A stretch of DNA of 64,000 nt from Pseudochrobactrum asaccharolyticum (GTDB lineage: Bacteria > Pseudomonadota > Alphaproteobacteria > Rhizobiales > Rhizobiaceae). The notes under the pieces are model-generated. The model had not been told where the DNA came from. It did no database searches and saw only the letters and a list, made by a program, of their open reading frames with translations. Of the stretch, positions 1 to 64,000 are shown one piece after another (the stretch's first letter is position 1; each line of letters starts with the position of its first letter). Both the position numbers and the translations under genes were made by a program. Location: positions 258,553 to 322,552 of the forward strand of contig NZ_QNRH01000003.1 of assembly GCF_003314995.1 (NCBI RefSeq). Reading direction: 5' to 3'.

Positions 1-64
1 TCGGATCGCGGGCAAGACCACGCAGCTCCTTGATGCCGAGACGGAATATATTGGAAATCCTCAT
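1..64 (-). CDS. ABC-2 type permease, N-terminal fragment (YhhJ-like)
   Basis: Only the first 21 codons are inside the window; they read MRISNIFRLGIKELRGLARDP. The ATG lies one base beyond the TGA of the RbbA-like gene, so the two are translationally close and probably co-transcribed. The amphipathic start followed by an ELRxLxRDP motif is typical of ABC-2 permeases of the YhhJ type, which follow a HlyD adaptor and an RbbA-like fusion in many proteobacteria. The role would be a second inner-membrane permease of the export complex. The assignment rests on this short motif and on gene order. Confidence 0.7.
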   Translation of the reverse strand, partial: MRISNIFRLGIKELRGLARDP

Positions 65-65
65 C

Positions 66-2855
66 TCAGCGCGCCTGTTTCTTGAGAAGAACAATACCCA
101 GCACCATCAGCACCGGAATGGTTATCAGCAACATCAGGAAAGGCATGCCCAGATCAGAGAAGCTGAGCGCTTTCGAGAAAGTTCCGCGCGAGATGGTGGT
201 GAAGTAGGTTGTCGGATAAATCTGACCGATCAAAGCCCCCGCACCACGCAAAGAAGAAACCGGATCAATGATACCCGAATATTGCACGGCAGGGATCAGC
301 GTCATCAGCGCTGTACCGAAAATAGCGGCGATCTGACTGTTCATGAAAGTAGAGAGCACCAGCCCCATACCTGTCGTGATAATCACATAGAGCAAGGCAG
401 CCGTGGAATAGGTCAGGAAACTGCCGGTAAACCGCACCTGAAAGATGAATACCGCGAAGGCGGTCAGCATCAGGAAGTTGAAGAAGGCAAGGCCGACATA
501 AGGCAATTGCTTGCCGATCAGAAACTCGAATTTCGTGACCGGTGTCACGTAGAAATTGATAATCGAGCCCAGTTCTTTTTCGCGCACAACACTCAGAACC
601 GAGAGCATGGCCGGAATAACCAGCAGCAACAGCGGAATAACTGCAGGCACCATTGCCACCAGACTTTGCACATCCGGATTATAGCGATAGCGGATTTCCA
701 TATTGAAGCTAGTGAGGGCTGTGGTGTTGCCATAGAGCTCGCGGGCTTTTTGCGACAGCCAGTTCAGATGCGTGCCTTGCACATAGCCCTGAATGGTTTC
801 AGCACGGGTCGGCATTGCACCGTCAATCCATGCGCCGACTTCAACAGGACGCCCATGCTCAACATCGCGGGCAAAGTTCGGCGGTATCTCAATCGCCAGA
901 CTGATCTCGCCGTTACGCATCCGCCTGTCGAGATCGTCATAATCAAGGATCGGATCTTTTTCGATAAAATAGCGCGAGCCGGAGAACTGGCGGATATAAT
1001 CACGGCTGATCGCTGTGTCGTCGCGGTCAATCACCGCAAAACTTAAGTTATTAACATCGAGATTGATACCGTAACCAATCACAAACATCAGGATAACACT
1101 GCCAAGCATAGCCAGTGTGGCGCGGATCGGATCACGCCGCAGTTCCAGCGTTTCGCGTCTGGTATAGGCGAGCATGCGGCGCAGATCAGGCATCCAGCTT
1201 GCAGACGGAGCCGGAAGTTCCCGTACCCGTTTTACAGTTTGTGCTGTCTGTTCTGCAGCTGCTGCATTAGCTGGTTGCGGTGCAGGCGCAGTTTCACCAA
1301 TGGCATCTTCAAGATAGCCGATGAACGCCTCTTCCAGTGTTGCAGCCGAACGGCTGGCAGTGATCGCAGCCGGTGTATCGCTGATTAGCACTTTACCGGC
1401 ATGCATCAGGGAAATCCGGTCGCAAAGCTCTGCTTCATTCATGAAATGGGTGGAGACGAAGATCGTCACATTATCTTTGCGCGAAAGATCGGCGAGGATT
1501 TGCCAGAAGGCATCACGCGCCACCGGATCAACGCCAGAGGTCGGCTCATCGAGAATGAGAATATCCGGCTGATGGATCAGGGCGACCGCGAGCGACAAAC
1601 GCTGACGAATACCGAGCGGCATATCATCCGGATAGATATCCATCATCTCTGTCAGGTCAAAACGCTGCGACAGTTCTGTAATACGCTGCTTGGTTCTGGC
1701 TTCTTCCATGCCAAATAATTTGGCGTGGAGTTCCAGATTTTGATGCACCGTCAGTTCTGAATAGAGTGAGAAAGCTTGTGACATGTAGCCGACGCGACGG
1801 CGGATATCGATATCTTTGGTATCAACTTCACGGCCAAACAGGCGGGCAATACCGTCACTTGCAGGCAGCAAACCGGTCAGCACTTTCATGGTCGTGGACT
1901 TGCCGCAACCATTGGAGCCGAGAAAGCCGAAAATCTCGCCGCGCGGAATACAGAAGCTGACATTATCAACGGCCGTAAATTTGCCAAAACGCACGGTGAC
2001 ATGCTCGGCTTCGATGGCAATATCGGTGATGCTTTCATCACGCGGCGGGATCACCACCTTATGATGGTCTTGGCGCAATTCCTCCGGTAGCAGGGCGATA
2101 AAGGCATCATCCACATTCGGTGTGCCGGTTTGTTGCATCAGCTCTTTAGGCGTACCGCTGGCGAGAATCTGCCCGTCATTCATGGCGACAAGCCAGTCAA
2201 AACGCTCGGCTTCTTCCATATAGGCCGTGGCAACAATCACGCTCATACCCGGACGATCTTTGCGGATATCGTCGATCAGCTCCCAGAACTGACGGCGGGA
2301 CAGAGGATCAACGCCGGTGGTCGGCTCATCAAGAATCAGCAGATCAGGATCATGGATCAGCGAGCAGCAAAGACTGGTTTTTTGCTTCATCCCGCCGGAG
2401 AGTTTACCGGCAGGACGATCCGCAAAAGGCGACATGCCGGTGCGCGCCAGCAAATCCGCAATACGGCGCTCGCGTTCATGCTTATTGTGGCCGAACAATC
2501 TGCCGAAGAATTCAATATTCTCAAAGACGGACAGGGTCGGATAAAGGTTTTTACCCAGACCTTGCGGCATATAGGCAATACGCGGAAAAGCGGACTGGCG
2601 ATGGCGCTTGTCAGCAATATCCCCGCCCAGCACATCAATGCGGCCTTGCTGCATAATGCGCGCACCGGCAACCAGTGACAGCAAGCTGGATTTCCCCACA
2701 CCGTCAGGGCCAATGAGACCGATCATGCGACCAGTCGGAATATCCAGTGTCAGATCACGCAGGGCTTGCTTGGTGCCATAGGTCAGGCTGACATTTTGTA
2801 TGCGGACGACAGGTTCATCGCCCGCGCTGTTATCGCTCGCCAGATCCATGCTCAT
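66..2855 (-). CDS. rbbA: RbbA-like fusion: two ABC ATPase domains plus ABC-2 permease
   Basis: A fused ABC exporter subunit of about 929 residues, close in length and layout to E. coli RbbA/YhiH. The first nucleotide-binding domain (about 15-240) has Walker [10 protein letters not shown], signature LSGGMKQK and Walker [13 protein letters not shown]. The second (about 280-500) has GSNGCGKST and [11 protein letters not shown], but a degenerate signature, MPLGIRQR in place of LSGGQ, as in other RbbA proteins. Residues from about 565 form an ABC-2 membrane domain with one N-terminal helix, a large periplasmic loop and a block of C-terminal helices. An upstream in-frame ATG exists at 2885, but the ATG at 2855 overlaps the hlyD stop as ATGA and is preferred. 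E. coli RbbA was described as ribosome-associated; the genetic context here points to export. The substrate is unknown. Confidence 0.9.
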
Positions 2856-3931
2856 TGTACAGGTTCCGCAAGGTTCTGTGGCCATGTGGCTTCAGAGTTC
2901 AGCTTCACATAGACCGTACCCGGAAGACCGGTTTTGACCTGCTGAATATATTTCTGCAGCAGTTCCTGCGGGATTTTGGCTTTGACGCGGAACACCAGCT
3001 TCTGGCGCTCTTCTTCCGTTTCAACGGATTTTGGCGTGAACTGGGCAACGTCAGCCACAAAGCTGATCTTGGCCGGAATAACAAATTGCGGTGCAGCATC
3101 CAGAACAATGCGTGCCTCAGCACCAATTGCGACCTGACCGGCCTGTGCAGTCGGCAGGAAGAAGGTCATGTAAACATCGCTCAGATCAACCAGATTAAGC
3201 ACACGGCCACCGGCAGAAATCACTTCACCTGGCTGGGCAACACGATATTGAACGCGGCCCGGTTTTGGCGCCTTCAATGTGGCATCATTGATCTCAACGG
3301 CAATTGTTGAAATTGCAGCTTTGGCGGCGTCAACGGCGGCTTCCGCATCAACAACCTGCGCTTTGGCGGCGCTGATACCGGCTTCCGTTGCAGCCAGCTG
3401 TGCTTTGGCAGCACTCACGGCCGCTTCAACACCACGGGCATTGGCGCGGTCATCATCAAGTATTTGCTGCGAGACAGTGCGGGATTCACTCAGCTGTTGC
3501 GAGCGTACCAAGCGGCGTTGTGCGGCATCCAGTTGTGCTTCACGCTGCGCGATGATGGCAGCTGCTGCTTTTTGTTCTGCTTCGCGTTGTGCGACCAGAC
3601 TACGGGCGGTTTCAATGCTGATTTCTGCGCGGCGCAACTGGGCTTCGGCCTGACGGCGCTGGCTTTCGGCCTGATCTGTATCCATCTGCGCCAGAACATC
3701 ACCGGCATTCACAAAGTCACCTTCATCCGCCAGAATTTGACGAATGCGGCCGGGGCTTTTGGTGGAAATATCGATCTCAACGGCTTCAATACGACCGTTT
3801 CCGGAAGCAATGCCTTCCGGCAAGCTGTCATTGTTCAGCTTTTGCCATGCATAGTAACCACCGGCTGCAATTAATGCCGCCACTACAATAAATATATATT
3901 TTTTATTCGGATTTGATTCACTATTTGCCAT
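2852..3931 (-). CDS. HlyD-family periplasmic adaptor (membrane fusion protein)
   Basis: First gene of the export operon, 359 residues. Residues 12-29 form a single inner-membrane anchor, followed by the biotinyl-lipoyl half motif ([15 protein letters not shown]), a long alanine- and glutamine-rich coiled-coil hairpin (about 75-210) and a beta-barrel region with the second lipoyl half ([19 protein letters not shown]). This is the YhiI/YbhG type of adaptor, linking an inner-membrane ABC exporter to an outer-membrane channel. Its stop overlaps the start of the RbbA-like gene. No outer-membrane factor gene is seen nearby, so a TolC homologue elsewhere is presumably shared. Confidence 0.9.
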
Positions 3932-4150
3932 TACCGCGCCTGACTATTTTAAAATAATTTCCCAACGGACTGGTCTATTAATCAAGCCCCGTCATTGATT
4001 ATAGTCAATACTAATAATTCTAATTTAGCTTCGCAGAATTTGGCCTGAGGTAATAATTCTTTCTTTTAAATTCCTTGTTGAGCCAAAGTAGAAGTAAAAC
4101 GGCGGTTTACTCTGTTTAAAACTACTCAAAGCGCGATAACTCTGCTCAGT
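3932..4150. promoter_or_regulatory. Intergenic region upstream of the export operon
   Basis: This AT-rich non-coding stretch lies between the hlyD start and the terminator of the LysR gene and must hold the promoter of the minus-strand export operon. I see no convincing -35/-10 pair or strong operator palindrome. No regulator gene is attached to the export operon in the window. Confidence 0.4.
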
Positions 4151-4194
4151 GAATAAGAAAAATCCGGATTGCTAAGATCATAGCAATCCGGATT
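4151..4194 (-). terminator. Rho-independent terminator of the LysR gene
   Basis: A perfect 14-bp stem pairs 4161-4174 with 4181-4194 around a six-base loop. Read on the minus strand it is followed by TTTCTTATTC. It lies about 110 bp past the LysR stop and separates that gene from the export operon. Confidence 0.8.
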
Positions 4195-4301
4195 CTCACG
4201 AGAATTTGAACTGTGTTTGCAATCATTGCTCCTCTTTTGAAACAGAGCAGCCCCCCCTTAGACAAAACTTATTTGATCGGACAGGGGCATCGAATCTGGT
4301 C

Positions 4302-5201
4302 TTATAAGTCGGTTTCGATAACCGTTTTTATCCAGTCCGTGAAAATTTTAAGCGAGGAAAGATTTTCCTGATCAGATGCAGGCGTAAACCAATAGCAACT
4401 GGAACTCTTATAATTAAAATTCGGAGGATTGATTAATCTGCCTGAAATGAGGTCATTGATGATCAGGCCTCTGGGTATGAAAACCATCCCCTTTCCTTCA
4501 AGTGCTGCACTGATCGCCATTGTATAATAGCCAAACCGAAGAAAACGCGGGACTGGCGTGTTCAGCAGCTTTTTCTCTGTCACAAAATGTTGCCAGTCAA
4601 TCGGCGTGCCCGGATGTTCAATGAGCACGCCATTTTGCAAATCCGCAACTTTTTCAGGGAGACCGTACTTTTTCCAATATTCAGGAGAAGCGACGAGAAT
4701 AACGTCATTGCCAAACAGATAAAGACTTTTAGATGAAGACGGAGCTGTTTCACTAAACGAAAAAATACCGTCAGCTTTAACTGTACCAGGCAGCGCACCT
4801 AAGTTTGTGAACTGTACTTCTATCTCTGGATGCAGATCCGCAAATTCAAAAAACCTTGGTAAGAGCCATTTGTCACCAAGAATGGGCGGCACTTGCAGAC
4901 GCAATATTTGCTGGTCAGGTTTCAAACGGGCGGTTAATAAACTTGCATCTTCGATTGCCCTGATGACTGTGGTTGCGCAATCAAGATAAATAGCGCCGGT
5001 TTTTGTTAAAACCAATCCGTTGATGGTGCGCGTAAATAATGGTGTACCTATCATATTTTCTAGCGCAATCAATTGCTTGCTGACAGCACTTTGCGACATA
5101 TTCAGGCTTCGTGCTGCAGCGGTTGTATAGCCGGAACTGGCCAGTTCAATGAGAACTTTTAAGGCTGTCGTCGAAGGAAGAAACCGTCGGGCCACAGGCA
5201 T
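4302..5201 (-). CDS. LysR-family transcriptional regulator
   Basis: A LysR-type regulator of about 299 residues. The N-terminal winged HTH (about 5-65) contains STTALKVLIELASSGYTTAA and the recognition-helix segment MSQSAVSKQLIALE; residues 90-295 form the effector-binding fold, of the GcvA-like type. The open frame extends upstream to 5321, but the ATG at 5201 has a GAGG ribosome site and gives the standard family length. The gene is divergent from the amino-acid ABC operon starting at 5681, so it probably controls that operon in response to the imported amino acid or a product of it. Confidence 0.9.
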   Translation of the reverse strand: MPVARRFLPSTTALKVLIELASSGYTTAAARSLNMSQSAVSKQLIALENMIGTPLFTRTINGLVLTKTGAIYLDCATTVIRAIEDASLLTARLKPDQQILRLQVPPILGDKWLLPRFFEFADLHPEIEVQFTNLGALPGTVKADGIFSFSETAPSSSKSLYLFGNDVILVASPEYWKKYGLPEKVADLQNGVLIEHPGTPIDWQHFVTEKKLLNTPVPRFLRFGYYTMAISAALEGKGMVFIPRGLIINDLISGRLINPPNFNYKSSSCYWFTPASDQENLSSLKIFTDWIKTVIETDL

Positions 5202-5680
5202 AAATACCTCAATATTTTTAGTTCCGGAATGCCTATGAAAACTGTTCCATACGACGACAGGAATGAGACATCTTACAAGATGATTACTGTTTGGTTTCAG
5301 AGCTTGCGAGCACTTCAGCACAAATCAGCATAACCTTGTTTATTTTTAATGGCTAGTCGGTTTTGTCATAGGGCCTAAGCATTAATGTCGTTTGTCTCAA
5401 TAAATTCACTATGGAATACATATGAGACGAACAATGCGAAGAATGACAAGGTGAGGAGCTGTCGTTTCAATGCATGGAGGAGAGGAAACGTTCGTTGAGC
5501 AAATAAGATTTTAGTATCTCTGCAGATCAAATGGCATCACCATAACTGATTGGCTGCCGGAATGAGTGCTCATCGTTATCTTGTAAACATCATAAAAATC
5601 CGCGCAGGTCTTTAAGAGCCTGACCGAAAAATATTGTCCGATGCAGAGGTGTCTCTGATTTTGAACATAGGAAACCAATA
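5202..5680. promoter_or_regulatory. Divergent control region, LysR gene / amino-acid ABC operon
   Basis: About 480 bp without a credible gene. The clearest element is an inverted repeat, GTTTGTCTCA (5390-5399) and TGAGACGAAC (5423-5432), with 9 of 10 positions complementary and 23 bases between the arms. It is a candidate LysR operator. A long 5' leader of about 250 bases would then precede the permease gene; I see no recognisable riboswitch in it. Confidence 0.4.
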
Positions 5681-6556
5681 ATGCAAACAATTGCCAAAAC
5701 GACAGATTATGTCGTGGTGAAGCCGGGGAATTGGGGGCGGAAACTCTTAGCAGTTGTCCTGATATTATGTATCGTTTTTATCATTAATGCATTCCGCACA
5801 GGCGATATCGCTTGGCAATATGTATCAATGTATTTGTTTTCGGCCCCTGTATTAAAAGGTGTTGTGAATACAATTATCATGACATTTTTTGCCATGATAC
5901 TGGGTGTTGCATTGGGCATATTGGCCGCTGTTATGCGCCTTTCAGATAATAAAGTGCTGCAGAATGTAGCGCTTGGTTATATCTGGCTATTTCGTGGGCT
6001 GCCAACACTGCTTTTATTGCTGTTATGGTTTAATCTTGCGCTGATTTTTCCGAATATCAGCCTGTTCGGATTTTTCCCGATTAAAACCATTGATATTATG
6101 ACGCCGTTTTTTGCTGCTCTTTGTGGTTTGGGTATTCAGCAGGGTGCTTATACGGCAGAGGTTGTGCGTGCGGGGATTACCTCAATCGATAGCGGTCAGC
6201 TGGAAGCTGCGCAGTCGATTGGCATGACAAAGCGTAAAGCCATGCTGCGGATTATCTTGCCGCAGGCGATGCGTGTGATCATTCCGCCGATCGGGAATGA
6301 AACAATCGGCATGGTTAAGCTGACCTCACTCGCCAGTGTTATTCAATATGCGGAAGTGCTGCGCAGCGTAGAGAATATCTATTACAATAATTCCCGTGTG
6401 ATCGAGCTCCTGTTGGTTGCAGCCATTTGGTACATGGTGATTGTCACGATCCTCAGCATCATACAGATTTATGTCGAACGGCATTTTTCTAAAGGCTGGC
6501 AAGGTAGCAAGCAAACCAGAACGCAAGACAATCAGACGATTGAGGGAGAGGCGTAA
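5681..6556 (+). CDS. Polar amino-acid ABC transporter permease (HisM/GlnP family)
   Basis: A 291-residue inner-membrane permease with about five predicted helices. The EAA loop that contacts the ATPase reads [17 protein letters not shown]. An N-terminal extension of about 25 polar residues precedes the first helix. It is the only permease in this operon, so it would work as a homodimer unless it pairs with one encoded elsewhere, for example at 17843-19196. The stop overlaps the ATPase start by one base (TAATG). The start has an AGGA ribosome site. Confidence 0.92.
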
Positions 6557-7320
6557 TGGATAATGCTATCATTCGTATGCAGAACGTGCAGAAGTTTTAC
6601 GGTGATTTTCAGGTTCTGAAGAATATCGATTTTCAAATAACAAAGGGCGAAGTTGTTTGCGTTATCGGACCGTCTGGTTCCGGAAAGAGCACTTTTCTTC
6701 GTTGTATCAACCAGCTTGAGAGCATTAGCAGCGGTCTGATTACAGTGAATAATGAGATTGCCGGTTATCGTCTGCGCGGTAATAAGCTCTATCCGCTGAG
6801 TGACAGTGATGTTGCGCGGCAAAGACGTGCAGTCGGCATGGTGTTTCAGCGGTTCCATCTGTTCCCCCATAAGACCGTTATGGAGAACATTATTGAGGGG
6901 CCGGTACATGTACAAAAACGTAATCCGGCAGAATGTAAACAAGAAGCTATTGAACTGCTGAAACGTGTCGGGCTTGTCAATAAAGCGGATTCCTATCCGA
7001 CAGAGCTGTCCGGTGGTCAGCAGCAGCGCGTTGCAATTGCACGTAGTTTAGCAATGCGGCCTGAGGCTATGCTTTTCGACGAGCCAACATCGGCGCTCGA
7101 TCCTGAATTGGTCGGAGATGTTCTCTCCACGATGAAAGATCTGGCTAAAAGCGGCACCACAATGATTGTGGTGACCCATGAAATCGGCTTTTGCCGTGAA
7201 GTTGCTGATCGTGTGATTTTTATGGATCACGGCTCAATTCTGGCGTCCGGAACGCCGGAAGAGATCCTTGATAATCCGCAAAATGAGCGCATCAAAAATT
7301 TTGTCACTGCTGTTCTATAA
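6556..7320 (+). CDS. Polar amino-acid ABC transporter ATPase (GlnQ/HisP family)
   Basis: A 254-residue ATPase with all motifs: Walker [11 protein letters not shown]-loop near [15 protein letters not shown], signature LSGGQQQR, Walker [13 protein letters not shown] and switch histidine in VVTHEIG. It drives the permease encoded just before it. It is the only polar-amino-acid-type ATPase between 5 and 19 kb, so it may also serve the second transporter (15640-19196), which lacks one. Confidence 0.95.
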
Positions 7321-7338
7321 TAAACCTGAGGGGAACTC

Positions 7339-8172
7339 ATGAAATATACAGCATTTATACTCTCTGCCGCATTTTTCCTTGGCGCACCAATGGCCGCCGG
7401 CTTGGCACAAACGCCTTTGAAAACAGTAGAGGAAGGAGAAATCCGGTTTTTGAATAATCCGATTTATCCGCCTATGGAGTTTGTGGACGAGAAAACCGGT
7501 GAAATTGACGGTTTTGATCCTGACCTGGCTAAAGCAATTGCTGAACGTCTGAAACTTAAGCCGGTATTCGTAAAAGCAGCCTTTAGTGATTTGCAAAGTA
7601 GTCTACAAACCGGACGCGGAGATGCGATTATCTCAGGAATGAGTGATACCGTTGCGCGTCAGGATGCAATGGATATGGTTGACTATATTGTCAGTGGTCC
7701 GACCTTTTTCACCTTAAAAAGTAATGCCGGTGAAATAAAAGTACAAACAGATGTCTGCGGCCGGACTGCGGCAGCATCCCGTACGGGCACCATTCCGCGC
7801 GATGTCGCAAAGTGGAGTGACGAGAACTGTGTTGCTGCAGGTAAGCCGGCAGTCAAGTTTGAAGGTGTTGCAGATTCAAATGCGGCACGTTTAGGCATGA
7901 AGCAAGGGCGCTATGATGTTGTTGTGCAGGGAAGTGAAACGCTTGCATGGCTCGTGCAACTGGAGCCTGAAAATTATAGCATTATCGGCGATCCGATCCT
8001 GAATAATGATGTTTTTGCGATCGGTTTCAAAAAAGATAATCCGGAATTACGTGACGCTGTTCTGAACGCCGTCAATGAAATGATTGCAGACGGCTCTTAT
8101 GGAAAACTGCTTGGGAAATGGAACCTGAAAGCCAATGCAATCGACAAAGCCACTGTGAATGGCGTTAAATAA
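7339..8172 (+). CDS. Periplasmic amino-acid binding protein, copy 1
   Basis: A 277-residue family 3 solute-binding protein with a Sec signal peptide (MKYTAFILSAAFFLGAPMAA, cleavage probably after AGLA). The mature part begins with the characteristic strand EIRFLNNPIYPPMEF and ends in the KWNL motif common in the family. A good GAGGGG ribosome site precedes the ATG. It is about 60% identical by eye to the next gene, so the pair is a tandem duplication. The two probably bind related but different ligands for the same permease. Confidence 0.92.
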   Translation: MKYTAFILSAAFFLGAPMAAGLAQTPLKTVEEGEIRFLNNPIYPPMEFVDEKTGEIDGFDPDLAKAIAERLKLKPVFVKAAFSDLQSSLQTGRGDAIISGMSDTVARQDAMDMVDYIVSGPTFFTLKSNAGEIKVQTDVCGRTAAASRTGTIPRDVAKWSDENCVAAGKPAVKFEGVADSNAARLGMKQGRYDVVVQGSETLAWLVQLEPENYSIIGDPILNNDVFAIGFKKDNPELRDAVLNAVNEMIADGSYGKLLGKWNLKANAIDKATVNGVK

Positions 8173-8188
8173 GTATGAGGATGATATA

Positions 8189-9025
8189 ATGAAAATCCGG
8201 CATATTCTGGCAACAGCTATTGTTGGTATGCTTTGCTCTGTTTCACTGGCTTCCGCGCAGGAAAAACTGCCGGTGGTCGCTGAGGGCGAATTGCGCATTC
8301 TTAATAATCCGATTTATCCGCCGATGGAGTTTGTCAACGACCAGACAGGCGAACCGGATGGTTTTGATATTGATCTGGCAAAAGCAATTGCTGAAAAACT
8401 CAACCTGAAGCCGGTTTTTGTAAAAACCTCTTTCAGTGATCTTCAGAGTGGTATTCAAACCGGACGCGGCGATCTTATTCTTTCCGGTGTAACCAATACA
8501 CCGGCCCGCCGCGATGCCATGGAAATGGTTGATTACATTGTCAGCGGTCCGGTATTTTTCACGATGCAGAAAAATGCGGATGAAATACCAGGTCAGGCTG
8601 ATCTTTGCGGTAAAACAGTTGCGGGCTCGCGCACTTCAGTTGCACTCATCAAAGATGTGAATGACTGGAATGAAACAAACTGTGTTGCTGTCGGAAAACC
8701 AGCGCTTGTTTATGAAGGTGTCGCAGATTCCAATGCTGCGCGTCTTGGCATGAAACAGGGGCGTTATAATGCTGTTGCACAGGGTAGTGAAACTTTGAGC
8801 TGGTTGCTGAAACTGGAACCTGACACTTATAAAGTTTTAGGAGAGCCAATCTCGAAGTCTTCTCTGTTTGCGATTGGCATCAAGAAAGATAATCTGCAGA
8901 TGCGCACAGCAATTGTTGAAGTCATCAATCAACTCATTGATGACGGTACATATTCTGCACTTCTGGAAAAGTGGAACCTGCAGAAGAACGCTATCGACAA
9001 AGAAACGGTCAATCGTACCTTCTGA
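8189..9025 (+). CDS. Periplasmic amino-acid binding protein, copy 2
   Basis: A 278-residue family 3 binding protein with signal peptide MKIRHILATAIVGMLCSVSL and cleavage probably after ASA. An upstream in-frame start at 8159 would put ten unrelated residues before the signal peptide and overlap the preceding gene, so the ATG at 8189 with its GAGG site is preferred. The ligand-pocket regions are largely shared with copy 1 (NNPIYPPMEFV, FSDLQS, QTGRGD, EGVADSNAARLGMKQGRY), while the segment around residues 130-150 differs most. A strong hairpin follows the gene. Confidence 0.92.
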   Translation: MKIRHILATAIVGMLCSVSLASAQEKLPVVAEGELRILNNPIYPPMEFVNDQTGEPDGFDIDLAKAIAEKLNLKPVFVKTSFSDLQSGIQTGRGDLILSGVTNTPARRDAMEMVDYIVSGPVFFTMQKNADEIPGQADLCGKTVAGSRTSVALIKDVNDWNETNCVAVGKPALVYEGVADSNAARLGMKQGRYNAVAQGSETLSWLLKLEPDTYKVLGEPISKSSLFAIGIKKDNLQMRTAIVEVINQLIDDGTYSALLEKWNLQKNAIDKETVNRTF

Positions 9026-9031
9026 GTGCTC

Positions 9032-9066
9032 GCTGAGTGCCTGACGTAAAAGAACAGGCACTCAGC
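9032..9066 (+). other. Intercistronic hairpin after the binding-protein genes
   Basis: A perfect 12-bp stem (9032-9043 with 9055-9066) lies seven bases past the stop codon. There is no clean U-run, so partial termination or protection of the upstream mRNA is more likely than full termination. Confidence 0.6.
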
Positions 9067-9180
9067 TACCTTCAAACTGAACGGCACAGTAAAAAGCCGG
9101 CCTCACAATCAATTTTTATTTGATGCGATGACCATGTCATTCAGCAAACAACCCCTTTTGTCTTCGTGATGGAGTGACAG

Positions 9181-10572
9181 ATGTCTTCAACCGCACCAAA
9201 CACATGGTCTCCTTTGTTTACTGTACCTGTTTCTAATGATTTTCAGGATTTCCATGAATGTCTGGATCAGGATAAACGAATTGCGCTGTATGATGTACAG
9301 GGCTCAAAAGTACACGCAGATATGCTGACCCGTGCCGGCATTCTGTCACAGGAAGATAATATCAAGATCCAAAGCGGACTTGATATGATTGCTGCAGAAA
9401 TGCAGGAAAACCGCTTCGTGTGGCATAAAGAATATGAAGACGTGCATATGAATGTCGAGCAGCGTCTGACAGCATTAATCGGTGATGCCGGTAAAAAGCT
9501 GCACACAGCACGTTCACGTAATGATCAGAACTCAACAGATATCAGGCTTTATGCGCGTGCCGAACTTGATCAATTGATTGTTGAACTAAAACAACTGATT
9601 AGCGCATTCAGTGATCTGGCTGAGCTGCATTCAGAAACAATCATGCCAGGCTTTACACATTTGCAAGTGGCTCAGCCTATTACTTTCGGGCATCATTTGA
9701 TGGCTTATGCGGAAATGTTTCTGCGTGATCTGTCCCGTGTTGAGGAAGCAAGAGAGCGTTTGAATATGTCGCCGCTGGGAATGGCGGCATTGGCCGGAAC
9801 AAGTTTCCCGATTGATCCGGAATATAGCGCGAAGCACCTCGGTTTTGCGGATGTCTGCCACAACTCGCTCGATGCGGTTTCTGACCGGGATTATATCGTT
9901 GATATTGCCAGTGCTTCGTCGCTGATTATGGTGCATCTCTCGCGCTTTTGTGAAGAAGTGATCATGTGGTGCACGCCATTGTTTAACTTCATTGAAGTGG
10001 GAGATGCTTTCTGTACCGGATCGTCCATTATGCCGCAAAAGCGTAATCCGGACTTGGCTGAACTGGTTCGCGGTAAAGCAGCTCGTGTTATCGGTAATCT
10101 GACGTTCTCAGTCACTCTGAGTAAGAATTTACCGCTCGCGTTTAATAAAGACTTGCAGGAGTGTAAACCACCATTGACGGATACACTTGAAACCGTTCGT
10201 CCGTCAGTTTCTATTGTTGCGCAGATGATTGCTTCGATCACTGTTAACAAAGAGGCAATGCTGGCTGCTGCCCAGCAGGGCTATTCTACAGCGACCGATC
10301 TGGCTGATTATCTGGTGCGCAAAGGTGTAGCATTCCGCGATGCTCATCACACGGTTGCAGCCATTGTTCGTATCGCGCGTGAGCAAAAAATCGACCAGCT
10401 TTCGGATATGGCTCTGGAGAACATGCAGGCTGTCAATCCGGCAATTGCGGCTGATGTCTATTCAGTGCTGACAGTTGAAGGTTCAGTTGCCAGCCGTAAT
10501 CATACAGGTGGTACAGCACCGGCACAGGTTAAGCGCGCAATCGAACGGGTTCGGGGCATTCTCGCACAATAA
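9181..10572 (+). CDS. Argininosuccinate-lyase-family enzyme, probably catabolic
   Basis: A 463-residue member of the fumarase/aspartase superfamily, closest to argininosuccinate lyase: HTARSRNDQ at 108-116, MPGFTHLQ with a catalytic-type His near 160, the signature GSSIMPQKRNP at 280-290 and the ArgH-like tail SVASRNHTGGTAPAQV. Such enzymes cleave a C-N bond and release fumarate. The N-terminal WGGRF motif usual in biosynthetic ArgH is replaced by WSPLF. Its place between an uptake operon and two transaminases, away from argFG, suggests degradation of argininosuccinate or another N-(1,2-dicarboxyethyl) amino acid or amine; EDDS lyase is a known precedent in this family. The start has a GGAG site. 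Confidence 0.8.
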   Translation: MSSTAPNTWSPLFTVPVSNDFQDFHECLDQDKRIALYDVQGSKVHADMLTRAGILSQEDNIKIQSGLDMIAAEMQENRFVWHKEYEDVHMNVEQRLTALIGDAGKKLHTARSRNDQNSTDIRLYARAELDQLIVELKQLISAFSDLAELHSETIMPGFTHLQVAQPITFGHHLMAYAEMFLRDLSRVEEARERLNMSPLGMAALAGTSFPIDPEYSAKHLGFADVCHNSLDAVSDRDYIVDIASASSLIMVHLSRFCEEVIMWCTPLFNFIEVGDAFCTGSSIMPQKRNPDLAELVRGKAARVIGNLTFSVTLSKNLPLAFNKDLQECKPPLTDTLETVRPSVSIVAQMIASITVNKEAMLAAAQQGYSTATDLADYLVRKGVAFRDAHHTVAAIVRIAREQKIDQLSDMALENMQAVNPAIAADVYSVLTVEGSVASRNHTGGTAPAQVKRAIERVRGILAQ

Positions 10573-10579
10573 ATCTGAG

Positions 10580-10611
10580 GGATCTGTGCGCTATACACAG
10601 CGCACAGATCC
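10580..10611 (+). other. Intercistronic hairpin
   Basis: A perfect 12-bp stem (10580-10591 with 10600-10611) closes an eight-base loop, directly after the lyase gene. The trailing bases GGCTTTGG are only weakly T-rich, so it may be an attenuator or mRNA-stability element between the lyase and the transaminase. Confidence 0.6.
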
Positions 10612-10669
10612 GGCTTTGGTGCTCTTACGGCAGCGAAACACTTCGCTTTTCAAGTAATACTTATGGAAA

Positions 10670-11854
10670 ATGAAAATGAATAATCATTTTGCCGACCGGA
10701 TGGCGAGCGTCAAGCCTTCCGCAATTCGTAGTCTTAATACCAATCCGGATATGATTTTCTTTGGCGGCGGTTATCCCGATGCCTCCCTCTTTCCGGTTGA
10801 AGCATTGCAGAAAGCCTATCAGGACGTTTTGCAACACTCGGGTGCACAGGCATTGCAATATTCATTTTCTGCGGGTTTGCCTGTTTTACGCGAGCAGATA
10901 GCCCGGCGTATGAAAGATGAGACTATTGAGTGTTCAACGGATAATATTCTGGTGTTGCAAGGTGCGCAGCAGGGTCTGGATCTGGTGGCAAGCCTTTTGG
11001 TCAACAAAGGTGATGTTATCATCACAGAGGCACCGACTTTTCTGGGCGCCTTAGGTGCATTCGCTGTCTACGAACCGGAATACGAAACTGTGCCTGTTGA
11101 TGGGGATGGGCTGGATGTAGCGGTTCTGGAGCAGATCCTGAAGACAACCAAGAATGTGAAGTTTCTCTATACGATACCTGATTATCATAATCCTACAGGT
11201 GTCACCATGAGTTTGGAGCGCCGGAAAGCGCTCATTGAACTGGCCAATCGTTATGACTTGGTTATTCTGGAGGATACGCCTTATCGTGAGGTGTATTTTG
11301 ATAAGGCTCCGCCACCTGCTTTAAAATCAATGGATACTGAGGGGCGGGTTATTTATCTTGGCAGCTTCTCTAAAATCCTGTCTCCGGGTTTGCGCATGGG
11401 GTGGGCGGTGGCCAGTGAAGAAATGATCCGGCGTCTGACCTTGCTTAAGCTGGGTGCCGATACGCAGTGTAGTACATTGAACATGTCTGCGATCAGTTAT
11501 CTGCTGGAAAACTACGATCTGGAGAGCCACATTAAGAAAATTCGTGCCAGCTATATGGTCAAACGCGATATTTTGCTTAATGCAATGCGCGAAAATTTTT
11601 CACAGGAAATCGCCTTCACTTATCCGGATGGCGGATTGTTTACCTGGCTTACTTTTCCGTCGGATTTTAATTCGCGGGAATTTCTGCTGAACTGTGCCAT
11701 TCCGCAATTTAATGTCGGCTATGTTCCGGGTGATGCATTTTATGCGAAGACTCCTGAACATAATCATGCACGAGTCAGTTTCTCAACAGTATCGGCAGAA
11801 GATATTCAAAAAGGAATATCTCTGCTAGGCGAAGCCTATAAACAATACAGATAA
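10670..11854 (+). CDS. PLP-dependent aminotransferase, class I/II (2-aminoadipate/MocR-like fold)
   Basis: A 394-residue cytosolic fold-type I transaminase. The PLP lysine sits in YLGSFSKILSPGLRMGW, the cofactor-binding NPTG motif is in PDYHNPTG, and an FFGGGYPDASLFPVE start is typical of the LysN / aromatic-2-aminoadipate group. Substrates in this group are broad (aminoadipate, aromatic, branched). Two in-frame ATGs, 10670 and 10676, are both possible. The next gene, another transaminase, follows after 14 bases, so the two are co-transcribed and may act in succession or on L- and D-forms of a substrate. Confidence 0.85.
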   Translation: MKMNNHFADRMASVKPSAIRSLNTNPDMIFFGGGYPDASLFPVEALQKAYQDVLQHSGAQALQYSFSAGLPVLREQIARRMKDETIECSTDNILVLQGAQQGLDLVASLLVNKGDVIITEAPTFLGALGAFAVYEPEYETVPVDGDGLDVAVLEQILKTTKNVKFLYTIPDYHNPTGVTMSLERRKALIELANRYDLVILEDTPYREVYFDKAPPPALKSMDTEGRVIYLGSFSKILSPGLRMGWAVASEEMIRRLTLLKLGADTQCSTLNMSAISYLLENYDLESHIKKIRASYMVKRDILLNAMRENFSQEIAFTYPDGGLFTWLTFPSDFNSREFLLNCAIPQFNVGYVPGDAFYAKTPEHNHARVSFSTVSAEDIQKGISLLGEAYKQYR

Positions 11855-11868
11855 TCCGGAGGCACCAG

Positions 11869-12717
11869 ATGTCATCACTTGTTTATCTCAATGGCCGGTT
11901 TGTGCCTGAAGAACAGGCAACTCTGCCTGTCTTCGACCGGGCGACACTGTTTTCTGATGCAGTTTATGAAGTGACCTGTGTCGTTGACGGGCAACTGTTT
12001 GATTATCATGCTCATATGCAGCGCTTGAAACGCTCTTTAACAAAACTCGACATGAAATATGATGTTGATACCGAAGCATTGCTGGCAGTTCATCAACGAT
12101 TGATTGCTGAAAATGCAATTCATAACGGCATGGTCTATTTACAGCTATCACGCGGGACGGCTGACCGCAGTTTTCGTTACAGCAATGAACCAGAGCCAAA
12201 TCTGTTTTGTTTTACGCAAAAACTGGGAGTTGACCCTAAGCAGACATTACAGCGACGACTGAAGCTGATTTCAACAGAAGAGGGGCGTTGGAGTCTGCTG
12301 GATATTAAAACGACACAGCTGCTTTATGCATCTTTGGTGAAAACACGCGTTATGAAACAAGGTGCGGATGATGCATTGTTTCTTAACAATGGCTACGTCA
12401 CGGAAACAACGGCAGCAAACTTCTTTATTGTAAGCGAAGCGGGGACATTAGTAACATGTCCGTTAAACGGTACATTGTTGCCGGGCATTACGCGACAAAG
12501 AATACTTGATCTGGCTTACGCGGATGGTTTTTCTGTCGAAGAACGGCTTTTTACAATTGATGAAGTTTATAAAGCACGAGAAGCTTTTGTCACATCGGCC
12601 GTTAATTTTGCGACACCTGTTGCGGAGATCGACGGAAAATGTTTGATCCCCGAGGGGAATAGTCCGGTTACGTCGAGGTTGCACAAATTATATCTGGATG
12701 AGGTGCCAAAGTCCTGA
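11869..12717 (+). CDS. Class IV aminotransferase, D-amino-acid transaminase-like
   Basis: A 282-residue PLP fold-type IV enzyme. The N-terminus VYLNGRFVPEEQATLPVFDR matches the D-alanine aminotransferase pattern; the PLP lysine is probably K147 in LLDIKTTQLL, and TETTAANFF is the class IV phosphate-binding signature. The family interconverts D-amino acids and 2-oxo acids; some members act as branched-chain or aminodeoxychorismate enzymes, but the sequence fits the D-amino-acid group best. A clear GGAGG site precedes the ATG. A D-specific transaminase beside an uptake operon hints that the substrate is, or becomes, a D-amino acid. Confidence 0.85.
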   Translation: MSSLVYLNGRFVPEEQATLPVFDRATLFSDAVYEVTCVVDGQLFDYHAHMQRLKRSLTKLDMKYDVDTEALLAVHQRLIAENAIHNGMVYLQLSRGTADRSFRYSNEPEPNLFCFTQKLGVDPKQTLQRRLKLISTEEGRWSLLDIKTTQLLYASLVKTRVMKQGADDALFLNNGYVTETTAANFFIVSEAGTLVTCPLNGTLLPGITRQRILDLAYADGFSVEERLFTIDEVYKAREAFVTSAVNFATPVAEIDGKCLIPEGNSPVTSRLHKLYLDEVPKS

Positions 12718-12767
12718 ATAGTGTTTATTTGAACATAGCGGGCAAAGACATTCCGGTTTACTGCTTA

Positions 12768-13337
12768 TCAGGATAATACATTTCTGATGAACAAAACCGG
12801 TTTGTCCTGCTTGTTCAGATATGCATAGTTTTGTGCAGAGCTATAAATCGCAAAAGTACCGGCGGGATAGTCCGTATAGACACCTGACAGTCCTAACGTG
12901 AGCGTGCCATCTGTCACAAAAAGCATTTCATGCCAGCCTGCCGGATCAGGCTCGGCCTCATAATGATCACCCGCGCCTAAACACCAGCGCCACATCTGAG
13001 CCTCTGACGCGGCCGGTGCAGAGCCTAATAATGTTGCCACGCTTTCTGGCTTATTTCCGCGCCAGGTGATCTCGTTGATATTCTCACGGGTAGTGCGGTT
13101 TGGATCTCTGACTAGTTCGACAAAATCCACACCAAGCGCAGATGCCAGTTTGTCGAGGCTCGACAGACTGATATTGGCTTCGCCCCGCTCGACAGCAACA
13201 ATCATACGCCGGCTGATGCCGGAGGCCTCCGCCAGTGCGGTCTGGCTCATGCCCAACTCCGCACGTCGTTTTTTCAGGTTACCAGAAACGTGCATTAAAA
13301 CATCATCACGCTCTTGACTGTGCAATATATTGCTCAT
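12768..13337 (-). CDS. XRE-cupin transcriptional regulator
   Basis: A 189-residue regulator with an N-terminal XRE HTH (about 17-70; GMSQTALAEASGISRRM) and a C-terminal cupin sensor domain (about 110-185). Proteins of this design often regulate amino-acid or amine catabolism and are divergently transcribed from their target, as here with the ornithine-cyclodeaminase operon 115 bp away. It converges on the transaminase gene; I see no strong terminator in the 50-bp gap between them. Confidence 0.9.
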   Translation of the reverse strand: MSNILHSQERDDVLMHVSGNLKKRRAELGMSQTALAEASGISRRMIVAVERGEANISLSSLDKLASALGVDFVELVRDPNRTTRENINEITWRGNKPESVATLLGSAPAASEAQMWRWCLGAGDHYEAEPDPAGWHEMLFVTDGTLTLGLSGVYTDYPAGTFAIYSSAQNYAYLNKQDKPVLFIRNVLS

Positions 13338-13452
13338 AACCTATCCTTACACGCATTGGCCATGCTGTACAATTTTTTTCTTTTACCCTCCTGAAAAAGG
13401 GCAAAAGCAGATTGAACTCGACCATTCGTTTCTTGATAGGACGTAAAGAGTT

Positions 13453-14400
13453 ATGCAGCAATATCCCATCGTTCTCGACGATGCCGCTATCCAAAATCTT
13501 TTGGGCAAGCTGGACATCAGAGACATTCTTGAGAAAATGTTCAAAGCATTGGGCGAAGGAAAAGCCGCCCAGCCGCCGCAGACATTGAGCTTATTTCCCG
13601 ATGATACAGGCGATTTTATTACCTATCTGGGCGTGCTCGCCAATGAAAAAGTATTCGGCGCCAAGCTTTCCCCTTATATCGTTAATGGTGGAAATCCGGT
13701 TGTAACCGCATGGACAGTTCTGATGTCTGCCGAAACTGGATTGCCATTATTGCTCTGCGATGCAAAGCGGCTGACCGTTGAACGCACAGCGGCAACCACT
13801 GCTATTGCCGTGGATCAGCTTGCACGAAAAGATGCAGCAAAACTGGCTATTATCGGCACTGGTGCGATAGGGCAGGCGCATTTGCGCTATGTGGAAGCCA
13901 TGCGTGCGTGGACTGAAGTCAGGCTCTGGTCACCACATGCACATCAGCAAAACGGATTATCTCAGACACTGGCAACAGGCGCGCCGGTCATTATAGCAGC
14001 CAATGCAGAGGCAGCTGTTCAGGATGCGGATGTCATCTTGCTTTGCACATCTTCCGGCACACCGGTGATTGATGTCAAACATCTTCGCAACGATGCACTT
14101 GTCACATCGATCAGCACCAATGTTGTCAATGCACATGAGATCGATCCGGCCGCTTTATCCGGTTTTGATGTGTACTGCGATTATCGGGAGACAACCCCGA
14201 AGTCAGCAGGAGAAATGAAACTTGCAGCCGCATCCGGTGGCTGGACCCCTGAAAATATTCAGGGCGACCTGCCGGAACTCCTCACTGCAAAAGCGGCAAA
14301 ACCTGCATATCAGCGGCCTGTATTTTTCAGATCAATTGGTCTGGGGCTTGAAGATATTGCAGCAGCCGTTGCCGTGCTGGCTGCCCATCGAAAACAATAA
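13453..14400 (+). CDS. Ornithine cyclodeaminase/mu-crystallin family protein, copy 1
   Basis: A 315-residue NAD(P)-dependent enzyme with the Rossmann motif AIIGTGAIGQAHLRY near 137-151 and the family substrate region VERTAATTA (about 111-119), in which an arginine normally binds the carboxylate. Members include ornithine cyclodeaminase (ornithine to proline), alanine dehydrogenase, ketimine reductases and opine-type imine reductases, and sequence alone does not separate these. It is the first gene of the operon controlled by the XRE-cupin protein. The role is probably reduction or deamination of an imported amino acid or its cyclic imine. Confidence 0.85.
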   Translation: MQQYPIVLDDAAIQNLLGKLDIRDILEKMFKALGEGKAAQPPQTLSLFPDDTGDFITYLGVLANEKVFGAKLSPYIVNGGNPVVTAWTVLMSAETGLPLLLCDAKRLTVERTAATTAIAVDQLARKDAAKLAIIGTGAIGQAHLRYVEAMRAWTEVRLWSPHAHQQNGLSQTLATGAPVIIAANAEAAVQDADVILLCTSSGTPVIDVKHLRNDALVTSISTNVVNAHEIDPAALSGFDVYCDYRETTPKSAGEMKLAAASGGWTPENIQGDLPELLTAKAAKPAYQRPVFFRSIGLGLEDIAAAVAVLAAHRKQ

Positions 14401-14424
14401 ACTGACATTTGAAAGGTGAAATCC

Positions 14425-15558
14425 ATGAAAATTCGCGATTTTGGCGTAGAAATCTGGATGAATGCTTGGGAAAATAACTGCGAGTGGAACCTTGCAGAAA
14501 CCTGCGTGGAATCTTTGACCGTTGCAGAGCTGCTTGAAATGGCCGGCAAAACCGACACTATTATGGGCGAACTTCTCCCGATGAAGCTCACTTATGGCGC
14601 CATTGAAGGCAGTGACCGGTTGCGCGACCTTGTGGCAGGTCTTTATGCCAATCAGCAGCGTTCCAATATTGTCATTACGCATGGTGCAATCGGTGCCAAT
14701 GCGCTTGTTCATGAAACGCTTGTGGAGCCGGGTGACCGCGTTATTTCTGTGCTGCCAACCTATCAGCAGCATTACTCAATTCCTGAGAGCTATGGTGCTG
14801 ATACACAGATACTGACACTGCGTGAAGACAATAATTTTCTGCCTGATCTCAATGAGCTCAAGGCGCTTGCAACCGCAGGCACAAAGCTCATTGCAATCAA
14901 TAATCCCAATAATCCGACAGGGTCATTGATGGACGAGGCGTTTCTCAAGAAAATCGTCGAAATCGCTCGCGCGTGCGGCGCATGGATTCTGTGTGATGAA
15001 GTCTATCGCGGCACGGATCAGCAAGGCGATGGTATGACCGCCTCTATTGCTGATCTTTACGAAAAAGGTATCAGCACCGGCAGTATGTCCAAAACGTATT
15101 CCCTTGCAGGTCTGCGGCTGGGCTGGATTGCCGGTCCGGTTGAATTGCTAAAAGCCGTCTCCATCCATCGCGACTATAACACAATCAGCGTCGGTATGAT
15201 TGATGATCTGTTTGCGTCGATCGCATTGGAAAATCGTGCGAAAATTCTCAAGCGTAGCCATGAGATTACCCGCACTAATCTTGCAATTTTGTCAGAATGG
15301 GTTGAGAGCGAGCCGCTTATCTCATGGGTTAAGCCGCAATCAGGCACGACTGCACTTTTGCGTTTTGACCTGCCTATCAGCTCCGAGAAATTCTGCATTG
15401 AACTTCTGCGATCAACCGGCGTGATGCTGACACCGGGCAGTGCCATGGATATGGAAGGCTATTTGCGTATCGGCTACGCAAACGGGGCAGATATTCTGCG
15501 TAAAGGCCTGAAGCTGATTTCACGCTTCCTGAAAGAGCAGCAGGCTTTGGCTGCTTAA
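14425..15558 (+). CDS. PLP fold-type I enzyme (aminotransferase or gamma-lyase-like)
   Basis: A protein of about 377 residues annotated by family as class I/II aminotransferase. It has NNPNNPTG, CDEVYRG and the PLP-lysine segment GSMSKTYSLAGLRLGW. The N-terminus MKIRDFGVEIWMNAWENNCE, with ESLTVAELLEM after it, is unlike ordinary aspartate transaminases. The fold resembles, in my recollection, capreomycidine-synthase-like enzymes and the canavanine gamma-lyase of Rhizobiales and Pseudomonas, which use this fold for beta/gamma elimination or replacement on guanidino amino acids. This is a hypothesis. A GTG at 14416 is also in frame, but the ATG at 14425 follows an AAAGGTG site. Confidence 0.75.
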   Translation: MKIRDFGVEIWMNAWENNCEWNLAETCVESLTVAELLEMAGKTDTIMGELLPMKLTYGAIEGSDRLRDLVAGLYANQQRSNIVITHGAIGANALVHETLVEPGDRVISVLPTYQQHYSIPESYGADTQILTLREDNNFLPDLNELKALATAGTKLIAINNPNNPTGSLMDEAFLKKIVEIARACGAWILCDEVYRGTDQQGDGMTASIADLYEKGISTGSMSKTYSLAGLRLGWIAGPVELLKAVSIHRDYNTISVGMIDDLFASIALENRAKILKRSHEITRTNLAILSEWVESEPLISWVKPQSGTTALLRFDLPISSEKFCIELLRSTGVMLTPGSAMDMEGYLRIGYANGADILRKGLKLISRFLKEQQALAA

Positions 15559-15574
15559 AGCCATATAAAATTAT

Positions 15575-15606
15575 GCTGTCCGGAGGACAATATTCTTTCG
15601 GGCAGC
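15575..15606 (+). other. Intercistronic hairpin before the binding-protein gene
   Basis: An 8-bp imperfect stem (15575-15582 with 15599-15606, one G-T pair) lies in the 81-base gap. It is weak and has no U-run. It may separate expression of the enzymes from that of the binding protein. Confidence 0.3.
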
Positions 15607-15639
15607 AAACTCAATAAATAAGAATAGGGGAACATATAT

Positions 15640-16419
15640 ATGAAACTGATTTTGAGTGCATTGGTACTGGGGGCAACACTCACAAGTGCCGGAGCACAAC
15701 AATTACATATCGGAACAAGTGCCGACTATCCGCCATGGGAGTCGGTTGACGCCAGCGGTCAGATTATTGGTTTTGACCGGGATGTAGGAGATGAGCTTTG
15801 TAAACGGATGGAAACCAGTTGTGAGTGGCAGAACCAGGCCTATGACGGCTTGCTTCCGGGTTTACAGGTCGGAAAATTTGATCTTGTTATGTCAGGCGTT
15901 TCGATTAATGAAGAGCGTGCTCAGCGGGTTGATTTTTCTGCTGCTTATGCGGATGCACCCAATGCGATCGTTGTTGTTGCCGGTCATGATGCTGCCGTAT
16001 CAAAATCGGCTCAAGAACTGGTCGAAAAACTGAGCAGTTCGCCTATTGGTGTCCAAAGCGGTACAACCCATGAGCAGGTGATCCGCGCACACTTTCCTGA
16101 AGCAGATATCCGCGTTTATGACAGACCTGACCAGATTGCCGATGATTTGCTTGCAGGGCGCATTGATGCGGGCCTGATGGAGCGCTCAGCCTGGGAGCCG
16201 CTTGTTAAAGAACGCGGTGAGGGTAAACTGGTTTACGCAGGGCCATTGCTTACTGGTACAGATTTTCCGGAGTTCGGAAAAGGGCAGGGTATTGCGCTGA
16301 AAAAAGGCAATGCTGAGCTGCAAAGCAAGGTCAACGAAGCAATCACTTCAATGCTGAAAGACGGCACAATCGCCGCAATTTCTCAAAAGTGGTTCGCCTA
16401 CGACATTTCCAAAAAGTGA
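15640..16419 (+). CDS. Periplasmic basic/polar amino-acid binding protein
   Basis: A 259-residue family 3 binding protein with signal peptide MKLILSALVLGATLTSAGA and cleavage before QQ. The mature start HIGTSADYPPWESVDASG and the motif VMSGVSINEERAQRVDFS are typical of the lysine-arginine-ornithine/opine group. It serves the two permeases encoded at 17843-19196. It is clearly different from the tandem pair at 7339-9025 and so expands the substrate range of the cluster. A purine-rich AGGGGAAC site precedes the ATG. Confidence 0.9.
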   Translation: MKLILSALVLGATLTSAGAQQLHIGTSADYPPWESVDASGQIIGFDRDVGDELCKRMETSCEWQNQAYDGLLPGLQVGKFDLVMSGVSINEERAQRVDFSAAYADAPNAIVVVAGHDAAVSKSAQELVEKLSSSPIGVQSGTTHEQVIRAHFPEADIRVYDRPDQIADDLLAGRIDAGLMERSAWEPLVKERGEGKLVYAGPLLTGTDFPEFGKGQGIALKKGNAELQSKVNEAITSMLKDGTIAAISQKWFAYDISKK

Positions 16420-16427
16420 TGTCAAAA

Positions 16428-16452
16428 AAGGGATGGCCTTGCGCCGTCCCTT
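16428..16452 (+). other. Intercistronic hairpin after the binding-protein gene
   Basis: A 10-bp stem with one G-T pair (16428-16437 with 16443-16452) and a five-base loop is followed by AATTCTTT. It looks like a weak terminator that lets the binding protein be made in excess over the downstream peptidase and permeases. Confidence 0.6.
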
Positions 16453-16469
16453 AATTCTTTGGAAGAGCT

Positions 16470-17843
16470 ATGTATCAAGAGAATATGTTCCTTCAGGCAG
16501 CTATCCGCGATCTGGCGGAGCTGGTGAAAATTCCTTCTGTCAGTGCCCGTGCACAAGATCTTGAAACCTGTGCCGCTCATGTAGAAAGCCTGTTGAAATC
16601 AGAGGGATTTGTTACAGAGATATGTGCGGGAGAAGTCGGGCCGTTCGTTGTGGCAGAAACAGGCAATGGTCCTTTCACTATGGTGATTTATAATCACTAT
16701 GACGTACAGCCGGAAGAGCCGGTGGAGCTTTGGAGCAGTCCGCCTTATCAACTTACAGAGCGTAATGGCCGTTTGTACGGGCGTGGAGCTGCAGATGACA
16801 AAGGTGAGTTCATTAGTCGTCTGGCAGGTTGGCGCAAATATCGGCAGAATAATAATGATCCGCTGCCTTACCGGTTGATATGGATTGTTGACGGTGAAGA
16901 GGAAATCGGCAGCCCTTCCTTGACCGATTTTCTGCAAAAACGATTTCCGGCGCTTAAAGCCGATGTTTGCTGGTGGGAGTTTGGTGAAATTGACAGTGAA
17001 GGTCACCCTGTTGTTCTGATGGGCTTTAAAGGTGTGACCGCTATTGAGCTGCAATGCCGGACTGCACGGGCAGACTTACATTCAAGCTTCGGTGCACTTT
17101 TCGATAATGCTCTTTGGCGCATTGCTACGGCTGTGTCTTCCATGCGTGATGAAAGCGGACGCGTCTTAATCGACGGTTTTTATGACTCAATACCGGATGT
17201 GCCGGAAGCCGTGGAGCAGCTGGTTGCAACGCCGCCTTATACGCTTTTCAGCCTGCAGTCTGCGACCGGCGGCCAACGCCTTTTAGACGGCACAGATGAA
17301 AATAATTTCTATCGGCGTCTCAATCTGGAACCATGTCTGAATATCAATGGTATCAGCGGCGGTTATTCGGGAGAGGGGGCAAAAACCGTATTACCGGCTC
17401 AAGCATCTGCAAAGCTGGATTTTCGTCTTGTACCGGAGCAGCAACCGCTTGAAATCGTCACACTTGTCCGGAAACATCTGGATAAACACGGTTTCGGGGA
17501 CATCGAATTAATTATTCATGATGCAGAGGTACAAGCTGTTCGCAGCAGTCATGAACATTGGGCTGTACAGCAAGGCCTCCGGCTTCTCAAAAAGCATTTT
17601 GGTAAAACACCAATTATTCAGCCAAGCTCTCCGGCGTCCGGCTTAGCCCATCCCTTTGTTAAAGAAATGGGCGTAACTCTATTCGGCGCAGGGCTGACAC
17701 ATCATGGTGCAATGCTTCACTCACCGGATGAGAACATCATTATTGATCAGCTTGCTAAAATGATCGATTTTTCGGCTGAGTTTTTCGAAACCGTTGCGCA
17801 TCAATGTGAAGCGGAACAAAGCAATCGGGAAGAGGCAAGATAA
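16470..17843 (+). CDS. M20-family metallopeptidase (dipeptidase/deacylase)
   Basis: A 457-residue cytosolic zinc hydrolase. Metal ligands and catalytic residues are recognisable: the HYDVQP motif (His and Asp), GAADDKGEF with the bridging Asp, the EEEIGS catalytic glutamate, and HHGAMLHSPDE near the C-terminus. The lid/dimerisation domain occupies roughly 190-340. M20 enzymes split dipeptides, N-acyl, N-succinyl or N-carbamoyl amino acids. Being embedded between a binding protein and its permeases, it probably processes the imported compound. Its stop overlaps the permease start by one base. Confidence 0.88.
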   Translation: MYQENMFLQAAIRDLAELVKIPSVSARAQDLETCAAHVESLLKSEGFVTEICAGEVGPFVVAETGNGPFTMVIYNHYDVQPEEPVELWSSPPYQLTERNGRLYGRGAADDKGEFISRLAGWRKYRQNNNDPLPYRLIWIVDGEEEIGSPSLTDFLQKRFPALKADVCWWEFGEIDSEGHPVVLMGFKGVTAIELQCRTARADLHSSFGALFDNALWRIATAVSSMRDESGRVLIDGFYDSIPDVPEAVEQLVATPPYTLFSLQSATGGQRLLDGTDENNFYRRLNLEPCLNINGISGGYSGEGAKTVLPAQASAKLDFRLVPEQQPLEIVTLVRKHLDKHGFGDIELIIHDAEVQAVRSSHEHWAVQQGLRLLKKHFGKTPIIQPSSPASGLAHPFVKEMGVTLFGAGLTHHGAMLHSPDENIIIDQLAKMIDFSAEFFETVAHQCEAEQSNREEAR

Positions 17844-18511
17844 TGTCGACAGTCATTGCTTATCTTCCTCAGCTATTAAGTGGTTTAGGTATAACGCTAC
17901 TGGTTGCAGTTGGTAGTTTTTTGTGCGGGTTTTTGGCGGCAATTATACTGGCTCCGCTAGCAATTTATGCGCCCGCGCCGATACGCAAAGCAATTGCGCT
18001 CTATGTTGGCCTGATCCGCGGACTACCGGAACTGCTGGTGATTTTCCTGATATTCTATGGCGGAACGGTTCTGCTGACGCAGGTCGCTGGTCGTTATGTG
18101 GAAGTTAATGCCATCACGGCAGGTATTGCGGCTCTCTCATTTGTTTCAGCGGCTTATCTCACCGAAATTCTACGTGGGGCGTTGCTCAGCGTATCCGGTG
18201 GGCAATGGGAAGCAGCGTTTGCGTTGGGATTAAGACGCCCCAGAGCATTCAGATTGATTATTTTGCCGCAAATGATGACGCGGGCATTACCCGGACTAGG
18301 GAACCAGTGGCTGGTGATCCTGAAAGAGAGCGCGCTTGTTTCAATCATCGGACTGGAGGAATTGATGCGTAAATCTGTTGTCGCGGCTGGTGCGACACGG
18401 GAGCCGCTTGCTTTCTATCTGACGGCCGCTGCCCTCTATATTGTGATCACCGGTATCTCAACTTTAATTATCCGGGCGTATTCGGTCCACTTAACACCAC
18501 AGATGCGGTAG
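17843..18511 (+). CDS. Polar amino-acid ABC permease, subunit 1 (HisQ-like)
   Basis: A 222-residue permease with about five helices and the EAA loop EAAFALGLRRPRAFRLI. It shares the TAATG junction with the peptidase gene and is followed four bases later by a second permease, giving the HisQ/HisM-type heteropair. No ATPase is encoded before the terminator at 19202, so it must borrow one; GlnQ-like 6556-7320 is the nearest candidate. Confidence 0.9.
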   Translation: MSTVIAYLPQLLSGLGITLLVAVGSFLCGFLAAIILAPLAIYAPAPIRKAIALYVGLIRGLPELLVIFLIFYGGTVLLTQVAGRYVEVNAITAGIAALSFVSAAYLTEILRGALLSVSGGQWEAAFALGLRRPRAFRLIILPQMMTRALPGLGNQWLVILKESALVSIIGLEELMRKSVVAAGATREPLAFYLTAAALYIVITGISTLIIRAYSVHLTPQMR

Positions 18512-18515
18512 TCTC

Positions 18516-19196
18516 ATGTCATTTGATTTGTTCTTACCTGCTTTCAATGCCATTCAGCATGGTATCTGGCTTACATTGCTGATCACTATTGCGAGTTTCA
18601 TCGTTGGTCAGATTTTTGCTCTGCCATTGGCATTAGCTTTGGTGTCATCCAGATGGTGGTTAAGCTACTCAGCGTCGACCTATACTTTTATGGTGCGCGG
18701 AAGTCCTTTGCTCGTCCAACTATTTATTGTCTATTATGGTCTGGGACAGGTTGAGGCTGTCCGATCAAGCTTCCTGTGGCCGGTACTCAAAAGTCCGCTT
18801 TACTGCGCGATCATCACCATCGGTTTGAATTCAGCGGCATATATGGCTGAAATTATTGCCGGAGCAATCCGTCAGCTACCAAAGGGGCAGTTTGAAGCTG
18901 CAAGTGCTTTGGGTCTGAGCAGATATGTTGCACTCGTGAAAGTGGTTTTTCCTCAGGTTTACCGGACACTCCTGCCTGCCATTGGCAATGAACTGGTGCT
19001 GGTGATGAAAGGTTCAACACTTGCAAGTGCCGTTACCGTGATTGAAATGACGGGAGCAGCACGTATTTTTGTTGCCAGAACCTACGCGCCATTTGAAACC
19101 TTTCTGATTGCAGGTTCAGTATATTTAGTAATGGGTGCAATTTTCGGGCGTATCGTGAAAGCAATTGAAATAAAAGTAGCAATACCGCAGCGTTAA
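18516..19196 (+). CDS. Polar amino-acid ABC permease, subunit 2 (HisM-like)
   Basis: A 226-residue permease with the EAA loop EAASALGLSRYVALVKV and the conserved segment LPAIGNELVLVMKGSTLAS. It pairs with the product of the preceding gene. It is the last gene of the operon; a strong terminator begins six bases after its stop. Confidence 0.9.
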   Translation: MSFDLFLPAFNAIQHGIWLTLLITIASFIVGQIFALPLALALVSSRWWLSYSASTYTFMVRGSPLLVQLFIVYYGLGQVEAVRSSFLWPVLKSPLYCAIITIGLNSAAYMAEIIAGAIRQLPKGQFEAASALGLSRYVALVKVVFPQVYRTLLPAIGNELVLVMKGSTLASAVTVIEMTGAARIFVARTYAPFETFLIAGSVYLVMGAIFGRIVKAIEIKVAIPQR

Positions 19197-19201
19197 GCAA
19201 A

Positions 19202-19245
19202 AAAAACAGCGATGCGCTCCCAACGGGCGCGTCGCTGTTTTTATA
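19202..19245 (+). terminator. Rho-independent terminator of the XRE-controlled operon
   Basis: A 16-bp stem with one G-T pair (19202-19217 with 19227-19242) has a run of five A on the 5' side and five T on the 3' side. It is a textbook intrinsic terminator, and the A-run also allows function on the other strand. Confidence 0.9.
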
Positions 19246-19561
19246 TTTGCAATACAAGCGCTTGAGTTGACCAGATGTTTAGCGATCTCGCGTGAGGCGC
19301 TCTCTTTTCAAATCTTTTTCACAGTGTTTAAGAATTCACGTATGTAGCGTGTCAGTCATATCGCGATACTGATGCGGTATGGCGATAATTCATGAGCTAA
19401 ATTCACGTTTCAATGAAATCAAATCATTTTTATTCATTCAATAGCTTAGGCATAAGATATGCACCGCTCTTATCTGCAGACAATATGTAGATTGCTGACT
19501 GAGAAGACCAGAAAAGAAAACTAGGACGTCCTGAATAAGCAAAGACAGGGTTTGCTCAGGA
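19246..19561. promoter_or_regulatory. Leader/promoter region of mesX-mesD
   Basis: About 316 bp without a gene. It contains one conspicuous hairpin: 11-base arms with one mismatch, 19359-19369 and 19377-19387, with loop TGATGCG. A GCTAAA follows ten bases downstream, at 19396. Such a hairpin plus GCTAAA is faintly reminiscent of a SAM-II riboswitch, but the loop lacks the usual GATTT-type conserved segment. Some methionine- or oxygen-related control is plausible; I cannot name it. Confidence 0.3.
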
Positions 19562-20563
19562 ATGAGGATGCAGATCGCGATGAATAAAGAATTTGATTTT
19601 AACATTAAGAGCATTCGTTTTGATGAGGATTATCAACCCTCAGAAAATACGCGTATTACGACCAATTTTGCTAATTTGGCCAGAGGCGCGAACAGGCAGG
19701 AAAATCTGCGTAATGCTCTGAAAATGATTGATAATCGTTTTAATGCCTTGGCGCATTGGGATAACCCAAAAGGCGATCGCTATTCCGTTGAAATTGAAAT
19801 CATTTCCGTTGAGATGAATCTGAATGGTGAAGGCAATAAGAATGCTTTCCCGCTAATCGAAATATTGAAAACGAATATCATTGACCGTGTAACGAACGAG
19901 CGCATTGAGGGCATTGTCGGCAATAATTTCTCCTCTTATGTGCGTGATTACGATTTCAGCGTTGTGTTGCCGGAACATAACCGCAATCAGGCTGCGTTCA
20001 GCATCCCTGCCGGTTTTGGTGATCTGCATGGCAATCTTTTCAAATATTTTGTAAATTCAGAGAGTTACAAAGAACATTTCAGCAAAGCGCCGGTTATTTG
20101 TTTGAGCGCATCCAGCAGCAAAACCTACTTGCGTACCGGAAATCAACATCCTGTCTTGGGTGTCGAATATTTGCAAAATGAATTCTCTTCGACAGATCAG
20201 TATTTCGAGAAAATGGGATTGCAGGTTCGCTATTTCATGCCGGCGAACAGCGTTGCACCTTTGGCTTTTTATTTTAGCGGTGACTTGCTCCGTGACTATA
20301 CTGATCTTGAGCTTATCAGCACGATCAGCACCATGGAGACTTTCCAAAAAATCTATCGCCCTGAAATTTACAACGCCAATTCTGCAGCAGGTGCGTCTTA
20401 CCAGCCAAGCTTGAAGCATTCAGACTATTCATTGACGCAAATTGTCTATGATCGGGAAGAGCGTAGCCGGATGGCGGTTGAGCAAGGAAAGTTCGCTGAA
20501 GAACATTTTATCAAGCCGTACAAAACCATTCTTGAGCAATGGTCTGCAAATTATGTTCTTTAA
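19562..20563 (+). CDS. mesX: MesX (DUF1852), putative oxygenase partner of MesD
   Basis: A 333-residue DUF1852 protein. The product directly precedes mesD, the arrangement known for the folate-independent, oxygen-dependent methionine synthase system, in which MesX is required for MesD activity in vivo and is thought to be an oxygenase. I see no signal peptide or membrane segment. Three in-frame ATGs (19562, 19568, 19580) are possible; the first two have AGGA/GAGG sites at usable distance. A flavin reductase gene downstream could supply reduced flavin to it. Confidence 0.85.
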   Translation: MRMQIAMNKEFDFNIKSIRFDEDYQPSENTRITTNFANLARGANRQENLRNALKMIDNRFNALAHWDNPKGDRYSVEIEIISVEMNLNGEGNKNAFPLIEILKTNIIDRVTNERIEGIVGNNFSSYVRDYDFSVVLPEHNRNQAAFSIPAGFGDLHGNLFKYFVNSESYKEHFSKAPVICLSASSSKTYLRTGNQHPVLGVEYLQNEFSSTDQYFEKMGLQVRYFMPANSVAPLAFYFSGDLLRDYTDLELISTISTMETFQKIYRPEIYNANSAAGASYQPSLKHSDYSLTQIVYDREERSRMAVEQGKFAEEHFIKPYKTILEQWSANYVL

Positions 20564-20590
20564 TGAACTAGCATTATAAGGTTGCCTATT

Positions 20591-21619
20591 ATGAAAACAC
20601 TGTTGCCTACTTCAACCGCCGGCAGCTTGCCAAAACCGTCATGGCTTGCAGAACCGGAAAAGCTTTGGTCGCCTTGGAAACTGCAGGGCGAAGAACTGAT
20701 TGAAGGCAAGCAAGATGCTCTGCGTTTGGCTTTAGATGATCAGCGTCAGGCCGGCATTGATATTGTCAGTGATGGTGAGCAGACACGCCAGCATTTTGTC
20801 ACGACATTTATTGAGCATCTCAGCGGTGTTGATTTTGAAAAGCGTGAGACGGTCAGAATCCGTGATCGTTACGATGCGAGCGTGCCGACTGTTGTTGGTG
20901 CTGTGTCCCGCCAAAAGCCGGTTTTTGTTGAGGATGCCAAGTTTTTGCGTCAGCAAACCAAGCAGCCTATTAAATGGGCTTTGCCTGGCCCGATGACCAT
21001 GATCGACACGCTTTATGATGCTCACTATAAAAGCCGCGAAAAGCTGGCTTGGGAATTTGCTAAAATTCTCAATCAGGAAGCGAAAGAGCTGGAAGCTGCC
21101 GGTGTTGATATCATCCAGTTTGATGAGCCTGCATTCAACGTTTTCTTCGATGAAGTGAATGATTGGGGCGTGGCTACACTGGAACGGGCGATTGAAGGCC
21201 TGCAATGCGAGACGGCTGTCCATATTTGCTATGGTTACGGTATCAAAGCCAATACAGACTGGAAAAAGACACTGGGTTCCGAGTGGCGACAGTATGAAGA
21301 AGCTTTCCCGAAGCTGCAAAAATCCAGTATCGATCTGATTTCGCTGGAATGCCATAACTCCCATGTTCCGATGGATTTGATTGAATTGATCCGCGGTAAA
21401 AAGGTGATGGTTGGCGCTATCGACGTGGCGTCTAATACTATTGAGACACCGGAAGAAGTGGCGGATACGCTACGCAAAGCACTCCAGTTTGTGGATGCCG
21501 ATAAGCTCTATCCTTGCACCAATTGTGGCATGGCACCGCTGTCGCGTCAGGTTGCAAGAGGTAAGCTGAATGCGTTGAGTGCGGGCGCTCAAATTATCCG
21601 CAAAGAACTTTCCGCTTAA
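20591..21619 (+). CDS. mesD: Core methionine synthase MesD
   Basis: A protein of about 342 residues equivalent to the C-terminal catalytic domain of MetE, without the MetE N-terminal half and without a cobalamin-binding domain. Zinc ligands expected for the MetE fold are present: His211 and Cys213 in VHICYG, Glu253 in SLECHN, and Cys309 or Cys312 in PCTNCGM. The final enzyme of methionine synthesis, it methylates homocysteine with an unidentified methyl donor. An upstream TTG at 20582 is in frame, but the ATG at 20591 is preferred. It is 27 bases past the mesX stop. Confidence 0.9.
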   Translation: MKTLLPTSTAGSLPKPSWLAEPEKLWSPWKLQGEELIEGKQDALRLALDDQRQAGIDIVSDGEQTRQHFVTTFIEHLSGVDFEKRETVRIRDRYDASVPTVVGAVSRQKPVFVEDAKFLRQQTKQPIKWALPGPMTMIDTLYDAHYKSREKLAWEFAKILNQEAKELEAAGVDIIQFDEPAFNVFFDEVNDWGVATLERAIEGLQCETAVHICYGYGIKANTDWKKTLGSEWRQYEEAFPKLQKSSIDLISLECHNSHVPMDLIELIRGKKVMVGAIDVASNTIETPEEVADTLRKALQFVDADKLYPCTNCGMAPLSRQVARGKLNALSAGAQIIRKELSA

Positions 21620-21636
21620 TATTCATTTGTCACAAG

Positions 21637-21678
21637 GTTGCCGGTTTTACGGATTTGCAAATCCATAAAGCCGGTAAC
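21637..21678 (+). terminator. Hairpin after mesD
   Basis: A long imperfect hairpin: outer arms 21637-21649 with 21666-21678 (two G-T pairs) and an inner perfect GGATTT-GC-AAATCC. The downstream bases are pyrimidine-rich but not a U-run. It could terminate or attenuate transcription between mesD and the flavin reductase gene. Confidence 0.5.
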
Positions 21679-21807
21679 TCATCCTCCCTTTCCACGGATG
21701 ACGTCGGAATGCCTGTGCTGAAATTGCGGGTAGGGGATTTAAATACGAACAGGAACACCGGCGAATGGTTCAGTATCGCCTGTTCCAAATGCGTTTGAGA
21801 GGCCGGT

Positions 21808-22314
21808 ATGGGCATTGTGGATCACCGCTTTAACATTGTGGACAAAACTACATTTCGCAGCGGGATGTCACGCCTTGGCTCGGCAGTGAATATCACCAGT
21901 ACGCTTCATAACGGCAAACGCTATGGTTTTACGGCATCTGCGGTTTGCAGTGTCAGCGATACACCAGCGACACTTCTGGTTTGTATCAATCGTGCGAGTT
22001 CATGCTTCCATGCATTTGAAAATACGCGTCATTTTTGCGTCAACACACTGATGCCGGGTCAGGAGCATATCTCAAATATTTTCGGCGGAGGAGTTGCAAC
22101 ACCGATGGAGGAGAGATTTGCACTTGATAACTGGAGCGAAGGTCTTACCGGTGTTCCGGTTCTTGCCAGCGCATCGGTCAGCTTCGAATGCGAGCTGACC
22201 AATGCCGTGGATGAAGCAACACATCGCATCCTTTTCGGGCGTGTGATTAATATTCGTGAAAACGAAGAACAGGGCACGCTGCTTTATTGCATGCGTCGTT
22301 ATCTCAACGGCTAA
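21808..22314 (+). CDS. Flavin reductase domain protein (HpaC/DIM6-NTAB type)
   Basis: A 168-residue protein of the flavin-reductase-like split-barrel family. The motif MSRLGSAVNITST, TASAVCSVSDTPATLLVCIN and FCVNTL define it. Such proteins reduce FMN or FAD with NAD(P)H for a separate oxygenase. Its place after mesX-mesD suggests that it supplies electrons to MesX, though a hairpin and 190 bases separate them. The start ATG has a GAGG site. Confidence 0.85.
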   Translation: MGIVDHRFNIVDKTTFRSGMSRLGSAVNITSTLHNGKRYGFTASAVCSVSDTPATLLVCINRASSCFHAFENTRHFCVNTLMPGQEHISNIFGGGVATPMEERFALDNWSEGLTGVPVLASASVSFECELTNAVDEATHRILFGRVINIRENEEQGTLLYCMRRYLNG

Positions 22315-22405
22315 GCTCAGATGCTGTGTTCCGAAAATTTTTTATATTATATATCGACCCGCTGCTTGAGCCTTGTCTGTCCGCAGGTCTGGGCGCGGAG
22401 ACATT

Positions 22406-23080
22406 TTAGTAAAAAGCCGGATCCGCACCGGAAGCAATATCATCGCGTATAGCCTGTGCCGCGCCGACTGAATCGCGCGCACGTAATGCTGCTACAATTT
22501 CATGATGGCGCTTCACATCTGTTGCCCATGTCTTTTTTAAGCTGGCATAGATGTGTGGCCCCAAACGAAGCCATAGCTGCTCAATGAACTCCATCATAAT
22601 TGGCATATTAGCAACTCTGTAAATTGCAAAATGGAATTGCCTGTGTATGCGCAATGCTTCATCCATAGAGCGTTTCTGGGCTGTTAACATTTCCTCATAA
22701 AGAGCAGAAATTGTTTCAATATCTTCCTGTGTTGCCAGTACGGCCGCATGTGCCCCAGCCATTTCCTCAAGCCGGATGCGCAGCATCAGAAGCTCGCGGA
22801 AAGTCTCTATTTTCAAGACCGGCACCTTAAAGCCGCGGTTCGGCATAATCTCCAGAACACTTTCTGAACTCAGCCTTCCCATTGCTTCGCGTACCGGCAT
22901 TGAACTCATTCCGAGTTCCTCAGCGATTGGCTTGATATTGAGATGCGTGCCGGGACGGTAAGCGCCGATAAGAAGAGCTTCACGAAGAGTCAGATAAGCG
23001 CGTCTGTTCATCCCGATGGAATCATCGTCGGGTAAGTATGATCTCAGGTCGACTTTATCCGACGCTACCACATTATTCAT
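22406..23080 (-). CDS. GntR-family regulator, FCD subfamily
   Basis: A 224-residue regulator with an N-terminal winged HTH (about 25-90; AEELGMSSMPVREAMGRL) and an all-helical FCD domain (about 95-220) whose HRQFHFAIY and C-terminal HHEIVAAL segments provide metal/ligand-binding histidines. It is divergent from the polyamine-type ABC operon starting at 23446. Two operator-like repeats in the gap fit binding by this protein. It probably represses that operon until an acid or amine ligand appears. Confidence 0.9.
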   Translation of the reverse strand: MNNVVASDKVDLRSYLPDDDSIGMNRRAYLTLREALLIGAYRPGTHLNIKPIAEELGMSSMPVREAMGRLSSESVLEIMPNRGFKVPVLKIETFRELLMLRIRLEEMAGAHAAVLATQEDIETISALYEEMLTAQKRSMDEALRIHRQFHFAIYRVANMPIMMEFIEQLWLRLGPHIYASLKKTWATDVKRHHEIVAALRARDSVGAAQAIRDDIASGADPAFY

Positions 23081-23264
23081 TGAACATCCTGTCTGCTCTT
23101 ATGACGTGTATGCCCTAAGGTTGCCCGTAAAAATAGCCGTGCCTCAGTTTTTCACAAGGAAATCTTCAGATCATTGAAGGCTATCGCTTGGTTGCCAGAC
23201 GGTTTTTCGTTCTGCCTGCCCATAGAAAATAGCTTATTTATCAAAAAAAGCCAATTTTAAACCT

Positions 23265-23279
23265 TGGTATGATCACACT
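23265..23279 (+). promoter_or_regulatory. Candidate GntR operator 1
   Basis: TGGTATGATCACACT matches the second site at 13 of 15 positions. The core GTATGATCACAC is nearly palindromic around GATC, as expected for a dimeric GntR/FCD protein. Confidence 0.55.
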
Positions 23280-23315
23280 TAAAAAAAACTTGCGTTATTT
23301 ATAGCATATTTGTAA

Positions 23316-23330
23316 TGGTGTGATCGCACT
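23316..23330 (+). promoter_or_regulatory. Candidate GntR operator 2
   Basis: TGGTGTGATCGCACT repeats site 1 in the same orientation. The centres are 51 bp apart, close to five helical turns, which would put both dimers on about the same DNA face. Confidence 0.55.
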
Positions 23331-23445
23331 GTCGGTGTGTACATAAATTTTATCTGAGGTTTCAGGTCGCTTTGAGGTGAATGATTTGACACTTCTCGTA
23401 TTCGGCAGGCTCTAAAAATTTTCCAAAAGTGAAAAGGGGAACATC

Positions 23446-24495
23446 ATGTCATTTGCAAAAGCAGGGTTCTTGTTAACTGTGACGTCAGCTCTGTCGCTGA
23501 GCTTCGCGCTGCCTGCGCTTGCGCGGGATTTTACCGTTGTTTCATGGGGCGGCAGCTTTCAGGACGGCCAGCGCGAAATCTATTTCAAGCCTTTTTCGAA
23601 AGAGAATGGCAAGCCGCTCCTCGATGAGTCTTGGGATGGCGGCTACGGCGTCATTCAGGCTAAGGTTAAAACCAGCTCGCCTAACTGGGATGTGGTGCAG
23701 GTTGAAGCCGAGGAGCTCGCATTAGGCTGTGCTGACGGGCTTTATGAAAAAATTGACTGGGACAAGATGGGCGGACAGGACAAGTTCCTCGACAGTGCTG
23801 TGAATGATTGCGGTGTTGGCGCTATCGTCTGGTCGACGGCGATTGGCTATGATGCCGATAACCTCAAAGAAGCGCCGAAATCCTGGGCAGATTTTTGGGA
23901 TGTGAAGAAATTTCCGGGCAAACGCTCACTGCGTAAGGGCGCAAAATATACACTCGAATTTGCACTGATGGCGGATGGCGTATCCTCTGACAAAGTCTAT
24001 GAAGAGCTGTCCACGCCGGAAGGTCTGGATCGGGCATTCAATAAACTGAATGAATTAAAACCATATATCGTGTGGTGGGAAGCCGGCGCACAACCGTTGC
24101 AATTGCTTGCATCCGGTGAAGTCGTGATGGCCTCTGCCTATAGTAACCGTTTGGTTGCCGTCAGAAATGATGAAAAGCGGAATTTCCAGGTTGTCTGGCC
24201 CGGCAGTATTTATGCGGTGGATAGCTGGGTGATTTTGAAAGACGCCGAGAATAAAGACATGGGCATGGATTTTATTGCCTATGCCAGCCGTGCTGACAAT
24301 CAGGTGAAACTTCCGAAATATGCGGCCAATGGCCTGCCAAACCGTGAGGCAGCATCCATGGTGCCAGCGGAACTGGCTAAGGATCTGCCAACTCATCCGG
24401 ATAATATACAAGACGCGATCTCACTTGATGTCGATTTCTGGGTCGATAATGGCGAAGCATTGACACAGCGCTTCAACGCCTGGCTCGCGCAATAA
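23446..24495 (+). CDS. Periplasmic binding protein of a polyamine-type ABC transporter
   Basis: A 349-residue PotD/family 1-type binding protein. The signal peptide ends at ALPALA with cleavage before RDF; the mature N-terminus is FTVVSWGGSFQDGQREIYFK. Features such as WDVVQVEAEE, GAIVWSTAIGYD and PKSWADFWD are typical of the spermidine/putrescine-like group, which also binds other small cations and amino acids. The first gene of the operon, with AGGGGAAC before the ATG and a stable hairpin after the stop. Confidence 0.9.
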   Translation: MSFAKAGFLLTVTSALSLSFALPALARDFTVVSWGGSFQDGQREIYFKPFSKENGKPLLDESWDGGYGVIQAKVKTSSPNWDVVQVEAEELALGCADGLYEKIDWDKMGGQDKFLDSAVNDCGVGAIVWSTAIGYDADNLKEAPKSWADFWDVKKFPGKRSLRKGAKYTLEFALMADGVSSDKVYEELSTPEGLDRAFNKLNELKPYIVWWEAGAQPLQLLASGEVVMASAYSNRLVAVRNDEKRNFQVVWPGSIYAVDSWVILKDAENKDMGMDFIAYASRADNQVKLPKYAANGLPNREAASMVPAELAKDLPTHPDNIQDAISLDVDFWVDNGEALTQRFNAWLAQ

Positions 24496-24503
24496 TAGCA
24501 CCC

Positions 24504-24536
24504 TGCCGGAAAGCTCCGCAAACGACCTTTCCGGCA
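24504..24536 (+). other. Intercistronic hairpin after the binding-protein gene
   Basis: A perfect 10-bp stem (24504-24513 with 24527-24536) lies just after the stop codon, without a U-run. Such hairpins commonly stabilise the binding-protein mRNA. Confidence 0.6.
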
Positions 24537-24588
24537 TAGCCTGCCTTTTCCCGATTATGTCCCTTATCTGATAGCGATGGAGCGCTCC

Positions 24589-25653
24589 ATGGCGGAATTC
24601 ATTCGATTTGATCAACTTACCAAATTTTATGGCTCGGTCGGCGTTGTTGAACAACTCGACCTTGGTATTGAAAAAGGTGAGTTTGTGAGCCTGCTGGGGC
24701 CTTCCGGTTCCGGTAAAACAACATTGCTTATGATGCTGGCCGGCTTCACGCAGCCGACTTCAGGCAAAATCCTTGTTGACGGTAAAGCGATTAATGCTGT
24801 GCCAACCCATAAGCGGGGCATTGGCGTTGTATTCCAGAATTATGCACTGTTCCCGCATATGTCTGTGGGCGAAAATATCGCTTTTCCGCTGCAAATGCGC
24901 GGTGTTGGCAAAGTTGAAATTTCTGAACGCGTGGCCAAAGCGCTGGATATGGTGCAGCTTTCTGCAATGCGTGACCGCAAACCATCGCAGCTTTCCGGTG
25001 GTCAGCAACAACGTGTGGCGCTTGCCCGCGCACTGGTATTTGAGCCGGGTGTTGTTTTGATGGATGAGCCGTTGGGTGCACTTGATAAGCAATTGCGTGA
25101 GCAGATGCAGCTCGATATTCGCGCCCTGCATAAGCGGCTTGGCCTGACGATCGTGTTTGTGACACATGACCAGAGTGAAGCACTGACGATGTCGGATCGT
25201 ATTGCTGTTTTCAACAAGGGACGTATCGAGCAGATTGGTACGCCGCGTGCGATCTACGACGAGCCACAGACCCGTTTTGTTGCGGAATTCATTGGTGAGA
25301 CTAATCTCATTGAGGGCATAGTGGAGCGGATGGAAGGCAGGAATGCATTGGTACGGCTGCATGATGGTCAGTTAGTAACGGCCGCTTCCACAGCGCAGTT
25401 CAACACGGGTAAGAAAGTATTCTTATCCGTGCGGCCGGAACGTATTGAACTGGGCACTGAAACCACAGGCGACAATCATTTTAAAACCAGTGTTTTGGAT
25501 AGTGTGTATCAAGGTGATCACCTGCGTGTGCAGCTTGATGAACGGGCGCACAATTTTGTTGCGCGGCTTGATCGCAAGGCACAGGAATGGCAGGCGGGCA
25601 CCAATGTTTCAGCATGTTTTTCCGCTGCTGATTGCTGGACAATTGCAGCATGA
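24589..25653 (+). CDS. Polyamine-type ABC transporter ATPase (PotA family)
   Basis: An ATPase of about 354 residues with Walker A GPSGSGKTT, signature LSGGQQQR, Walker B VVLMDEPLGALD and a C-terminal TOBE domain (about 265-350) with SVRPERIEL. A start at 24577 is in frame; the ATG at 24589 has a GGAG site eight bases ahead and is preferred. Its stop overlaps the start of the first permease as ATGA. Confidence 0.93.
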   Translation: MAEFIRFDQLTKFYGSVGVVEQLDLGIEKGEFVSLLGPSGSGKTTLLMMLAGFTQPTSGKILVDGKAINAVPTHKRGIGVVFQNYALFPHMSVGENIAFPLQMRGVGKVEISERVAKALDMVQLSAMRDRKPSQLSGGQQQRVALARALVFEPGVVLMDEPLGALDKQLREQMQLDIRALHKRLGLTIVFVTHDQSEALTMSDRIAVFNKGRIEQIGTPRAIYDEPQTRFVAEFIGETNLIEGIVERMEGRNALVRLHDGQLVTAASTAQFNTGKKVFLSVRPERIELGTETTGDNHFKTSVLDSVYQGDHLRVQLDERAHNFVARLDRKAQEWQAGTNVSACFSAADCWTIAA

Positions 25654-26819
25654 TCAGCTCCAGCAAAAACATACGCGCCATGCTTCTGATCGCACCGCTT
25701 TTCGTGTTTATCCTGTTGTTTTTCATATGGCCGCTCGGGGTCATGATGAAGCAGGCCGTGTCAGATACTGCGGTGTTGCAAGTCTTGCCACGCACAGTCG
25801 AAGCCGTGAAAACCTATAATGGCAATGATGCTCCGACACCGGAGATGAAACAGGCGCTGGTTGACGATCTTAAGGCTTCCACCGATCAGCTGGCCATGGG
25901 CGATATGATCCGCCGGCTCAACAGTGCGCAGCCAGGGTTTCGCACATTGATGACGAAGACAGTGTCTGCGCTTGAAAAGACACCGGCACCTGATCTTGAG
26001 GTCATCGATAAACGCTGGAGCCAGCCGCAATATTGGCGCGCTGTTGCCGGAGCATTGTCACCGTGGACTGATCGTAACTTGCTTGCGGCCGTTGATATGG
26101 AACGTGATGCCTCGGGTAATCTCGCGAGCAAGGATACAGGAACTTCTGCAAACCGTGCCATTATGCTCCGCACTTTCTGGATTGCGGCTTTGGTAACACT
26201 GGCTTGTGCGCTGATCGGTTATCCTTATGCTATTTTGCTTGCAGGTGCTGCCGGTTGGGTACGCAATCTGCTTTTTGCCGCTGTACTGTTGCCGCTTTGG
26301 ACTTCACTGCTCGTGCGCACTGCAGCATGGTTTATCCTGTTGCAGGATAAAGGGCTTATCAATGATATGTTCATCTGGCTTGGCCTGACGGATAGTCCGC
26401 TGCCGTTGATTTTCAATCGTGCGGGCGTGATTATTGCGATGACGCATGTGCTGTTACCCTTCATGGTTCTCCCGATTTACAGTGTTCTTATTGCGGTTCC
26501 CAATAGCCTGATGCCAGCGGCAGCCTCACTGGGGGCAGCACCTTGGCGCGCTTTTCTGCGTGTGCTTCTGCCACTGTCTATGCGCGGGGTGTTGTCCGGC
26601 ATGTTGCTCGTTTTCATGAGTGCCATCGGTTATTACATCACGCCTGCGCTGATCGGCGGACCTGGCGATCAAATGATCAGCTCTATCATTGCTTATTACG
26701 CCACGGGTTCGGCCAATTGGGGTATGGCAGGAGCATTGGGAATGGTGTTGCTGGTTGCCTGCCTGCTTCTCTATGCAGTTTACGGACGTCTGACAGCTGA
26801 AGAAAAGGGGAAGGCGTGA
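25650..26819 (+). CDS. Polyamine-type ABC permease (PotB family) with long periplasmic loop
   Basis: A permease of about 389 residues. The first helix (about 7-30) is followed by some 125 hydrophilic residues before the remaining five helices; the loop includes EVIDKRWSQPQYWRAV. The EAA-like loop is PAAASLGAAPWRAFLRVLLP. PotB of E. coli lacks this insertion (it has about 275 residues), while rhizobial relatives often carry it, so it may form an extra contact with the binding protein. The ATG at 25650 overlaps the ATPase stop; a TTG at 25632 is less likely. Confidence 0.9.
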   Translation: MISSSKNIRAMLLIAPLFVFILLFFIWPLGVMMKQAVSDTAVLQVLPRTVEAVKTYNGNDAPTPEMKQALVDDLKASTDQLAMGDMIRRLNSAQPGFRTLMTKTVSALEKTPAPDLEVIDKRWSQPQYWRAVAGALSPWTDRNLLAAVDMERDASGNLASKDTGTSANRAIMLRTFWIAALVTLACALIGYPYAILLAGAAGWVRNLLFAAVLLPLWTSLLVRTAAWFILLQDKGLINDMFIWLGLTDSPLPLIFNRAGVIIAMTHVLLPFMVLPIYSVLIAVPNSLMPAAASLGAAPWRAFLRVLLPLSMRGVLSGMLLVFMSAIGYYITPALIGGPGDQMISSIIAYYATGSANWGMAGALGMVLLVACLLLYAVYGRLTAEEKGKA

Positions 26820-27601
26820 TGAACCGCATCCTGAAAATCCTGTTCGGCGCTGCAGCCGTAACTTTTCTCATAGCGCCGCTTTTTGCTATTTTACCGCTCG
26901 CCTTCACAGACAGTATCTTTCTGACTTATCCGATGCCCGGCTGGTCGTCGCGTTGGTTTCAAGAGCTGTCCGGTGCTGAGGTATGGCGACGTTCGATCAT
27001 TAACAGCCTGATCATCGGCGGCGGCACAACAATCCTTGCCACGACACTTGGTTCTATGGCGGCACTGGGTTTGCGGCATCATGGTTTGTTTCTTTGCGGA
27101 TCGCTGCGCACATTATTTTTGTTGCCAATGGTTGTGCCGGCAGTGGTGCTGGGCGTTGGTATGCAGCTGCTGTTTGCACAACTCGGCATCGCCAACAGCT
27201 ATCTTGGTGTTATCGTTGCCCACACGGTGGTGTCCATTCCTTTCGTGATGGTCAGCGTCAGCGGTGCGCTACGGGGCATTGATCAACGCGTGGAACTGGC
27301 GGCTGAAAGTCTTGGTGCATCACCTTTCACAGTGTTCCGTCGGATTACACTTCCGCTCGCTATGCCGGGTGTGGCTTCGGGGGCGGTGCTGGCCTTTGCG
27401 ACCTCTCTGGATGAGGTCGTGTTGACGCTATTCGTGGCAGGGCCAAATCAGCGGACGCTGGCCAGACAGATGTTCTCCACGCTTCGTGAAAATATCAGTC
27501 CGGCAATTGCAGCCGCAGCATTCCTGTTCATCGTGGGTACACTGATTTTTGGCCTCGTTATTATGCTGACGAAACGTCAATCGCTAACAGTAAAAGCGTA
27601 A
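26819..27601 (+). CDS. Polyamine-type ABC permease (PotC family)
   Basis: A 260-residue permease with six predicted helices and the EAA loop ELAAESLGASPFTVFRRI. It completes the importer with the three preceding genes. The ATG at 26819 overlaps the previous stop (TGATG) behind an AAGG site; a GTG three bases earlier is also possible. A hairpin at 27636-27669 separates it from the dehydrogenase gene. Confidence 0.92.
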   Translation: MNRILKILFGAAAVTFLIAPLFAILPLAFTDSIFLTYPMPGWSSRWFQELSGAEVWRRSIINSLIIGGGTTILATTLGSMAALGLRHHGLFLCGSLRTLFLLPMVVPAVVLGVGMQLLFAQLGIANSYLGVIVAHTVVSIPFVMVSVSGALRGIDQRVELAAESLGASPFTVFRRITLPLAMPGVASGAVLAFATSLDEVVLTLFVAGPNQRTLARQMFSTLRENISPAIAAAAFLFIVGTLIFGLVIMLTKRQSLTVKA

Positions 27602-27635
27602 ACGCTCCTGTTTCTTTAAATTCAAATGCGCATCA

Positions 27636-27669
27636 CAGAGCTGCCTTCTATCGTGAAGGCGCAGCTCTG
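27636..27669 (+). other. Intercistronic hairpin
   Basis: A two-part stem: outer CAGAGCTG/CAGCTCTG (27636-27643 with 27662-27669) and inner CCTTC/GAAGG. There is no U-run. It lies between the transport genes and the downstream enzymes of the probable operon. Confidence 0.5.
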
Positions 27670-27682
27670 CCGGAAGTGAAAA

Positions 27683-28942
27683 ATGAGCCAAGTGAAAGAC
27701 ACACATTCATCAAGCCGTACGGATGCTAATCTGTCAGCGGTTAAGAGACATAAGATATCTGCAACGGTCAGAAAGCGCTTCCCATCCGTCGAGCATATGA
27801 AGCGCAGCGCTCGCTGGCATATTCCGAATTTTGCGTGGGAATATCTGATTGGCGGCATCGGATCCGAGGCAAATGTTCGCCGTAATATTGATGATCTTCA
27901 GCAGGTCCTCTTTATGCCGCGCTATATAAGCGATGCTCAAAACGTCAATATTCAGACAACTCTCTTCGGAAAGACGTTTGATGCACCATTCGGTGCGGCA
28001 CCCGTCGGTCTTGCCGGTCTGCAAGTGCCCGGATGCGAAGTGCATATTGCCGGTGCGGCACGTTCAGAGAATGTGCTTCAGGTTTTATCGACCCACGCTA
28101 CCACCGCATTGGAGAAGATCAGATCAAGTGCCGGTTCGAATGGCTGGTTTCAGCTATATCCGCTGAATGATCCGGAAATGGAGACTGACCTCATCCGCAG
28201 GGCTGCCAAAGCAGGCTATGAGGTTCTGGTGGTGACGGTGGATATTCCTGTGAGTACGCGCCGCGACCGTGATATCCGCAACGGCCTCAGCGTGCCACCG
28301 GAATTCGGCATACGAAATGCAGTACAGATGATGATGCGGCCGACATGGCTGATGCGTCTAGCCAGATACGGTATTCCGCATTTTGAAAATCTTGAGCCTT
28401 ATGCCCCAAAGGGGTTGTCTCTGACAGAGTTTGGCGAATTTCTTGACCGCGTTCTCGCAGGGCACATCACGCAGGAGCGCTTCAAACGTATCCGTGATCA
28501 ATGGCAGGGTAAGATTGTCGTGAAAGGTATCCTCAGTCCTGAGGAGGCTCAGCATTATATCGCGCTCGGAGCAGACGGCATCGTTGTTTCAAACCATGGT
28601 GGTCGGCAGCTTGATGCAGCGCCGTCCTCCGTTTCGATGTTGCCGTTGGTACGAGAAAAGCTTGGCAAAGATGCGGTTATTCTCGTCGATGGCGGTGTCA
28701 GAACCGGTCTCGATATTGCCCGTATGATTGCGCTTGGTGCGGATTATGTGCTGATGGGGCGGCCATTTATGTATTCCATCGGGGCGATAGGTAATGCGGG
28801 GCCACAACATTTGATTGAGGTTCTGAAGGCAGAACTGACAGGAACACTGGGGCAATTGGGTTGCCGTTCACTTGAGGAACTATCTGGTTTTCTCCACAAG
28901 CCGTCGCCCATCGGGAGCCCAGCGGATTGCATATTGAGTTGA
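27683..28942 (+). CDS. FMN-dependent alpha-hydroxy-acid dehydrogenase (LldD family)
   Basis: A 419-residue TIM-barrel flavoenzyme. The active-site segment SNHGGRQLD with catalytic His and Arg, the FMN phosphate region ILVDGGVRTGLDIARMIALGAD, and the lysine in KIVVKGILSPEEA are all present. The family oxidises L-lactate, glycolate, mandelate and similar 2-hydroxy acids. The N-terminal 45 residues are polar and have no cytochrome b2 domain, so electrons go either to quinone or to oxygen. Its place behind a polyamine-type importer suggests a substrate that becomes a 2-hydroxy acid, not simply lactate. Confidence 0.88.
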   Translation: MSQVKDTHSSSRTDANLSAVKRHKISATVRKRFPSVEHMKRSARWHIPNFAWEYLIGGIGSEANVRRNIDDLQQVLFMPRYISDAQNVNIQTTLFGKTFDAPFGAAPVGLAGLQVPGCEVHIAGAARSENVLQVLSTHATTALEKIRSSAGSNGWFQLYPLNDPEMETDLIRRAAKAGYEVLVVTVDIPVSTRRDRDIRNGLSVPPEFGIRNAVQMMMRPTWLMRLARYGIPHFENLEPYAPKGLSLTEFGEFLDRVLAGHITQERFKRIRDQWQGKIVVKGILSPEEAQHYIALGADGIVVSNHGGRQLDAAPSSVSMLPLVREKLGKDAVILVDGGVRTGLDIARMIALGADYVLMGRPFMYSIGAIGNAGPQHLIEVLKAELTGTLGQLGCRSLEELSGFLHKPSPIGSPADCILS

Positions 28943-28954
28943 GGAGTAATCATT

Positions 28955-29917
28955 ATGAATACAAATGAAGTCACGACTATTCCGGTTTATTCTCCGGAAG
29001 CAACAGCAGCTGCCTTGCCTTTCGGTGCCTTGATCGAAGCGCTGCGTGAAGCTTTTGGACAAAATCCGAAGGTTCCGTTGCGGCACCATCATCATATTCC
29101 GCAGAATGACAGTACTGATGCTACTCTTTTGCTGATGCCTGCATGGCAGACAAATGGTGGTGTCCTTGGCGTCAAGATTGTCACCATCTATCCGGGCAAT
29201 GCTGCAAAGAAATTGCCGGGGCTGCACTCTACCTATCTGCTCTGTGACGGAGCAACAGGACAGCATCTTGCATTGCTGGATGGTAACCAGATTACAGTCA
29301 GACGAACTGTCGGCGTAGCAGCACTGGGTGCCTCGTTCTTAGCACGGAAAAATGCTTCCAAGCTTTTGCTTGTCGGAGCCGGTCGGGTAGGCTCAATGAC
29401 ACCGCATGCATTTAAAGAAGTCCGGCCGATTGATGAGGTGCGAGTCTGGGATATTGATAAAACCAATAGCGAACGCCTTGCTGCACGTCTGAATGATGAG
29501 GGGATGAAGGCTGTGGTGGTTGATGATTTGGAAGCGTCTGTGCGTAGCTCAGATATTGTGAGTTGCGCGACCCTTTCAACAGAGCCGTTAATCCGGTTTG
29601 AGTGGCTTTCACCTGGCACTCATGTGGATTTGATCGGCAGCTTCACGCCTGCAATGCGCGAAGCGGACAATGCATGTTTCAGCAATGGTTCTGTCTATAT
29701 TGATTCACCGGATGCGCTCGAAGAGTCCGGTGATCTTATCGATCCGATAAAGGCCGGTGTGTTCAGCCCCTCTGCGATTTTGGGTACTTTGGCTGAACTC
29801 TGTCAAGGTAAAGCAGAAGCCCGCCGGTCGGATGAGCAAATCACTGTTTTTAAGGCTGTCGGAACCGGATTGTCCGACCTTGCCGCAGGAACATTGGCAT
29901 TTAATACGTTGAAATAA
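28955..29917 (+). CDS. Ornithine cyclodeaminase/mu-crystallin family protein, copy 2
   Basis: A 320-residue relative of the protein at 13453, with Rossmann motif LLVGAGRVGSMTPHAF near 130 and the VRRTVGVAALGASFLA substrate region. Twelve bases separate it from the dehydrogenase gene, so they are co-transcribed. Likely an imine reductase or amino-acid deaminase acting with the flavin enzyme on the imported compound. A 14-bp terminator follows. Confidence 0.85.
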   Translation: MNTNEVTTIPVYSPEATAAALPFGALIEALREAFGQNPKVPLRHHHHIPQNDSTDATLLLMPAWQTNGGVLGVKIVTIYPGNAAKKLPGLHSTYLLCDGATGQHLALLDGNQITVRRTVGVAALGASFLARKNASKLLLVGAGRVGSMTPHAFKEVRPIDEVRVWDIDKTNSERLAARLNDEGMKAVVVDDLEASVRSSDIVSCATLSTEPLIRFEWLSPGTHVDLIGSFTPAMREADNACFSNGSVYIDSPDALEESGDLIDPIKAGVFSPSAILGTLAELCQGKAEARRSDEQITVFKAVGTGLSDLAAGTLAFNTLK

Positions 29918-29942
29918 ATCTGATATCAGTTTCTTCGACGGG

Positions 29943-29981
29943 CCTTATCCTCGCAGTGCTCTGGGGGCTGCGAGGATAAGG
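29943..29981 (+). terminator. Terminator of the polyamine-type operon
   Basis: A perfect 14-bp stem (29943-29956 with 29968-29981) with an 11-base loop lies 25 bases past the stop. The following ATTATTC is only moderately T-rich. Confidence 0.7.
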
Positions 29982-30092
29982 ATTATTCAGTTCAAAAACT
30001 CAAGTGATCGTCTTCGGATTACGCAGCCACATACAGATCGGTTTCAACATGAAAAATATGTGATATTTATATTTTCGTGTTGGAGGGGACAT

Positions 30093-31085
30093 ATGATGTA
30101 TCGCGCCGCCGATTTAAGCTGTGTGAGGATGATATCCTCAATCATTGCCGATACCGCACCGCCGTCCGAAAAAGCTGAACTGGTACTTGATGAATTGTTC
30201 CGGCTTATCCCTTATGCTGCGGCGCAGATTTGTACATGGGATGAACATAAACATACACACTTTACTGTCGCGGCGCGTGGTTACTCCACCACTGTACGAA
30301 CAGCACTTAACGGGGCTGGGTATCGTGACGATATCGTCTGGCCATTTTTGGAAAAAAATGAAGGTGCCGTTTTTTGGAAAGATTGCCCGTTTAATCGCGA
30401 TGACTCTCCGTTTTATTCACGATTTTTAGCGCCTCAGGGCTACCGCGAAGGCGGTACGGTTTTACTGCGCAGTGCTAAAGGACATTATGCCGGTATGCTG
30501 ATGATGAATTTGGAAACTTATCAGGCACCGGCAGAAACTGAACAGGCTTTACTAGGTATTGTCGGAGCAGGGCTTACTCCCTTAGTGGACAGGTTCCATC
30601 ATGTTCGTCGTCTGGCTGCAATCTGCGCACCACAACGTGCAGCGATTGTCTATCACAACCTCTATGGCTGGATTGATATTAGCGGTGACGGATTGCCGCC
30701 GGAGGCTTTTTTACAAGTTGTTGGGGTTCCGGATATTGTAGCGCTTCCTGTCCGGTCGAATTGGCGTGATCCGGCAATGTCGTACTCACGCAAACGAAGT
30801 GATCGAGGCACAATTATCGCTTATGAAATTTATCCCCTGCATGATCAAAATTGCGAAATATTGCTGACGTGGGCACGAGAAACTTCGCCCCATCAGTTGA
30901 CGGCTCGTGAAACAGAAGTGTTAGCTGCGTTAACACAAGGATTATCCAATACGCAAATTGGCAGGAAACTGGGTGTGAGTACGCGTACGGTCTCAACGCA
31001 TGTTGAGCGGATACTTGATAAGTTAGATGTACCGACACGTGCAGCGGCAGCTTCAATTGCTGTTCGTATGGGGCTGGCGCACTGA
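30093..31085 (+). CDS. LuxR-type regulator with GAF-like sensor domain
   Basis: A regulator of about 330 residues. The N-terminal half (about 15-165) has the length and pattern of a GAF-type sensor; the C-terminal 65 residues form a LuxR HTH (LTARETEVLAALTQGLSNTQ, then VSTRTVSTHVERIL). No receiver domain or autoinducer-binding motif is evident. A GTG at 30060 is in frame, but the ATG at 30093 directly follows GGAGGGG and is much better. The amidase and NCS1 permease genes downstream are probable targets. Confidence 0.85.
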   Translation: MMYRAADLSCVRMISSIIADTAPPSEKAELVLDELFRLIPYAAAQICTWDEHKHTHFTVAARGYSTTVRTALNGAGYRDDIVWPFLEKNEGAVFWKDCPFNRDDSPFYSRFLAPQGYREGGTVLLRSAKGHYAGMLMMNLETYQAPAETEQALLGIVGAGLTPLVDRFHHVRRLAAICAPQRAAIVYHNLYGWIDISGDGLPPEAFLQVVGVPDIVALPVRSNWRDPAMSYSRKRSDRGTIIAYEIYPLHDQNCEILLTWARETSPHQLTARETEVLAALTQGLSNTQIGRKLGVSTRTVSTHVERILDKLDVPTRAAAASIAVRMGLAH

Positions 31086-31203
31086 TTATATACGTCATTT
31101 GACGGATGCGGTTTTACACTTTGAGGCCATATATTTTTCCCTGACGAAACCACGATACGAGCGCATACAATGCGCTGCTCAAAAAGTTCGTCGGGGAGGC
31201 TTC

Positions 31204-32691
31204 TTGTCATTATCAGATATAACCGAATTATCGACGGCTGCTGCAATTGCTGATGCAGTTAAATCAGGCGAAGTTTCACCTGTCGAGGTGATTGATGCGA
31301 CTATCCAACGTATAGAACAGCGTAATCCGAGCTTGAGTGCCGTGACATATCAGGATTATGCAGGAGCGCGTCAAGCAGCCCGGCAGCTTGAAAAAGCCAT
31401 TATCAAAGGTGAGCCGACAGGTTCTTTAGCCGGTGTTCCGGTTTTGATGAAGGATTTATTCGGCTTTAAGCCAGGGTGGCCGGCCAGCTGCGGGCTGGTT
31501 TCGGTATTGCGTGATAATCTGGCAACGGGCTGGAGTATGTTTCCGCAAAGAATGGAAGCTGCCGGTGCCATTGTTCTGGGACAGACCAATAGTCCGGTTT
31601 TTGGTTTTCGCGGTACCACCGATAATAAAACTGTCGGCCCCACCCGCAACCCGTTTGACCTCACCCGTAATTCCGGAGGTTCCTCAGGAGGCAGTGCAGC
31701 AGCTGTTGCAGATGGTTTGGTTCCTCTGGCCGGTGCAACAGATGGCGGCGGTTCTATCCGCATACCGGCGGCGTGGTGCGGAGTGGTTGGATTTCAGCCA
31801 TCCGCAGGACGGATACCGTTTATAGCACGTCCCAATGCTTTTGCGATATCTTGCTATTTATATGAGGGGCCGATTACCCGTACGGTAAAAGATGCAGCTT
31901 TAGCAATGACAGCCTTACAAGGGGCTGATGTGCGTGATCCTTCGTCATTGAGTGTCGATGCAGATTTCCAGCAGGCATTGGTGCAGGGTGTTAAAGGTAA
32001 GAGAATAGGATTTACGCCCGATTTTGGCATCTTTCCTGTTGAGCTAAAAATTAAAGAACTGGTTACAAGTGCGGTTAATACATTCGCAAATGCAGGCGCG
32101 ATTGTTGAAAATATACATATTGGATTTGATTATTCACAAAGTGAACTGAGTGCTTTATGGAGCCGGATTACAGCAATCGGCGTTTATAATACGCTTGAAG
32201 AATTGAAAAACAAAGGGCGTGATTTACGGTCGCTTTGTCCGGATGAGCTACCCGACAGCATGATGCGTTGGGTTGATGCTGTGCCGTCCTATACATTTCA
32301 GCAATTGAGTGAAGATCAGAAAATCCGCACACGTATATATGACCGTTTTACGGCTCTGTTCGAAACTTATGATTACATTGTCGCTCCGACACTTGCTGCA
32401 ATGCCTGTTCTCAATTCAACAGATGGTGAAACACAAGGGCCTTGTAAGATTAACGGAGAAACAGTGGATCCGTTGATCGGCTGGTGCATGACTTACCTGA
32501 CAAATTATACCGGCAATCCGAGCGCATCTGTTCCGGCGGGACTGGTAGATGGTTTGCCTGTCGGCCTGATGGTCATCGGCCGCAGGCATGATGATGCCGG
32601 AGTGATGTCCGCTATTGCGGCTTTTGAGAGCGAGAGACCCTGGGAGGGAATCTACCGTATTCCGGAAGGGAGGTCCTTGGACAGACCCTGA
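31204..32691 (+). CDS. Amidase-signature hydrolase, probable TTG start
   Basis: An amidase of about 495 residues with the full signature triad: Lys in VPVLMKDLFG, cis-Ser in RNSGGSSGGSAAAVADG, and the nucleophile Ser in DGGGSIRIPA. The frame is open back to 31027, within the LuxR gene, but the upstream part is not amidase-like. A TTG at 31204 stands six bases behind a strong GGGGAGG site and gives the usual family start SLSDITELSTAAAIADAV. Substrates of this family are small amides, half-amides and N-carbamoyl compounds. The NCS1 permease gene follows. Confidence 0.85.
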   Translation: MSLSDITELSTAAAIADAVKSGEVSPVEVIDATIQRIEQRNPSLSAVTYQDYAGARQAARQLEKAIIKGEPTGSLAGVPVLMKDLFGFKPGWPASCGLVSVLRDNLATGWSMFPQRMEAAGAIVLGQTNSPVFGFRGTTDNKTVGPTRNPFDLTRNSGGSSGGSAAAVADGLVPLAGATDGGGSIRIPAAWCGVVGFQPSAGRIPFIARPNAFAISCYLYEGPITRTVKDAALAMTALQGADVRDPSSLSVDADFQQALVQGVKGKRIGFTPDFGIFPVELKIKELVTSAVNTFANAGAIVENIHIGFDYSQSELSALWSRITAIGVYNTLEELKNKGRDLRSLCPDELPDSMMRWVDAVPSYTFQQLSEDQKIRTRIYDRFTALFETYDYIVAPTLAAMPVLNSTDGETQGPCKINGETVDPLIGWCMTYLTNYTGNPSASVPAGLVDGLPVGLMVIGRRHDDAGVMSAIAAFESERPWEGIYRIPEGRSLDRP

Positions 32692-32768
32692 CCGGTTTGA
32701 CGGATAAGCACATAAAATCAGATCAAGAAGCGGGGGTAACTCGCGGCCATTGCCATGGAGGAAAAGGC

Positions 32769-34103
32769 ATGGAACAGCATAAAATTAAAAATAGGGATGA
32801 TGGTGAATTACTGGCGAATGAATACGAACACGAACCGGTTCCCGCATTTGCGCGCCGTAGTGTCGCCTCCGTTACGACAGTCTGGTTAGGATTTCCAATG
32901 ATTATCACCTGTGCCATGACCGGTTCGATGCTGGTGGCAAGTATGGGATTTTCAAAGGCTTTCTGGGCTATTATTACCGGTAACATTTTATTGTTTTTGC
33001 TGGTGTCCGTAATCGGGGCTGTAGGCGCACGTACGGGTATGAACTTTGCGCTACTGGCAAGCAATGTTTTTGGCAGGCGCGGCTATGTTGCAGCTTCAGG
33101 CTTGCTGTCTTTACTGATCCTTGGCTGGTTTGCGGTACAGGTGGGTTTTACCGGCAATATTCTGCACGCAGCTTTCGGGTATAATTATTTCATTATCTCA
33201 CTCATTGCAGGGCTGTTTTATCTTGGCATTACCCTGATAGGTATTCGCGGATTACATTGGATTGGAGTAATCTCGGTGCCTACATTTATCATTCTCGGCA
33301 CATGGGTGGCTTTTGATGCGGTGTCACGTTCGAATCTTGCTGATGTCTGGGCTTATGCAGGAAATGAAAATGGCGTGCCGATGGCTTTTGGCGTGGCTAT
33401 AACTGTGGTGATCGGTTTGTTTATTGACGGGGCAACCGTCTCACCCGATTTTAATCGTTGGGCAAAAAACAGTACTCATTCATCTGTTGCTGCTTTTATT
33501 ACTTTCCCGATTGCTCATACTTACGCGCTGTTGCTGGGAGCCGTGATGACTGCTGCATTGGCATTGCCTGAGGCCGATCCGTTTGCTTTGGACAATATGG
33601 TTGGCTATATTTTAAAATATGGCGCGCCATGGTTGCTGCCGCTGGCAATCATCTTTCCATTTATCAGTTTCGGTTCTGTGTGTTCGCACAATCTTTATAT
33701 GTCGGCGGTAAACTGGTCTCGCATCGTTGGTGTTAAAATGCGTACTGCAGCAGTTATGCTGGCCGTGTTCGGTATTGCGATTGCGGCTGGCAATGTGTGG
33801 TCTTATTTCATTCCGTGGCTTAATTTGCTCGGTATTTTAGTACCACCGGTTGGCGCTATTTTTGCCGTGCATTTTTATACCGTGTCACGTGACCCCGTAC
33901 CGGTTGACTCATGGCGTCTAAGTGCTTTTGCTGCCTGGGGAGTTGGTTCTCTCGCCGCCTATCTGATTGATCATTTTGCTCCGCAAATGTCGACGTCTAT
34001 TTCATCATTCTGTGCTGCTGCGATTGCTTATTGGATTATTTCCCATCTGGTCGTGGCAAAACAGGGAGCGGGGCGTGAAATTGTTCAAAATATAAGTAAT
34101 TAA
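32769..34103 (+). CDS. NCS1-family permease (CodB/cytosine permease-like)
   Basis: A permease of about 444 residues with about twelve helices. Segments such as SVATVTTVWLGFP-like SVASVTTVWLGFP, the amphipathic GMNFALLASNVFGRRGY and DGATVSPDFNRWAKN are characteristic of the nucleobase:cation symporter-1 family, near cytosine permeases. A TTG at 32697 is in frame, but the ATG at 32769 with GGAGG behind it matches the family length. It probably imports a nucleobase, hydantoin or related amide for the preceding amidase. Confidence 0.88.
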   Translation: MEQHKIKNRDDGELLANEYEHEPVPAFARRSVASVTTVWLGFPMIITCAMTGSMLVASMGFSKAFWAIITGNILLFLLVSVIGAVGARTGMNFALLASNVFGRRGYVAASGLLSLLILGWFAVQVGFTGNILHAAFGYNYFIISLIAGLFYLGITLIGIRGLHWIGVISVPTFIILGTWVAFDAVSRSNLADVWAYAGNENGVPMAFGVAITVVIGLFIDGATVSPDFNRWAKNSTHSSVAAFITFPIAHTYALLLGAVMTAALALPEADPFALDNMVGYILKYGAPWLLPLAIIFPFISFGSVCSHNLYMSAVNWSRIVGVKMRTAAVMLAVFGIAIAAGNVWSYFIPWLNLLGILVPPVGAIFAVHFYTVSRDPVPVDSWRLSAFAAWGVGSLAAYLIDHFAPQMSTSISSFCAAAIAYWIISHLVVAKQGAGREIVQNISN

Positions 34104-34120
34104 AATCGGAATTTTCATTT

Positions 34121-34161
34121 GTCACGGGTGGAAGTTACAAGATGTAATCGCCGCCCGTGAC
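34121..34161. terminator. Bidirectional terminator between convergent genes
   Basis: An 11-bp stem with one G-T pair (34121-34131 with 34151-34161) and a 19-base loop sits between the NCS1 gene and the PaiB-like gene, which converge. The flanks ATTTTCATTT and ATGCTTATAT are AT-rich. Confidence 0.6.
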
Positions 34162-34229
34162 ATGCTTATATCTATGCCTATATTTCTTCATCGGGATAAA
34201 ATCTCAAAAGCCGATCTCTATGCGGTTGG

Positions 34230-34847
34230 TTAAAGCTTGCAATAATCCCGCATCCGGTTGGCCAACGCTTGCTGGTCATCTTTATCCAGCTGTTCGGTTG
34301 CGGCTTTCATGTCACCGCTGCGTTCATCCTGCCCGAGCTTGAATTTCACTTCCATCTTTTCGATAGGCATGGTGTAACCGAGAATATTTGGCAGGCGGCG
34401 CCCCATGCCACCGGGGCCAAGCTCTTTCATTTGCCACGGCTTGTCACGGCCGCGCTCCATATGGACCACCAGATCCTGCAAATGCTGAACAGTCTCGGCA
34501 TCGCTCATAATTTCCGGCTTGCCATGAATATGCGCGACCATAAAGCTCCATGTCGGCGCACTGTCACGCTGCGGGTAATTCGGATACCACGAGGAGGAAA
34601 TATAGCTGCCCTGATCCATCAGAATAGCCACAGAGGGCAGACCGGCGCGCAAATATTGTCCGTGATCATTATTCATCGCAATGTGAGAGATCAGACGACG
34701 GTTTTGCCGGTCAATCATAAAGACCGGATGGGAGATCGCCACGCCGTTTTCATGCGGGGTAATCAGCGTACCCAGCACAGTGCGATCAATAAGATCAAAA
34801 ATCTCATCGTCATTATGCGGCTGAAAATAGTCTTTGGTATAAAGCAT
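34230..34847 (-). CDS. PaiB-like FMN-binding split-barrel protein
   Basis: A protein of about 205 residues of the PaiB family (FMN-binding pyridoxamine-oxidase-like fold), recognised by MLYTKDYFQPHNDDEIFDLI, LGTLITPHENGVAISHPVF, the WYPNYPQRDSAPTWSFM segment and MAHIHG-like VAHIHGKPEI. Bacillus PaiB influences protease expression; most homologues are uncharacterised. An in-frame start at 34910 would lie inside the amidase gene; the ATG at 34847 follows GAGGA and fits the family. It is the last gene of the C45/ABC operon. Confidence 0.85.
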   Translation of the reverse strand: MLYTKDYFQPHNDDEIFDLIDRTVLGTLITPHENGVAISHPVFMIDRQNRRLISHIAMNNDHGQYLRAGLPSVAILMDQGSYISSSWYPNYPQRDSAPTWSFMVAHIHGKPEIMSDAETVQHLQDLVVHMERGRDKPWQMKELGPGGMGRRLPNILGYTMPIEKMEVKFKLGQDERSGDMKAATEQLDKDDQQALANRMRDYCKL

Positions 34848-34860
34848 GTGTTTGATGTCC

Positions 34861-36312
34861 TCAGGCGCAAATCGCAGGGCGGCGACTATCCCACGGATAG
34901 GCACGTTCAAGCTGGGCGGCCAATGTCAGAAGGGTTTCTTCCTTGCCATTTGCCGCAATGAACTGCATGCCGAGCGGTGTGTTTTCTGCGGTTTGCAGCA
35001 GCGGAACACTCATAGCAGGCGCACCGGCGGCATTGACCGGATGGGTGAACATGGTCAGTTCCATGAACTGGCGGGCAAAATGCTTCCAGTCATTTGAGCG
35101 GACATTCAATGTGCCTTTATCGAAAGGCAGACATGGCAATACGGGTGACAGCACCACATCCACGGTGCTGAACATGCGTCCGAAACTGCGGGCGGTTGCG
35201 TTGACCTGATTGCGGGCACGCAGAATATCCAGACCACTGAGTGAGCGACCATATTCGGCAAGGCCGAGATTGCTTGGCTCAAAGAAGTCACTATTGATTG
35301 GCTTGTCGAAATCACGCGCCAGATCATCCACTTCCATCGCCGTATAGGTGGCCACCAGTCTGGTGAAAGCATCGCTTAAAGCCTGCGCATCATAATCCGG
35401 TGTGATCTCAACAATCTCATGTCCAAGAGCCGCACACATATCTGCGGTTTTATGCAGGGCTTCCAGTACAGCCTGCTCGACCGGTGTTTCCAAGCCGGTT
35501 TTCTGCCACAGTCCGATGCGCAATTTACGCGGCGTCTGATTGACCGCCTGCATGAATGTACCGGTTTTGGCCGGCGCACTGTAAAGCGCGCCTTGCTCCG
35601 GAGCATCAGTCAGATCGAGCAACAAAGCGCTGTCGCGCACTGAACGGGTCAGGACGTGATGGCTCACCAGCCCGCCCCAGTTTTCAGTCGAAACAGGGCC
35701 GCAAGGAACCCGTCCGCGGGACGGGCGCAGGCCAAACAGGCCGGAGCAGACGGCTGGGATACGGATAGAACCGGCACCGTCATTGCCATAGGCTACCGGA
35801 ACCATGCGCGCGGCAACGGCCGCCGCTGCACCACCCGAGGAGCCGCCAATGCTTTTGCTGACATCCCATGGATTGAGCGTTGCACCATGCAGGCTTGGCT
35901 CGGTGGCAATATTGCAGGAGAATTCCGGTAAATTGGTTTTGCCGATGATGACCAGACCGGCAGCACGATAACGGGTCACCAGTTCATGATCCCGCTCAGG
36001 CACATTACCATCGGCTGCACGGCAGCCATAGGACATTGGTGCACTGGCATAAGACGGACAGTCGTCTTTCAGCAAGGTCGGCACACCAAACAGCGCCCCC
36101 TGATCCTGCGGGGATTGAGCGGCAAGCTGGTGCAATTGTTCGTCTGCTGCATCGCGCATTTCGCAGATGACGGCATTCAGTTGCGGATTAACACGGGCAA
36201 TGGCTGTAAAAGCTTCATCAACCGCTTCACGCGGAGAAAGCACTTTGTCCTTAATGGCTTGCGCCAGACCTGTTGCATCACTGTCAGTATAATTAAATTC
36301 AGGCGCGGCCAT
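34861..36312 (-). CDS. Amidase-signature hydrolase
   Basis: A 483-residue amidase with Lys in VPTLLKDDCP, cis-Ser in GGSSGGAAAAVAARM and nucleophile Ser in GNDGAGSIRIPA. It is different from the amidase at 31204. It lies between the peptide-binding protein and the PaiB-like gene, with an AGGACCTCC ribosome site. In the operon context it probably hydrolyses the imported amide, or the product of the C45 enzyme. Confidence 0.9.
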   Translation of the reverse strand: MAAPEFNYTDSDATGLAQAIKDKVLSPREAVDEAFTAIARVNPQLNAVICEMRDAADEQLHQLAAQSPQDQGALFGVPTLLKDDCPSYASAPMSYGCRAADGNVPERDHELVTRYRAAGLVIIGKTNLPEFSCNIATEPSLHGATLNPWDVSKSIGGSSGGAAAAVAARMVPVAYGNDGAGSIRIPAVCSGLFGLRPSRGRVPCGPVSTENWGGLVSHHVLTRSVRDSALLLDLTDAPEQGALYSAPAKTGTFMQAVNQTPRKLRIGLWQKTGLETPVEQAVLEALHKTADMCAALGHEIVEITPDYDAQALSDAFTRLVATYTAMEVDDLARDFDKPINSDFFEPSNLGLAEYGRSLSGLDILRARNQVNATARSFGRMFSTVDVVLSPVLPCLPFDKGTLNVRSNDWKHFARQFMELTMFTHPVNAAGAPAMSVPLLQTAENTPLGMQFIAANGKEETLLTLAAQLERAYPWDSRRPAICA

Positions 36313-36339
36313 AGGAGGTCCTGTTCATAAAGGGGAGAA

Positions 36340-36362
36340 CGATGCCGGAATATCCGGCATCG
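36340..36362 (-). other. Intercistronic hairpin after the binding-protein gene
   Basis: A perfect 10-bp stem (36340-36349 with 36353-36362) and three-base loop, just downstream of the minus-strand binding-protein gene and before the amidase. It resembles the hairpins after other binding-protein genes of this window. Confidence 0.55.
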
Positions 36363-36372
36363 CGAATTAGTT

Positions 36373-37929
36373 TCAGTCTTTTTTGCTCACGCCCCAGAGA
36401 CGGTGAGTACCGGCCGGCCAGCCTTTGTAATCCGCAACTTTAGGATTAAGCGCTGTAATTGTCGGCAGGTTGAACAGGCCGATGATCGGCACTTGCTTTG
36501 CCGCCAGCTGATGCAGCTCATTGTAGATTTTCTTACGCTCTTCGAAGTCCTGCGTATTCGCAGCCTTGGTGCGCAAAGCAATGGCTTCCTTGTCATCCCA
36601 CTGATGCGCAGGCTCCTGTGCTTTGTCGCCGATCAGCGACTGGTACATCAGCAGCGGGTCAAGGCGTGCGGAATAAGCAAAAATTTCCATCTCATAATCG
36701 CCGCGGCGATAACGGTCGAGCTGGGTTGCCCAGTCACGCACTTCCAGCTGGGCATTGATGCCTGCCATGTTGAGCATGGCCTGTACAATGGTTGCGACCT
36801 GCACACGATCATCGCGGTTGGAAACCAGCAGGCTGATCGGCTCGCCATTATAACCGGCTTCAGTCAGCAGGGCGCGCGCCTTCTCCACATCATAAGCAGG
36901 CCAGGTGGCGGTGCTTTCATCGCGATACGGGCTTTCCGACGGGATGATAGACGGATTGGCAACATAGCGTCCTTCGCCAACAGCACCGACAAGCTGTGTC
37001 AGATCAATGGCATGTGCAATGGCCTGACGCATACGCACATCTTTGAGGCGCGGAGCATTGGTTTGCAGATGCAGGGTCATCCATGATGGTGTTTGCTGAA
37101 TGTCGACATTCATGGATTTTGCGGTCAGCGTATCGATCAGTGTCGGATCGACTTCGTCGATCATCTCAATATCACCGGCAACAAGACCATTGCTGCGGGT
37201 GCTGGCATCAGGAACCGTCATAAAGCGCAGGGTCGGAATAAGCGCCTGTTTGTTACCGGCATAGCCGTCTTTGTCTCCGGCAAGGGCGCTGTAATCATCG
37301 AATTTTTTCAGTTCAACATAGCGACCGGTTTGCCATTCGTTGAACAGATAGGGGCCGGTACCGACAGGCTTGTCAAATTTGCCGTCCGCAGCCACAGAAG
37401 AGGGGTGGAGTATCCACGGTGTGCACTGAATTGTCGCCAGCGTCATCAGAAAATTCGGTGCCGGTGCGTTGAATTTCACCGTAACCGTATAGTCATCCGC
37501 AGCGCTTACATCTTCAATCGCAGCGCCGATGGTGCCATTATAACGGCCGGTACATTGAAAGTCGGTTTCTGCATTCAAATAGCGCTTGAAATTCCAGACA
37601 ACATCTTCAGCCTTCATTTCACTGCCATTGTGAAACTTTACGCCTTTACGCAAATGAAACACATATTCTGTTGCTTCCGGATTGCTGCTCCAGCTCTCGG
37701 CCAGCATCGGCTTAATGGTCAGGTCTTCACCATAGGCAACCAAACCTTCAACCACATGCGCCAGAACCATATCTGACGGACCATCACGGTTTACACCCGG
37801 ATTTTTACTGCCGATATCGGAGTGCAGAGCCAGCCGCAGAGTTTGCCCTTCCTGCGCGGAGGCAGCAAAGGAGAGGCTGCTTACCATGATGCTGAATGCC
37901 AGCACTTTCAGACTGTTTTTAAAAATCAT
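36373..37929 (-). CDS. Dipeptide/oligopeptide-type periplasmic binding protein (family 5)
   Basis: A 518-residue DppA/OppA-type binding protein. The signal peptide ends in LSFAASA with cleavage before QEG. Family features include ESWSSNPEATEYVFHLRKGV, KFHNGSEMKAEDVVWNFKR and ARALLTEAGY. It feeds the two permeases encoded at 40460-42219. AGGGGAATA precedes the ATG. Ligands of this family range from peptides to nickel chelates, opines and glutathione; here an N-acylated compound is possible from context. Confidence 0.93.
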   Translation of the reverse strand: MIFKNSLKVLAFSIMVSSLSFAASAQEGQTLRLALHSDIGSKNPGVNRDGPSDMVLAHVVEGLVAYGEDLTIKPMLAESWSSNPEATEYVFHLRKGVKFHNGSEMKAEDVVWNFKRYLNAETDFQCTGRYNGTIGAAIEDVSAADDYTVTVKFNAPAPNFLMTLATIQCTPWILHPSSVAADGKFDKPVGTGPYLFNEWQTGRYVELKKFDDYSALAGDKDGYAGNKQALIPTLRFMTVPDASTRSNGLVAGDIEMIDEVDPTLIDTLTAKSMNVDIQQTPSWMTLHLQTNAPRLKDVRMRQAIAHAIDLTQLVGAVGEGRYVANPSIIPSESPYRDESTATWPAYDVEKARALLTEAGYNGEPISLLVSNRDDRVQVATIVQAMLNMAGINAQLEVRDWATQLDRYRRGDYEMEIFAYSARLDPLLMYQSLIGDKAQEPAHQWDDKEAIALRTKAANTQDFEERKKIYNELHQLAAKQVPIIGLFNLPTITALNPKVADYKGWPAGTHRLWGVSKKD

Positions 37930-37953
37930 ATTATTCCCCTGTTTTTATAATTT

Positions 37954-38805
37954 TTAGTAACGACCTTGCACAACATCCGTGAAGAATGCCTCTGCGGGCT
38001 CAATCACGCGGAAAGGCTCATGGGCGACACCGGCCACAGTATCGCGGCGTACCCGAATGCCCTGTGTTTCAAAAGATTTGGCCAAAGCTTCAATGCGATC
38101 CAGCCGGTTTTCCCCCATCAGATCGGCACCATCCATCCAGAAGGCGCTGTCACGCGGAATGGCTATTTCCCATGTGAGATTGTCTTCCGTGCCGATCAGG
38201 GTCTGCACTTTCACTTCGCGCATAGCATCGAGATTGATTTTTTTGCCAAACAGAGCTTCGATATTTCGGGTGCCGACCCACCAGTCATAATCGGAGTTGA
38301 GCAGGGTCACGACGCCCGGTGCGCCGATAGACACAGCTGTCAGGCGTTCCGGATGCAGCATGAAAAACCGCTGGCTGAACTGACCACCACCGGAGAAGCC
38401 ATACATCATAAAGCGATTATCTTTGAGGCGGTATTTGGCAGCCACCTCATCGACCATCGACAGCAGAATTTCATCATAGCGAATATCGTGAAATTTGATG
38501 CGCTTGTAATTGGAAAGCTCATCTTTCTGGATAATGCCGACCGGAAACAGCGGTGCCAGAATAATGCAGTCGTTCTTCTCGGCGAAGTCAGCAAACCGGT
38601 CACGATATTGCGATGCCGTACGCCCTGTGCCATGTACAATCACGACAAGATTATAGGTTTTTGTATCTGTTTCGCTATAGGATTCAGGTACATAGAGGCA
38701 ATAGCTGAAGCGTTGATCCTGCTGACTGGCAAAGAACGGCGTGGCACCGAAATCATAAAAGCTGAGCTTAATGCCGTGGCCTTCGCGTTTAACAGTTGAT
38801 GACAT
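37954..38805 (-). CDS. Alpha/beta-hydrolase (PHB-depolymerase/esterase-like)
   Basis: A hydrolase of about 283 residues. VIVHGTGRTASQY provides the oxyanion-hole HG motif, and MYGFSGGGQFSQRF carries the nucleophile serine in a GFSGGG elbow, as in polyhydroxybutyrate depolymerase- and feruloyl-esterase-like proteins. A histidine near the C-terminus (GVAHEPF) may complete the triad. No signal peptide is seen, so it is cytosolic. An upstream start at 38850 would overlap the ATPase gene; the ATG at 38805 follows GAGGAAAAT and is preferred. Confidence 0.82.
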   Translation of the reverse strand: MSSTVKREGHGIKLSFYDFGATPFFASQQDQRFSYCLYVPESYSETDTKTYNLVVIVHGTGRTASQYRDRFADFAEKNDCIILAPLFPVGIIQKDELSNYKRIKFHDIRYDEILLSMVDEVAAKYRLKDNRFMMYGFSGGGQFSQRFFMLHPERLTAVSIGAPGVVTLLNSDYDWWVGTRNIEALFGKKINLDAMREVKVQTLIGTEDNLTWEIAIPRDSAFWMDGADLMGENRLDRIEALAKSFETQGIRVRRDTVAGVAHEPFRVIEPAEAFFTDVVQGRY

Positions 38806-38828
38806 ATTTTCCTCCCCATATGGGTTCA

Positions 38829-40463
38829 TTATGCGGCTTCGTTGCGCCATTTCAGGCGTACGCCGCCGGTGCCGGTCGTTTCTAAAATCGGGATCGCCGA
38901 AAGCAGCTGACGTGTATAATCCGTCTGCGGATGGTCAAAGATTGCGTCCCGTGTGCCTTGCTCGATAATCTTGCCGTCTTTCATCACCACCACGCGGTCT
39001 GCGATCTGCTCCACCACCCCGAGATCATGGCTGATAAACAGGCAGGCAAAGCCATAGCGCTCCTGTAATTCCGCCAGTAGATCCAGCACTTGTGCACGCA
39101 CAGTCACATCCAGAGCGGATACGGCTTCATCGGCAATCAGAAAAGCAGGGCGACGTACGAGAGCGCGGGCAATGGCAATACGCTGGCGCTGACCACCGGA
39201 AAGCTCATGCGGAAAGCGTTCTGCAAAATCACCGCCAAGGCCGACATCCTCCAGCGTGCTTTTCACCAGAGCGCTTTTTTCTGCTGCACTTAAACCCTCT
39301 GATAAACGCAGTGGCTCTGCCACGAGCTGCCCGATTTTCATCCGTGGGTCGAGGGATGAGTAGGGATCCTGAAACACAAGCTGGCAATTGAACCGGTAAT
39401 CATTGAAATGATTATTTTTACGACTGACCTGTTGGCCTTTATAGCTGAGTGTGCCGGATTTAGGCTGTACGAGACCGGCGATAACCCGCGCCAGCGTCGT
39501 TTTTCCGGAGCCGGAGCCGCCGACAATCGCCACGACTTCTTTCGGGAAAATTGTAACGCTTACATCATCCAATGCGGTTTTAACCGGTGCTTTTTGAAAC
39601 AGGCTTTTATTACCGATAAAATCGACAATGATATTATCTGCCTGCATCAGAGCTTCACCGCTTGCAGGCGCACGGGCAGGAATGCGGCGTGGCAATGTTG
39701 AAAGCAGTTTGCGGGTATAATCATGCTGCGGATTGCTCAGAACCTGCTCGGTCAGGCCTTCCTCAACCAGATCACCGTAGCGCATCACAACAATACGGTC
39801 GCAATAACGCGCGACCATCGGCAGATCATGGCTGATCAGCAAAACGGAGGTGCTGTTCTCGCGGGTCAGTTTGAGCAGCAGTTCCATGATTTCGCGCTGG
39901 ACAACGGCGTCGAGCGCAGTTGTTGGCTCGTCCGCAATCAGCAAATCCGGTTGCAGCAACATGGCCGAAGCAATCATAATACGCTGACGCATGCCACCGG
40001 AGAACTGGTGCGGATGGGCACTCAGTGCTTTTTCACCGTCCTTGATGCCGACCTTTTCCAGCATGTTAATGATCTTAAGCCGCCGCTCTTTTTTGCTTTC
40101 CTGCGGATAGTGCAGTTCCAGCCCTTCTTCCAGCTGCCGGCCAATCGTCAAAGACGGATTGAGCGAGGTCATCGGCTCCTGAAAGATCATAGCAATGCGC
40201 TTGCCGCGAATAGAGCGAATGGCTGTACCATTCATGGCAAAAACATCTTCGTCGTCGAAGCGGATGGTTCCATTGATCGGCTGAATGGTTTTCGGCAGCA
40301 ATTTCATGACGGCGCGTGCCACCATGGTCTTACCGGAGCCGGATTCGCCAACCACGCCGACAATCTCACCGGAGCCGACATGGAAACTGACCTGTTTTAC
40401 CACCTGCGGGCCGCTCTGGCCGACACGCAATGTCAGGCTGTCGATTTCAAGTAGCGGGTTCAT
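38829..40463 (-). CDS. Fused dipeptide-type ABC ATPase (DppD-DppF in one chain)
   Basis: A protein of about 544 residues holding two ATPase domains. The first (about 5-260) has GESGSGKT, FSGGMRQR and LLIADEPTTALD; the second (about 285-540) has GGSGSGKTT, LSGGQRQR and FLIADEAVSALD, a Walker B variant common in DppF-like domains. The ATG at 40463 overlaps the permease stop as ATGA; an upstream ATG at 40571 would lie in the permease gene. It powers the importer of this operon. Confidence 0.93.
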   Translation of the reverse strand: MNPLLEIDSLTLRVGQSGPQVVKQVSFHVGSGEIVGVVGESGSGKTMVARAVMKLLPKTIQPINGTIRFDDEDVFAMNGTAIRSIRGKRIAMIFQEPMTSLNPSLTIGRQLEEGLELHYPQESKKERRLKIINMLEKVGIKDGEKALSAHPHQFSGGMRQRIMIASAMLLQPDLLIADEPTTALDAVVQREIMELLLKLTRENSTSVLLISHDLPMVARYCDRIVVMRYGDLVEEGLTEQVLSNPQHDYTRKLLSTLPRRIPARAPASGEALMQADNIIVDFIGNKSLFQKAPVKTALDDVSVTIFPKEVVAIVGGSGSGKTTLARVIAGLVQPKSGTLSYKGQQVSRKNNHFNDYRFNCQLVFQDPYSSLDPRMKIGQLVAEPLRLSEGLSAAEKSALVKSTLEDVGLGGDFAERFPHELSGGQRQRIAIARALVRRPAFLIADEAVSALDVTVRAQVLDLLAELQERYGFACLFISHDLGVVEQIADRVVVMKDGKIIEQGTRDAIFDHPQTDYTRQLLSAIPILETTGTGGVRLKWRNEAA

Positions 40464-41278
40464 GAGCGTTTCCTCAGTCGTGGATCGAGCAGATCGCGCA
40501 GGGCATCGCCAAGCAGATTGACGCCAAGCAGGGTGAGCGAAATAGCAAGGCCGGGGAAAATACCGAGCCACATGGCCTGCTCGATATGAGCGCGGCTACC
40601 GGCCAGCATATTGCCCCAGGTTGGTGCGGGAGGAGCAACACCAAGGCCAAGGAAACTGAGGGAACTTTCGGCGAGCAAAACCCAGCCCAGCATGGAGGTC
40701 GCCATAACTGTGATTGGTGCCAGGCAATTGGGCAGAACATGGCGCAGCATGGTGAAGAACTCAGAATTGCCCATTAAGCGGGACGCCTGAATATATTCAA
40801 GCTCACGGATGGACAGTACCGTGCCACGCACAATACGGATGACCGAGGACATATAGGCCAGCGCCAGTGCGAGAATGATACCTTTTTCATTGGCGCCAAA
40901 AACAGCAAGCAGCCCCAATGCCAGCAACATGCCGGGGAAGGCCATCAATGCGTCATTGACGGCCATTAGAATGCGGTCGAACCAACCGCGCAGGAAACCG
41001 GTCAAGGCACCAAGAAACACACCAAATATTGTCGCGAGCAATACGGTCAGCAGGCTGATACGGGCGGAAGCTGCCGCACCGCGCATCAGGCGGCTGAGGA
41101 CATCGCGGCCATATTCATCAGTGCCGAACGGGTGGGCAAAGCTGGGTGCCGCGAGTTTGGCAGCAAAATTGAGTGCCAGCGGGTCATAGGGTGTCCAGAA
41201 GGAACCAACCAGCATAACACAGCCGATACTGCCGACCAGAGTGCCGCCGATGAGAAGGTTTAAAGGCAGATGTTTCAT
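40460..41278 (-). CDS. Dipeptide-type ABC permease (DppC family)
   Basis: A 272-residue permease with an N-terminal helix, the OppC-type segment HPFGTDEYGRDVLSRL and the C-terminal LGDALRDLLDPRLR motif. Its start overlaps the stop of the DppB-like gene as ATGA. It forms the heterodimeric channel with that protein. Confidence 0.93.
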   Translation of the reverse strand: MKHLPLNLLIGGTLVGSIGCVMLVGSFWTPYDPLALNFAAKLAAPSFAHPFGTDEYGRDVLSRLMRGAAASARISLLTVLLATIFGVFLGALTGFLRGWFDRILMAVNDALMAFPGMLLALGLLAVFGANEKGIILALALAYMSSVIRIVRGTVLSIRELEYIQASRLMGNSEFFTMLRHVLPNCLAPITVMATSMLGWVLLAESSLSFLGLGVAPPAPTWGNMLAGSRAHIEQAMWLGIFPGLAISLTLLGVNLLGDALRDLLDPRLRKRS

Positions 41279-42219
41279 TGTGCCGTCACCTTCGGATCAA
41301 AATACGGATAGACGAGATCAACAATCAGATTCACCACCACGTAGATACCGGCGATGAACAACAGGCAGCCCTGAATAACCGGATAGTCACGGGCAAAGAT
41401 CGCATTAACCAGCAGACGGCCAAGACCTGGAATGGTGAAAACCGTTTCAACAACCGCAACACCGGCCAGAAGATTGCCGAGGATGAGACCAAGCAATGTC
41501 CATGTCGGGCCGAATGCATTGCGGAAAGCATGGCGCCACATCACGGTGCCTTCAGACAGGCCTTTGGCACGGGCATGCATAATATATTCAAGGTTCAGCA
41601 CTTCCAGTGTCGAAGCGCGCGCCATACGCATGATAACGCCGATCTCATGGAGAAACAGCGTCATCACCGGCAGGATCAGATAGATCAGCGCGGCCTTCGG
41701 GCTTTCTGAAAAACTGACATAGCCGACAACTGGCAGCCAGCCGAGCTTCATGCCGAAGCCAAGGATCAGCAACAGCCCCATCCAGAATGTCGGGATAGAG
41801 AGCAGTAATGTCGCGCAGCTGACAACAGTAAAATCTGTGAGGCTGTTTTGCTTCCATGCTGCGATCATACCCAGCGGTACAGCAACCAGAGTTGCCAGCA
41901 CTACGGCAGTAAATACGATCGTGGCACTGGTGGAAAAGCGGTCAAGGATCAGCCCTAAAACCGGTTCTTTATTGGCGATGGAAACGCCAAAATCACCCTG
42001 CAGAATATTGCCTGCCCAGATGAAAAACTGCGTGGCAATACTTTGGTTTAGCCCCAGTCTTTCACGCAGGGCTTCCAGCGCTGCGGCATCTGCCGCATCG
42101 CCGAGCATCATCGCTGCCGGATCGCCCGGGATCATGCGGACGATGACGAAAACCGCCACCGCCACAATGATCAGCGTAGGAATAGCCATGACTATTCTTG
42201 TCAGTGCAAATCGAAGCAT
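41275..42219 (-). CDS. Dipeptide-type ABC permease (DppB family)
   Basis: A 314-residue permease with six helices. MLRFALTRIVMAIPTLIIVA, MIPGDPAAMM, LEYIMHARAKGLSE and FTIPGLGRLLVNAIFARDYP are standard DppB features. It begins four bases after the C45 gene ends, so the enzyme and importer are strongly coupled. Confidence 0.93.
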   Translation of the reverse strand: MLRFALTRIVMAIPTLIIVAVAVFVIVRMIPGDPAAMMLGDAADAAALEALRERLGLNQSIATQFFIWAGNILQGDFGVSIANKEPVLGLILDRFSTSATIVFTAVVLATLVAVPLGMIAAWKQNSLTDFTVVSCATLLLSIPTFWMGLLLILGFGMKLGWLPVVGYVSFSESPKAALIYLILPVMTLFLHEIGVIMRMARASTLEVLNLEYIMHARAKGLSEGTVMWRHAFRNAFGPTWTLLGLILGNLLAGVAVVETVFTIPGLGRLLVNAIFARDYPVIQGCLLFIAGIYVVVNLIVDLVYPYFDPKVTAQ

Positions 42220-42223
42220 GGCC

Positions 42224-43390
42224 TTAGCCTTTTATCGATACAGCCTGCGCAGGTTTTCCGGCATCCGCAGGTACCGGCGTGTCATTGCGCAGTGTATAGC
42301 TGGTGAAGGTACGGTTGAGCGCCGGCAAAGGGGCAATTTCCATGAAATTCAACGCGGCTTCCATGATAACCATGGCAACGGTTGCGGTGAGATTGCTGGT
42401 GTCGCTCGGGCGTGGCGGACGGCAAACAGCAAATGGCGTGAGAAAATCATCAAACAGGGCAGTTTTCAGCGCCTGACGATCGAGCTTCTCACCCTGCTGT
42501 TCAAGGATTTTACGCACGCGCCAGTCACGATAGAAGCTTTCTGCTACATAAGGACGACCGGTATCCACCAGTTTGGACAATGCGACAGGGCTGACCCAGT
42601 GATTGGCATGCACGATCAGGTCGTTTTCAGGATACAGCGGGAATGCCTCATCCGGCGCACATTCAAAATCAATACCGAAACCGGCAGCACTCGCAATCAT
42701 AATATTGTTAGAGCAGGATTTTGGTGTGGTTGCTACAGTCTTGATTGCTTTAGCAAAATGTTCCTGCTCAAGCACTTTACGGCGCAGCAGACCCAGCGGT
42801 ACACCGAGTTTTTTATAATCGCGGTCACATTCCAGATAATTGGCAGTAATCGTAATGCCTGCCTCATTGAAGCCGCTGCGTGCCAGACCGCCAGCCTCAA
42901 CAAAGGTGACATAATCCGGTCCGTCTTCGCGCTGAACGCGCAGAACAACACCGGTTTCAGCACATTCCGCACGCCAGTCCCAGTTCTGGCCGTGCACCAG
43001 ATTTCCGGTTTTGCTGCGTTCCGGCATGATCAGAGCGCCGGTACAGCCGTCATCCAGATCATCCTCTTCCGGCGCGCCGGTCATGGTACGTGCCATGGCC
43101 ACAACTTCGGTACGGGCATTGATCATCACAATGTCTTCAAAAGCAACGCCGGAGCCATCGCTGATGCCGCGCATTTCTTCCAGATAGAGTGGTTCAAATT
43201 CGGTAATCTTGGCCGCGCAATCATCAATCAGCTTGCTTTTTTGTGCAGATGAAAGACCGAAGCCGGTCAGTGTGCCGGTATAGAGCTCAGCACTGCGTGT
43301 AATACGTGATTTCAGCAAGACCCCGTATTGACGACCACGCTCATAGGCTTCTCCGGTCAGGGCTACAAAAGGAAATGGCTCAATCGTCAT
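42224..43390 (-). CDS. C45-family Ntn acyltransferase/amidohydrolase
   Basis: A 388-residue protein of peptidase family C45 (acyl-CoA:6-aminopenicillanic-acid acyltransferase type). The self-processing site is probably Gly115-Cys116 in DDGCTGA, and NWDW near 137 is a conserved pocket motif. After autocleavage, Cys116 would be the N-terminal nucleophile. Members hydrolyse or transfer acyl groups on amides, including penicillins and acylated amino acids. It is the first gene of the operon, so it may act on the imported compound. No signal peptide is seen. Confidence 0.85.
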   Translation of the reverse strand: MTIEPFPFVALTGEAYERGRQYGVLLKSRITRSAELYTGTLTGFGLSSAQKSKLIDDCAAKITEFEPLYLEEMRGISDGSGVAFEDIVMINARTEVVAMARTMTGAPEEDDLDDGCTGALIMPERSKTGNLVHGQNWDWRAECAETGVVLRVQREDGPDYVTFVEAGGLARSGFNEAGITITANYLECDRDYKKLGVPLGLLRRKVLEQEHFAKAIKTVATTPKSCSNNIMIASAAGFGIDFECAPDEAFPLYPENDLIVHANHWVSPVALSKLVDTGRPYVAESFYRDWRVRKILEQQGEKLDRQALKTALFDDFLTPFAVCRPPRPSDTSNLTATVAMVIMEAALNFMEIAPLPALNRTFTSYTLRNDTPVPADAGKPAQAVSIKG

Positions 43391-43412
43391 TGGGGTGTCC
43401 TGTATTGTATTT

Positions 43413-43429
43413 TGTATTTATGTAATACA
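43413..43429. promoter_or_regulatory. Candidate GntR operator ahead of the C45 operon
   Basis: TGTATTTATGTAATACA is a perfect 6-5-6 inverted repeat, 23 bases upstream of the C45 start codon, where a bound dimer would block transcription. Two more TGTATT/GTATT copies lie directly beside it (43401-43412). The divergent GntR protein is the likely ligand. Confidence 0.55.
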
Positions 43430-43573
43430 CATCCTATGTCTATTTAAGGAAGTCAACAGAATTTTGATTGAAATTATACAAATTTGAAAATGACTGATTT
43501 TTATGCGGCATATGAATGGGCAAGTTGCCTCTTGCAGTAAGGGCAGCACTCGTGCATAGCTGTATCTGGTACG

Positions 43574-44542
43574 GTGCCTGGATTATGTATAAACAAAAAA
43601 CAGAAATGGCTCATGGTTTCACAGCGGGAAGTACAGGGAAATACAGCTGAATCTGCCGGTTTCGACTGGGAGCTGAGCGGCTTGCAGGCGGATGTGGCGC
43701 GCAAGGTTCTCGCGCTGATCGGTTCCGGTAAATGGCAGTTACAAGAGCGTATTTCGGATGCTGCACTGTCGCGGGAGCTGAATGTTTCTCGCTCGCCCGT
43801 ACGCTATGTGCTGAATCTGCTGACCGAATATGGTCTTGTCGCGCATGTGGCAGGCAAGGGGTATCATCTCACAAGAATGCCTGCGGAAGGTGAGTTGATT
43901 GATCAGCTGATACCGGAATCAGAAAATACCAATCTTTATAATGATCTTATGACCGCACGCGCCATGGGCGTTATTGGTACGGAAGTTTCCGAAACAGAGC
44001 TGGTGGAGCAGTTTAAGGCGACGCGCGGAGCTGTGCGCCGCGCCTTGATGCGCTTTTCTGCTGAAGGACTGGCAGAGCGGCTGCCAGGGCATGGCTGGCG
44101 TTTCACAGAGTCGCTGGACAATGAACGCGCGGTGCAAGAGAGCTATACATTCCGTCTTGTGGTGGAGTGTGGTGCTCTGATGCAACCCGATTATGCCCCG
44201 CAGGAAGATCAGCTTCAGGCATTGCTGCGTCAGCAACAGGCTATTCTTGATCTGCCGGTTGGCCAGCTTTCCAAAGATGCATGGTTCCATGCCAATGCGA
44301 CTTTTCACGAAGCCATTGTTTCATGGGCGAATAACAGGTTCTTCACGCAATCTGTTCGCTGGCAGAACAGCTTGCGGCGTATGACTGAATATGCGGATTT
44401 TGGCAAGCTGAGTGAAAAACGGCTGCATGATGCCTGCCACGATCATATGGCAATCTTACGGGCGATACAGGACGGCGATATCAACTTTGCCGCTGCATTA
44501 CTACGCCGCCATATTTCCCGTTCCAGCCGCGATGATTTGTAA
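43574..44542 (+). CDS. GntR/FCD regulator with two winged-helix modules
   Basis: A 322-residue regulator. The first winged HTH (about 35-100) includes ERISDAALSRELNVSRSPVR; a second winged-helix-like segment follows (about 120-178; TEVSETELVEQFKATRGAVR and then RALMRFSAEGLAERLPGHGW). The C-terminal FCD domain (about 185-320) has histidines in TFHEAIV, CHDHMAIL and LRRHI. Two DNA-binding modules in one chain are not usual for FCD proteins. A GTG at 43574 or the ATG at 43613 may be the start. It is divergent from the C45 operon and probably its repressor. Confidence 0.85.
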   Translation: MPGLCINKKQKWLMVSQREVQGNTAESAGFDWELSGLQADVARKVLALIGSGKWQLQERISDAALSRELNVSRSPVRYVLNLLTEYGLVAHVAGKGYHLTRMPAEGELIDQLIPESENTNLYNDLMTARAMGVIGTEVSETELVEQFKATRGAVRRALMRFSAEGLAERLPGHGWRFTESLDNERAVQESYTFRLVVECGALMQPDYAPQEDQLQALLRQQQAILDLPVGQLSKDAWFHANATFHEAIVSWANNRFFTQSVRWQNSLRRMTEYADFGKLSEKRLHDACHDHMAILRAIQDGDINFAAALLRRHISRSSRDDL

Positions 44543-44565
44543 ATATTCTCAAAGTTTTGCAAAAA

Positions 44566-44596
44566 CTGATCAGGAAGGGGCGTCCTTCCTGATCAG
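44566..44596. terminator. Bidirectional terminator between GntR and TonB-receptor genes
   Basis: A perfect 13-bp stem (44566-44578 with 44584-44596) and five-base loop lie between convergent genes. On the minus strand a T-rich TTTTTGCAAAA follows, so it serves the receptor gene best. Confidence 0.85.
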
Positions 44597-44605
44597 ATAT
44601 AGTTG

Positions 44606-47155
44606 TCAGAAACGTGCTGTGGTACTCAAGCGGAAAGTACGGCCGGGAGATGGCGTAAGTGCTTCACTCATTGCATCCAGATAGTACCGGTCAAACATGT
44701 TCTCGATACTCGCATTGAATGAGAAATTATCGTTCAGCTTGTAGGACGCAAAAGCATCATAAATCTGATAGGAGCGCCACTCACTTTCGACCATACCGAC
44801 ACCGCTGCGTTTGAGTGCACGATCTCCAACAAAATTAACGCGGCCGCCAACGGTCAGGCTATCTTCAAACAAGCGGGCACCCAAAGTCACTGATCCGCTA
44901 TAGACCGGCGGTACATATATGCTCTGATAATCATCAGGCGGGGTGCTGTCTTTACACTGAGCACTTTCCCCTGCACGTGTTGCAAAGCAATATTCCACAT
45001 TGGTGTAGCGGTTGAAATTTGCATCGGCGAAAAACATGCCTGCATCATAAGACATCGAAATTTCGAAACCTTTGAATTTTGCTCCGTCAATATTCGCATA
45101 GACCCGATAAGGATAAGGCAGACCGGCCCGGTTACCAAAAGTCCGGATAATGTAATCATCATAGCTATTATCGAAATAAGCCAGTTTAAAGCGTAGTTTA
45201 TCATCATCAAGTAACAGATCGTCATTGAGATAATTGACGCCGATTTCGTAGTTTTCAGAACGTTCCGGTCTGAGGAGCGGGTTCGGCTCAATCAGACCTG
45301 GCATATTGAAAAGTGTTTCACGGATACTTGGAGGGCGCCAGCCCTGAGCATAATTCGCAAAAATCTGGAATCCGTCGAGCGGCTCAACTGTAACGCCCAG
45401 TCTTGGTGTCAGCCGTGATCCGTCAAGACCTTCAATCGACGAGTTCTCACTGTTGTCACGCGTTTGATAACCTTGGTAGCGCAAACCTGCACTAAGGGTC
45501 AGCCAGTCCACCGGCTTATAATCAGCATTCGTGAAAACAGCACCAACCGTACGTGTGCCTTCCATTCCGATATTGGTGTCCGGATTTTGTACGGTTTTCT
45601 CATAGGAATATGTAACACCGTAATTTAAGTCAAAAACGCCAAAACCGGTTTCAATGTGCGATGCATTCGACACTTCTGCACCGGTTGTATCGGTTTTAGT
45701 GTCGCCAGGAACTCCGGTCAGAATTTCTATTGCTGCCCAGTTATCAGACAAACGCGTATGCCAGACATTGGCCTGTAAATTGATCAGATCATTGTCATCA
45801 GGGTTCCATGTATATTTTGCTGTATACATATCCGACTTGGTACGGCTTAAATTTGCCTGATAGGGTGGCCAGCCACCTATGGCGACGGGATTGTTCATAT
45901 CGCCGTATTCTTCACCATATTTACTGTCATAACGAATATAGCCGAGCTCAACGGTTTGATCATGGTCGAAATTAAATTTCCCCTTGAGCAAAACAGACTT
46001 GGTGTCCTGCGATGTATTGAAAATTTCGCTGCCCGGTTTATAGGCCGACATTGGTCCCCAGTTGTATTTGCCGCCAAATGAAAAACGTTTGACCTGCCGC
46101 TCACCATGTTTACCGGCGAAATAGTTCCCGTTACGGCGGTAGGCAAAGGCACCAACCAGCTCGTAATTATCCTGTTTGGTTGCCAGAGCAATGCTGCCAA
46201 TATTGCTGCTGCCGTTTAGCCAGTCATTGCCGCCAAAACGTGGTGCTTCTGTTGCAGGTGGAGAAAAATACTCACGCGGCTTGACACTGTTTCCGGAAAA
46301 ACCACCTTTGATTTTAATACCATAAGACTTGCCATCCATCACTATATCATCAGCGGTTAGGGTACGCATATTGACTACACCACCCATTGAACCGCTGCCT
46401 TGCGCGCCTGATGGCGGTCCTTTTTGGATGTCAATGCCACCGATAAATTCTGGGTCGACAAAGGTGCGGCTGCTCATGCCTTTATAACCGCGATAGGCGG
46501 ATGAGCTTTGTTGTGCGCCGTCAACGAGGGTGGCAACGCGGTTCATGCCTTGCAGACCACGAATATTCACATCCAAAGCCTGTCCGGTGCGATTGCCGGA
46601 AGAAATTACACCCGGTGCATTACGGAATACATCACCTGTAGATGAGGGCGGTACGATCTGAATTTGATCCGCACTAATATAAGAAGATGAACCGGCAGTC
46701 TTATAAGGTAAATCCGCATTGCTTGCGGTGCCGCTGACGGTAATTGTTTCCAGTATAACGGAGCCATCTGCACCCCCGGCATTATTGCTTGCCGATGAAA
46801 TACGGTCGCTGATTGTGACTGTATTTGCATTGGTGAAGTTGTAGGTCAGGCCGGTGCCTGCCAACAGCCGTGATAAGGCTTCATGTTTGCCCATCGTACC
46901 CTGAAGACCGGAGGAGCTCTTGCCGCGCACGAGGTCAGCCGGATAAAGGATCTGAAGATTTGATTTATCCCCAAAACGGGAAATTACTGCGCCCAAGGAT
47001 CCGGCAGGGATTGAGTAACTGATGTTTGTCTGCTGGGCATAAGCGGTTTGCATAAAGGATGGGCTGATCTGAAGTGCTGTTGTCGCCAGCAGAGCCAGTA
47101 ACAATTTTCCTGTTTTCATCCCTATGGATACGTTGCCTGAAAGTTCCGTCTGCAT
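44606..47155 (-). CDS. TonB-dependent outer-membrane receptor with STN signalling domain, possibly heme
   Basis: A receptor of about 849 residues. After a signal peptide ending AYA comes a secretin/TonB short N-terminal domain (about 45-110; SIPAGSLGAVISRFGDKSNL), used for cell-surface signalling to FecR, then a plug (about 140-270; VNIRGLQGMNRVATLVDG) and a 22-strand barrel ending in the C-terminal Phe of TTARF. RGLQGMNRVATLVDGAQQ, NPLLRPERSENYEIG and YYLDAMSEALTPSPGRTF resemble HasR and other heme receptors. Possible starts are 47200, 47155 and 47119; 47155 is a compromise. A TGA-N9-TCA box lies upstream. Confidence 0.85.
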   Translation of the reverse strand: MQTELSGNVSIGMKTGKLLLALLATTALQISPSFMQTAYAQQTNISYSIPAGSLGAVISRFGDKSNLQILYPADLVRGKSSSGLQGTMGKHEALSRLLAGTGLTYNFTNANTVTISDRISSASNNAGGADGSVILETITVSGTASNADLPYKTAGSSSYISADQIQIVPPSSTGDVFRNAPGVISSGNRTGQALDVNIRGLQGMNRVATLVDGAQQSSSAYRGYKGMSSRTFVDPEFIGGIDIQKGPPSGAQGSGSMGGVVNMRTLTADDIVMDGKSYGIKIKGGFSGNSVKPREYFSPPATEAPRFGGNDWLNGSSNIGSIALATKQDNYELVGAFAYRRNGNYFAGKHGERQVKRFSFGGKYNWGPMSAYKPGSEIFNTSQDTKSVLLKGKFNFDHDQTVELGYIRYDSKYGEEYGDMNNPVAIGGWPPYQANLSRTKSDMYTAKYTWNPDDNDLINLQANVWHTRLSDNWAAIEILTGVPGDTKTDTTGAEVSNASHIETGFGVFDLNYGVTYSYEKTVQNPDTNIGMEGTRTVGAVFTNADYKPVDWLTLSAGLRYQGYQTRDNSENSSIEGLDGSRLTPRLGVTVEPLDGFQIFANYAQGWRPPSIRETLFNMPGLIEPNPLLRPERSENYEIGVNYLNDDLLLDDDKLRFKLAYFDNSYDDYIIRTFGNRAGLPYPYRVYANIDGAKFKGFEISMSYDAGMFFADANFNRYTNVEYCFATRAGESAQCKDSTPPDDYQSIYVPPVYSGSVTLGARLFEDSLTVGGRVNFVGDRALKRSGVGMVESEWRSYQIYDAFASYKLNDNFSFNASIENMFDRYYLDAMSEALTPSPGRTFRLSTTARF

Positions 47156-47253
47156 GATTGTAATGATACTCCGACCTGATGCCGCATACCGGCATAACAA
47201 TGCCCTTTACAAGCAAAGACGAGTCCTGACGGTTACTCCCTCACCATTAAAGT

Positions 47254-47268
47254 TGAAAATAATTATCA
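47254..47268 (-). promoter_or_regulatory. Iron-responsive operator (TGA-N9-TCA), receptor gene
   Basis: TGAAAATAATTATCA matches the IRO core TGA-N9-TCA bound by RirA in rhizobia. It lies 99 bases ahead of the receptor start at 47155, within an AT-rich gap. It suggests iron repression of the receptor besides sigma-factor control. Confidence 0.6.
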
Positions 47269-47306
47269 TGTTATAATGTTTCTGATCCGTAAGGCATTTT
47301 TGCCGA

Positions 47307-48260
47307 TCAGGCAGGGCTTAAAAAAACAAGAAAGCGGGTGAATTCCGTAGTACGTACCGGCAATGTATTGCGGATGACATCTAATACGCCATCCGGATTT
47401 TTGATATCAAAGATGCCGCTGACACGCATATCAAGAAGTTTGCTATCGGTTGCACGGATGGTGCCGCGACGATAACGGTTCACATCTGCCAGAACTTGCC
47501 GTAGCGGCCGGTCTTCAAAAATGAGCTTGCCTCTTTTCCAGGCGGCCTCTGTATTGGCATCAACTGCATTGAGTGCACCGAAACCGGCGGTGTTAAAACT
47601 TGTCAGTTGAGCCTCTTGAACAACGCGTTTTGATTGATCGGGTGCAATAACTGAAACTGCACTTTCCTCAACCCAGACGGTCACTTCATCTGCCCATTCA
47701 TGCACAACAAAGCGTGTGCCCAGAGCAGTAATACTGCCACCTGCCGCCTGCACTGTAAAAGGGCGACTTGTATCCTTGGCAACATCGAAAAACGCGCGAC
47801 CGCGTAATAGTTTTATCAAGCGGGTTTGAGCGTTGTAATCAACGATTATAGCCGTATCGGCATCAAGATCCACTTGGCTGCCGTCAGCCAGTGTAATACT
47901 GCGCATTTCACCTGTTGCAGTTGCATAATCACTGGTCAGAAAATCCGGCTGCAGGATTAAAAGTGCCGCTGCGCTTGCTGTTATTGTAGCGCTGCCCGCT
48001 AAAAAAAACCGACGAGAAATGATTTTTTTGGGTGTCGTACAAGATGTTATTATTTTTGGGCGGGGATCGCCGATCACATCAAGATCCGACCAAATAATGC
48101 CAAGGGCACGATATTCAGCCTCGTTATCATGATTTTTGGCGAGCCATGCAGCATGCTCACGACGTTCTGCATCGGTTGCATGGCCAGAATTGATGGTAAC
48201 GAACCATGCCAGTGCCTCACTGCGGGAGGTAGAAGCTTTGTCGTTTTCAGAGTTTGCCAT
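47307..48260 (-). CDS. FecR-type anti-sigma/signal-transducing membrane protein
   Basis: A 317-residue protein with an N-terminal cytoplasmic segment (about 10-60; ALAWFVTINSGHATDAERRE) of the FecR DUF4880 type that binds the sigma factor, one membrane helix (about 86-107, RRFFLAGSATITASAAALLI) and the periplasmic FecR domain (about 115-210; MRSITLADGSQVDLDADTAI) plus a C-terminal STN-like domain contacting the receptor. It relays receptor occupancy to the sigma factor encoded upstream. Confidence 0.92.
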   Translation of the reverse strand: MANSENDKASTSRSEALAWFVTINSGHATDAERREHAAWLAKNHDNEAEYRALGIIWSDLDVIGDPRPKIITSCTTPKKIISRRFFLAGSATITASAAALLILQPDFLTSDYATATGEMRSITLADGSQVDLDADTAIIVDYNAQTRLIKLLRGRAFFDVAKDTSRPFTVQAAGGSITALGTRFVVHEWADEVTVWVEESAVSVIAPDQSKRVVQEAQLTSFNTAGFGALNAVDANTEAAWKRGKLIFEDRPLRQVLADVNRYRRGTIRATDSKLLDMRVSGIFDIKNPDGVLDVIRNTLPVRTTEFTRFLVFLSPA

Positions 48261-48386
48261 CGTAACCGCCGGCTGTTTTGTTGTATGTGCGTAAAACCGG
48301 ATCTATGGCCGGTGTGACATGCTTATTATTAAGACGTTTTATGCGGCCGGATACCTCACTCTTGATCCCGGAAAAATCAAATATAA

Positions 48387-48887
48387 TCATTCCAGATGCT
48401 CGCCAAGATGTTCACGACAATGCGCAAGCGCCTTCATGATCAGTTTCTCTACACCGCTGCGCGTGATACCTAATTTTTGCGCGATCTCCGTATGGCTTAG
48501 GCCATCAAATTTGTGCATCAGAAAAACGTCTCTTTGCCGTGGAGGCAATGTTGCAATAGCTTTTTCAAGCAATGCAAGACGTTGCCGATAATCCGTTACG
48601 CGTTCCTGATCCGGAGCTTCATCAGCCGCATCAAAGGTTTCAGCGGAACCGAAATAACGATTTTTAGCTTTCGCCGCACGAAAATAATCTTTGGCGAGAT
48701 TATCGGCGATACGAAATAAGTAAGAGCGTATATTCTTGATCTCACTTCGTTTTTCAGTGCCGTGAATGCGTAAAAATGTATCCTGAGTAATATCTTTTAT
48801 GGTTTCAGGGTCATGACCTTTCTGCCGCAAGAAACGGGCAATATCCGTTGCATGCCGTCTGAACAGATCTTGAAGGTCCCAATTCAT
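48387..48887 (-). CDS. ECF sigma factor, FecI-like
   Basis: A sigma factor of about 166 residues. Region 2 spans about 8-75 (DPETIKDITQDTFLRIHG) and region 4 about 105-160 (LPPRQRDVFLMHKFDGLSHT, GITRSGVEKLIMKAL). Domain order and neighbours define the FecI group. The reading frame runs back to 48986, but an IRO box occupies 48971-48985, and the family normally starts near MNWDLQDLF, so the ATG at 48887 is preferred. It should direct transcription of the receptor gene when the ligand is bound. Confidence 0.92.
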   Translation of the reverse strand: MNWDLQDLFRRHATDIARFLRQKGHDPETIKDITQDTFLRIHGTEKRSEIKNIRSYLFRIADNLAKDYFRAAKAKNRYFGSAETFDAADEAPDQERVTDYRQRLALLEKAIATLPPRQRDVFLMHKFDGLSHTEIAQKLGITRSGVEKLIMKALAHCREHLGEHLE

Positions 48888-48970
48888 AACGTTTTCGCCA
48901 AAAAGGCAGCTTTTGTACAAAGCTGCTTTATAGAATTCCCAGCTAATGACGGTAATATCGTCAAATAATA

Positions 48971-48985
48971 TGACATTAATAATCA
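48971..48985 (-). promoter_or_regulatory. Iron-responsive operator (TGA-N9-TCA), sigma-factor gene
   Basis: TGACATTAATAATCA is a second exact TGA-N9-TCA match, 84 bases ahead of the chosen sigma-factor start. Together with the box before the receptor it fits direct iron control of the whole module by RirA. Confidence 0.65.
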
Positions 48986-49204
48986 TGTTATTTTATTCTG
49001 GCAACCGGTCATTGGTAATACTGAAATGGGCAGGCCTTATCCGGAGCTTGCAAATTATCGGAAATGGCGTTCCAGTCTTTCTATTTTTTACGATAACACT
49101 TTGATTATCATTTAAATTATCCACTTCGTTATGAAAGCACATACAGCCGGATTCCATTAATTGGTTTAAGTATGAAACTTTATGCTTGAAATTATTTTTG
49201 AAAG

Positions 49205-49268
49205 TGACACCATAAGATCAGTTATTTTTGTGGTGTCAGGATTCCCGTTGGTATTGGTTCCCTGACAC
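49205..49268 (+). promoter_or_regulatory. Candidate MarR operator cluster
   Basis: Three copies of one half-site alternate in orientation: TGACAC at 49205-49210, GTGTCA at 49233-49238, TGACAC at 49263-49268. They build two overlapping inverted repeats (TGACACCA/TGGTGTCA and GTGTCAGG/CCTGACAC) just upstream of the MarR gene, consistent with autoregulation. Confidence 0.45.
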
Positions 49269-49315
49269 GTGATGCAAGAGGTGGTCCGGATAGCGGATCG
49301 CAACGGGGTCATAGG

Positions 49316-49825
49316 ATGAAAAAAGCAGAAGGGCAGTTGGCGGAGCAGAGTTCTGATATCGGGACGGTGCCGTCTAAACAGAGCCTGCGCGCATGGCTTA
49401 AACTGCTGAAGTCGACAAAACATGTTGAAGCGGTGATCCGTGAAAAGTTGCGCACGGAATTTGATACGACCCTGCCGCGTTTTGATGTGATGGCGGCGCT
49501 GTACCGCTTTGAAAACGGCTTGAAAATGACAGAACTATCAGCGGCTCTGCGGGTGTCTAACGGCAATGTCACCGGAATTGTGGAGCGCCTCGTCACGGAT
49601 GGTCTGGTTTTGCGCGTTCCTGTTGAGAACGACAAGCGAGCAATGCTGGTTTGCCTCACCAAGAAAGGCCGTGAGGAGTTTGCTGCTCTGGCCGCTGCGC
49701 ATGAGCGTTGGATCAGTGAGATTTTCAGCGTTTTGTCACCGCAACAGTCAGCCGAGCTGGTCACTGTGATTGATACAATTGAACACGCACTGGCTTTGCA
49801 GAACGAGCACGATCATCTGCCTTAA
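49316..49825 (+). CDS. MarR-family regulator of the aryl-CoA cluster
   Basis: A 169-residue regulator with a central winged HTH (about 60-128; MTELSAALRVSNGNVTGIVE, and ENDKRAMLVCLTKKG for the wing). MarR proteins with an acyl- or aryl-CoA ligand commonly repress aromatic degradation genes, for example BadR-, HcaR- or CouR-type. It is the first gene in the direction of the pathway and probably controls it. Confidence 0.88.
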   Translation: MKKAEGQLAEQSSDIGTVPSKQSLRAWLKLLKSTKHVEAVIREKLRTEFDTTLPRFDVMAALYRFENGLKMTELSAALRVSNGNVTGIVERLVTDGLVLRVPVENDKRAMLVCLTKKGREEFAALAAAHERWISEIFSVLSPQQSAELVTVIDTIEHALALQNEHDHLP

Positions 49826-49946
49826 AACAGGAGGAACACCCTCTCCAGTGCCAATATCAGGATATGCATGACACGATAACAATTTGAAGTTTCTGACATT
49901 TTTAAAAAAATAACGATGCGAGCACAAGCTTGCCGGGGAACAAAAA

Positions 49947-51566
49947 ATGCTTGGACCAACTGCACATACAGATCAGTTTACGCGCAAGAATTTGCCGCCG
50001 GAAGAGCTCTGGCCGGAACTCTCATCGGGCGCGATCAGCTATCCGGAATGGCTCAATGCCGGATATGAACTTTGCGATGCCATGGTGGGAAAAGGCTTTG
50101 GCGATCATACTGCCCTTATCGGTAATGGTCGCCGCCGGACTTATAAGGAGCTTGCAGATTGGAGCAATCGTATTGCCCATGTGCTGGTCGAGGATTACGG
50201 GTTGGAGCCGGGCAATCGCGTTCTCATCCGTTCAGCTAATAATCCCGCAATGGTTGCTTGCTGGCTGGCGGCGACAAAAGCCGGTGCTGTGGTTGTCAAT
50301 TCAATGCCGATGCTGCGGGCTTATGAACTGGGGCAGATTGTCAATAAAGCGGAAATTTCCATTGCCCTTTGCGATACACGTTTGATGGAAGACATGGAGA
50401 TTTGTGCCGCTGAAAGCGCCTATCTCAAACATGTTATCAGCTTTGACGGCAGCGCTAATCATGATGCGGAACTTGACCGGTTGGCACTGAACAAGCCCGT
50501 GCGCTTTGATGCGGTTAAAACCGGTCGTGATGATGTGGCATTACTTGGTTTTACCTCCGGTACAACCGGTGAGCCGAAAGCCACCATGCATTTTCACCGT
50601 GATTTGCTGCTGATTGCCGACACCTATGCCAAGGAAGTGCTGAATGTGCAGCCGGACGATATTTTTGTCGGTTCACCACCTTTAGCCTTTACGTTCGGGC
50701 TTGGCGGCTTGGCGATTTTCCCTCTCCGTTTTGGTGCAGCAGCGGCGCTGCTTGAACAGGCAACACCGCCTAAAATGGTGGAGCTGATTGAAACATATAA
50801 AGCCACAATCAGCTTTACCGCGCCGACCGCCTATCGGGTGATGTTGCAGGCGATGAATGAAGGCGCAGACTTGTCATCATTACGTATTGCTGTTTCTGCC
50901 GGTGAGACCTTACCAGCTCCGGTTTACAGCGCATGGATGGAAAAGACCGGAAAGCCGATGCTCGACGGAATTGGCGCGACGGAGATGCTGCATATTTTCA
51001 TCAGCAATCGCCTAGGAGATTCCGCGCCCGGTCAAACCGGTAAACCGGTGACCGGCTATGAAGCCAAAATCGTTGACGAGAATATGCAGGAAGTGCCGCG
51101 CGGTCAGATCGGGCGTTTGGCGGTGCGTGGTCCTACCGGCTGCCGTTATATGGCTGACGAGCGCCAGAAGATTTATGTGCGCGATGGCTGGAACCTGACC
51201 GGTGACAGTTTCATGCAGGATGAGGACGGCTATTTCCATTTTGCTGCCCGTGCCGACGATATGATTATTTCCTCCGGCTACAATATTGCCGGGCCTGAAG
51301 TTGAGGCGGCTCTGCTTGTGCATCCGGATGTGCGTGAATGCGCGGTTATCGGTGTGGCCGATGAAGAGCGTGGTCAGATTGTCGAGGCACATATCATCCT
51401 ACGCGATGGTGTGGAACCATCAGCTGAAATGGCTAAAGCCCTGCAAGAACATGTGAAAAGCATTATCGCGCCTTACAAATATCCGCGTTCGGTACGCTTC
51501 ATTCAGGATTTGCCGAAGACGGTCACAGGTAAAATTCAGCGCTTTATGCTGCGGCAGAGCGCCTGA
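49947..51566 (+). CDS. Aryl-CoA ligase (2-aminobenzoate/benzoate-CoA ligase family)
   Basis: A 539-residue adenylate-forming enzyme. The P-loop FTSGTTGEPKATMHFHRD, the YKATISFTAPTAYRVM region, DGIGATEMLHIFIS and the C-terminal catalytic lysine in PKTVTGKIQRFML are characteristic of the benzoate/2-aminobenzoate-CoA ligase group. It would activate the aromatic acid as CoA thioester, the entry step. The next gene encodes an aryl-CoA hydroxylase, so anthranilate or salicylate is the best candidate substrate. Confidence 0.88.
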   Translation: MLGPTAHTDQFTRKNLPPEELWPELSSGAISYPEWLNAGYELCDAMVGKGFGDHTALIGNGRRRTYKELADWSNRIAHVLVEDYGLEPGNRVLIRSANNPAMVACWLAATKAGAVVVNSMPMLRAYELGQIVNKAEISIALCDTRLMEDMEICAAESAYLKHVISFDGSANHDAELDRLALNKPVRFDAVKTGRDDVALLGFTSGTTGEPKATMHFHRDLLLIADTYAKEVLNVQPDDIFVGSPPLAFTFGLGGLAIFPLRFGAAAALLEQATPPKMVELIETYKATISFTAPTAYRVMLQAMNEGADLSSLRIAVSAGETLPAPVYSAWMEKTGKPMLDGIGATEMLHIFISNRLGDSAPGQTGKPVTGYEAKIVDENMQEVPRGQIGRLAVRGPTGCRYMADERQKIYVRDGWNLTGDSFMQDEDGYFHFAARADDMIISSGYNIAGPEVEAALLVHPDVRECAVIGVADEERGQIVEAHIILRDGVEPSAEMAKALQEHVKSIIAPYKYPRSVRFIQDLPKTVTGKIQRFMLRQSA

Positions 51567-51624
51567 AGGAAATGACCATGATTGATGCCGTTACAGTTCG
51601 GTCAGACAAAGGGAGATACTAAAG

Positions 51625-53946
51625 ATGCGTATCGTTTGTATTGGTGGTGGTCCGGCCGGACTTTACTTCGCTCTCCTGATGAAGAAAAACCATCCGGAAC
51701 ATCAGATCAGGGTTGTGGAACGCAATAAGCCCTATGACACATTCGGCTGGGGTGTGGTGTTTTCGGACGCAACCATGGATTCTATGAAGGTTTGGGACGA
51801 GGCAAGCGCCGCCGAAATTCAGGATGCCTTCAACCATTGGGACGATATTGAGGTGCTGTTTAAAGGTACGCGCCAGCGGACAAGCGGCCATGGTTTTGTC
51901 GGTATCGGCCGCAAAAAGCTTTTGAATATTCTGCAAAAGCGCTGCGAAGAACTGGGCGTTGAACTGGTTTTTGAAACCGATGTCGATGCGGATACACAAT
52001 ATCCGGATGCAGATTTGATTATCGCTTCGGATGGTCTGAATTCCAAAATCCGCAACCGTTATGCCGATATTTTTGAACCGGATATGGTGGTGCGGCCAAA
52101 CCGTTATATCTGGCTGGGTACGGATAAATTATTTGATGCTTTTACCTTTGATTTTCGCAAGACAGATCATGGCTGGTTTCAGGCGCATATTTATAAATTC
52201 GATGACAAAACATCGACATTCATCATTGAAACGACAGAAGAGGCTTACCAGAAACACGGTCTGGGCGACATGTCCCAGCAGCAGTCGATAGATTTCTGTC
52301 AGGATTTGTTCTCGGAGGTGCTGGAAGGTGCGCCGCTGATGACCAATGCACGGCATCTGCGTGGTTCCGCATGGCTGAACTTCAACCGTCTGATCTGCGG
52401 GAAATGGAGCCATTATAACGGCAATTCCCATGTGGTATTAATGGGCGATGCGGCACATACGGCGCATTTTGCGATCGGTTCCGGTACCAAACTGGCGATT
52501 GATGATGCCATTGAACTGACCCGTCAGTTCCAGTTGCATGGCCATGATAAGAGCAATATTCCGGCAGCACTGGAAACTTACGAAGAAATTCGTCGTGTGG
52601 ACGTGGCGCGTATTCAGAATGCTGCCCGCAATGCTATGGAATGGTTTGAGGTGGTCGGGCACCGTTATGCCGATACGCTGGAACCGGAACAATTTATGTA
52701 TTCCATGCTGACCCGCTCGCAGCGTATCAGCCATGAAAACCTGCGCCTGCGTGATAAAAACTGGCTTGAAGGTTATGAGAAGTGGTTTGCTGAAAAATCC
52801 GGTTTGCCGGTTAATACCAATACCGGCACCCGTCAGACACCGCCAATGTTTACGCCTTATCGGTTGCGCGATGTAACACTGCCTAACCGCATCGTCATGT
52901 CGCCTATGGCGATGTATTCGGCGCAGGACGGTTTGATCAATGATTTCCATATGGTGCATCTGGGGGCGCGTGCCCTTGGTGGTGCCGGACTGGTTTTCGC
53001 GGAAATGACCTGCGTTTCTCCGGATGGTCGCATTACCCCGAACTGCCTTGGTCTGTGGAATGAAGAGCAGGCGGCGGGCTGGAAGCGGCTGGTGGATTTT
53101 GTGCATCAGAACTCTGATGCCAAGGTAGGCATCCAGCTCGGTCATGCAGGGCGCAAAGGCGCGACCAAACCGGCATGGGAAGGCATTGACCAGCCGGTGA
53201 GTGATGATCAGAGCTGGCCGTTACTTTCGGCATCGGCTGCCCCTTATCTGGTCAATAGCCAGACACCAAAGGCAATTGATCGTGCGGATATGGATCGCGT
53301 GCTGGCTGACTTTGTCCGCTCTGCGGAACTGGCTGTGACCACAGGTGCAGACTGGCTGGAATTGCACTGCGCGCATGGCTACCTGCTCTCCAGTTTCCTG
53401 TCACCGCTGACCAATCAACGCACCGACGAATATGGCGGCAGTCATGAAAATCGCGCCCGTTATCCGCTGGAAGTGTTCCGTGCAATCCGTAATGTCTGGC
53501 CGGAAGGCAAGCCGATTTCCGTGCGTCTCTCCTGTCATGACTGGGCTGAAGGTGGCAACACACCGGATGATGCCGCGATTTTTGCTCAGATGTTTAAAGA
53601 TGCCGGTGCCGATTTGATCGACTGCTCGTCCGGACAGGTCGTGAAACATGAAAAGCCGGTCTATGGACGCCTGTTCCAGACCCCGTTCTCGGACAAAATC
53701 CGCAATGAGGTGAATATTCCGACTATTGCCGTTGGTGCGATTTCGGAAGCAGATCATGCCAATTCGATCATTTCGGCAGGGCGTGCGGATTTATGCGCGG
53801 TCGCCCGCCCGCATCTTGCAGATGCGGCCTGGGTATTGCATGAGGCTGCCAAAATCGGCCTGACCAATGTGGCTTGGCCGAAGCAATATTACTCCGGCAA
53901 AACACAATATGAGACGAATTTAAGCCGTGCAGCGCAGGCTAAGTGA
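51625..53946 (+). CDS. Fused aryl-CoA monooxygenase / old yellow enzyme (salicylyl-CoA 5-hydroxylase type)
   Basis: A 773-residue two-domain flavoprotein. Residues 1-390 are a class A FAD monooxygenase (CIGGGPAGLYFALLMKK; GDAAHTAHFAIGSGTKLAID), and residues about 410-770 an FMN old-yellow-enzyme domain (LPNRIVMSPMAMYS; HCAHGYLLSSFLSPLTNQR). This is the architecture of 2-aminobenzoyl-CoA monooxygenase/reductase of Azoarcus evansii and of bifunctional salicylyl-CoA 5-hydroxylase/oxidoreductase. It hydroxylates the ring of the CoA thioester at C5 and can reduce it, producing a non-aromatic ring for beta-oxidation-like steps. Confidence 0.92.
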   Translation: MRIVCIGGGPAGLYFALLMKKNHPEHQIRVVERNKPYDTFGWGVVFSDATMDSMKVWDEASAAEIQDAFNHWDDIEVLFKGTRQRTSGHGFVGIGRKKLLNILQKRCEELGVELVFETDVDADTQYPDADLIIASDGLNSKIRNRYADIFEPDMVVRPNRYIWLGTDKLFDAFTFDFRKTDHGWFQAHIYKFDDKTSTFIIETTEEAYQKHGLGDMSQQQSIDFCQDLFSEVLEGAPLMTNARHLRGSAWLNFNRLICGKWSHYNGNSHVVLMGDAAHTAHFAIGSGTKLAIDDAIELTRQFQLHGHDKSNIPAALETYEEIRRVDVARIQNAARNAMEWFEVVGHRYADTLEPEQFMYSMLTRSQRISHENLRLRDKNWLEGYEKWFAEKSGLPVNTNTGTRQTPPMFTPYRLRDVTLPNRIVMSPMAMYSAQDGLINDFHMVHLGARALGGAGLVFAEMTCVSPDGRITPNCLGLWNEEQAAGWKRLVDFVHQNSDAKVGIQLGHAGRKGATKPAWEGIDQPVSDDQSWPLLSASAAPYLVNSQTPKAIDRADMDRVLADFVRSAELAVTTGADWLELHCAHGYLLSSFLSPLTNQRTDEYGGSHENRARYPLEVFRAIRNVWPEGKPISVRLSCHDWAEGGNTPDDAAIFAQMFKDAGADLIDCSSGQVVKHEKPVYGRLFQTPFSDKIRNEVNIPTIAVGAISEADHANSIISAGRADLCAVARPHLADAAWVLHEAAKIGLTNVAWPKQYYSGKTQYETNLSRAAQAK

Positions 53947-53958
53947 AGTGAGACAATC

Positions 53959-54759
53959 ATGAATGATATGCAGTTTACGGGCAAACATATCCTGATTACC
54001 GGTGCCGGCAGCGGCATCGGAGCAGCTATTGCCCGTGAATTTGTTGCTAAAGGCGGTAATGTTACGCTGGCAGGCAGACGGCACGAGCCTTTGGCGGCCT
54101 TGGCAGCAGAACTTGATCAGGCAGCAGGGCGCAAGACCAGCCATGTTGCCGGTGGTTTTGATGTGACGGATACGTACGCAATTCGCGACGGTCTGCAAAC
54201 GGCACAAGCCTGTTTCGGTGCGGTTTCAATTCTCGTCAATAATGCCGGAGAAGCGCCTTCCGCTCCGTTTGAAAAGACCACCGAGGACATGTGGGCGCGG
54301 GTGATTTCCGTTGATCTGACCGGTGTTTTTCAGGTCACGCAGGCGGTTTTGCCTGACGTCAAAGCCGCTGGCGGTCATGGCCGGATTATCAATATTGCTT
54401 CAACTGCTGGGCTGACCGGCTATGCCTATGTGTCTGCCTATTGTGCCGCGAAACACGGTGTTGTCGGGCTGACCCGCGCTTTGGCACTGGAACTGGCGAC
54501 CAAGGGCGTGACGGTCAATGCCGTTTGTCCCGGATTTACAGATACGCCGATTATCCGCGATTCCATTGCGCAGATCATGGAGAAAACCGGCCGCAGTGAG
54601 GAAGAGGCGCTGGCGCATTTCGTGCAGAGCAACCCGCAGAAGCGGCTGATTCGGCCTGAGGAAGTGGCACATACAGTATTATGGCTGGCATCATCGGATG
54701 CCGCCTCCATCAACGGACAGGCAATTGCGGTTGCCGGTGGCGAGGTATTGGCAGGATGA
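53959..54759 (+). CDS. Short-chain dehydrogenase/reductase
   Basis: A 266-residue SDR: cofactor motif [19 protein letters not shown], catalytic Ser in [13 protein letters not shown] and YxxxK as YCAAKHG. The family also includes 3-hydroxyacyl-CoA dehydrogenases. In this operon it probably oxidises or reduces an alicyclic hydroxyacyl-CoA intermediate. Its stop overlaps the next start as ATGA. Confidence 0.88.
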
Positions 54760-55607
54760 GTGAACAGACCATCAGCATGAACAGTCATTTGAAAGCGTTC
54801 AAAACCTATCAGGCACAGCATTTTCTCTGGGAAGTGAGCGAAAACGGACGGGTGGCAACACTGACACTGAACCGCCCTGACCGTAAAAATCCGCTGACTT
54901 TTGAAAGTTATGCCGAGCTGCGCGATTTGTTTCAAAATCTGACCTATGCCTCAGATATCCGGACAGTCGTGCTGACAGGTGCGGGCGGTAACTTCTCTTC
55001 CGGCGGTGACGTATTCGAAATTATTGAACCGCTGACCAAAATGCCGATGCCGGAATTGCTGGCGTTTACGCGTATGACCGGCGATGTGGTCAAAGCCATG
55101 CGTAAATGCCCGCAGCCAATTATTGCGGCTGTTGACGGTATTTGCGCCGGAGCAGGCGCAATTCTGGTGATGGCTTCGGATCTGCGCCTTGCAACACCGG
55201 AAGCCAAAACCGCTTTCTTGTTTACCCGTGTAGGCCTTGCCGGTGCGGATATGGGAGCTTGCGGAATTCTGCCACGGATTATCGGGCAGGGGCGTGCCGC
55301 AGAACTGCTCTATACTGGCCGGTTTATGGGTGCTGAAGAGGGCAAAGACTGGGGCTTTTACAATCATCTGCATGCGCAGGAAAATCTCCTTGGCGAGGCG
55401 CAGAAACTTGCCGCAACGCTCGCTGATGGCCCGTATTTTGCTCATGGAATTACCAAGACCATGATGCGTCAGGAATGGGCGATGGGCATTGAAGAAATGA
55501 TTGAATCGGAAGCACAGGCACAGGCTATTTGCATGGCAACACAGGATTTCTGCCGTGCTTTTGAAGCTTTTGCTGCCAAGCGCCGTCCTGAATTTGAGGG
55601 GAACTGA
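54756..55607 (+). CDS. Enoyl-CoA hydratase/isomerase family protein
   Basis: A crotonase-fold protein of about 283 residues. [16 protein letters not shown] opens the fold; the oxyanion-hole segments are [14 protein letters not shown] and [18 protein letters not shown]. The ATG at 54756 overlaps the SDR stop; the longer open frame from 54681 is not supported. Crotonases of aromatic clusters hydrate ring double bonds or hydrolyse C-C bonds in cyclic CoA thioesters, either of which suits the non-aromatic product of the hydroxylase/reductase. Confidence 0.88.
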
Positions 55608-55608
55608 T

Positions 55609-56787
55609 ATGACAGCCAGCCCTTGCCGATCTGCCCCCGTTTTGGAGCATCTGGAACTGCCGTTTTTTGAGCCGCAGCAGCATGAATTTGTGCAGAAGCT
55701 GAATGCCTTTGCGGCCTCCGGTGTTTTGCAGACAATTGATCACAGCGATACCGATGCTGCTTGCCGTCAGCTGGTAAAACTACTCGGACAAGCCGGATTG
55801 CTCACAGCGGTGACCGGCGACAATGGCCGGACAGAGATTGACTCACGTTCCGTTTGTCTGGCGCGTGAAACATTAGCATGGCATGATGGTCTGGCTGATT
55901 TTGCTTTTGCCATGCAAGGGCTTGGCACCGGAGCGATTGGTCTTGCCGGATCAGATGAGTTAAAGCAGCAGGTGCTGCCAAAGGTGACATCCGGCGAGTG
56001 GCTGGCGGCTTTTGCACTGTCTGAAAAAGATGCCGGTTCGGATGTCGGCGCCATGCAATGCGCGGCGATCCGTGACGGTGATGATTATATCCTTAATGGT
56101 GAGAAAACGTGGATTTCCAACGGCGGTATCGCCGATGTTTATACGGTCTTTGCCCGCAGCGGTGAGGCCGCAGGCACTCGCGGCATTTCGGCTTTTGTTG
56201 TCTATGCCACGGATCCCGGCTTTTCAATTGCCGAGCGTATTGATGTGATCGCACCGCATCCTTTGGCAACAATCCGTTTTGAAAATTGTCGTATTCCGGC
56301 TTCCCGCCGCTTAGGTGCAGGCGGAGAGGGCTTCAAAATCGCCATGCGGACGCTCGATATTTTCCGCGCATCGGTGGCCGCTGCCGCTCTTGGTTTTGCC
56401 CGCCGGGCATTGGATGAAGCATTGCATCACGCCTGCAACCGGCAAATGTTTGGCTCGGCATTGAGTGATCTGCAATTAACACAGGCACTTCTCGGCGAGA
56501 TGGCAACGGAACTCGATGCCGCAACACTGCTGACTTATCGTGCTGCTTGGCGCCGCGATGTGCAAAAATTGCCGACAACAATGCAGGCCGCCATGGCGAA
56601 AATGACAGCCACGGAATCCGCGCAGATGATCATTGACCGCGCTCTGCAAATGTTTGGCGGACGGGGTGTCAAAAGTGGTGAGATTACCGAAAAGCTGTAT
56701 CGTGAAATCCGCGCTCTTAGGATTTATGAAGGGGCGACGGAAGTTCAAAAGCTCATTATTGCCCGCGAATTGCTGAAATCAATGTAA
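55609..56787 (+). CDS. Acyl-CoA dehydrogenase
   Basis: An FAD enzyme of about 393 residues. [16 protein letters not shown] and the WISNGG segment form the flavin/substrate site, and the catalytic glutamate is probably in [11 protein letters not shown] near the C-terminus. The GAGGGGAACTGAT site precedes the ATG at 55609; a longer frame from 55501 runs into the hydratase gene. Probably oxidises a cyclic or linear acyl-CoA intermediate of the pathway. Confidence 0.9.
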
Positions 56788-56796
56788 GGGCAGATC

Positions 56797-57213
56797 ATGG
56801 TATTTCGCACAACCAGACCTTTGCGTTTCGGCGATTGTGACCCTTCGGGCATCGCTTATTTCCCGTCCTATCTGAATATTCTGATCGGCGTGCTGGAGGA
56901 CTTCTTTGCCTCGATTGGTGCGGACTGGAAAACACTTAACCAGCAAAGGCAGATTGCAACGCCGACTGTGCGCCTTGATCTGACTTTTGTTAAGCCCGGC
57001 TTTCATGCAGACCAGCTGGAATTTACGCTCAAAGTTATGGCTGTCGGCGGCAGTTCATTGTCGCTTGAGCATGAAATTCACGCCAACGGTGATTTATTAT
57101 GGTCGGCAAAACACAAAATTGTCGCCACTTCTATGACCACTCATAAAGCCTGCGCATGGCCTGACGATATTCGCGCTGCGCTCTCAAATCATCTGGAGAC
57201 ACAGAATGCATAA
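56797..57213 (+). CDS. Acyl-CoA thioesterase, 4-hydroxybenzoyl-CoA thioesterase fold
   Basis: A 138-residue hot-dog protein. RFGDCDPSGIAYFPSYLNI matches the catalytic helix segment of 4-hydroxybenzoyl-CoA thioesterase with the active-site Asp. It could release free acid from dead-end or overflowing aryl-CoA esters and so rescue CoA. It overlaps the start of the Rid-family gene by eight bases. Confidence 0.88.
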   Translation: MVFRTTRPLRFGDCDPSGIAYFPSYLNILIGVLEDFFASIGADWKTLNQQRQIATPTVRLDLTFVKPGFHADQLEFTLKVMAVGGSSLSLEHEIHANGDLLWSAKHKIVATSMTTHKACAWPDDIRAALSNHLETQNA

Positions 57214-57601
57214 GATTTTACAACCGGATAACTGGGTTGCGCCGATTGGCTATTCGAATGGTATTTCTGCCCGAGGCCGGACAATTTTTGTCGGCGGACA
57301 GATCGGCTGGAACGAACAATGCGAGTTCGAAACGGATGATTTCGTTGAACAGGTGCGCCAGACGCTCAAGAATATTGTCGCTATTCTGGCCGTTGACGGG
57401 GCAGGGCCTGAGCATATCACCACGATGACATGGTATTTCACCGATAAGCAGGAATATAAATCCAATATGCGTGGTCTCGGACAAGCCTATCGCGATGTGA
57501 TCGGTAAGCATTTTCCGGCAATGGCGGCGATGCAGGTGGCGGGGCTGATTGAAGACCGTGCCAAAATTGAAATTCAGGTCACAGCTGTCGTGCCGGACTG
57601 A
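57206..57601 (+). CDS. Rid-family protein without the RidA catalytic arginine
   Basis: A 131-residue YjgF/YER057c/UK114 fold protein (ISARGRTIFVGGQIGWNEQC, TLKNIVAILAVDGAGPEHIT, KIEIQVTAVV). In RidA enamine/imine deaminases an arginine follows PA in the PARSxVEVARL segment; here it reads PAMAAMQVAGL, so this arginine is missing. It should belong to one of the Rid2-Rid7 groups, whose functions are mostly unknown. It lies in a pathway that may create a cyclic enamine (from 2-aminobenzoyl-CoA), so an enamine-related role is conceivable. Confidence 0.85.
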   Translation: MHKILQPDNWVAPIGYSNGISARGRTIFVGGQIGWNEQCEFETDDFVEQVRQTLKNIVAILAVDGAGPEHITTMTWYFTDKQEYKSNMRGLGQAYRDVIGKHFPAMAAMQVAGLIEDRAKIEIQVTAVVPD

Positions 57602-57612
57602 CGGGAGTGAAC

Positions 57613-59619
57613 ATGCCTGCCAGTTCTGAAACAAAGATCATTCATTTTTCAGATGCCGTTTCGGGTTTTGTTGATCATGGCCTGTTGCAGATCACGATCA
57701 GCAATCCGCCGGTCAATGCGATTTCAGCCGCTATTCGTGAGGGGCTGATGCAGGCAATGGATATGGTTGAGACCTATAGTGTCGTTCACGGGCTGATCAT
57801 TCGCGGTGAGGGGAAATTCTTCGCAGCGGGGGCGGATATTCGGGAGTTTGATCTGCCACCGTCAGAGCCGACTTTGCCACAGGTCACCGCGCGGATAGAA
57901 GCATTAGTAAAACCGGTTATTGCAGTCATTAACGGGCCTGCGCTGGGCGGCGGCTGTGAAATTATTCTGGCTTGCCATTACCGGATCGCTTTAGAGGCTG
58001 CAAAGTTTGGTCTGCCGGAAGTGAAGCTGGGGCTTGTGCCGGGCGCGGGCGGAACACAACGGCTGCCACGTCTGACAGGACTGACTGCTGCTTTGGATAT
58101 GATTGGTACAGGACGCACGATTTCAGCGCAGCAAGCATTGAAGAATGGTCTGATTGATGAGGTTGCAGCTTCGGAAAATTTAATGCTGACGGCGCAAAAT
58201 GTTGCGAAAAAGCTGATTGGCTCAGATCTGAGCCGTACATTGGAGTTATCTGTAAAGGCAGAAAATACTGAGCAAACCGTAGCAAAAATTCTGAGTAAAG
58301 CGCGTGGTCGTGTTGCACCATCAGAGGCATTGCGTCTGGTTTCGCTCTCTGCAACATTGCCAGCACAACAAGCTTTGGCGGAGGAACGGGCAACCTTTCT
58401 GCACTTGCGCGAAAGTGATGAAGCGCGTGCGTTGCGTTATGTGTTTTTTGCTGAGCGCGATGCCGGAAAGCAGAGCGCTGACAGCACAGTTGCAACCCGC
58501 AAAGTGACAACGATAGGCATAGCAGGCACCGGCCTGATGGGTTCAGGTATCGCGGTCTGTGCATTAACCGGTGGCTATCAGGTGATTGGTTATGAGCAAA
58601 GCGAAGAGGCTGCGCTTGCCGGTTATCAACGCATTACTGCCTTACTGGATAAGCAGTTCCAGACGGGACGTTTGAGTGATCAGGCACTACAGCAGCAGAA
58701 GGCTAATCTCCGTGTCAGTGCGGATATTGCAGATTTATCAGCAGCTGATCTGGTTATTGAAGCCGTTTTTGATGATCTGACAGTTAAGTCTGAGCTATTC
58801 GTCAAGCTGGACAAAGTGTTGCGTGCTGATGCAATTGTGGCGACCAATACCAGCTATCTCAATCCTGATGATCTGGCTTTACAGATCAGCCATCCGTCGC
58901 GGGTTGTGGGGATGCATTTTTTCTCACCGGCCCATATCATGCGGCTGCTGGAGATTGTGAATTGTGCGCAAACTGCGCCGGATGTTTTGGCGACCATCGT
59001 TGCTGTGGCTAAAAAACTCAACAAGCTGGGCATTGTCTGCGGCGTTTGTGAAGGGTTCATCGGCAACCGAATTTTTTCGGCCTATCGCCGCGAAGCAGAA
59101 TTTATGCTGGAGCAGGGCGCTCTGCCGCACGAGATTGATGCGGCGCTGGAAGATTACGGTTTCGCGATGGGATTATTCGCGGTCTATGACATGGCTGGAC
59201 TGGAAATCGCATGGGCAAAGCGCAAGCGGCAGGCGGCAAAACGTTCTCCTGATGAGCCATATTCTCCGATTGCCGACCGGCTTTGTGAGGCAGGCCGGTT
59301 CGGTCAAAAAAGCGGTAAAGGCTGGTATCAATATCTGGATGGCAAACGTCAGATCGATCCTGACGTCACGACATTGATTGAAACCGTGCGGCTTGAGAAA
59401 AACATTCAGGCACGCAGCTTTACGTCAGAGAAAATTATCACTCAGCTTTTGCAGGTCATGACCGATGAAGGAACGCAATTGCTTCAGGAAGGCATTGCTG
59501 CATCGCCAAATGATATCGATCTGGTGCTGATCAATGGTTACGGCTTTCCCGCCCATAAAGGCGGGCCGATGTTTGCCGCAACACAAAGCAAAACAAAAGC
59601 AACGGGAACAAGTGCATGA
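57613..59619 (+). CDS. FadB-like fusion: enoyl-CoA hydratase / 3-hydroxyacyl-CoA dehydrogenase
   Basis: A protein of about 668 residues. Residues 10-190 form a crotonase domain (EGKFFAAGADIREF; NGPALGGGCEIILACHYR), residues about 300-480 the NAD-binding domain (GIAGTGLMGSGIAVCALTGG) and about 485-665 the two C-terminal dehydrogenase repeats (VCEGFIGNRIFSAYRREAE). It catalyses the hydration and oxidation steps of beta-oxidation. A GTG at 57607 and an ATG at 57613 are both near the GGGAG site; ATG is preferred. Its stop overlaps the thiolase start. Confidence 0.92.
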   Translation: MPASSETKIIHFSDAVSGFVDHGLLQITISNPPVNAISAAIREGLMQAMDMVETYSVVHGLIIRGEGKFFAAGADIREFDLPPSEPTLPQVTARIEALVKPVIAVINGPALGGGCEIILACHYRIALEAAKFGLPEVKLGLVPGAGGTQRLPRLTGLTAALDMIGTGRTISAQQALKNGLIDEVAASENLMLTAQNVAKKLIGSDLSRTLELSVKAENTEQTVAKILSKARGRVAPSEALRLVSLSATLPAQQALAEERATFLHLRESDEARALRYVFFAERDAGKQSADSTVATRKVTTIGIAGTGLMGSGIAVCALTGGYQVIGYEQSEEAALAGYQRITALLDKQFQTGRLSDQALQQQKANLRVSADIADLSAADLVIEAVFDDLTVKSELFVKLDKVLRADAIVATNTSYLNPDDLALQISHPSRVVGMHFFSPAHIMRLLEIVNCAQTAPDVLATIVAVAKKLNKLGIVCGVCEGFIGNRIFSAYRREAEFMLEQGALPHEIDAALEDYGFAMGLFAVYDMAGLEIAWAKRKRQAAKRSPDEPYSPIADRLCEAGRFGQKSGKGWYQYLDGKRQIDPDVTTLIETVRLEKNIQARSFTSEKIITQLLQVMTDEGTQLLQEGIAASPNDIDLVLINGYGFPAHKGGPMFAATQSKTKATGTSA

Positions 59620-60821
59620 GTGAAGCCTATATTATCGGCGGTGTCCGCACGCCTATTGGCCGTTATGGCGGGGCACTCGCATCGGTGCGGCCGGATGATA
59701 TGGCAGCGCATGTTATCCGTGAGGCACTGGCTCGTTTTCCGTCGCTTGGTGGCGCTGTGATTGATGAGGTGGTGTTTGGTTGTGCCAATCAGGCCGGTGA
59801 GGATAACCGCAATATTGCCCGCATGGCGGTGTTATTGTCAGGGCTTGGCGAGAGTGTTCCGGCCATAACTATCAATCGTCTTTGTGGTTCGGGGCTTGAT
59901 GCAGTTGGCTATGCTGCCCGTGCGATTAAGCTTGGAGAGGCCGATATTATTATTGCCGGCGGTGTTGAGAGCATGTCTCGCGCACCATTCGTGATGCCCA
60001 AAGCTGATGCTGCCTTCCAGCGGCAGAATGCAGTTTACGATACAACCATTGGCTGGCGTTTTATCAATCCGCTGATTGACGGCAAATATGGTTCTGAATC
60101 CATGCCGGAAACAGCTGAAAATGTGGCGCAGGATTACGACATCAGCCGACAGGATCAGGATGCTTTCGCCCTGATGAGCCAGAGCCGTGCAAGCCATGCC
60201 ATTCAAAGCGGCCGCCTTGCGCAGGAAATTGCGCCTTATGTGATTGCAGGGCGCAAAGGCGCCACAACCATCGTGGCACAAGATGAGCAACCGCGCGAAA
60301 CATCACTGGAAAAACTAGATGCACTCGCAACGCCGTTTCGCCAAAACGGAACTGTGACGGCAGGCAATGCTTCAAGCGTCAATGATGGCGCGGCAGCTGT
60401 GATTATTGCCTCAAAACAAGCCGTTGAACGTTACGGGCTGACCGTGCTTGCACGTGTTGATGGTATGGCGACGAGTGGTGTTGATCCTCGGATTATGGGG
60501 ATCGGTCCTGTATCCGCAACACAGAAGCTACTGCATCGCCATAATCTGAAGCTCACTGATATCGGTCTGATTGAGCTGAACGAAGCTTTCGCGGCACAAT
60601 CGCTGGCGTGTATGCGCCAATTGGGGCTCGCCGATGATGCAGCACATGTTAATCCCAATGGCGGTGCAATTGCACTCGGCCATCCGCTCGGTATGTCCGG
60701 TGCCAGATTGGCTTTAACCGCTGCAATGGAACTGCAAAACCGCGATACACGCTATGCTTTGGCAACTATGTGTGTCGGCGTAGGGCAGGGTATATCGTTA
60801 CTATTACAAGCACCGGTGTGA
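59616..60821 (+). CDS. Acetyl-CoA acyltransferase (beta-ketoadipyl-CoA thiolase-like)
   Basis: A 401-residue thiolase. The nucleophilic cysteine is in NRLCGSGLDAVGYAAR, the catalytic histidine in GGAIALGHPLGMSG, and the second cysteine in MCVGVGQG. MSEAYIIGGVRTPIGRYGGA is a PcaF-type start. It performs the last, thiolytic step giving acetyl-CoA and a shorter acyl-CoA. It is the last gene of the aryl-CoA operon; no strong terminator is visible after it. Confidence 0.92.
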   Translation: MSEAYIIGGVRTPIGRYGGALASVRPDDMAAHVIREALARFPSLGGAVIDEVVFGCANQAGEDNRNIARMAVLLSGLGESVPAITINRLCGSGLDAVGYAARAIKLGEADIIIAGGVESMSRAPFVMPKADAAFQRQNAVYDTTIGWRFINPLIDGKYGSESMPETAENVAQDYDISRQDQDAFALMSQSRASHAIQSGRLAQEIAPYVIAGRKGATTIVAQDEQPRETSLEKLDALATPFRQNGTVTAGNASSVNDGAAAVIIASKQAVERYGLTVLARVDGMATSGVDPRIMGIGPVSATQKLLHRHNLKLTDIGLIELNEAFAAQSLACMRQLGLADDAAHVNPNGGAIALGHPLGMSGARLALTAAMELQNRDTRYALATMCVGVGQGISLLLQAPV

Positions 60822-61070
60822 ATAGACGCAGGTACAGAGTTTGTCTCTTTGTTGTCCGAAGATATCATGCGCTGAGTTTTTAGATCTACCTTTTTCATTT
60901 TTCTAGACGGGCTTCAGCCTTCGCACATTGTTTACAAGAACAGATCGCGTAGAGGGGATAATTTCGTAATATATATTTCGACACTCGAAAAAAAGAATGA
61001 CAAACCCTCTTTTCCATGTAATTCTCACAGGCAGGAGATTTAAAGTTCAGCGCTAAGGTCATTAAGAACC
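60822..61070. promoter_or_regulatory. Intergenic region before the ROK regulator
   Basis: A 249-bp gap without a gene. TTTCGA-CAC-TCGAAA (60976-60990) is a short perfect 6-3-6 palindrome in an AT-rich setting and could be a ROK-family operator. I see nothing else definite. Confidence 0.35.
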
Positions 61071-62396
61071 ATGCTGAGCTTATGGGGAGGTCAGCGCTTG
61101 ACAGTACATGTTTCGCGCTCAGAAGGGCTGCGATGGGAAAACCGTCGCCGTATTCTGATGCTGTTGCGACAATCGGGACATTTGTCTCGCACCGATATTG
61201 CCGGTGCGACCGGAATGAGTCATTCAACTGTTTCCGCCATTACCAATACGCTGCTGGCCGATGATGTCTTGCTTGAATTACCAATCAATGAAACCTCTGT
61301 ATTAGATGCCGAAAACCGCCGCGGGCGGCCTCAGGTGCTGCTGGGGCTTAATCCGGATTTCGCGAGTGTCATCGCTGTTAATATTGCACTCAACGTGATC
61401 ACTATAGAACTGGTTAGCTATGCCGGTGAGACGATTGATCATGTGGAAAATACAATCCCCACTTTGCAAGTCAGCAATACCGGGCTGCTGGAAGCTTTAA
61501 AAACCCATATCAATGCCCTGCTGATAAAACACGCACATCCTGCCCAAAAGCTGGCTCATATTTCTGTTGGTGTACAGGGCATGACAGACGCTGACCAGCA
61601 AAGCCTGATCTGGTCGCCGACCATCGGCGCAACCAATGCTCCGATCGCTGCGCATCTGGAAATGCAATTTCAGGTTCCGGTTAAGGTCTCCAATGACTGC
61701 TTGATGATCGCAGAGGCGCTGCGCTGGTTTGGTCCGGAAATCTTCGGTGATAATTTCGCAACGATTTTGTTCTCTTCCGGTATCGGTATGGGGCTGTTTT
61801 TGAAAGGTAAACCGTTCTCCGGTGCACGATCCTCGGCTGCGGAATTCGGCCATATTGTGCATATCCCTGATGGCGCATTATGCCGGTGCGGACGGCACGG
61901 CTGTCTGGAAGCATATGCCAGTGATTATGGCATCTGGCGGTTTGCCAATCATATTGACGATAATACACCGCCATCAGCAATGATTTCGGATGCTGATTTT
62001 TCGGCACTCACAAGCCGTGCACGCGCTGCGGAGGGTATTGAACGGCAGGCATTTCAACGTGCCGGTAAAGCGCTCGGTTTTGCACTGCGCAGTATATTCT
62101 CATTAATTGATCCGGTGCCGCTGGCCTTTGTTGGGCCCGGAGTTCATGCCTTTGATCTCATTGAAGATGATCTGCGTAAAACAATCAGTGGCGGTATCGA
62201 AAACGGTGTTCTGGCCGGTCCTCAAAACGGGCTGCGTTCACCGGAAGACCTGTCAATCTATCGCTATCCGTCTGAGCAACCGCTCATCTTGCAAGGCTGT
62301 GCAATCACATCGCTGATACAGGCCGATGCCCGGCACAATAAACAATTAAAAAAGAGCACATCTGACGTGTCACAACTTCGGGGAGTACTGGCATGA
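61071..62396 (+). CDS. ROK-family transcriptional regulator (XylR-like)
   Basis: A protein of up to 441 residues with an N-terminal MarR-like HTH ([32 protein letters not shown]) and a C-terminal ROK domain containing the zinc motif [10 protein letters not shown] and [17 protein letters not shown] at 61098 stands seven bases behind GGGGAGG and may be the true start; the ATG at 61071 lacks such a site. Its stop overlaps the start of xylA, so it probably regulates xylose or a related pentose operon. Confidence 0.88.
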
Positions 62397-63703
62397 GTAC
62401 GGGATTTTTCAATGCGACCACACCTGTTCAGTATGAAGGGCCGGACAGTACCAACCCGCTGGCCTACCGGTTTTATAATCCGGATGAAATCGTGCTGGGT
62501 AAGCGCATGGAAGATCAGTTGCGTTTTGCTGTCGCCTATTGGCACAGTCTGGCCTGGCCGGGGGGCGATCCGTTTGGCGGCCAAACATTTGAACGCCCGT
62601 GGTTTGGTGACAGTTTGCAGCACGCAAAACTAAAAGCTGATGTTGCGTTTGAACTTTGCACTCTTTTGCGTGCGCCGTATTATTGTTTTCACGATGCGGA
62701 TATTCGTCCCGAGGGGCAAACATTTGCTGAGACATCGGCCAATCTCGACCATATGGCTGATTATTTGCAGAAAAAAATGGCTGAAACCGGCGTTAAGCTG
62801 CTGTGGGGTACGGCCAATCTGTTTTCGCATCGCCGCTATATGGCGGGAGCTGCGACAAACCCTGATCCTGAAATTTTTGCCTATGCAGCTGCAACCGTTA
62901 AACATTGTATGGATGTCACCAAGCGTCTCAATGGTGAAAATTACGTGCTTTGGGGCGGGCGCGAAGGCTATGAGACATTGCTCAATACAGACCTTAGCCG
63001 CGAACTTGATCAGATGGGGCGCTTCCTGTCGCTTGTCGTGGATTACAAGCATAAAACCGGCTTTAAAGGCACAATTCTGCTGGAGCCGAAGCCGCAGGAG
63101 CCGACCAAACATCAATATGATTATGATGTGGCAACGGTCTACGGCTTTTTGAAACGCTACGGTCTTGAGAACGAGGTTAAGGTCAATATCGAGCAGGGAC
63201 ACGCCATTCTGGCGGGACATTCCTTTGAGCATGAACTTGCCCTTGCCAATGCACTCGGCATTTTCGGTTCCATTGATATGAACCGTAATGATTATCAATC
63301 CGGCTGGGACACTGATCAGTTCCCGAACAACGTACCGGAAATGGCTTTGGCCTATTATCAGATATTGCAAGGCGGCGGCTTCACTACAGGCGGCACCAAT
63401 TTCGATGCGAAATTGCGGCGCCAGTCGCTTGATCCGCAAGATTTGCTGATCGGCCATATCGGCGCCATGGATTGCTGCGCTCGCGGTCTGAAAGCCGCGG
63501 CCAGAATGATTGAGGATCAGGCGCTCTCTGGTCCATTGCAACAGCGTTATGCCGGATGGAACAAGCCTCAGGCGCAAGCCATGCTCAAAGGTGAACAGCC
63601 ACTGGAAGAGATTGCCGCCTATGTTCACACCAGCAAAATTGAGCCGCAGCCGGTTTCTGGCCGGCAGGAACTCTTGGAAAATATCGTGAACCGCTACGTC
63701 TGA
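62393..63703 (+). CDS. xylA: Xylose isomerase
   Basis: A 436-residue enzyme with the class II xylose-isomerase features: His100 and Asp103 in [18 protein letters not shown] with metal-binding Glu and Lys, [12 protein letters not shown], and [17 protein letters not shown] with the metal-binding aspartates, and [13 protein letters not shown]. It converts D-xylose to D-xylulose. ATG overlaps the ROK stop (ATGA). No xylulokinase is in the window. Confidence 0.95.
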
Positions 63704-63727
63704 CAGATAGTTTTTCTGAGGCTTTGT

Positions 63728-63830
63728 AGCATTTTCAGCAAAAAGTGGGAACCGGTTTTGCGTCGGATAATGCGTAAAAACAAATAGTTACAGCGGTTCC
63801 AACGATTCAGTTTTAGCTGGAACCGCTGTA
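63728..63830. repeat. Intergenic repeat of Rhizobiales type with terminal inverted repeat
   Basis: A block starting AGCATTTTCAGCAAAAAGTG and containing AACCGGTT resembles, from memory, short intergenic repeats frequent in Brucella, Ochrobactrum and Rhizobium genomes. It is followed by a perfect 13-bp inverted repeat (63789-63801 with 63818-63830), which may also work as a hairpin between xylA and the next gene. The copy number cannot be judged from one window. Confidence 0.5.
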
Positions 63831-63854
63831 AAGCGCAAAAATGGGAGTGGGATA

Positions 63855-64000
63855 ATGAAAACGATTAAAGGACCAGCGATATTTTTGGCGCAGTTTGCAG
63901 GCGACAGCGCTCCTTTTCATTCTTTCGATGCTATCTGCAAATGGGCGGCATCGCTCGGCTATAAAGGCGTACAGATTCCCACTTGGGACAAGCGGTTGTT
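63855..64000 (+). CDS. Sugar phosphate isomerase/epimerase family protein, N-terminal fragment
   Basis: The window ends after 48 codons, beginning MKTIKGPAIFLAQFAGDSAP. The continuation includes AASLGYKGVQIPTWDKR, which fits the first strands of an AP-endonuclease-2-type TIM barrel (xylose-isomerase-like domain). Together with xylA and the ROK protein it suggests a sugar or polyol catabolic locus continuing to the right. AGTGGGATA precedes the ATG. Confidence 0.75.
   Translation, partial: MKTIKGPAIFLAQFAGDSAPFHSFDAICKWAASLGYKGVQIPTWDKRL

Follow-up and report, generated by a model that had tools for sequence, protein, structure and literature searches.

In Arthrobacter and Agromyces, nylB and nylC adjoin an oligopeptide permease (according to excerpts of PMC7019077). 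Two single enzymes are also relevant, i.e., the poly(aspartic acid) hydrolase PahZ1, which hydrolyses beta-amide bonds (excerpt of PMC4456602), and Tan, a C45 enzyme that degrades N-beta-alanyl dopamine (excerpt of PMC10194958). C45 proteins are annotated in many bacterial genomes, and the literature we searched yielded no characterised bacterial catabolic role for them. Here, a C45 protein is tied to a dedicated importer. Neither this gene combination nor a corresponding pathway was found in the literature searched, in agreement with the original prediction, for which no described pathway of such composition was known.

The window, i.e., the whole 64,000-nt stretch of Pseudochrobactrum asaccharolyticum DNA that was analysed, carries the operon at 34230-43390 with 8/8 genes on the minus strand (ORF reading). 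From gene 1 onwards these encode a C45 protein, DppB, DppC, a fused DppDF, an alpha/beta-hydrolase, a binding protein, an amidase and a PaiB-like protein; family searches agree with this parts list as first proposed. Intergenic spacing is at most 60 bp with several overlaps, the successive gaps from C45 to PaiB being 4, -4, -4, -22 to +23, 24, 60 and 13 bp. These values include starts for DppDF and PaiB that were corrected by reading the sequence (ATG 40463 and ATG 34847). The DppDF start overlaps DppC as ATGA, and the gene calls in relatives, made with a codon-usage caller, give the same start. Close spacing, overlaps and the recurrence of the same genes in other genera all fit the single transcription unit that had been proposed. 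Very probably, the conserved eight-gene block takes up an unusual amide-linked compound, which is then cleaved within the cell.

We compared the gene set over 80 related loci from Alpha- and Betaproteobacteria, counting presence within the fetched stretch. The complete set of eight is found in 14/80, four more loci have seven genes and lack PaiB, and a six-gene core is present in 62/80. Recurrence across other genera and two classes disfavours a chance grouping, and the combination of a dedicated importer with several amide/ester-type hydrolases, on which the original prediction was built, is conserved across genera. Within the family the distribution is patchy: 12/151 genomes have a C45 match at E<=1e-20, seven of them with at least 48% identity (the window's own genome counted), and the single other sampled genome of the genus has none. 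A scattered or absent operon in relatives had been named as one outcome that would speak against a functional unit; the closest relatives keep the operon unscattered. A few of the 124 target loci duplicate a genome region that is already present (e.g., L116 and L030), and clustering absorbs them; clustering C45 at 60% identity leaves 9 clusters, which gives no power for accessory genes. C45, importer and binding protein are the core, to which the alpha/beta-hydrolase belongs in the majority of lineages near the window; amidase and PaiB are accessory. An amidase occurs in 8/35 C45 lineages vs. 2/20 other Dpp operons, which is not a significant difference (p=0.21).

The importer comprises two permeases with BPD_transp_1 domains (DppB-like, 41275-42219; DppC-like, 40460-41278), the fused DppDF with two ABC ATPase domains (38829-40463, the upper bound being its likely start) and a periplasmic substrate-binding protein of family SBP_bac_5 (36373-37929), all assigned by family models and the last also by alignment. 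Permeases, ATPases and binding protein belong to the same families as E. coli DppA-DppBCDF, but the window proteins score far under the NCBIfam equivalog cut-offs of DppB (218.1 vs. 590 bits) and DppA (106.7 vs. 1005 bits). The best NCBIfam match of the DppB-like permease, Opp2B, also stays under its cut-off (296.1 vs. 350 bits).

In DppA, an Asp anchors the amino group of the dipeptide. This residue, Asp436, is missing from the window's binding protein and from all 28/28 binding proteins compared (22 sources), and an Arg adjoins its place in 28/28. Plain dipeptide uptake, the second outcome that had been named as refuting, is thus judged unlikely. The loss also weighs on a broader reading, in which the operon simply scavenges alpha-peptides with modifications (N-acyl, isoaspartyl or D-), using hydrolases of relaxed specificity. 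A Dpp-type importer would suit it, M29 aminopeptidases and D-aminopeptidase/DmpA-like P1 peptidases lie near the Bosea clusters, and PahZ1 itself cuts beta-aspartyl bonds; omega-aminotransferases (see below), however, are unexpected for alpha-peptides, and we regard such scavenging as unlikely.

Gene 1 (42224-43390) encodes an Ntn hydrolase of the C45 family, predicted to be self-processing, with nucleophile Cys116, as assigned by family models, alignment and fold. The protein exceeds the curated cut-offs of Pfam AAT (41.8 bits; cut-off 23.2) and of NCBIfam C45_proenzyme NF040521 (285.6; cut-off 85). Its nearest solved relative, both by sequence and by fold, is isopenicillin-N acyltransferase, at about 21% identity over the fold alignment, and Gly115-Cys116 aligns with Gly102-Cys103 of this C45-family enzyme. 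The Cys is present in 19/19 aligned C45 proteins; the preceding Gly is found in 15/19, with Glu in two and His in two distant paralogues. Since a signal peptide is absent by eye, the enzyme would be cytosolic. Fold and Gly-Cys nucleophile are common to the window protein, the Penicillium acyltransferase and insect Tan (as far as the excerpted sources describe them), but unlike these the window C45 belongs to a bacterial, catabolic operon that includes a dedicated importer.

Breakdown of beta-lactams or acyl-homoserine lactones had also been proposed; in its favour, the acyltransferase that makes penicillin is a C45 member. Apart from the family name, nothing found points to a penicillin, a lactone or an acyl-homoserine lactone as substrate. 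In the neighbours inspected by sequence or annotation (non-systematically), we recognised no gene for a beta-lactamase, for phenylacetate or for quorum sensing, and the recurrent partners point elsewhere. We consider this breakdown very improbable.

The alpha/beta-hydrolase (37954-38850, start uncertain between 38850 and 38805) has no Pfam match at E<=0.001 and only weak NCBIfam matches to esterases and PHB depolymerases, all under cut-off. Ser153, Asp223 and His277 are invariant in 16/16 aligned proteins. PahZ1 is its nearest solved relative by sequence and by Foldseek, with the catalytic serine motif aligned, at ~20% identity and with LpqC scoring nearly equally by fold. Unlike PahZ1, the window enzyme lacks a signal peptide by eye, and a polymer is an unlikely substrate for import. 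For the amidase-signature hydrolase (34861-36312; Amidase), NylA is the nearest solved relative and the best family (240 vs. 157 bits for the next). All three residues named in the available part of PMC7019077 are aligned and kept. Substrate-binding Cys316 of NylA is Val320 here, for which reason we rejected filing the amidase as NylA. The nearest solved structure is not equivalent to function.

The released product can be approached via the partner genes of relatives. In 10/35 C45 lineages, the cluster itself or the DNA within 2 kb of it contains a class III (omega-)aminotransferase gene. With one representative per lineage, the adjacency test gives 8/35 vs. 1.33 expected (p=7e-5), where 6 of the 10 positive lineages supplied probes. 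Probes for several families derive in this way from loci counted as positive, and the clean test is the hold-out, i.e., lineages fetched after the hypothesis was written: here, the aminotransferase is found in 4/9 vs. 0.59 expected (P=0.003). Other Dpp-type operons show it in 0/20 (nine of these control loci are from the window genome; Fisher 0.006). The aminotransferases of six relatives (Bosea c17, L122, L131, L132, L194, L205) pass the AptA equivalog cut-off, and the aminotransferase state changes at least 10 times on the C45 tree. Within 2 kb, 25/35 lineages have no such gene. The window operon carries no aminotransferase, nor do most of the relatives nearest to it (in this clade, only L029 does); the window genome encodes an AptA over cut-off away from the operon. 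Among plasmids, where 72 records match C45, we viewed a non-random choice of 11 C45 regions. Six of these carry a gene annotated as class III or 'aspartate aminotransferase family', one of the six (H1) being the same plasmid as L194.

C45 and aminotransferase are accompanied by a gene annotated as succinate-semialdehyde dehydrogenase (SSADH) on plasmids of Tistrella and Rhizobium etli. Alone it was not significant in the adjacency test (p=0.09), nor were M20, P1, flavin-reductase or TonB genes each taken alone, and three SSADH-like proteins scanned were all under the curated cut-off. A NylB-like hydrolase is found in relatives L120, L128 and L129, a more distant one in L210. Taken together, the omega-aminotransferases, semialdehyde dehydrogenase-like enzymes and NylB-like hydrolases that recur in relatives point to a substrate with amide-linked omega-amino acids or diamines. 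On balance, we lean towards the reading that the operon imports non-alpha amides and hydrolyses them in the cytosol, releasing an omega-amino acid or a diamine. Of the earlier proposal, the joint action of several hydrolases with an importer is supported, while acylated alpha-amino acids and beta-lactams give way to the omega-amino acid or diamine amides suggested by the partners.

The last gene (34230-34847, likely start ATG 34847) encodes a PaiB-like protein by Pfam FMN_bind_2 (114.3 bits; cut-off 22.4). The PaiB family is linked to polyamines, and diamines are also substrates of class III aminotransferases. Both facts are compatible with polyamine-amide catabolism, i.e., an N-acylated diamine or polyamine (e.g., hydroxycinnamoyl or another acyl putrescine) as substrate. 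The hydrolases would then free the diamine, and aminotransferase and SSADH would form the putrescine-to-succinate path. On plasmids of Pararhizobium and Shinella, NylB-like genes are located with ABC importers of the extracellular-solute-binding type, in Pararhizobium also with an annotated N-carbamoylputrescine amidase; an agmatinase lies near the Klebsiella cluster and a carboxynorspermidine decarboxylase near that of Chelatococcus. Yet each of these neighbours is an isolated, uncontrolled case, the NylB-like plasmid loci lack C45, and AptA is named for omega-amino acids. We therefore hold the acyl-polyamine substrate to be rather improbable, and the putrescine-to-succinate route equally so.

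Iron-related neighbours raise a further, attractive alternative, in which a desferrioxamine-, bisucaberin- or alcaligin-type siderophore or fragment, i.e., an omega-amino acid oligomer, is degraded and its N-hydroxyl groups are removed by MOSC or flavin proteins. TonB/Fec-type genes lie beside C45 or the regulator in the window (44606-48986) and likewise in L017, L022, L033, L034, L120, L129 and a Rhizobium plasmid. Anywhere in the locus they occur in 9/35 lineages vs. 3/54 random loci (Fisher 0.009), and at 0/20 Dpp operons. Within 2 kb, however, the count is 3/35 vs. 1.71 expected (p=0.24), i.e., the adjacency test failed, and in the close species P. kiredjianiae (L019) the operon is not adjoined by a TonB gene. 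A MOSC-domain gene directly follows the alpha/beta-hydrolase in L118 and L119 (2/35, p=0.016, but one of twelve tests and with L119 as probe source). Bacterial degradation of omega-amino-hydroxamate siderophores has been reported, and we know of no genes for it. Amide hydrolysis of desferrioxamine B, used as carbon source, has been reported (in the part of PMC12364333 consulted), which counts in favour of such a substrate. Overall, we find siderophore catabolism quite improbable, as we do N-hydroxyl removal by MOSC or flavin proteins.

Divergent from the operon, an FCD/GntR regulator is encoded at 43574-44542 on the plus strand (its true start may be ATG 43613), with two GntR helix-turn-helix stretches and an FCD domain by ORF reading and family models. 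Just upstream of C45, intergenic comparison reveals an operator-like inverted repeat, TGTATTA-N10-AAATACA (43406-43429), which is conserved in 15/19 intergenic regions from operons of this type. Neither regulator nor operator was mentioned in the original prediction. A genome-wide search found one other exact site, and since this separates the ends of two convergent genes, there would be no further regulon member with the operator. Sites with one mismatch are as numerous genome-wide as control patterns.

Under the favoured reading of non-alpha amide catabolism, the module would be inducible, with the divergent GntR protein repressing the operon via the palindrome before C45. A small compound joined by non-alpha amide bonds would be bound in the periplasm otherwise than by a free peptide N-terminus and carried into the cell by DppB-C-DF. 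There, the C45 Ntn hydrolase, the PahZ1-like alpha/beta-hydrolase and the NylA-like amidase may cleave different amide/ester bonds. The product would carry a primary amine at a chain end and be a diamine or an omega-amino acid such as beta-alanine or GABA. A class III omega-aminotransferase together with a semialdehyde dehydrogenase could pass it to central metabolism; for the window genome, the aminotransferase step would be encoded away from the operon. The substrate's chemistry, the sequence of cuts, the contribution of PaiB and the direction of regulation are inferred here.

With C45 tied to omega-amine catabolism in independent lineages, an open annotation becomes short substrate lists. 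More tentatively, and with more doubt than conviction, we consider a widespread natural system that takes up omega-amino acids or diamines in oligomeric or conjugated form and dismantles these compounds. It would, with the same reserve, combine a Dpp-type importer, interchangeable C45, PahZ1-like, NylA-like, NylB-like, M20 and P1 hydrolases, an omega-aminotransferase and a semialdehyde dehydrogenase, and be the source of the nylon-oligomer hydrolases. Some lineages may use it for an omega-amino-hydroxamate siderophore. If the tie of C45 to omega-amine catabolism is right, it also places NylA- and NylB-like hydrolases in a natural context, bears on the origin of nylon-degrading enzymes and helps to find new polyamide-active enzymes.

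The comparison with nylon-oligomer degradation can be drawn gene by gene; nothing found points to nylon oligomers as the substrate. As in the nylA/nylB/nylC systems of Arthrobacter and Agromyces (as excerpted), a peptide-type importer stands beside hydrolases of omega-amino acid amides. A NylA-like amidase is present in the window and a NylB-like hydrolase in relatives, and an aminotransferase as next step is common to both. In contrast to the nylon-oligomer system, C45 replaces NylC, the operons are found in other bacteria, and Cys316 of NylA is not kept.

The operon consists of eight minus-strand genes (34230-43390), i.e., C45 (a self-processing Ntn hydrolase with nucleophile Cys116), DppB, DppC, a fused DppDF, an alpha/beta-hydrolase, a binding protein, an amidase and PaiB, and both the positions and, by family-model matches, the families agree with the original prediction. 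The genes had been described as overlapping or almost touching, and with corrected starts no gap indeed exceeds 60 bp and several neighbours overlap. Upstream of the operon lies a divergent regulator (43574-44542) with two tandem GntR helix-turn-helix stretches followed by an FCD domain. Just before C45, the window's intergenic region can be aligned with those of 18 relatives, and we found the palindrome TGTATTA-N10-AAATACA in 15 of these 19 (16 of all 101 C45/GntR intergenic stretches, duplicates included). In the window this putative operator spans 43406-43429, just before C45. Since the window genome has a single further exact site, located between the ends of a convergent gene pair, regulation looks local. 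Convergent with the operon, a second amidase-signature gene is followed by a nucleobase-transporter-like gene (assigned by eye; together 31027-34103), and relatives of this second amidase recur near C45 in three loci from other genomes (L132, L194, L205).

A GTDB genome scan left 80 loci encoding C45 relatives, and a gene was counted as present if it occurred within the roughly 21 kb retrieved for each locus. The proposed neighbourhood check for C45 plus DppB/C plus amidase returned all eight genes in 14/80 loci; a further 4 have seven, lacking PaiB, and 62/80 contain the six-gene core of C45, DppB, DppC, DppDF, alpha/beta-hydrolase and binding protein. The eight-gene form was seen in Pseudochrobactrum, Brucella/Ochrobactrum, Phyllobacterium, Comamonas, Mesorhizobium, Ectorhizobium, Rhizobium and one Achromobacter; a P. 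kiredjianiae record holds the entire operon with a C45 99% identical to the window's. In the C45 tree the window belongs to a group of 14 rows with good support, most with amidase and PaiB. A second form, typical of Bosea, lacks these two genes and has the order C45, binding protein, second GntR, hydrolase, binding protein, DppB, DppC, DppDF; both forms can co-occur in Achromobacter genomes. The C45 system is accessory, i.e., at E<=1e-60 C45 is found in 16/397 genomes of the order, 17/289 of the class and 9/398 of the phylum (window genome included in each). The module has also moved onto enterobacterial plasmids, e.g., a conjugative Klebsiella pneumoniae plasmid (NZ_CP141562.1, 52612-71706) carrying GntR, alpha/beta-hydrolase, C45, binding protein, DppB, DppC and an ATPase. 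The operon is also present, with a C45 99% identical to the window's, in a record titled Bacillus subtilis SK6B4 (L017, JAHREI010000003.1), an assembly that is probably mislabelled or contaminated.

With regard to the importer, simple dipeptide uptake with the hydrolases unrelated to it had been named as one outcome that would refute the original interpretation. We aligned E. coli DppA (MG1655 record) with the binding proteins of the window and of 21 selected loci, 28 in all. At DppA Asp436 (mature Asp408, the anchor for the amino group of the dipeptide) the alignment column is empty in 28/28, and the adjacent next column holds Arg in 28/28. Permease and binding protein also score far under the DppB and DppA equivalog cut-offs. 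To judge by these sequence comparisons, the importer is probably not of the usual dipeptide kind. With 23 DppB-like matches (E<=1e-40), the window genome is unusually rich in peptide-type importers for its 4.6 Mb.

The closest solved relative of C45, by sequence and by fold (AlphaFold2 model, pLDDT 88), is isopenicillin-N acyltransferase, and the nucleophile Cys is conserved in 19/19 aligned C45 proteins. Another member of the family, insect Tan, degrades N-beta-alanyl dopamine (PMC10194958, in extract). The alpha/beta-hydrolase is closest to PahZ1, with LpqC close behind (sequence and predicted model, pLDDT 79); PahZ1 hydrolyses poly(aspartic acid) by cleaving beta-amide bonds (PMC4456602, in extract). 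The amidase matches NylA best (240 bits vs. 157 for aryl acylamidase). Among the NylA residues named in the extract of PMC7019077, the catalytic Lys72, Ser150 and Ser174 are conserved; Cys316 is replaced by Val320, and we therefore do not file the window amidase as NylA.

Gene calls around C45 further revealed class III aminotransferases inside the operon or beside the regulator in relatives. Six exceed the cut-off of AptA, an omega-aminotransferase family (Bosea form, L122, L131, L132, L194, L205); those found in L029 and L207 represent other subfamilies of class III. We grouped 124 C45 loci into 35 lineages at 75% identity and used 54 random 20-kb stretches of the same genomes as control. 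Any class III aminotransferase anywhere in the locus is found for 11/35 lineages vs. 3/54 random stretches (Fisher 0.0015), and for 8/35 (p=0.019) under the stricter requirement that half of the lineage's members carry it. At a distance of up to 2 kb from the cluster, 10/35 lineages are positive; with one representative per lineage, 8/35 vs. 1.33 expected (p=7e-5). As 6 of these 10 lineages supplied probes, the clean test is the hold-out of lineages made up solely of loci fetched after the idea had been noted, where 4/9 are positive vs. 0.59 expected (P=0.003). Other Dpp-type operons (n=20, 9 from the window genome) show none (0/20, Fisher 0.006). The aminotransferase state requires at least 10 changes on the C45 tree (65 rows), i.e., the gene has repeatedly joined or been lost. 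A Tistrella mobilis plasmid combines amidase, GntR, aminotransferase, C45, DppB-C-DF and an annotated succinate-semialdehyde dehydrogenase; on a Rhizobium etli IE4771 plasmid, C45 and a class III aminotransferase are accompanied by two polysaccharide deacetylases, succinate-semialdehyde dehydrogenase and a PHB-depolymerase-type esterase, while an M20 peptidase and Dpp genes lie across the regulator. SSADH alone shows no significant excess near C45 clusters (p=0.09). Polysaccharide-deacetylase-like genes recur beside C45, distant C45 included (L272 12180-13519, L133, L008, L009, L012, L015).

Among the other partners, the alpha/beta-hydrolase is specific to C45 loci (17/35 lineages vs. 0/54 random and 0/20 Dpp operons). 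PaiB occurs in 6/35 lineages (any member) vs. 0/54 random loci, and vs. 0/20 Dpp operons with p=0.056 only. The amidase is commoner than at random loci (8/35 vs. 1/54, p=0.002) but shows no significant excess over other Dpp operons (2/20, amidase of either type, p=0.21). A MOSC-domain gene directly follows the alpha/beta-hydrolase in L118 and L119 (2/35 lineages, p=0.016). NylB-like hydrolases lie near C45 in 3 lineages vs. 0.19 expected (p=0.001), two of the three being probe sources; that of L120 is closest to solved NylB (221 bits). NylB-like serine hydrolases are also encoded on Pararhizobium (L274) and Shinella (L275) plasmids, together with amidohydrolases and a different type of ABC importer, in the former also with an N-carbamoylputrescine amidase; these neighbours hint that the natural role of NylB relatives concerns polyamine amides.

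A TonB receptor, a FecR-like gene and an ORF at 48387-48986 (FecI-like by position) adjoin the window's regulator (44606-48986), and C45 has a comparable sigma factor-FecR arrangement as its neighbour on a Rhizobium plasmid (L271) and in L017. That the operon's substrate is a siderophore is retained as a rival reading, which we consider quite improbable. TonB/Fec-type genes adjoin regulator or C45 in the window and several relatives, are nominally in excess anywhere in the locus (9/35 lineages vs. 3/54 random, Fisher 0.009) and are absent from Dpp operons (0/20), but close to the cluster their number is not significant (3 vs. 1.71 expected, p=0.24).

Our best reading, for which we infer the substrate chemistry, is that the module would import a compound with non-alpha amide bonds and hydrolyse it in the cytosol. 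As an independent sign, the repeated acquisition of omega-aminotransferases carries the most weight. The window operon itself has no aminotransferase (an AptA above cut-off is encoded elsewhere in the genome), such that this reading rests partly on relatives. The original statement that no described pathway of this composition was known agrees with our searches of the open-licence literature, which mostly leaves subscription papers outside its range; these gave no description of the gene combination. Among known arrangements, the nylon-oligomer system comes closest; there a peptide-type importer likewise stands beside hydrolases, i.e., in Arthrobacter and Agromyces nylB and nylC adjoin an oligopeptide permease (PMC7019077, in extract).
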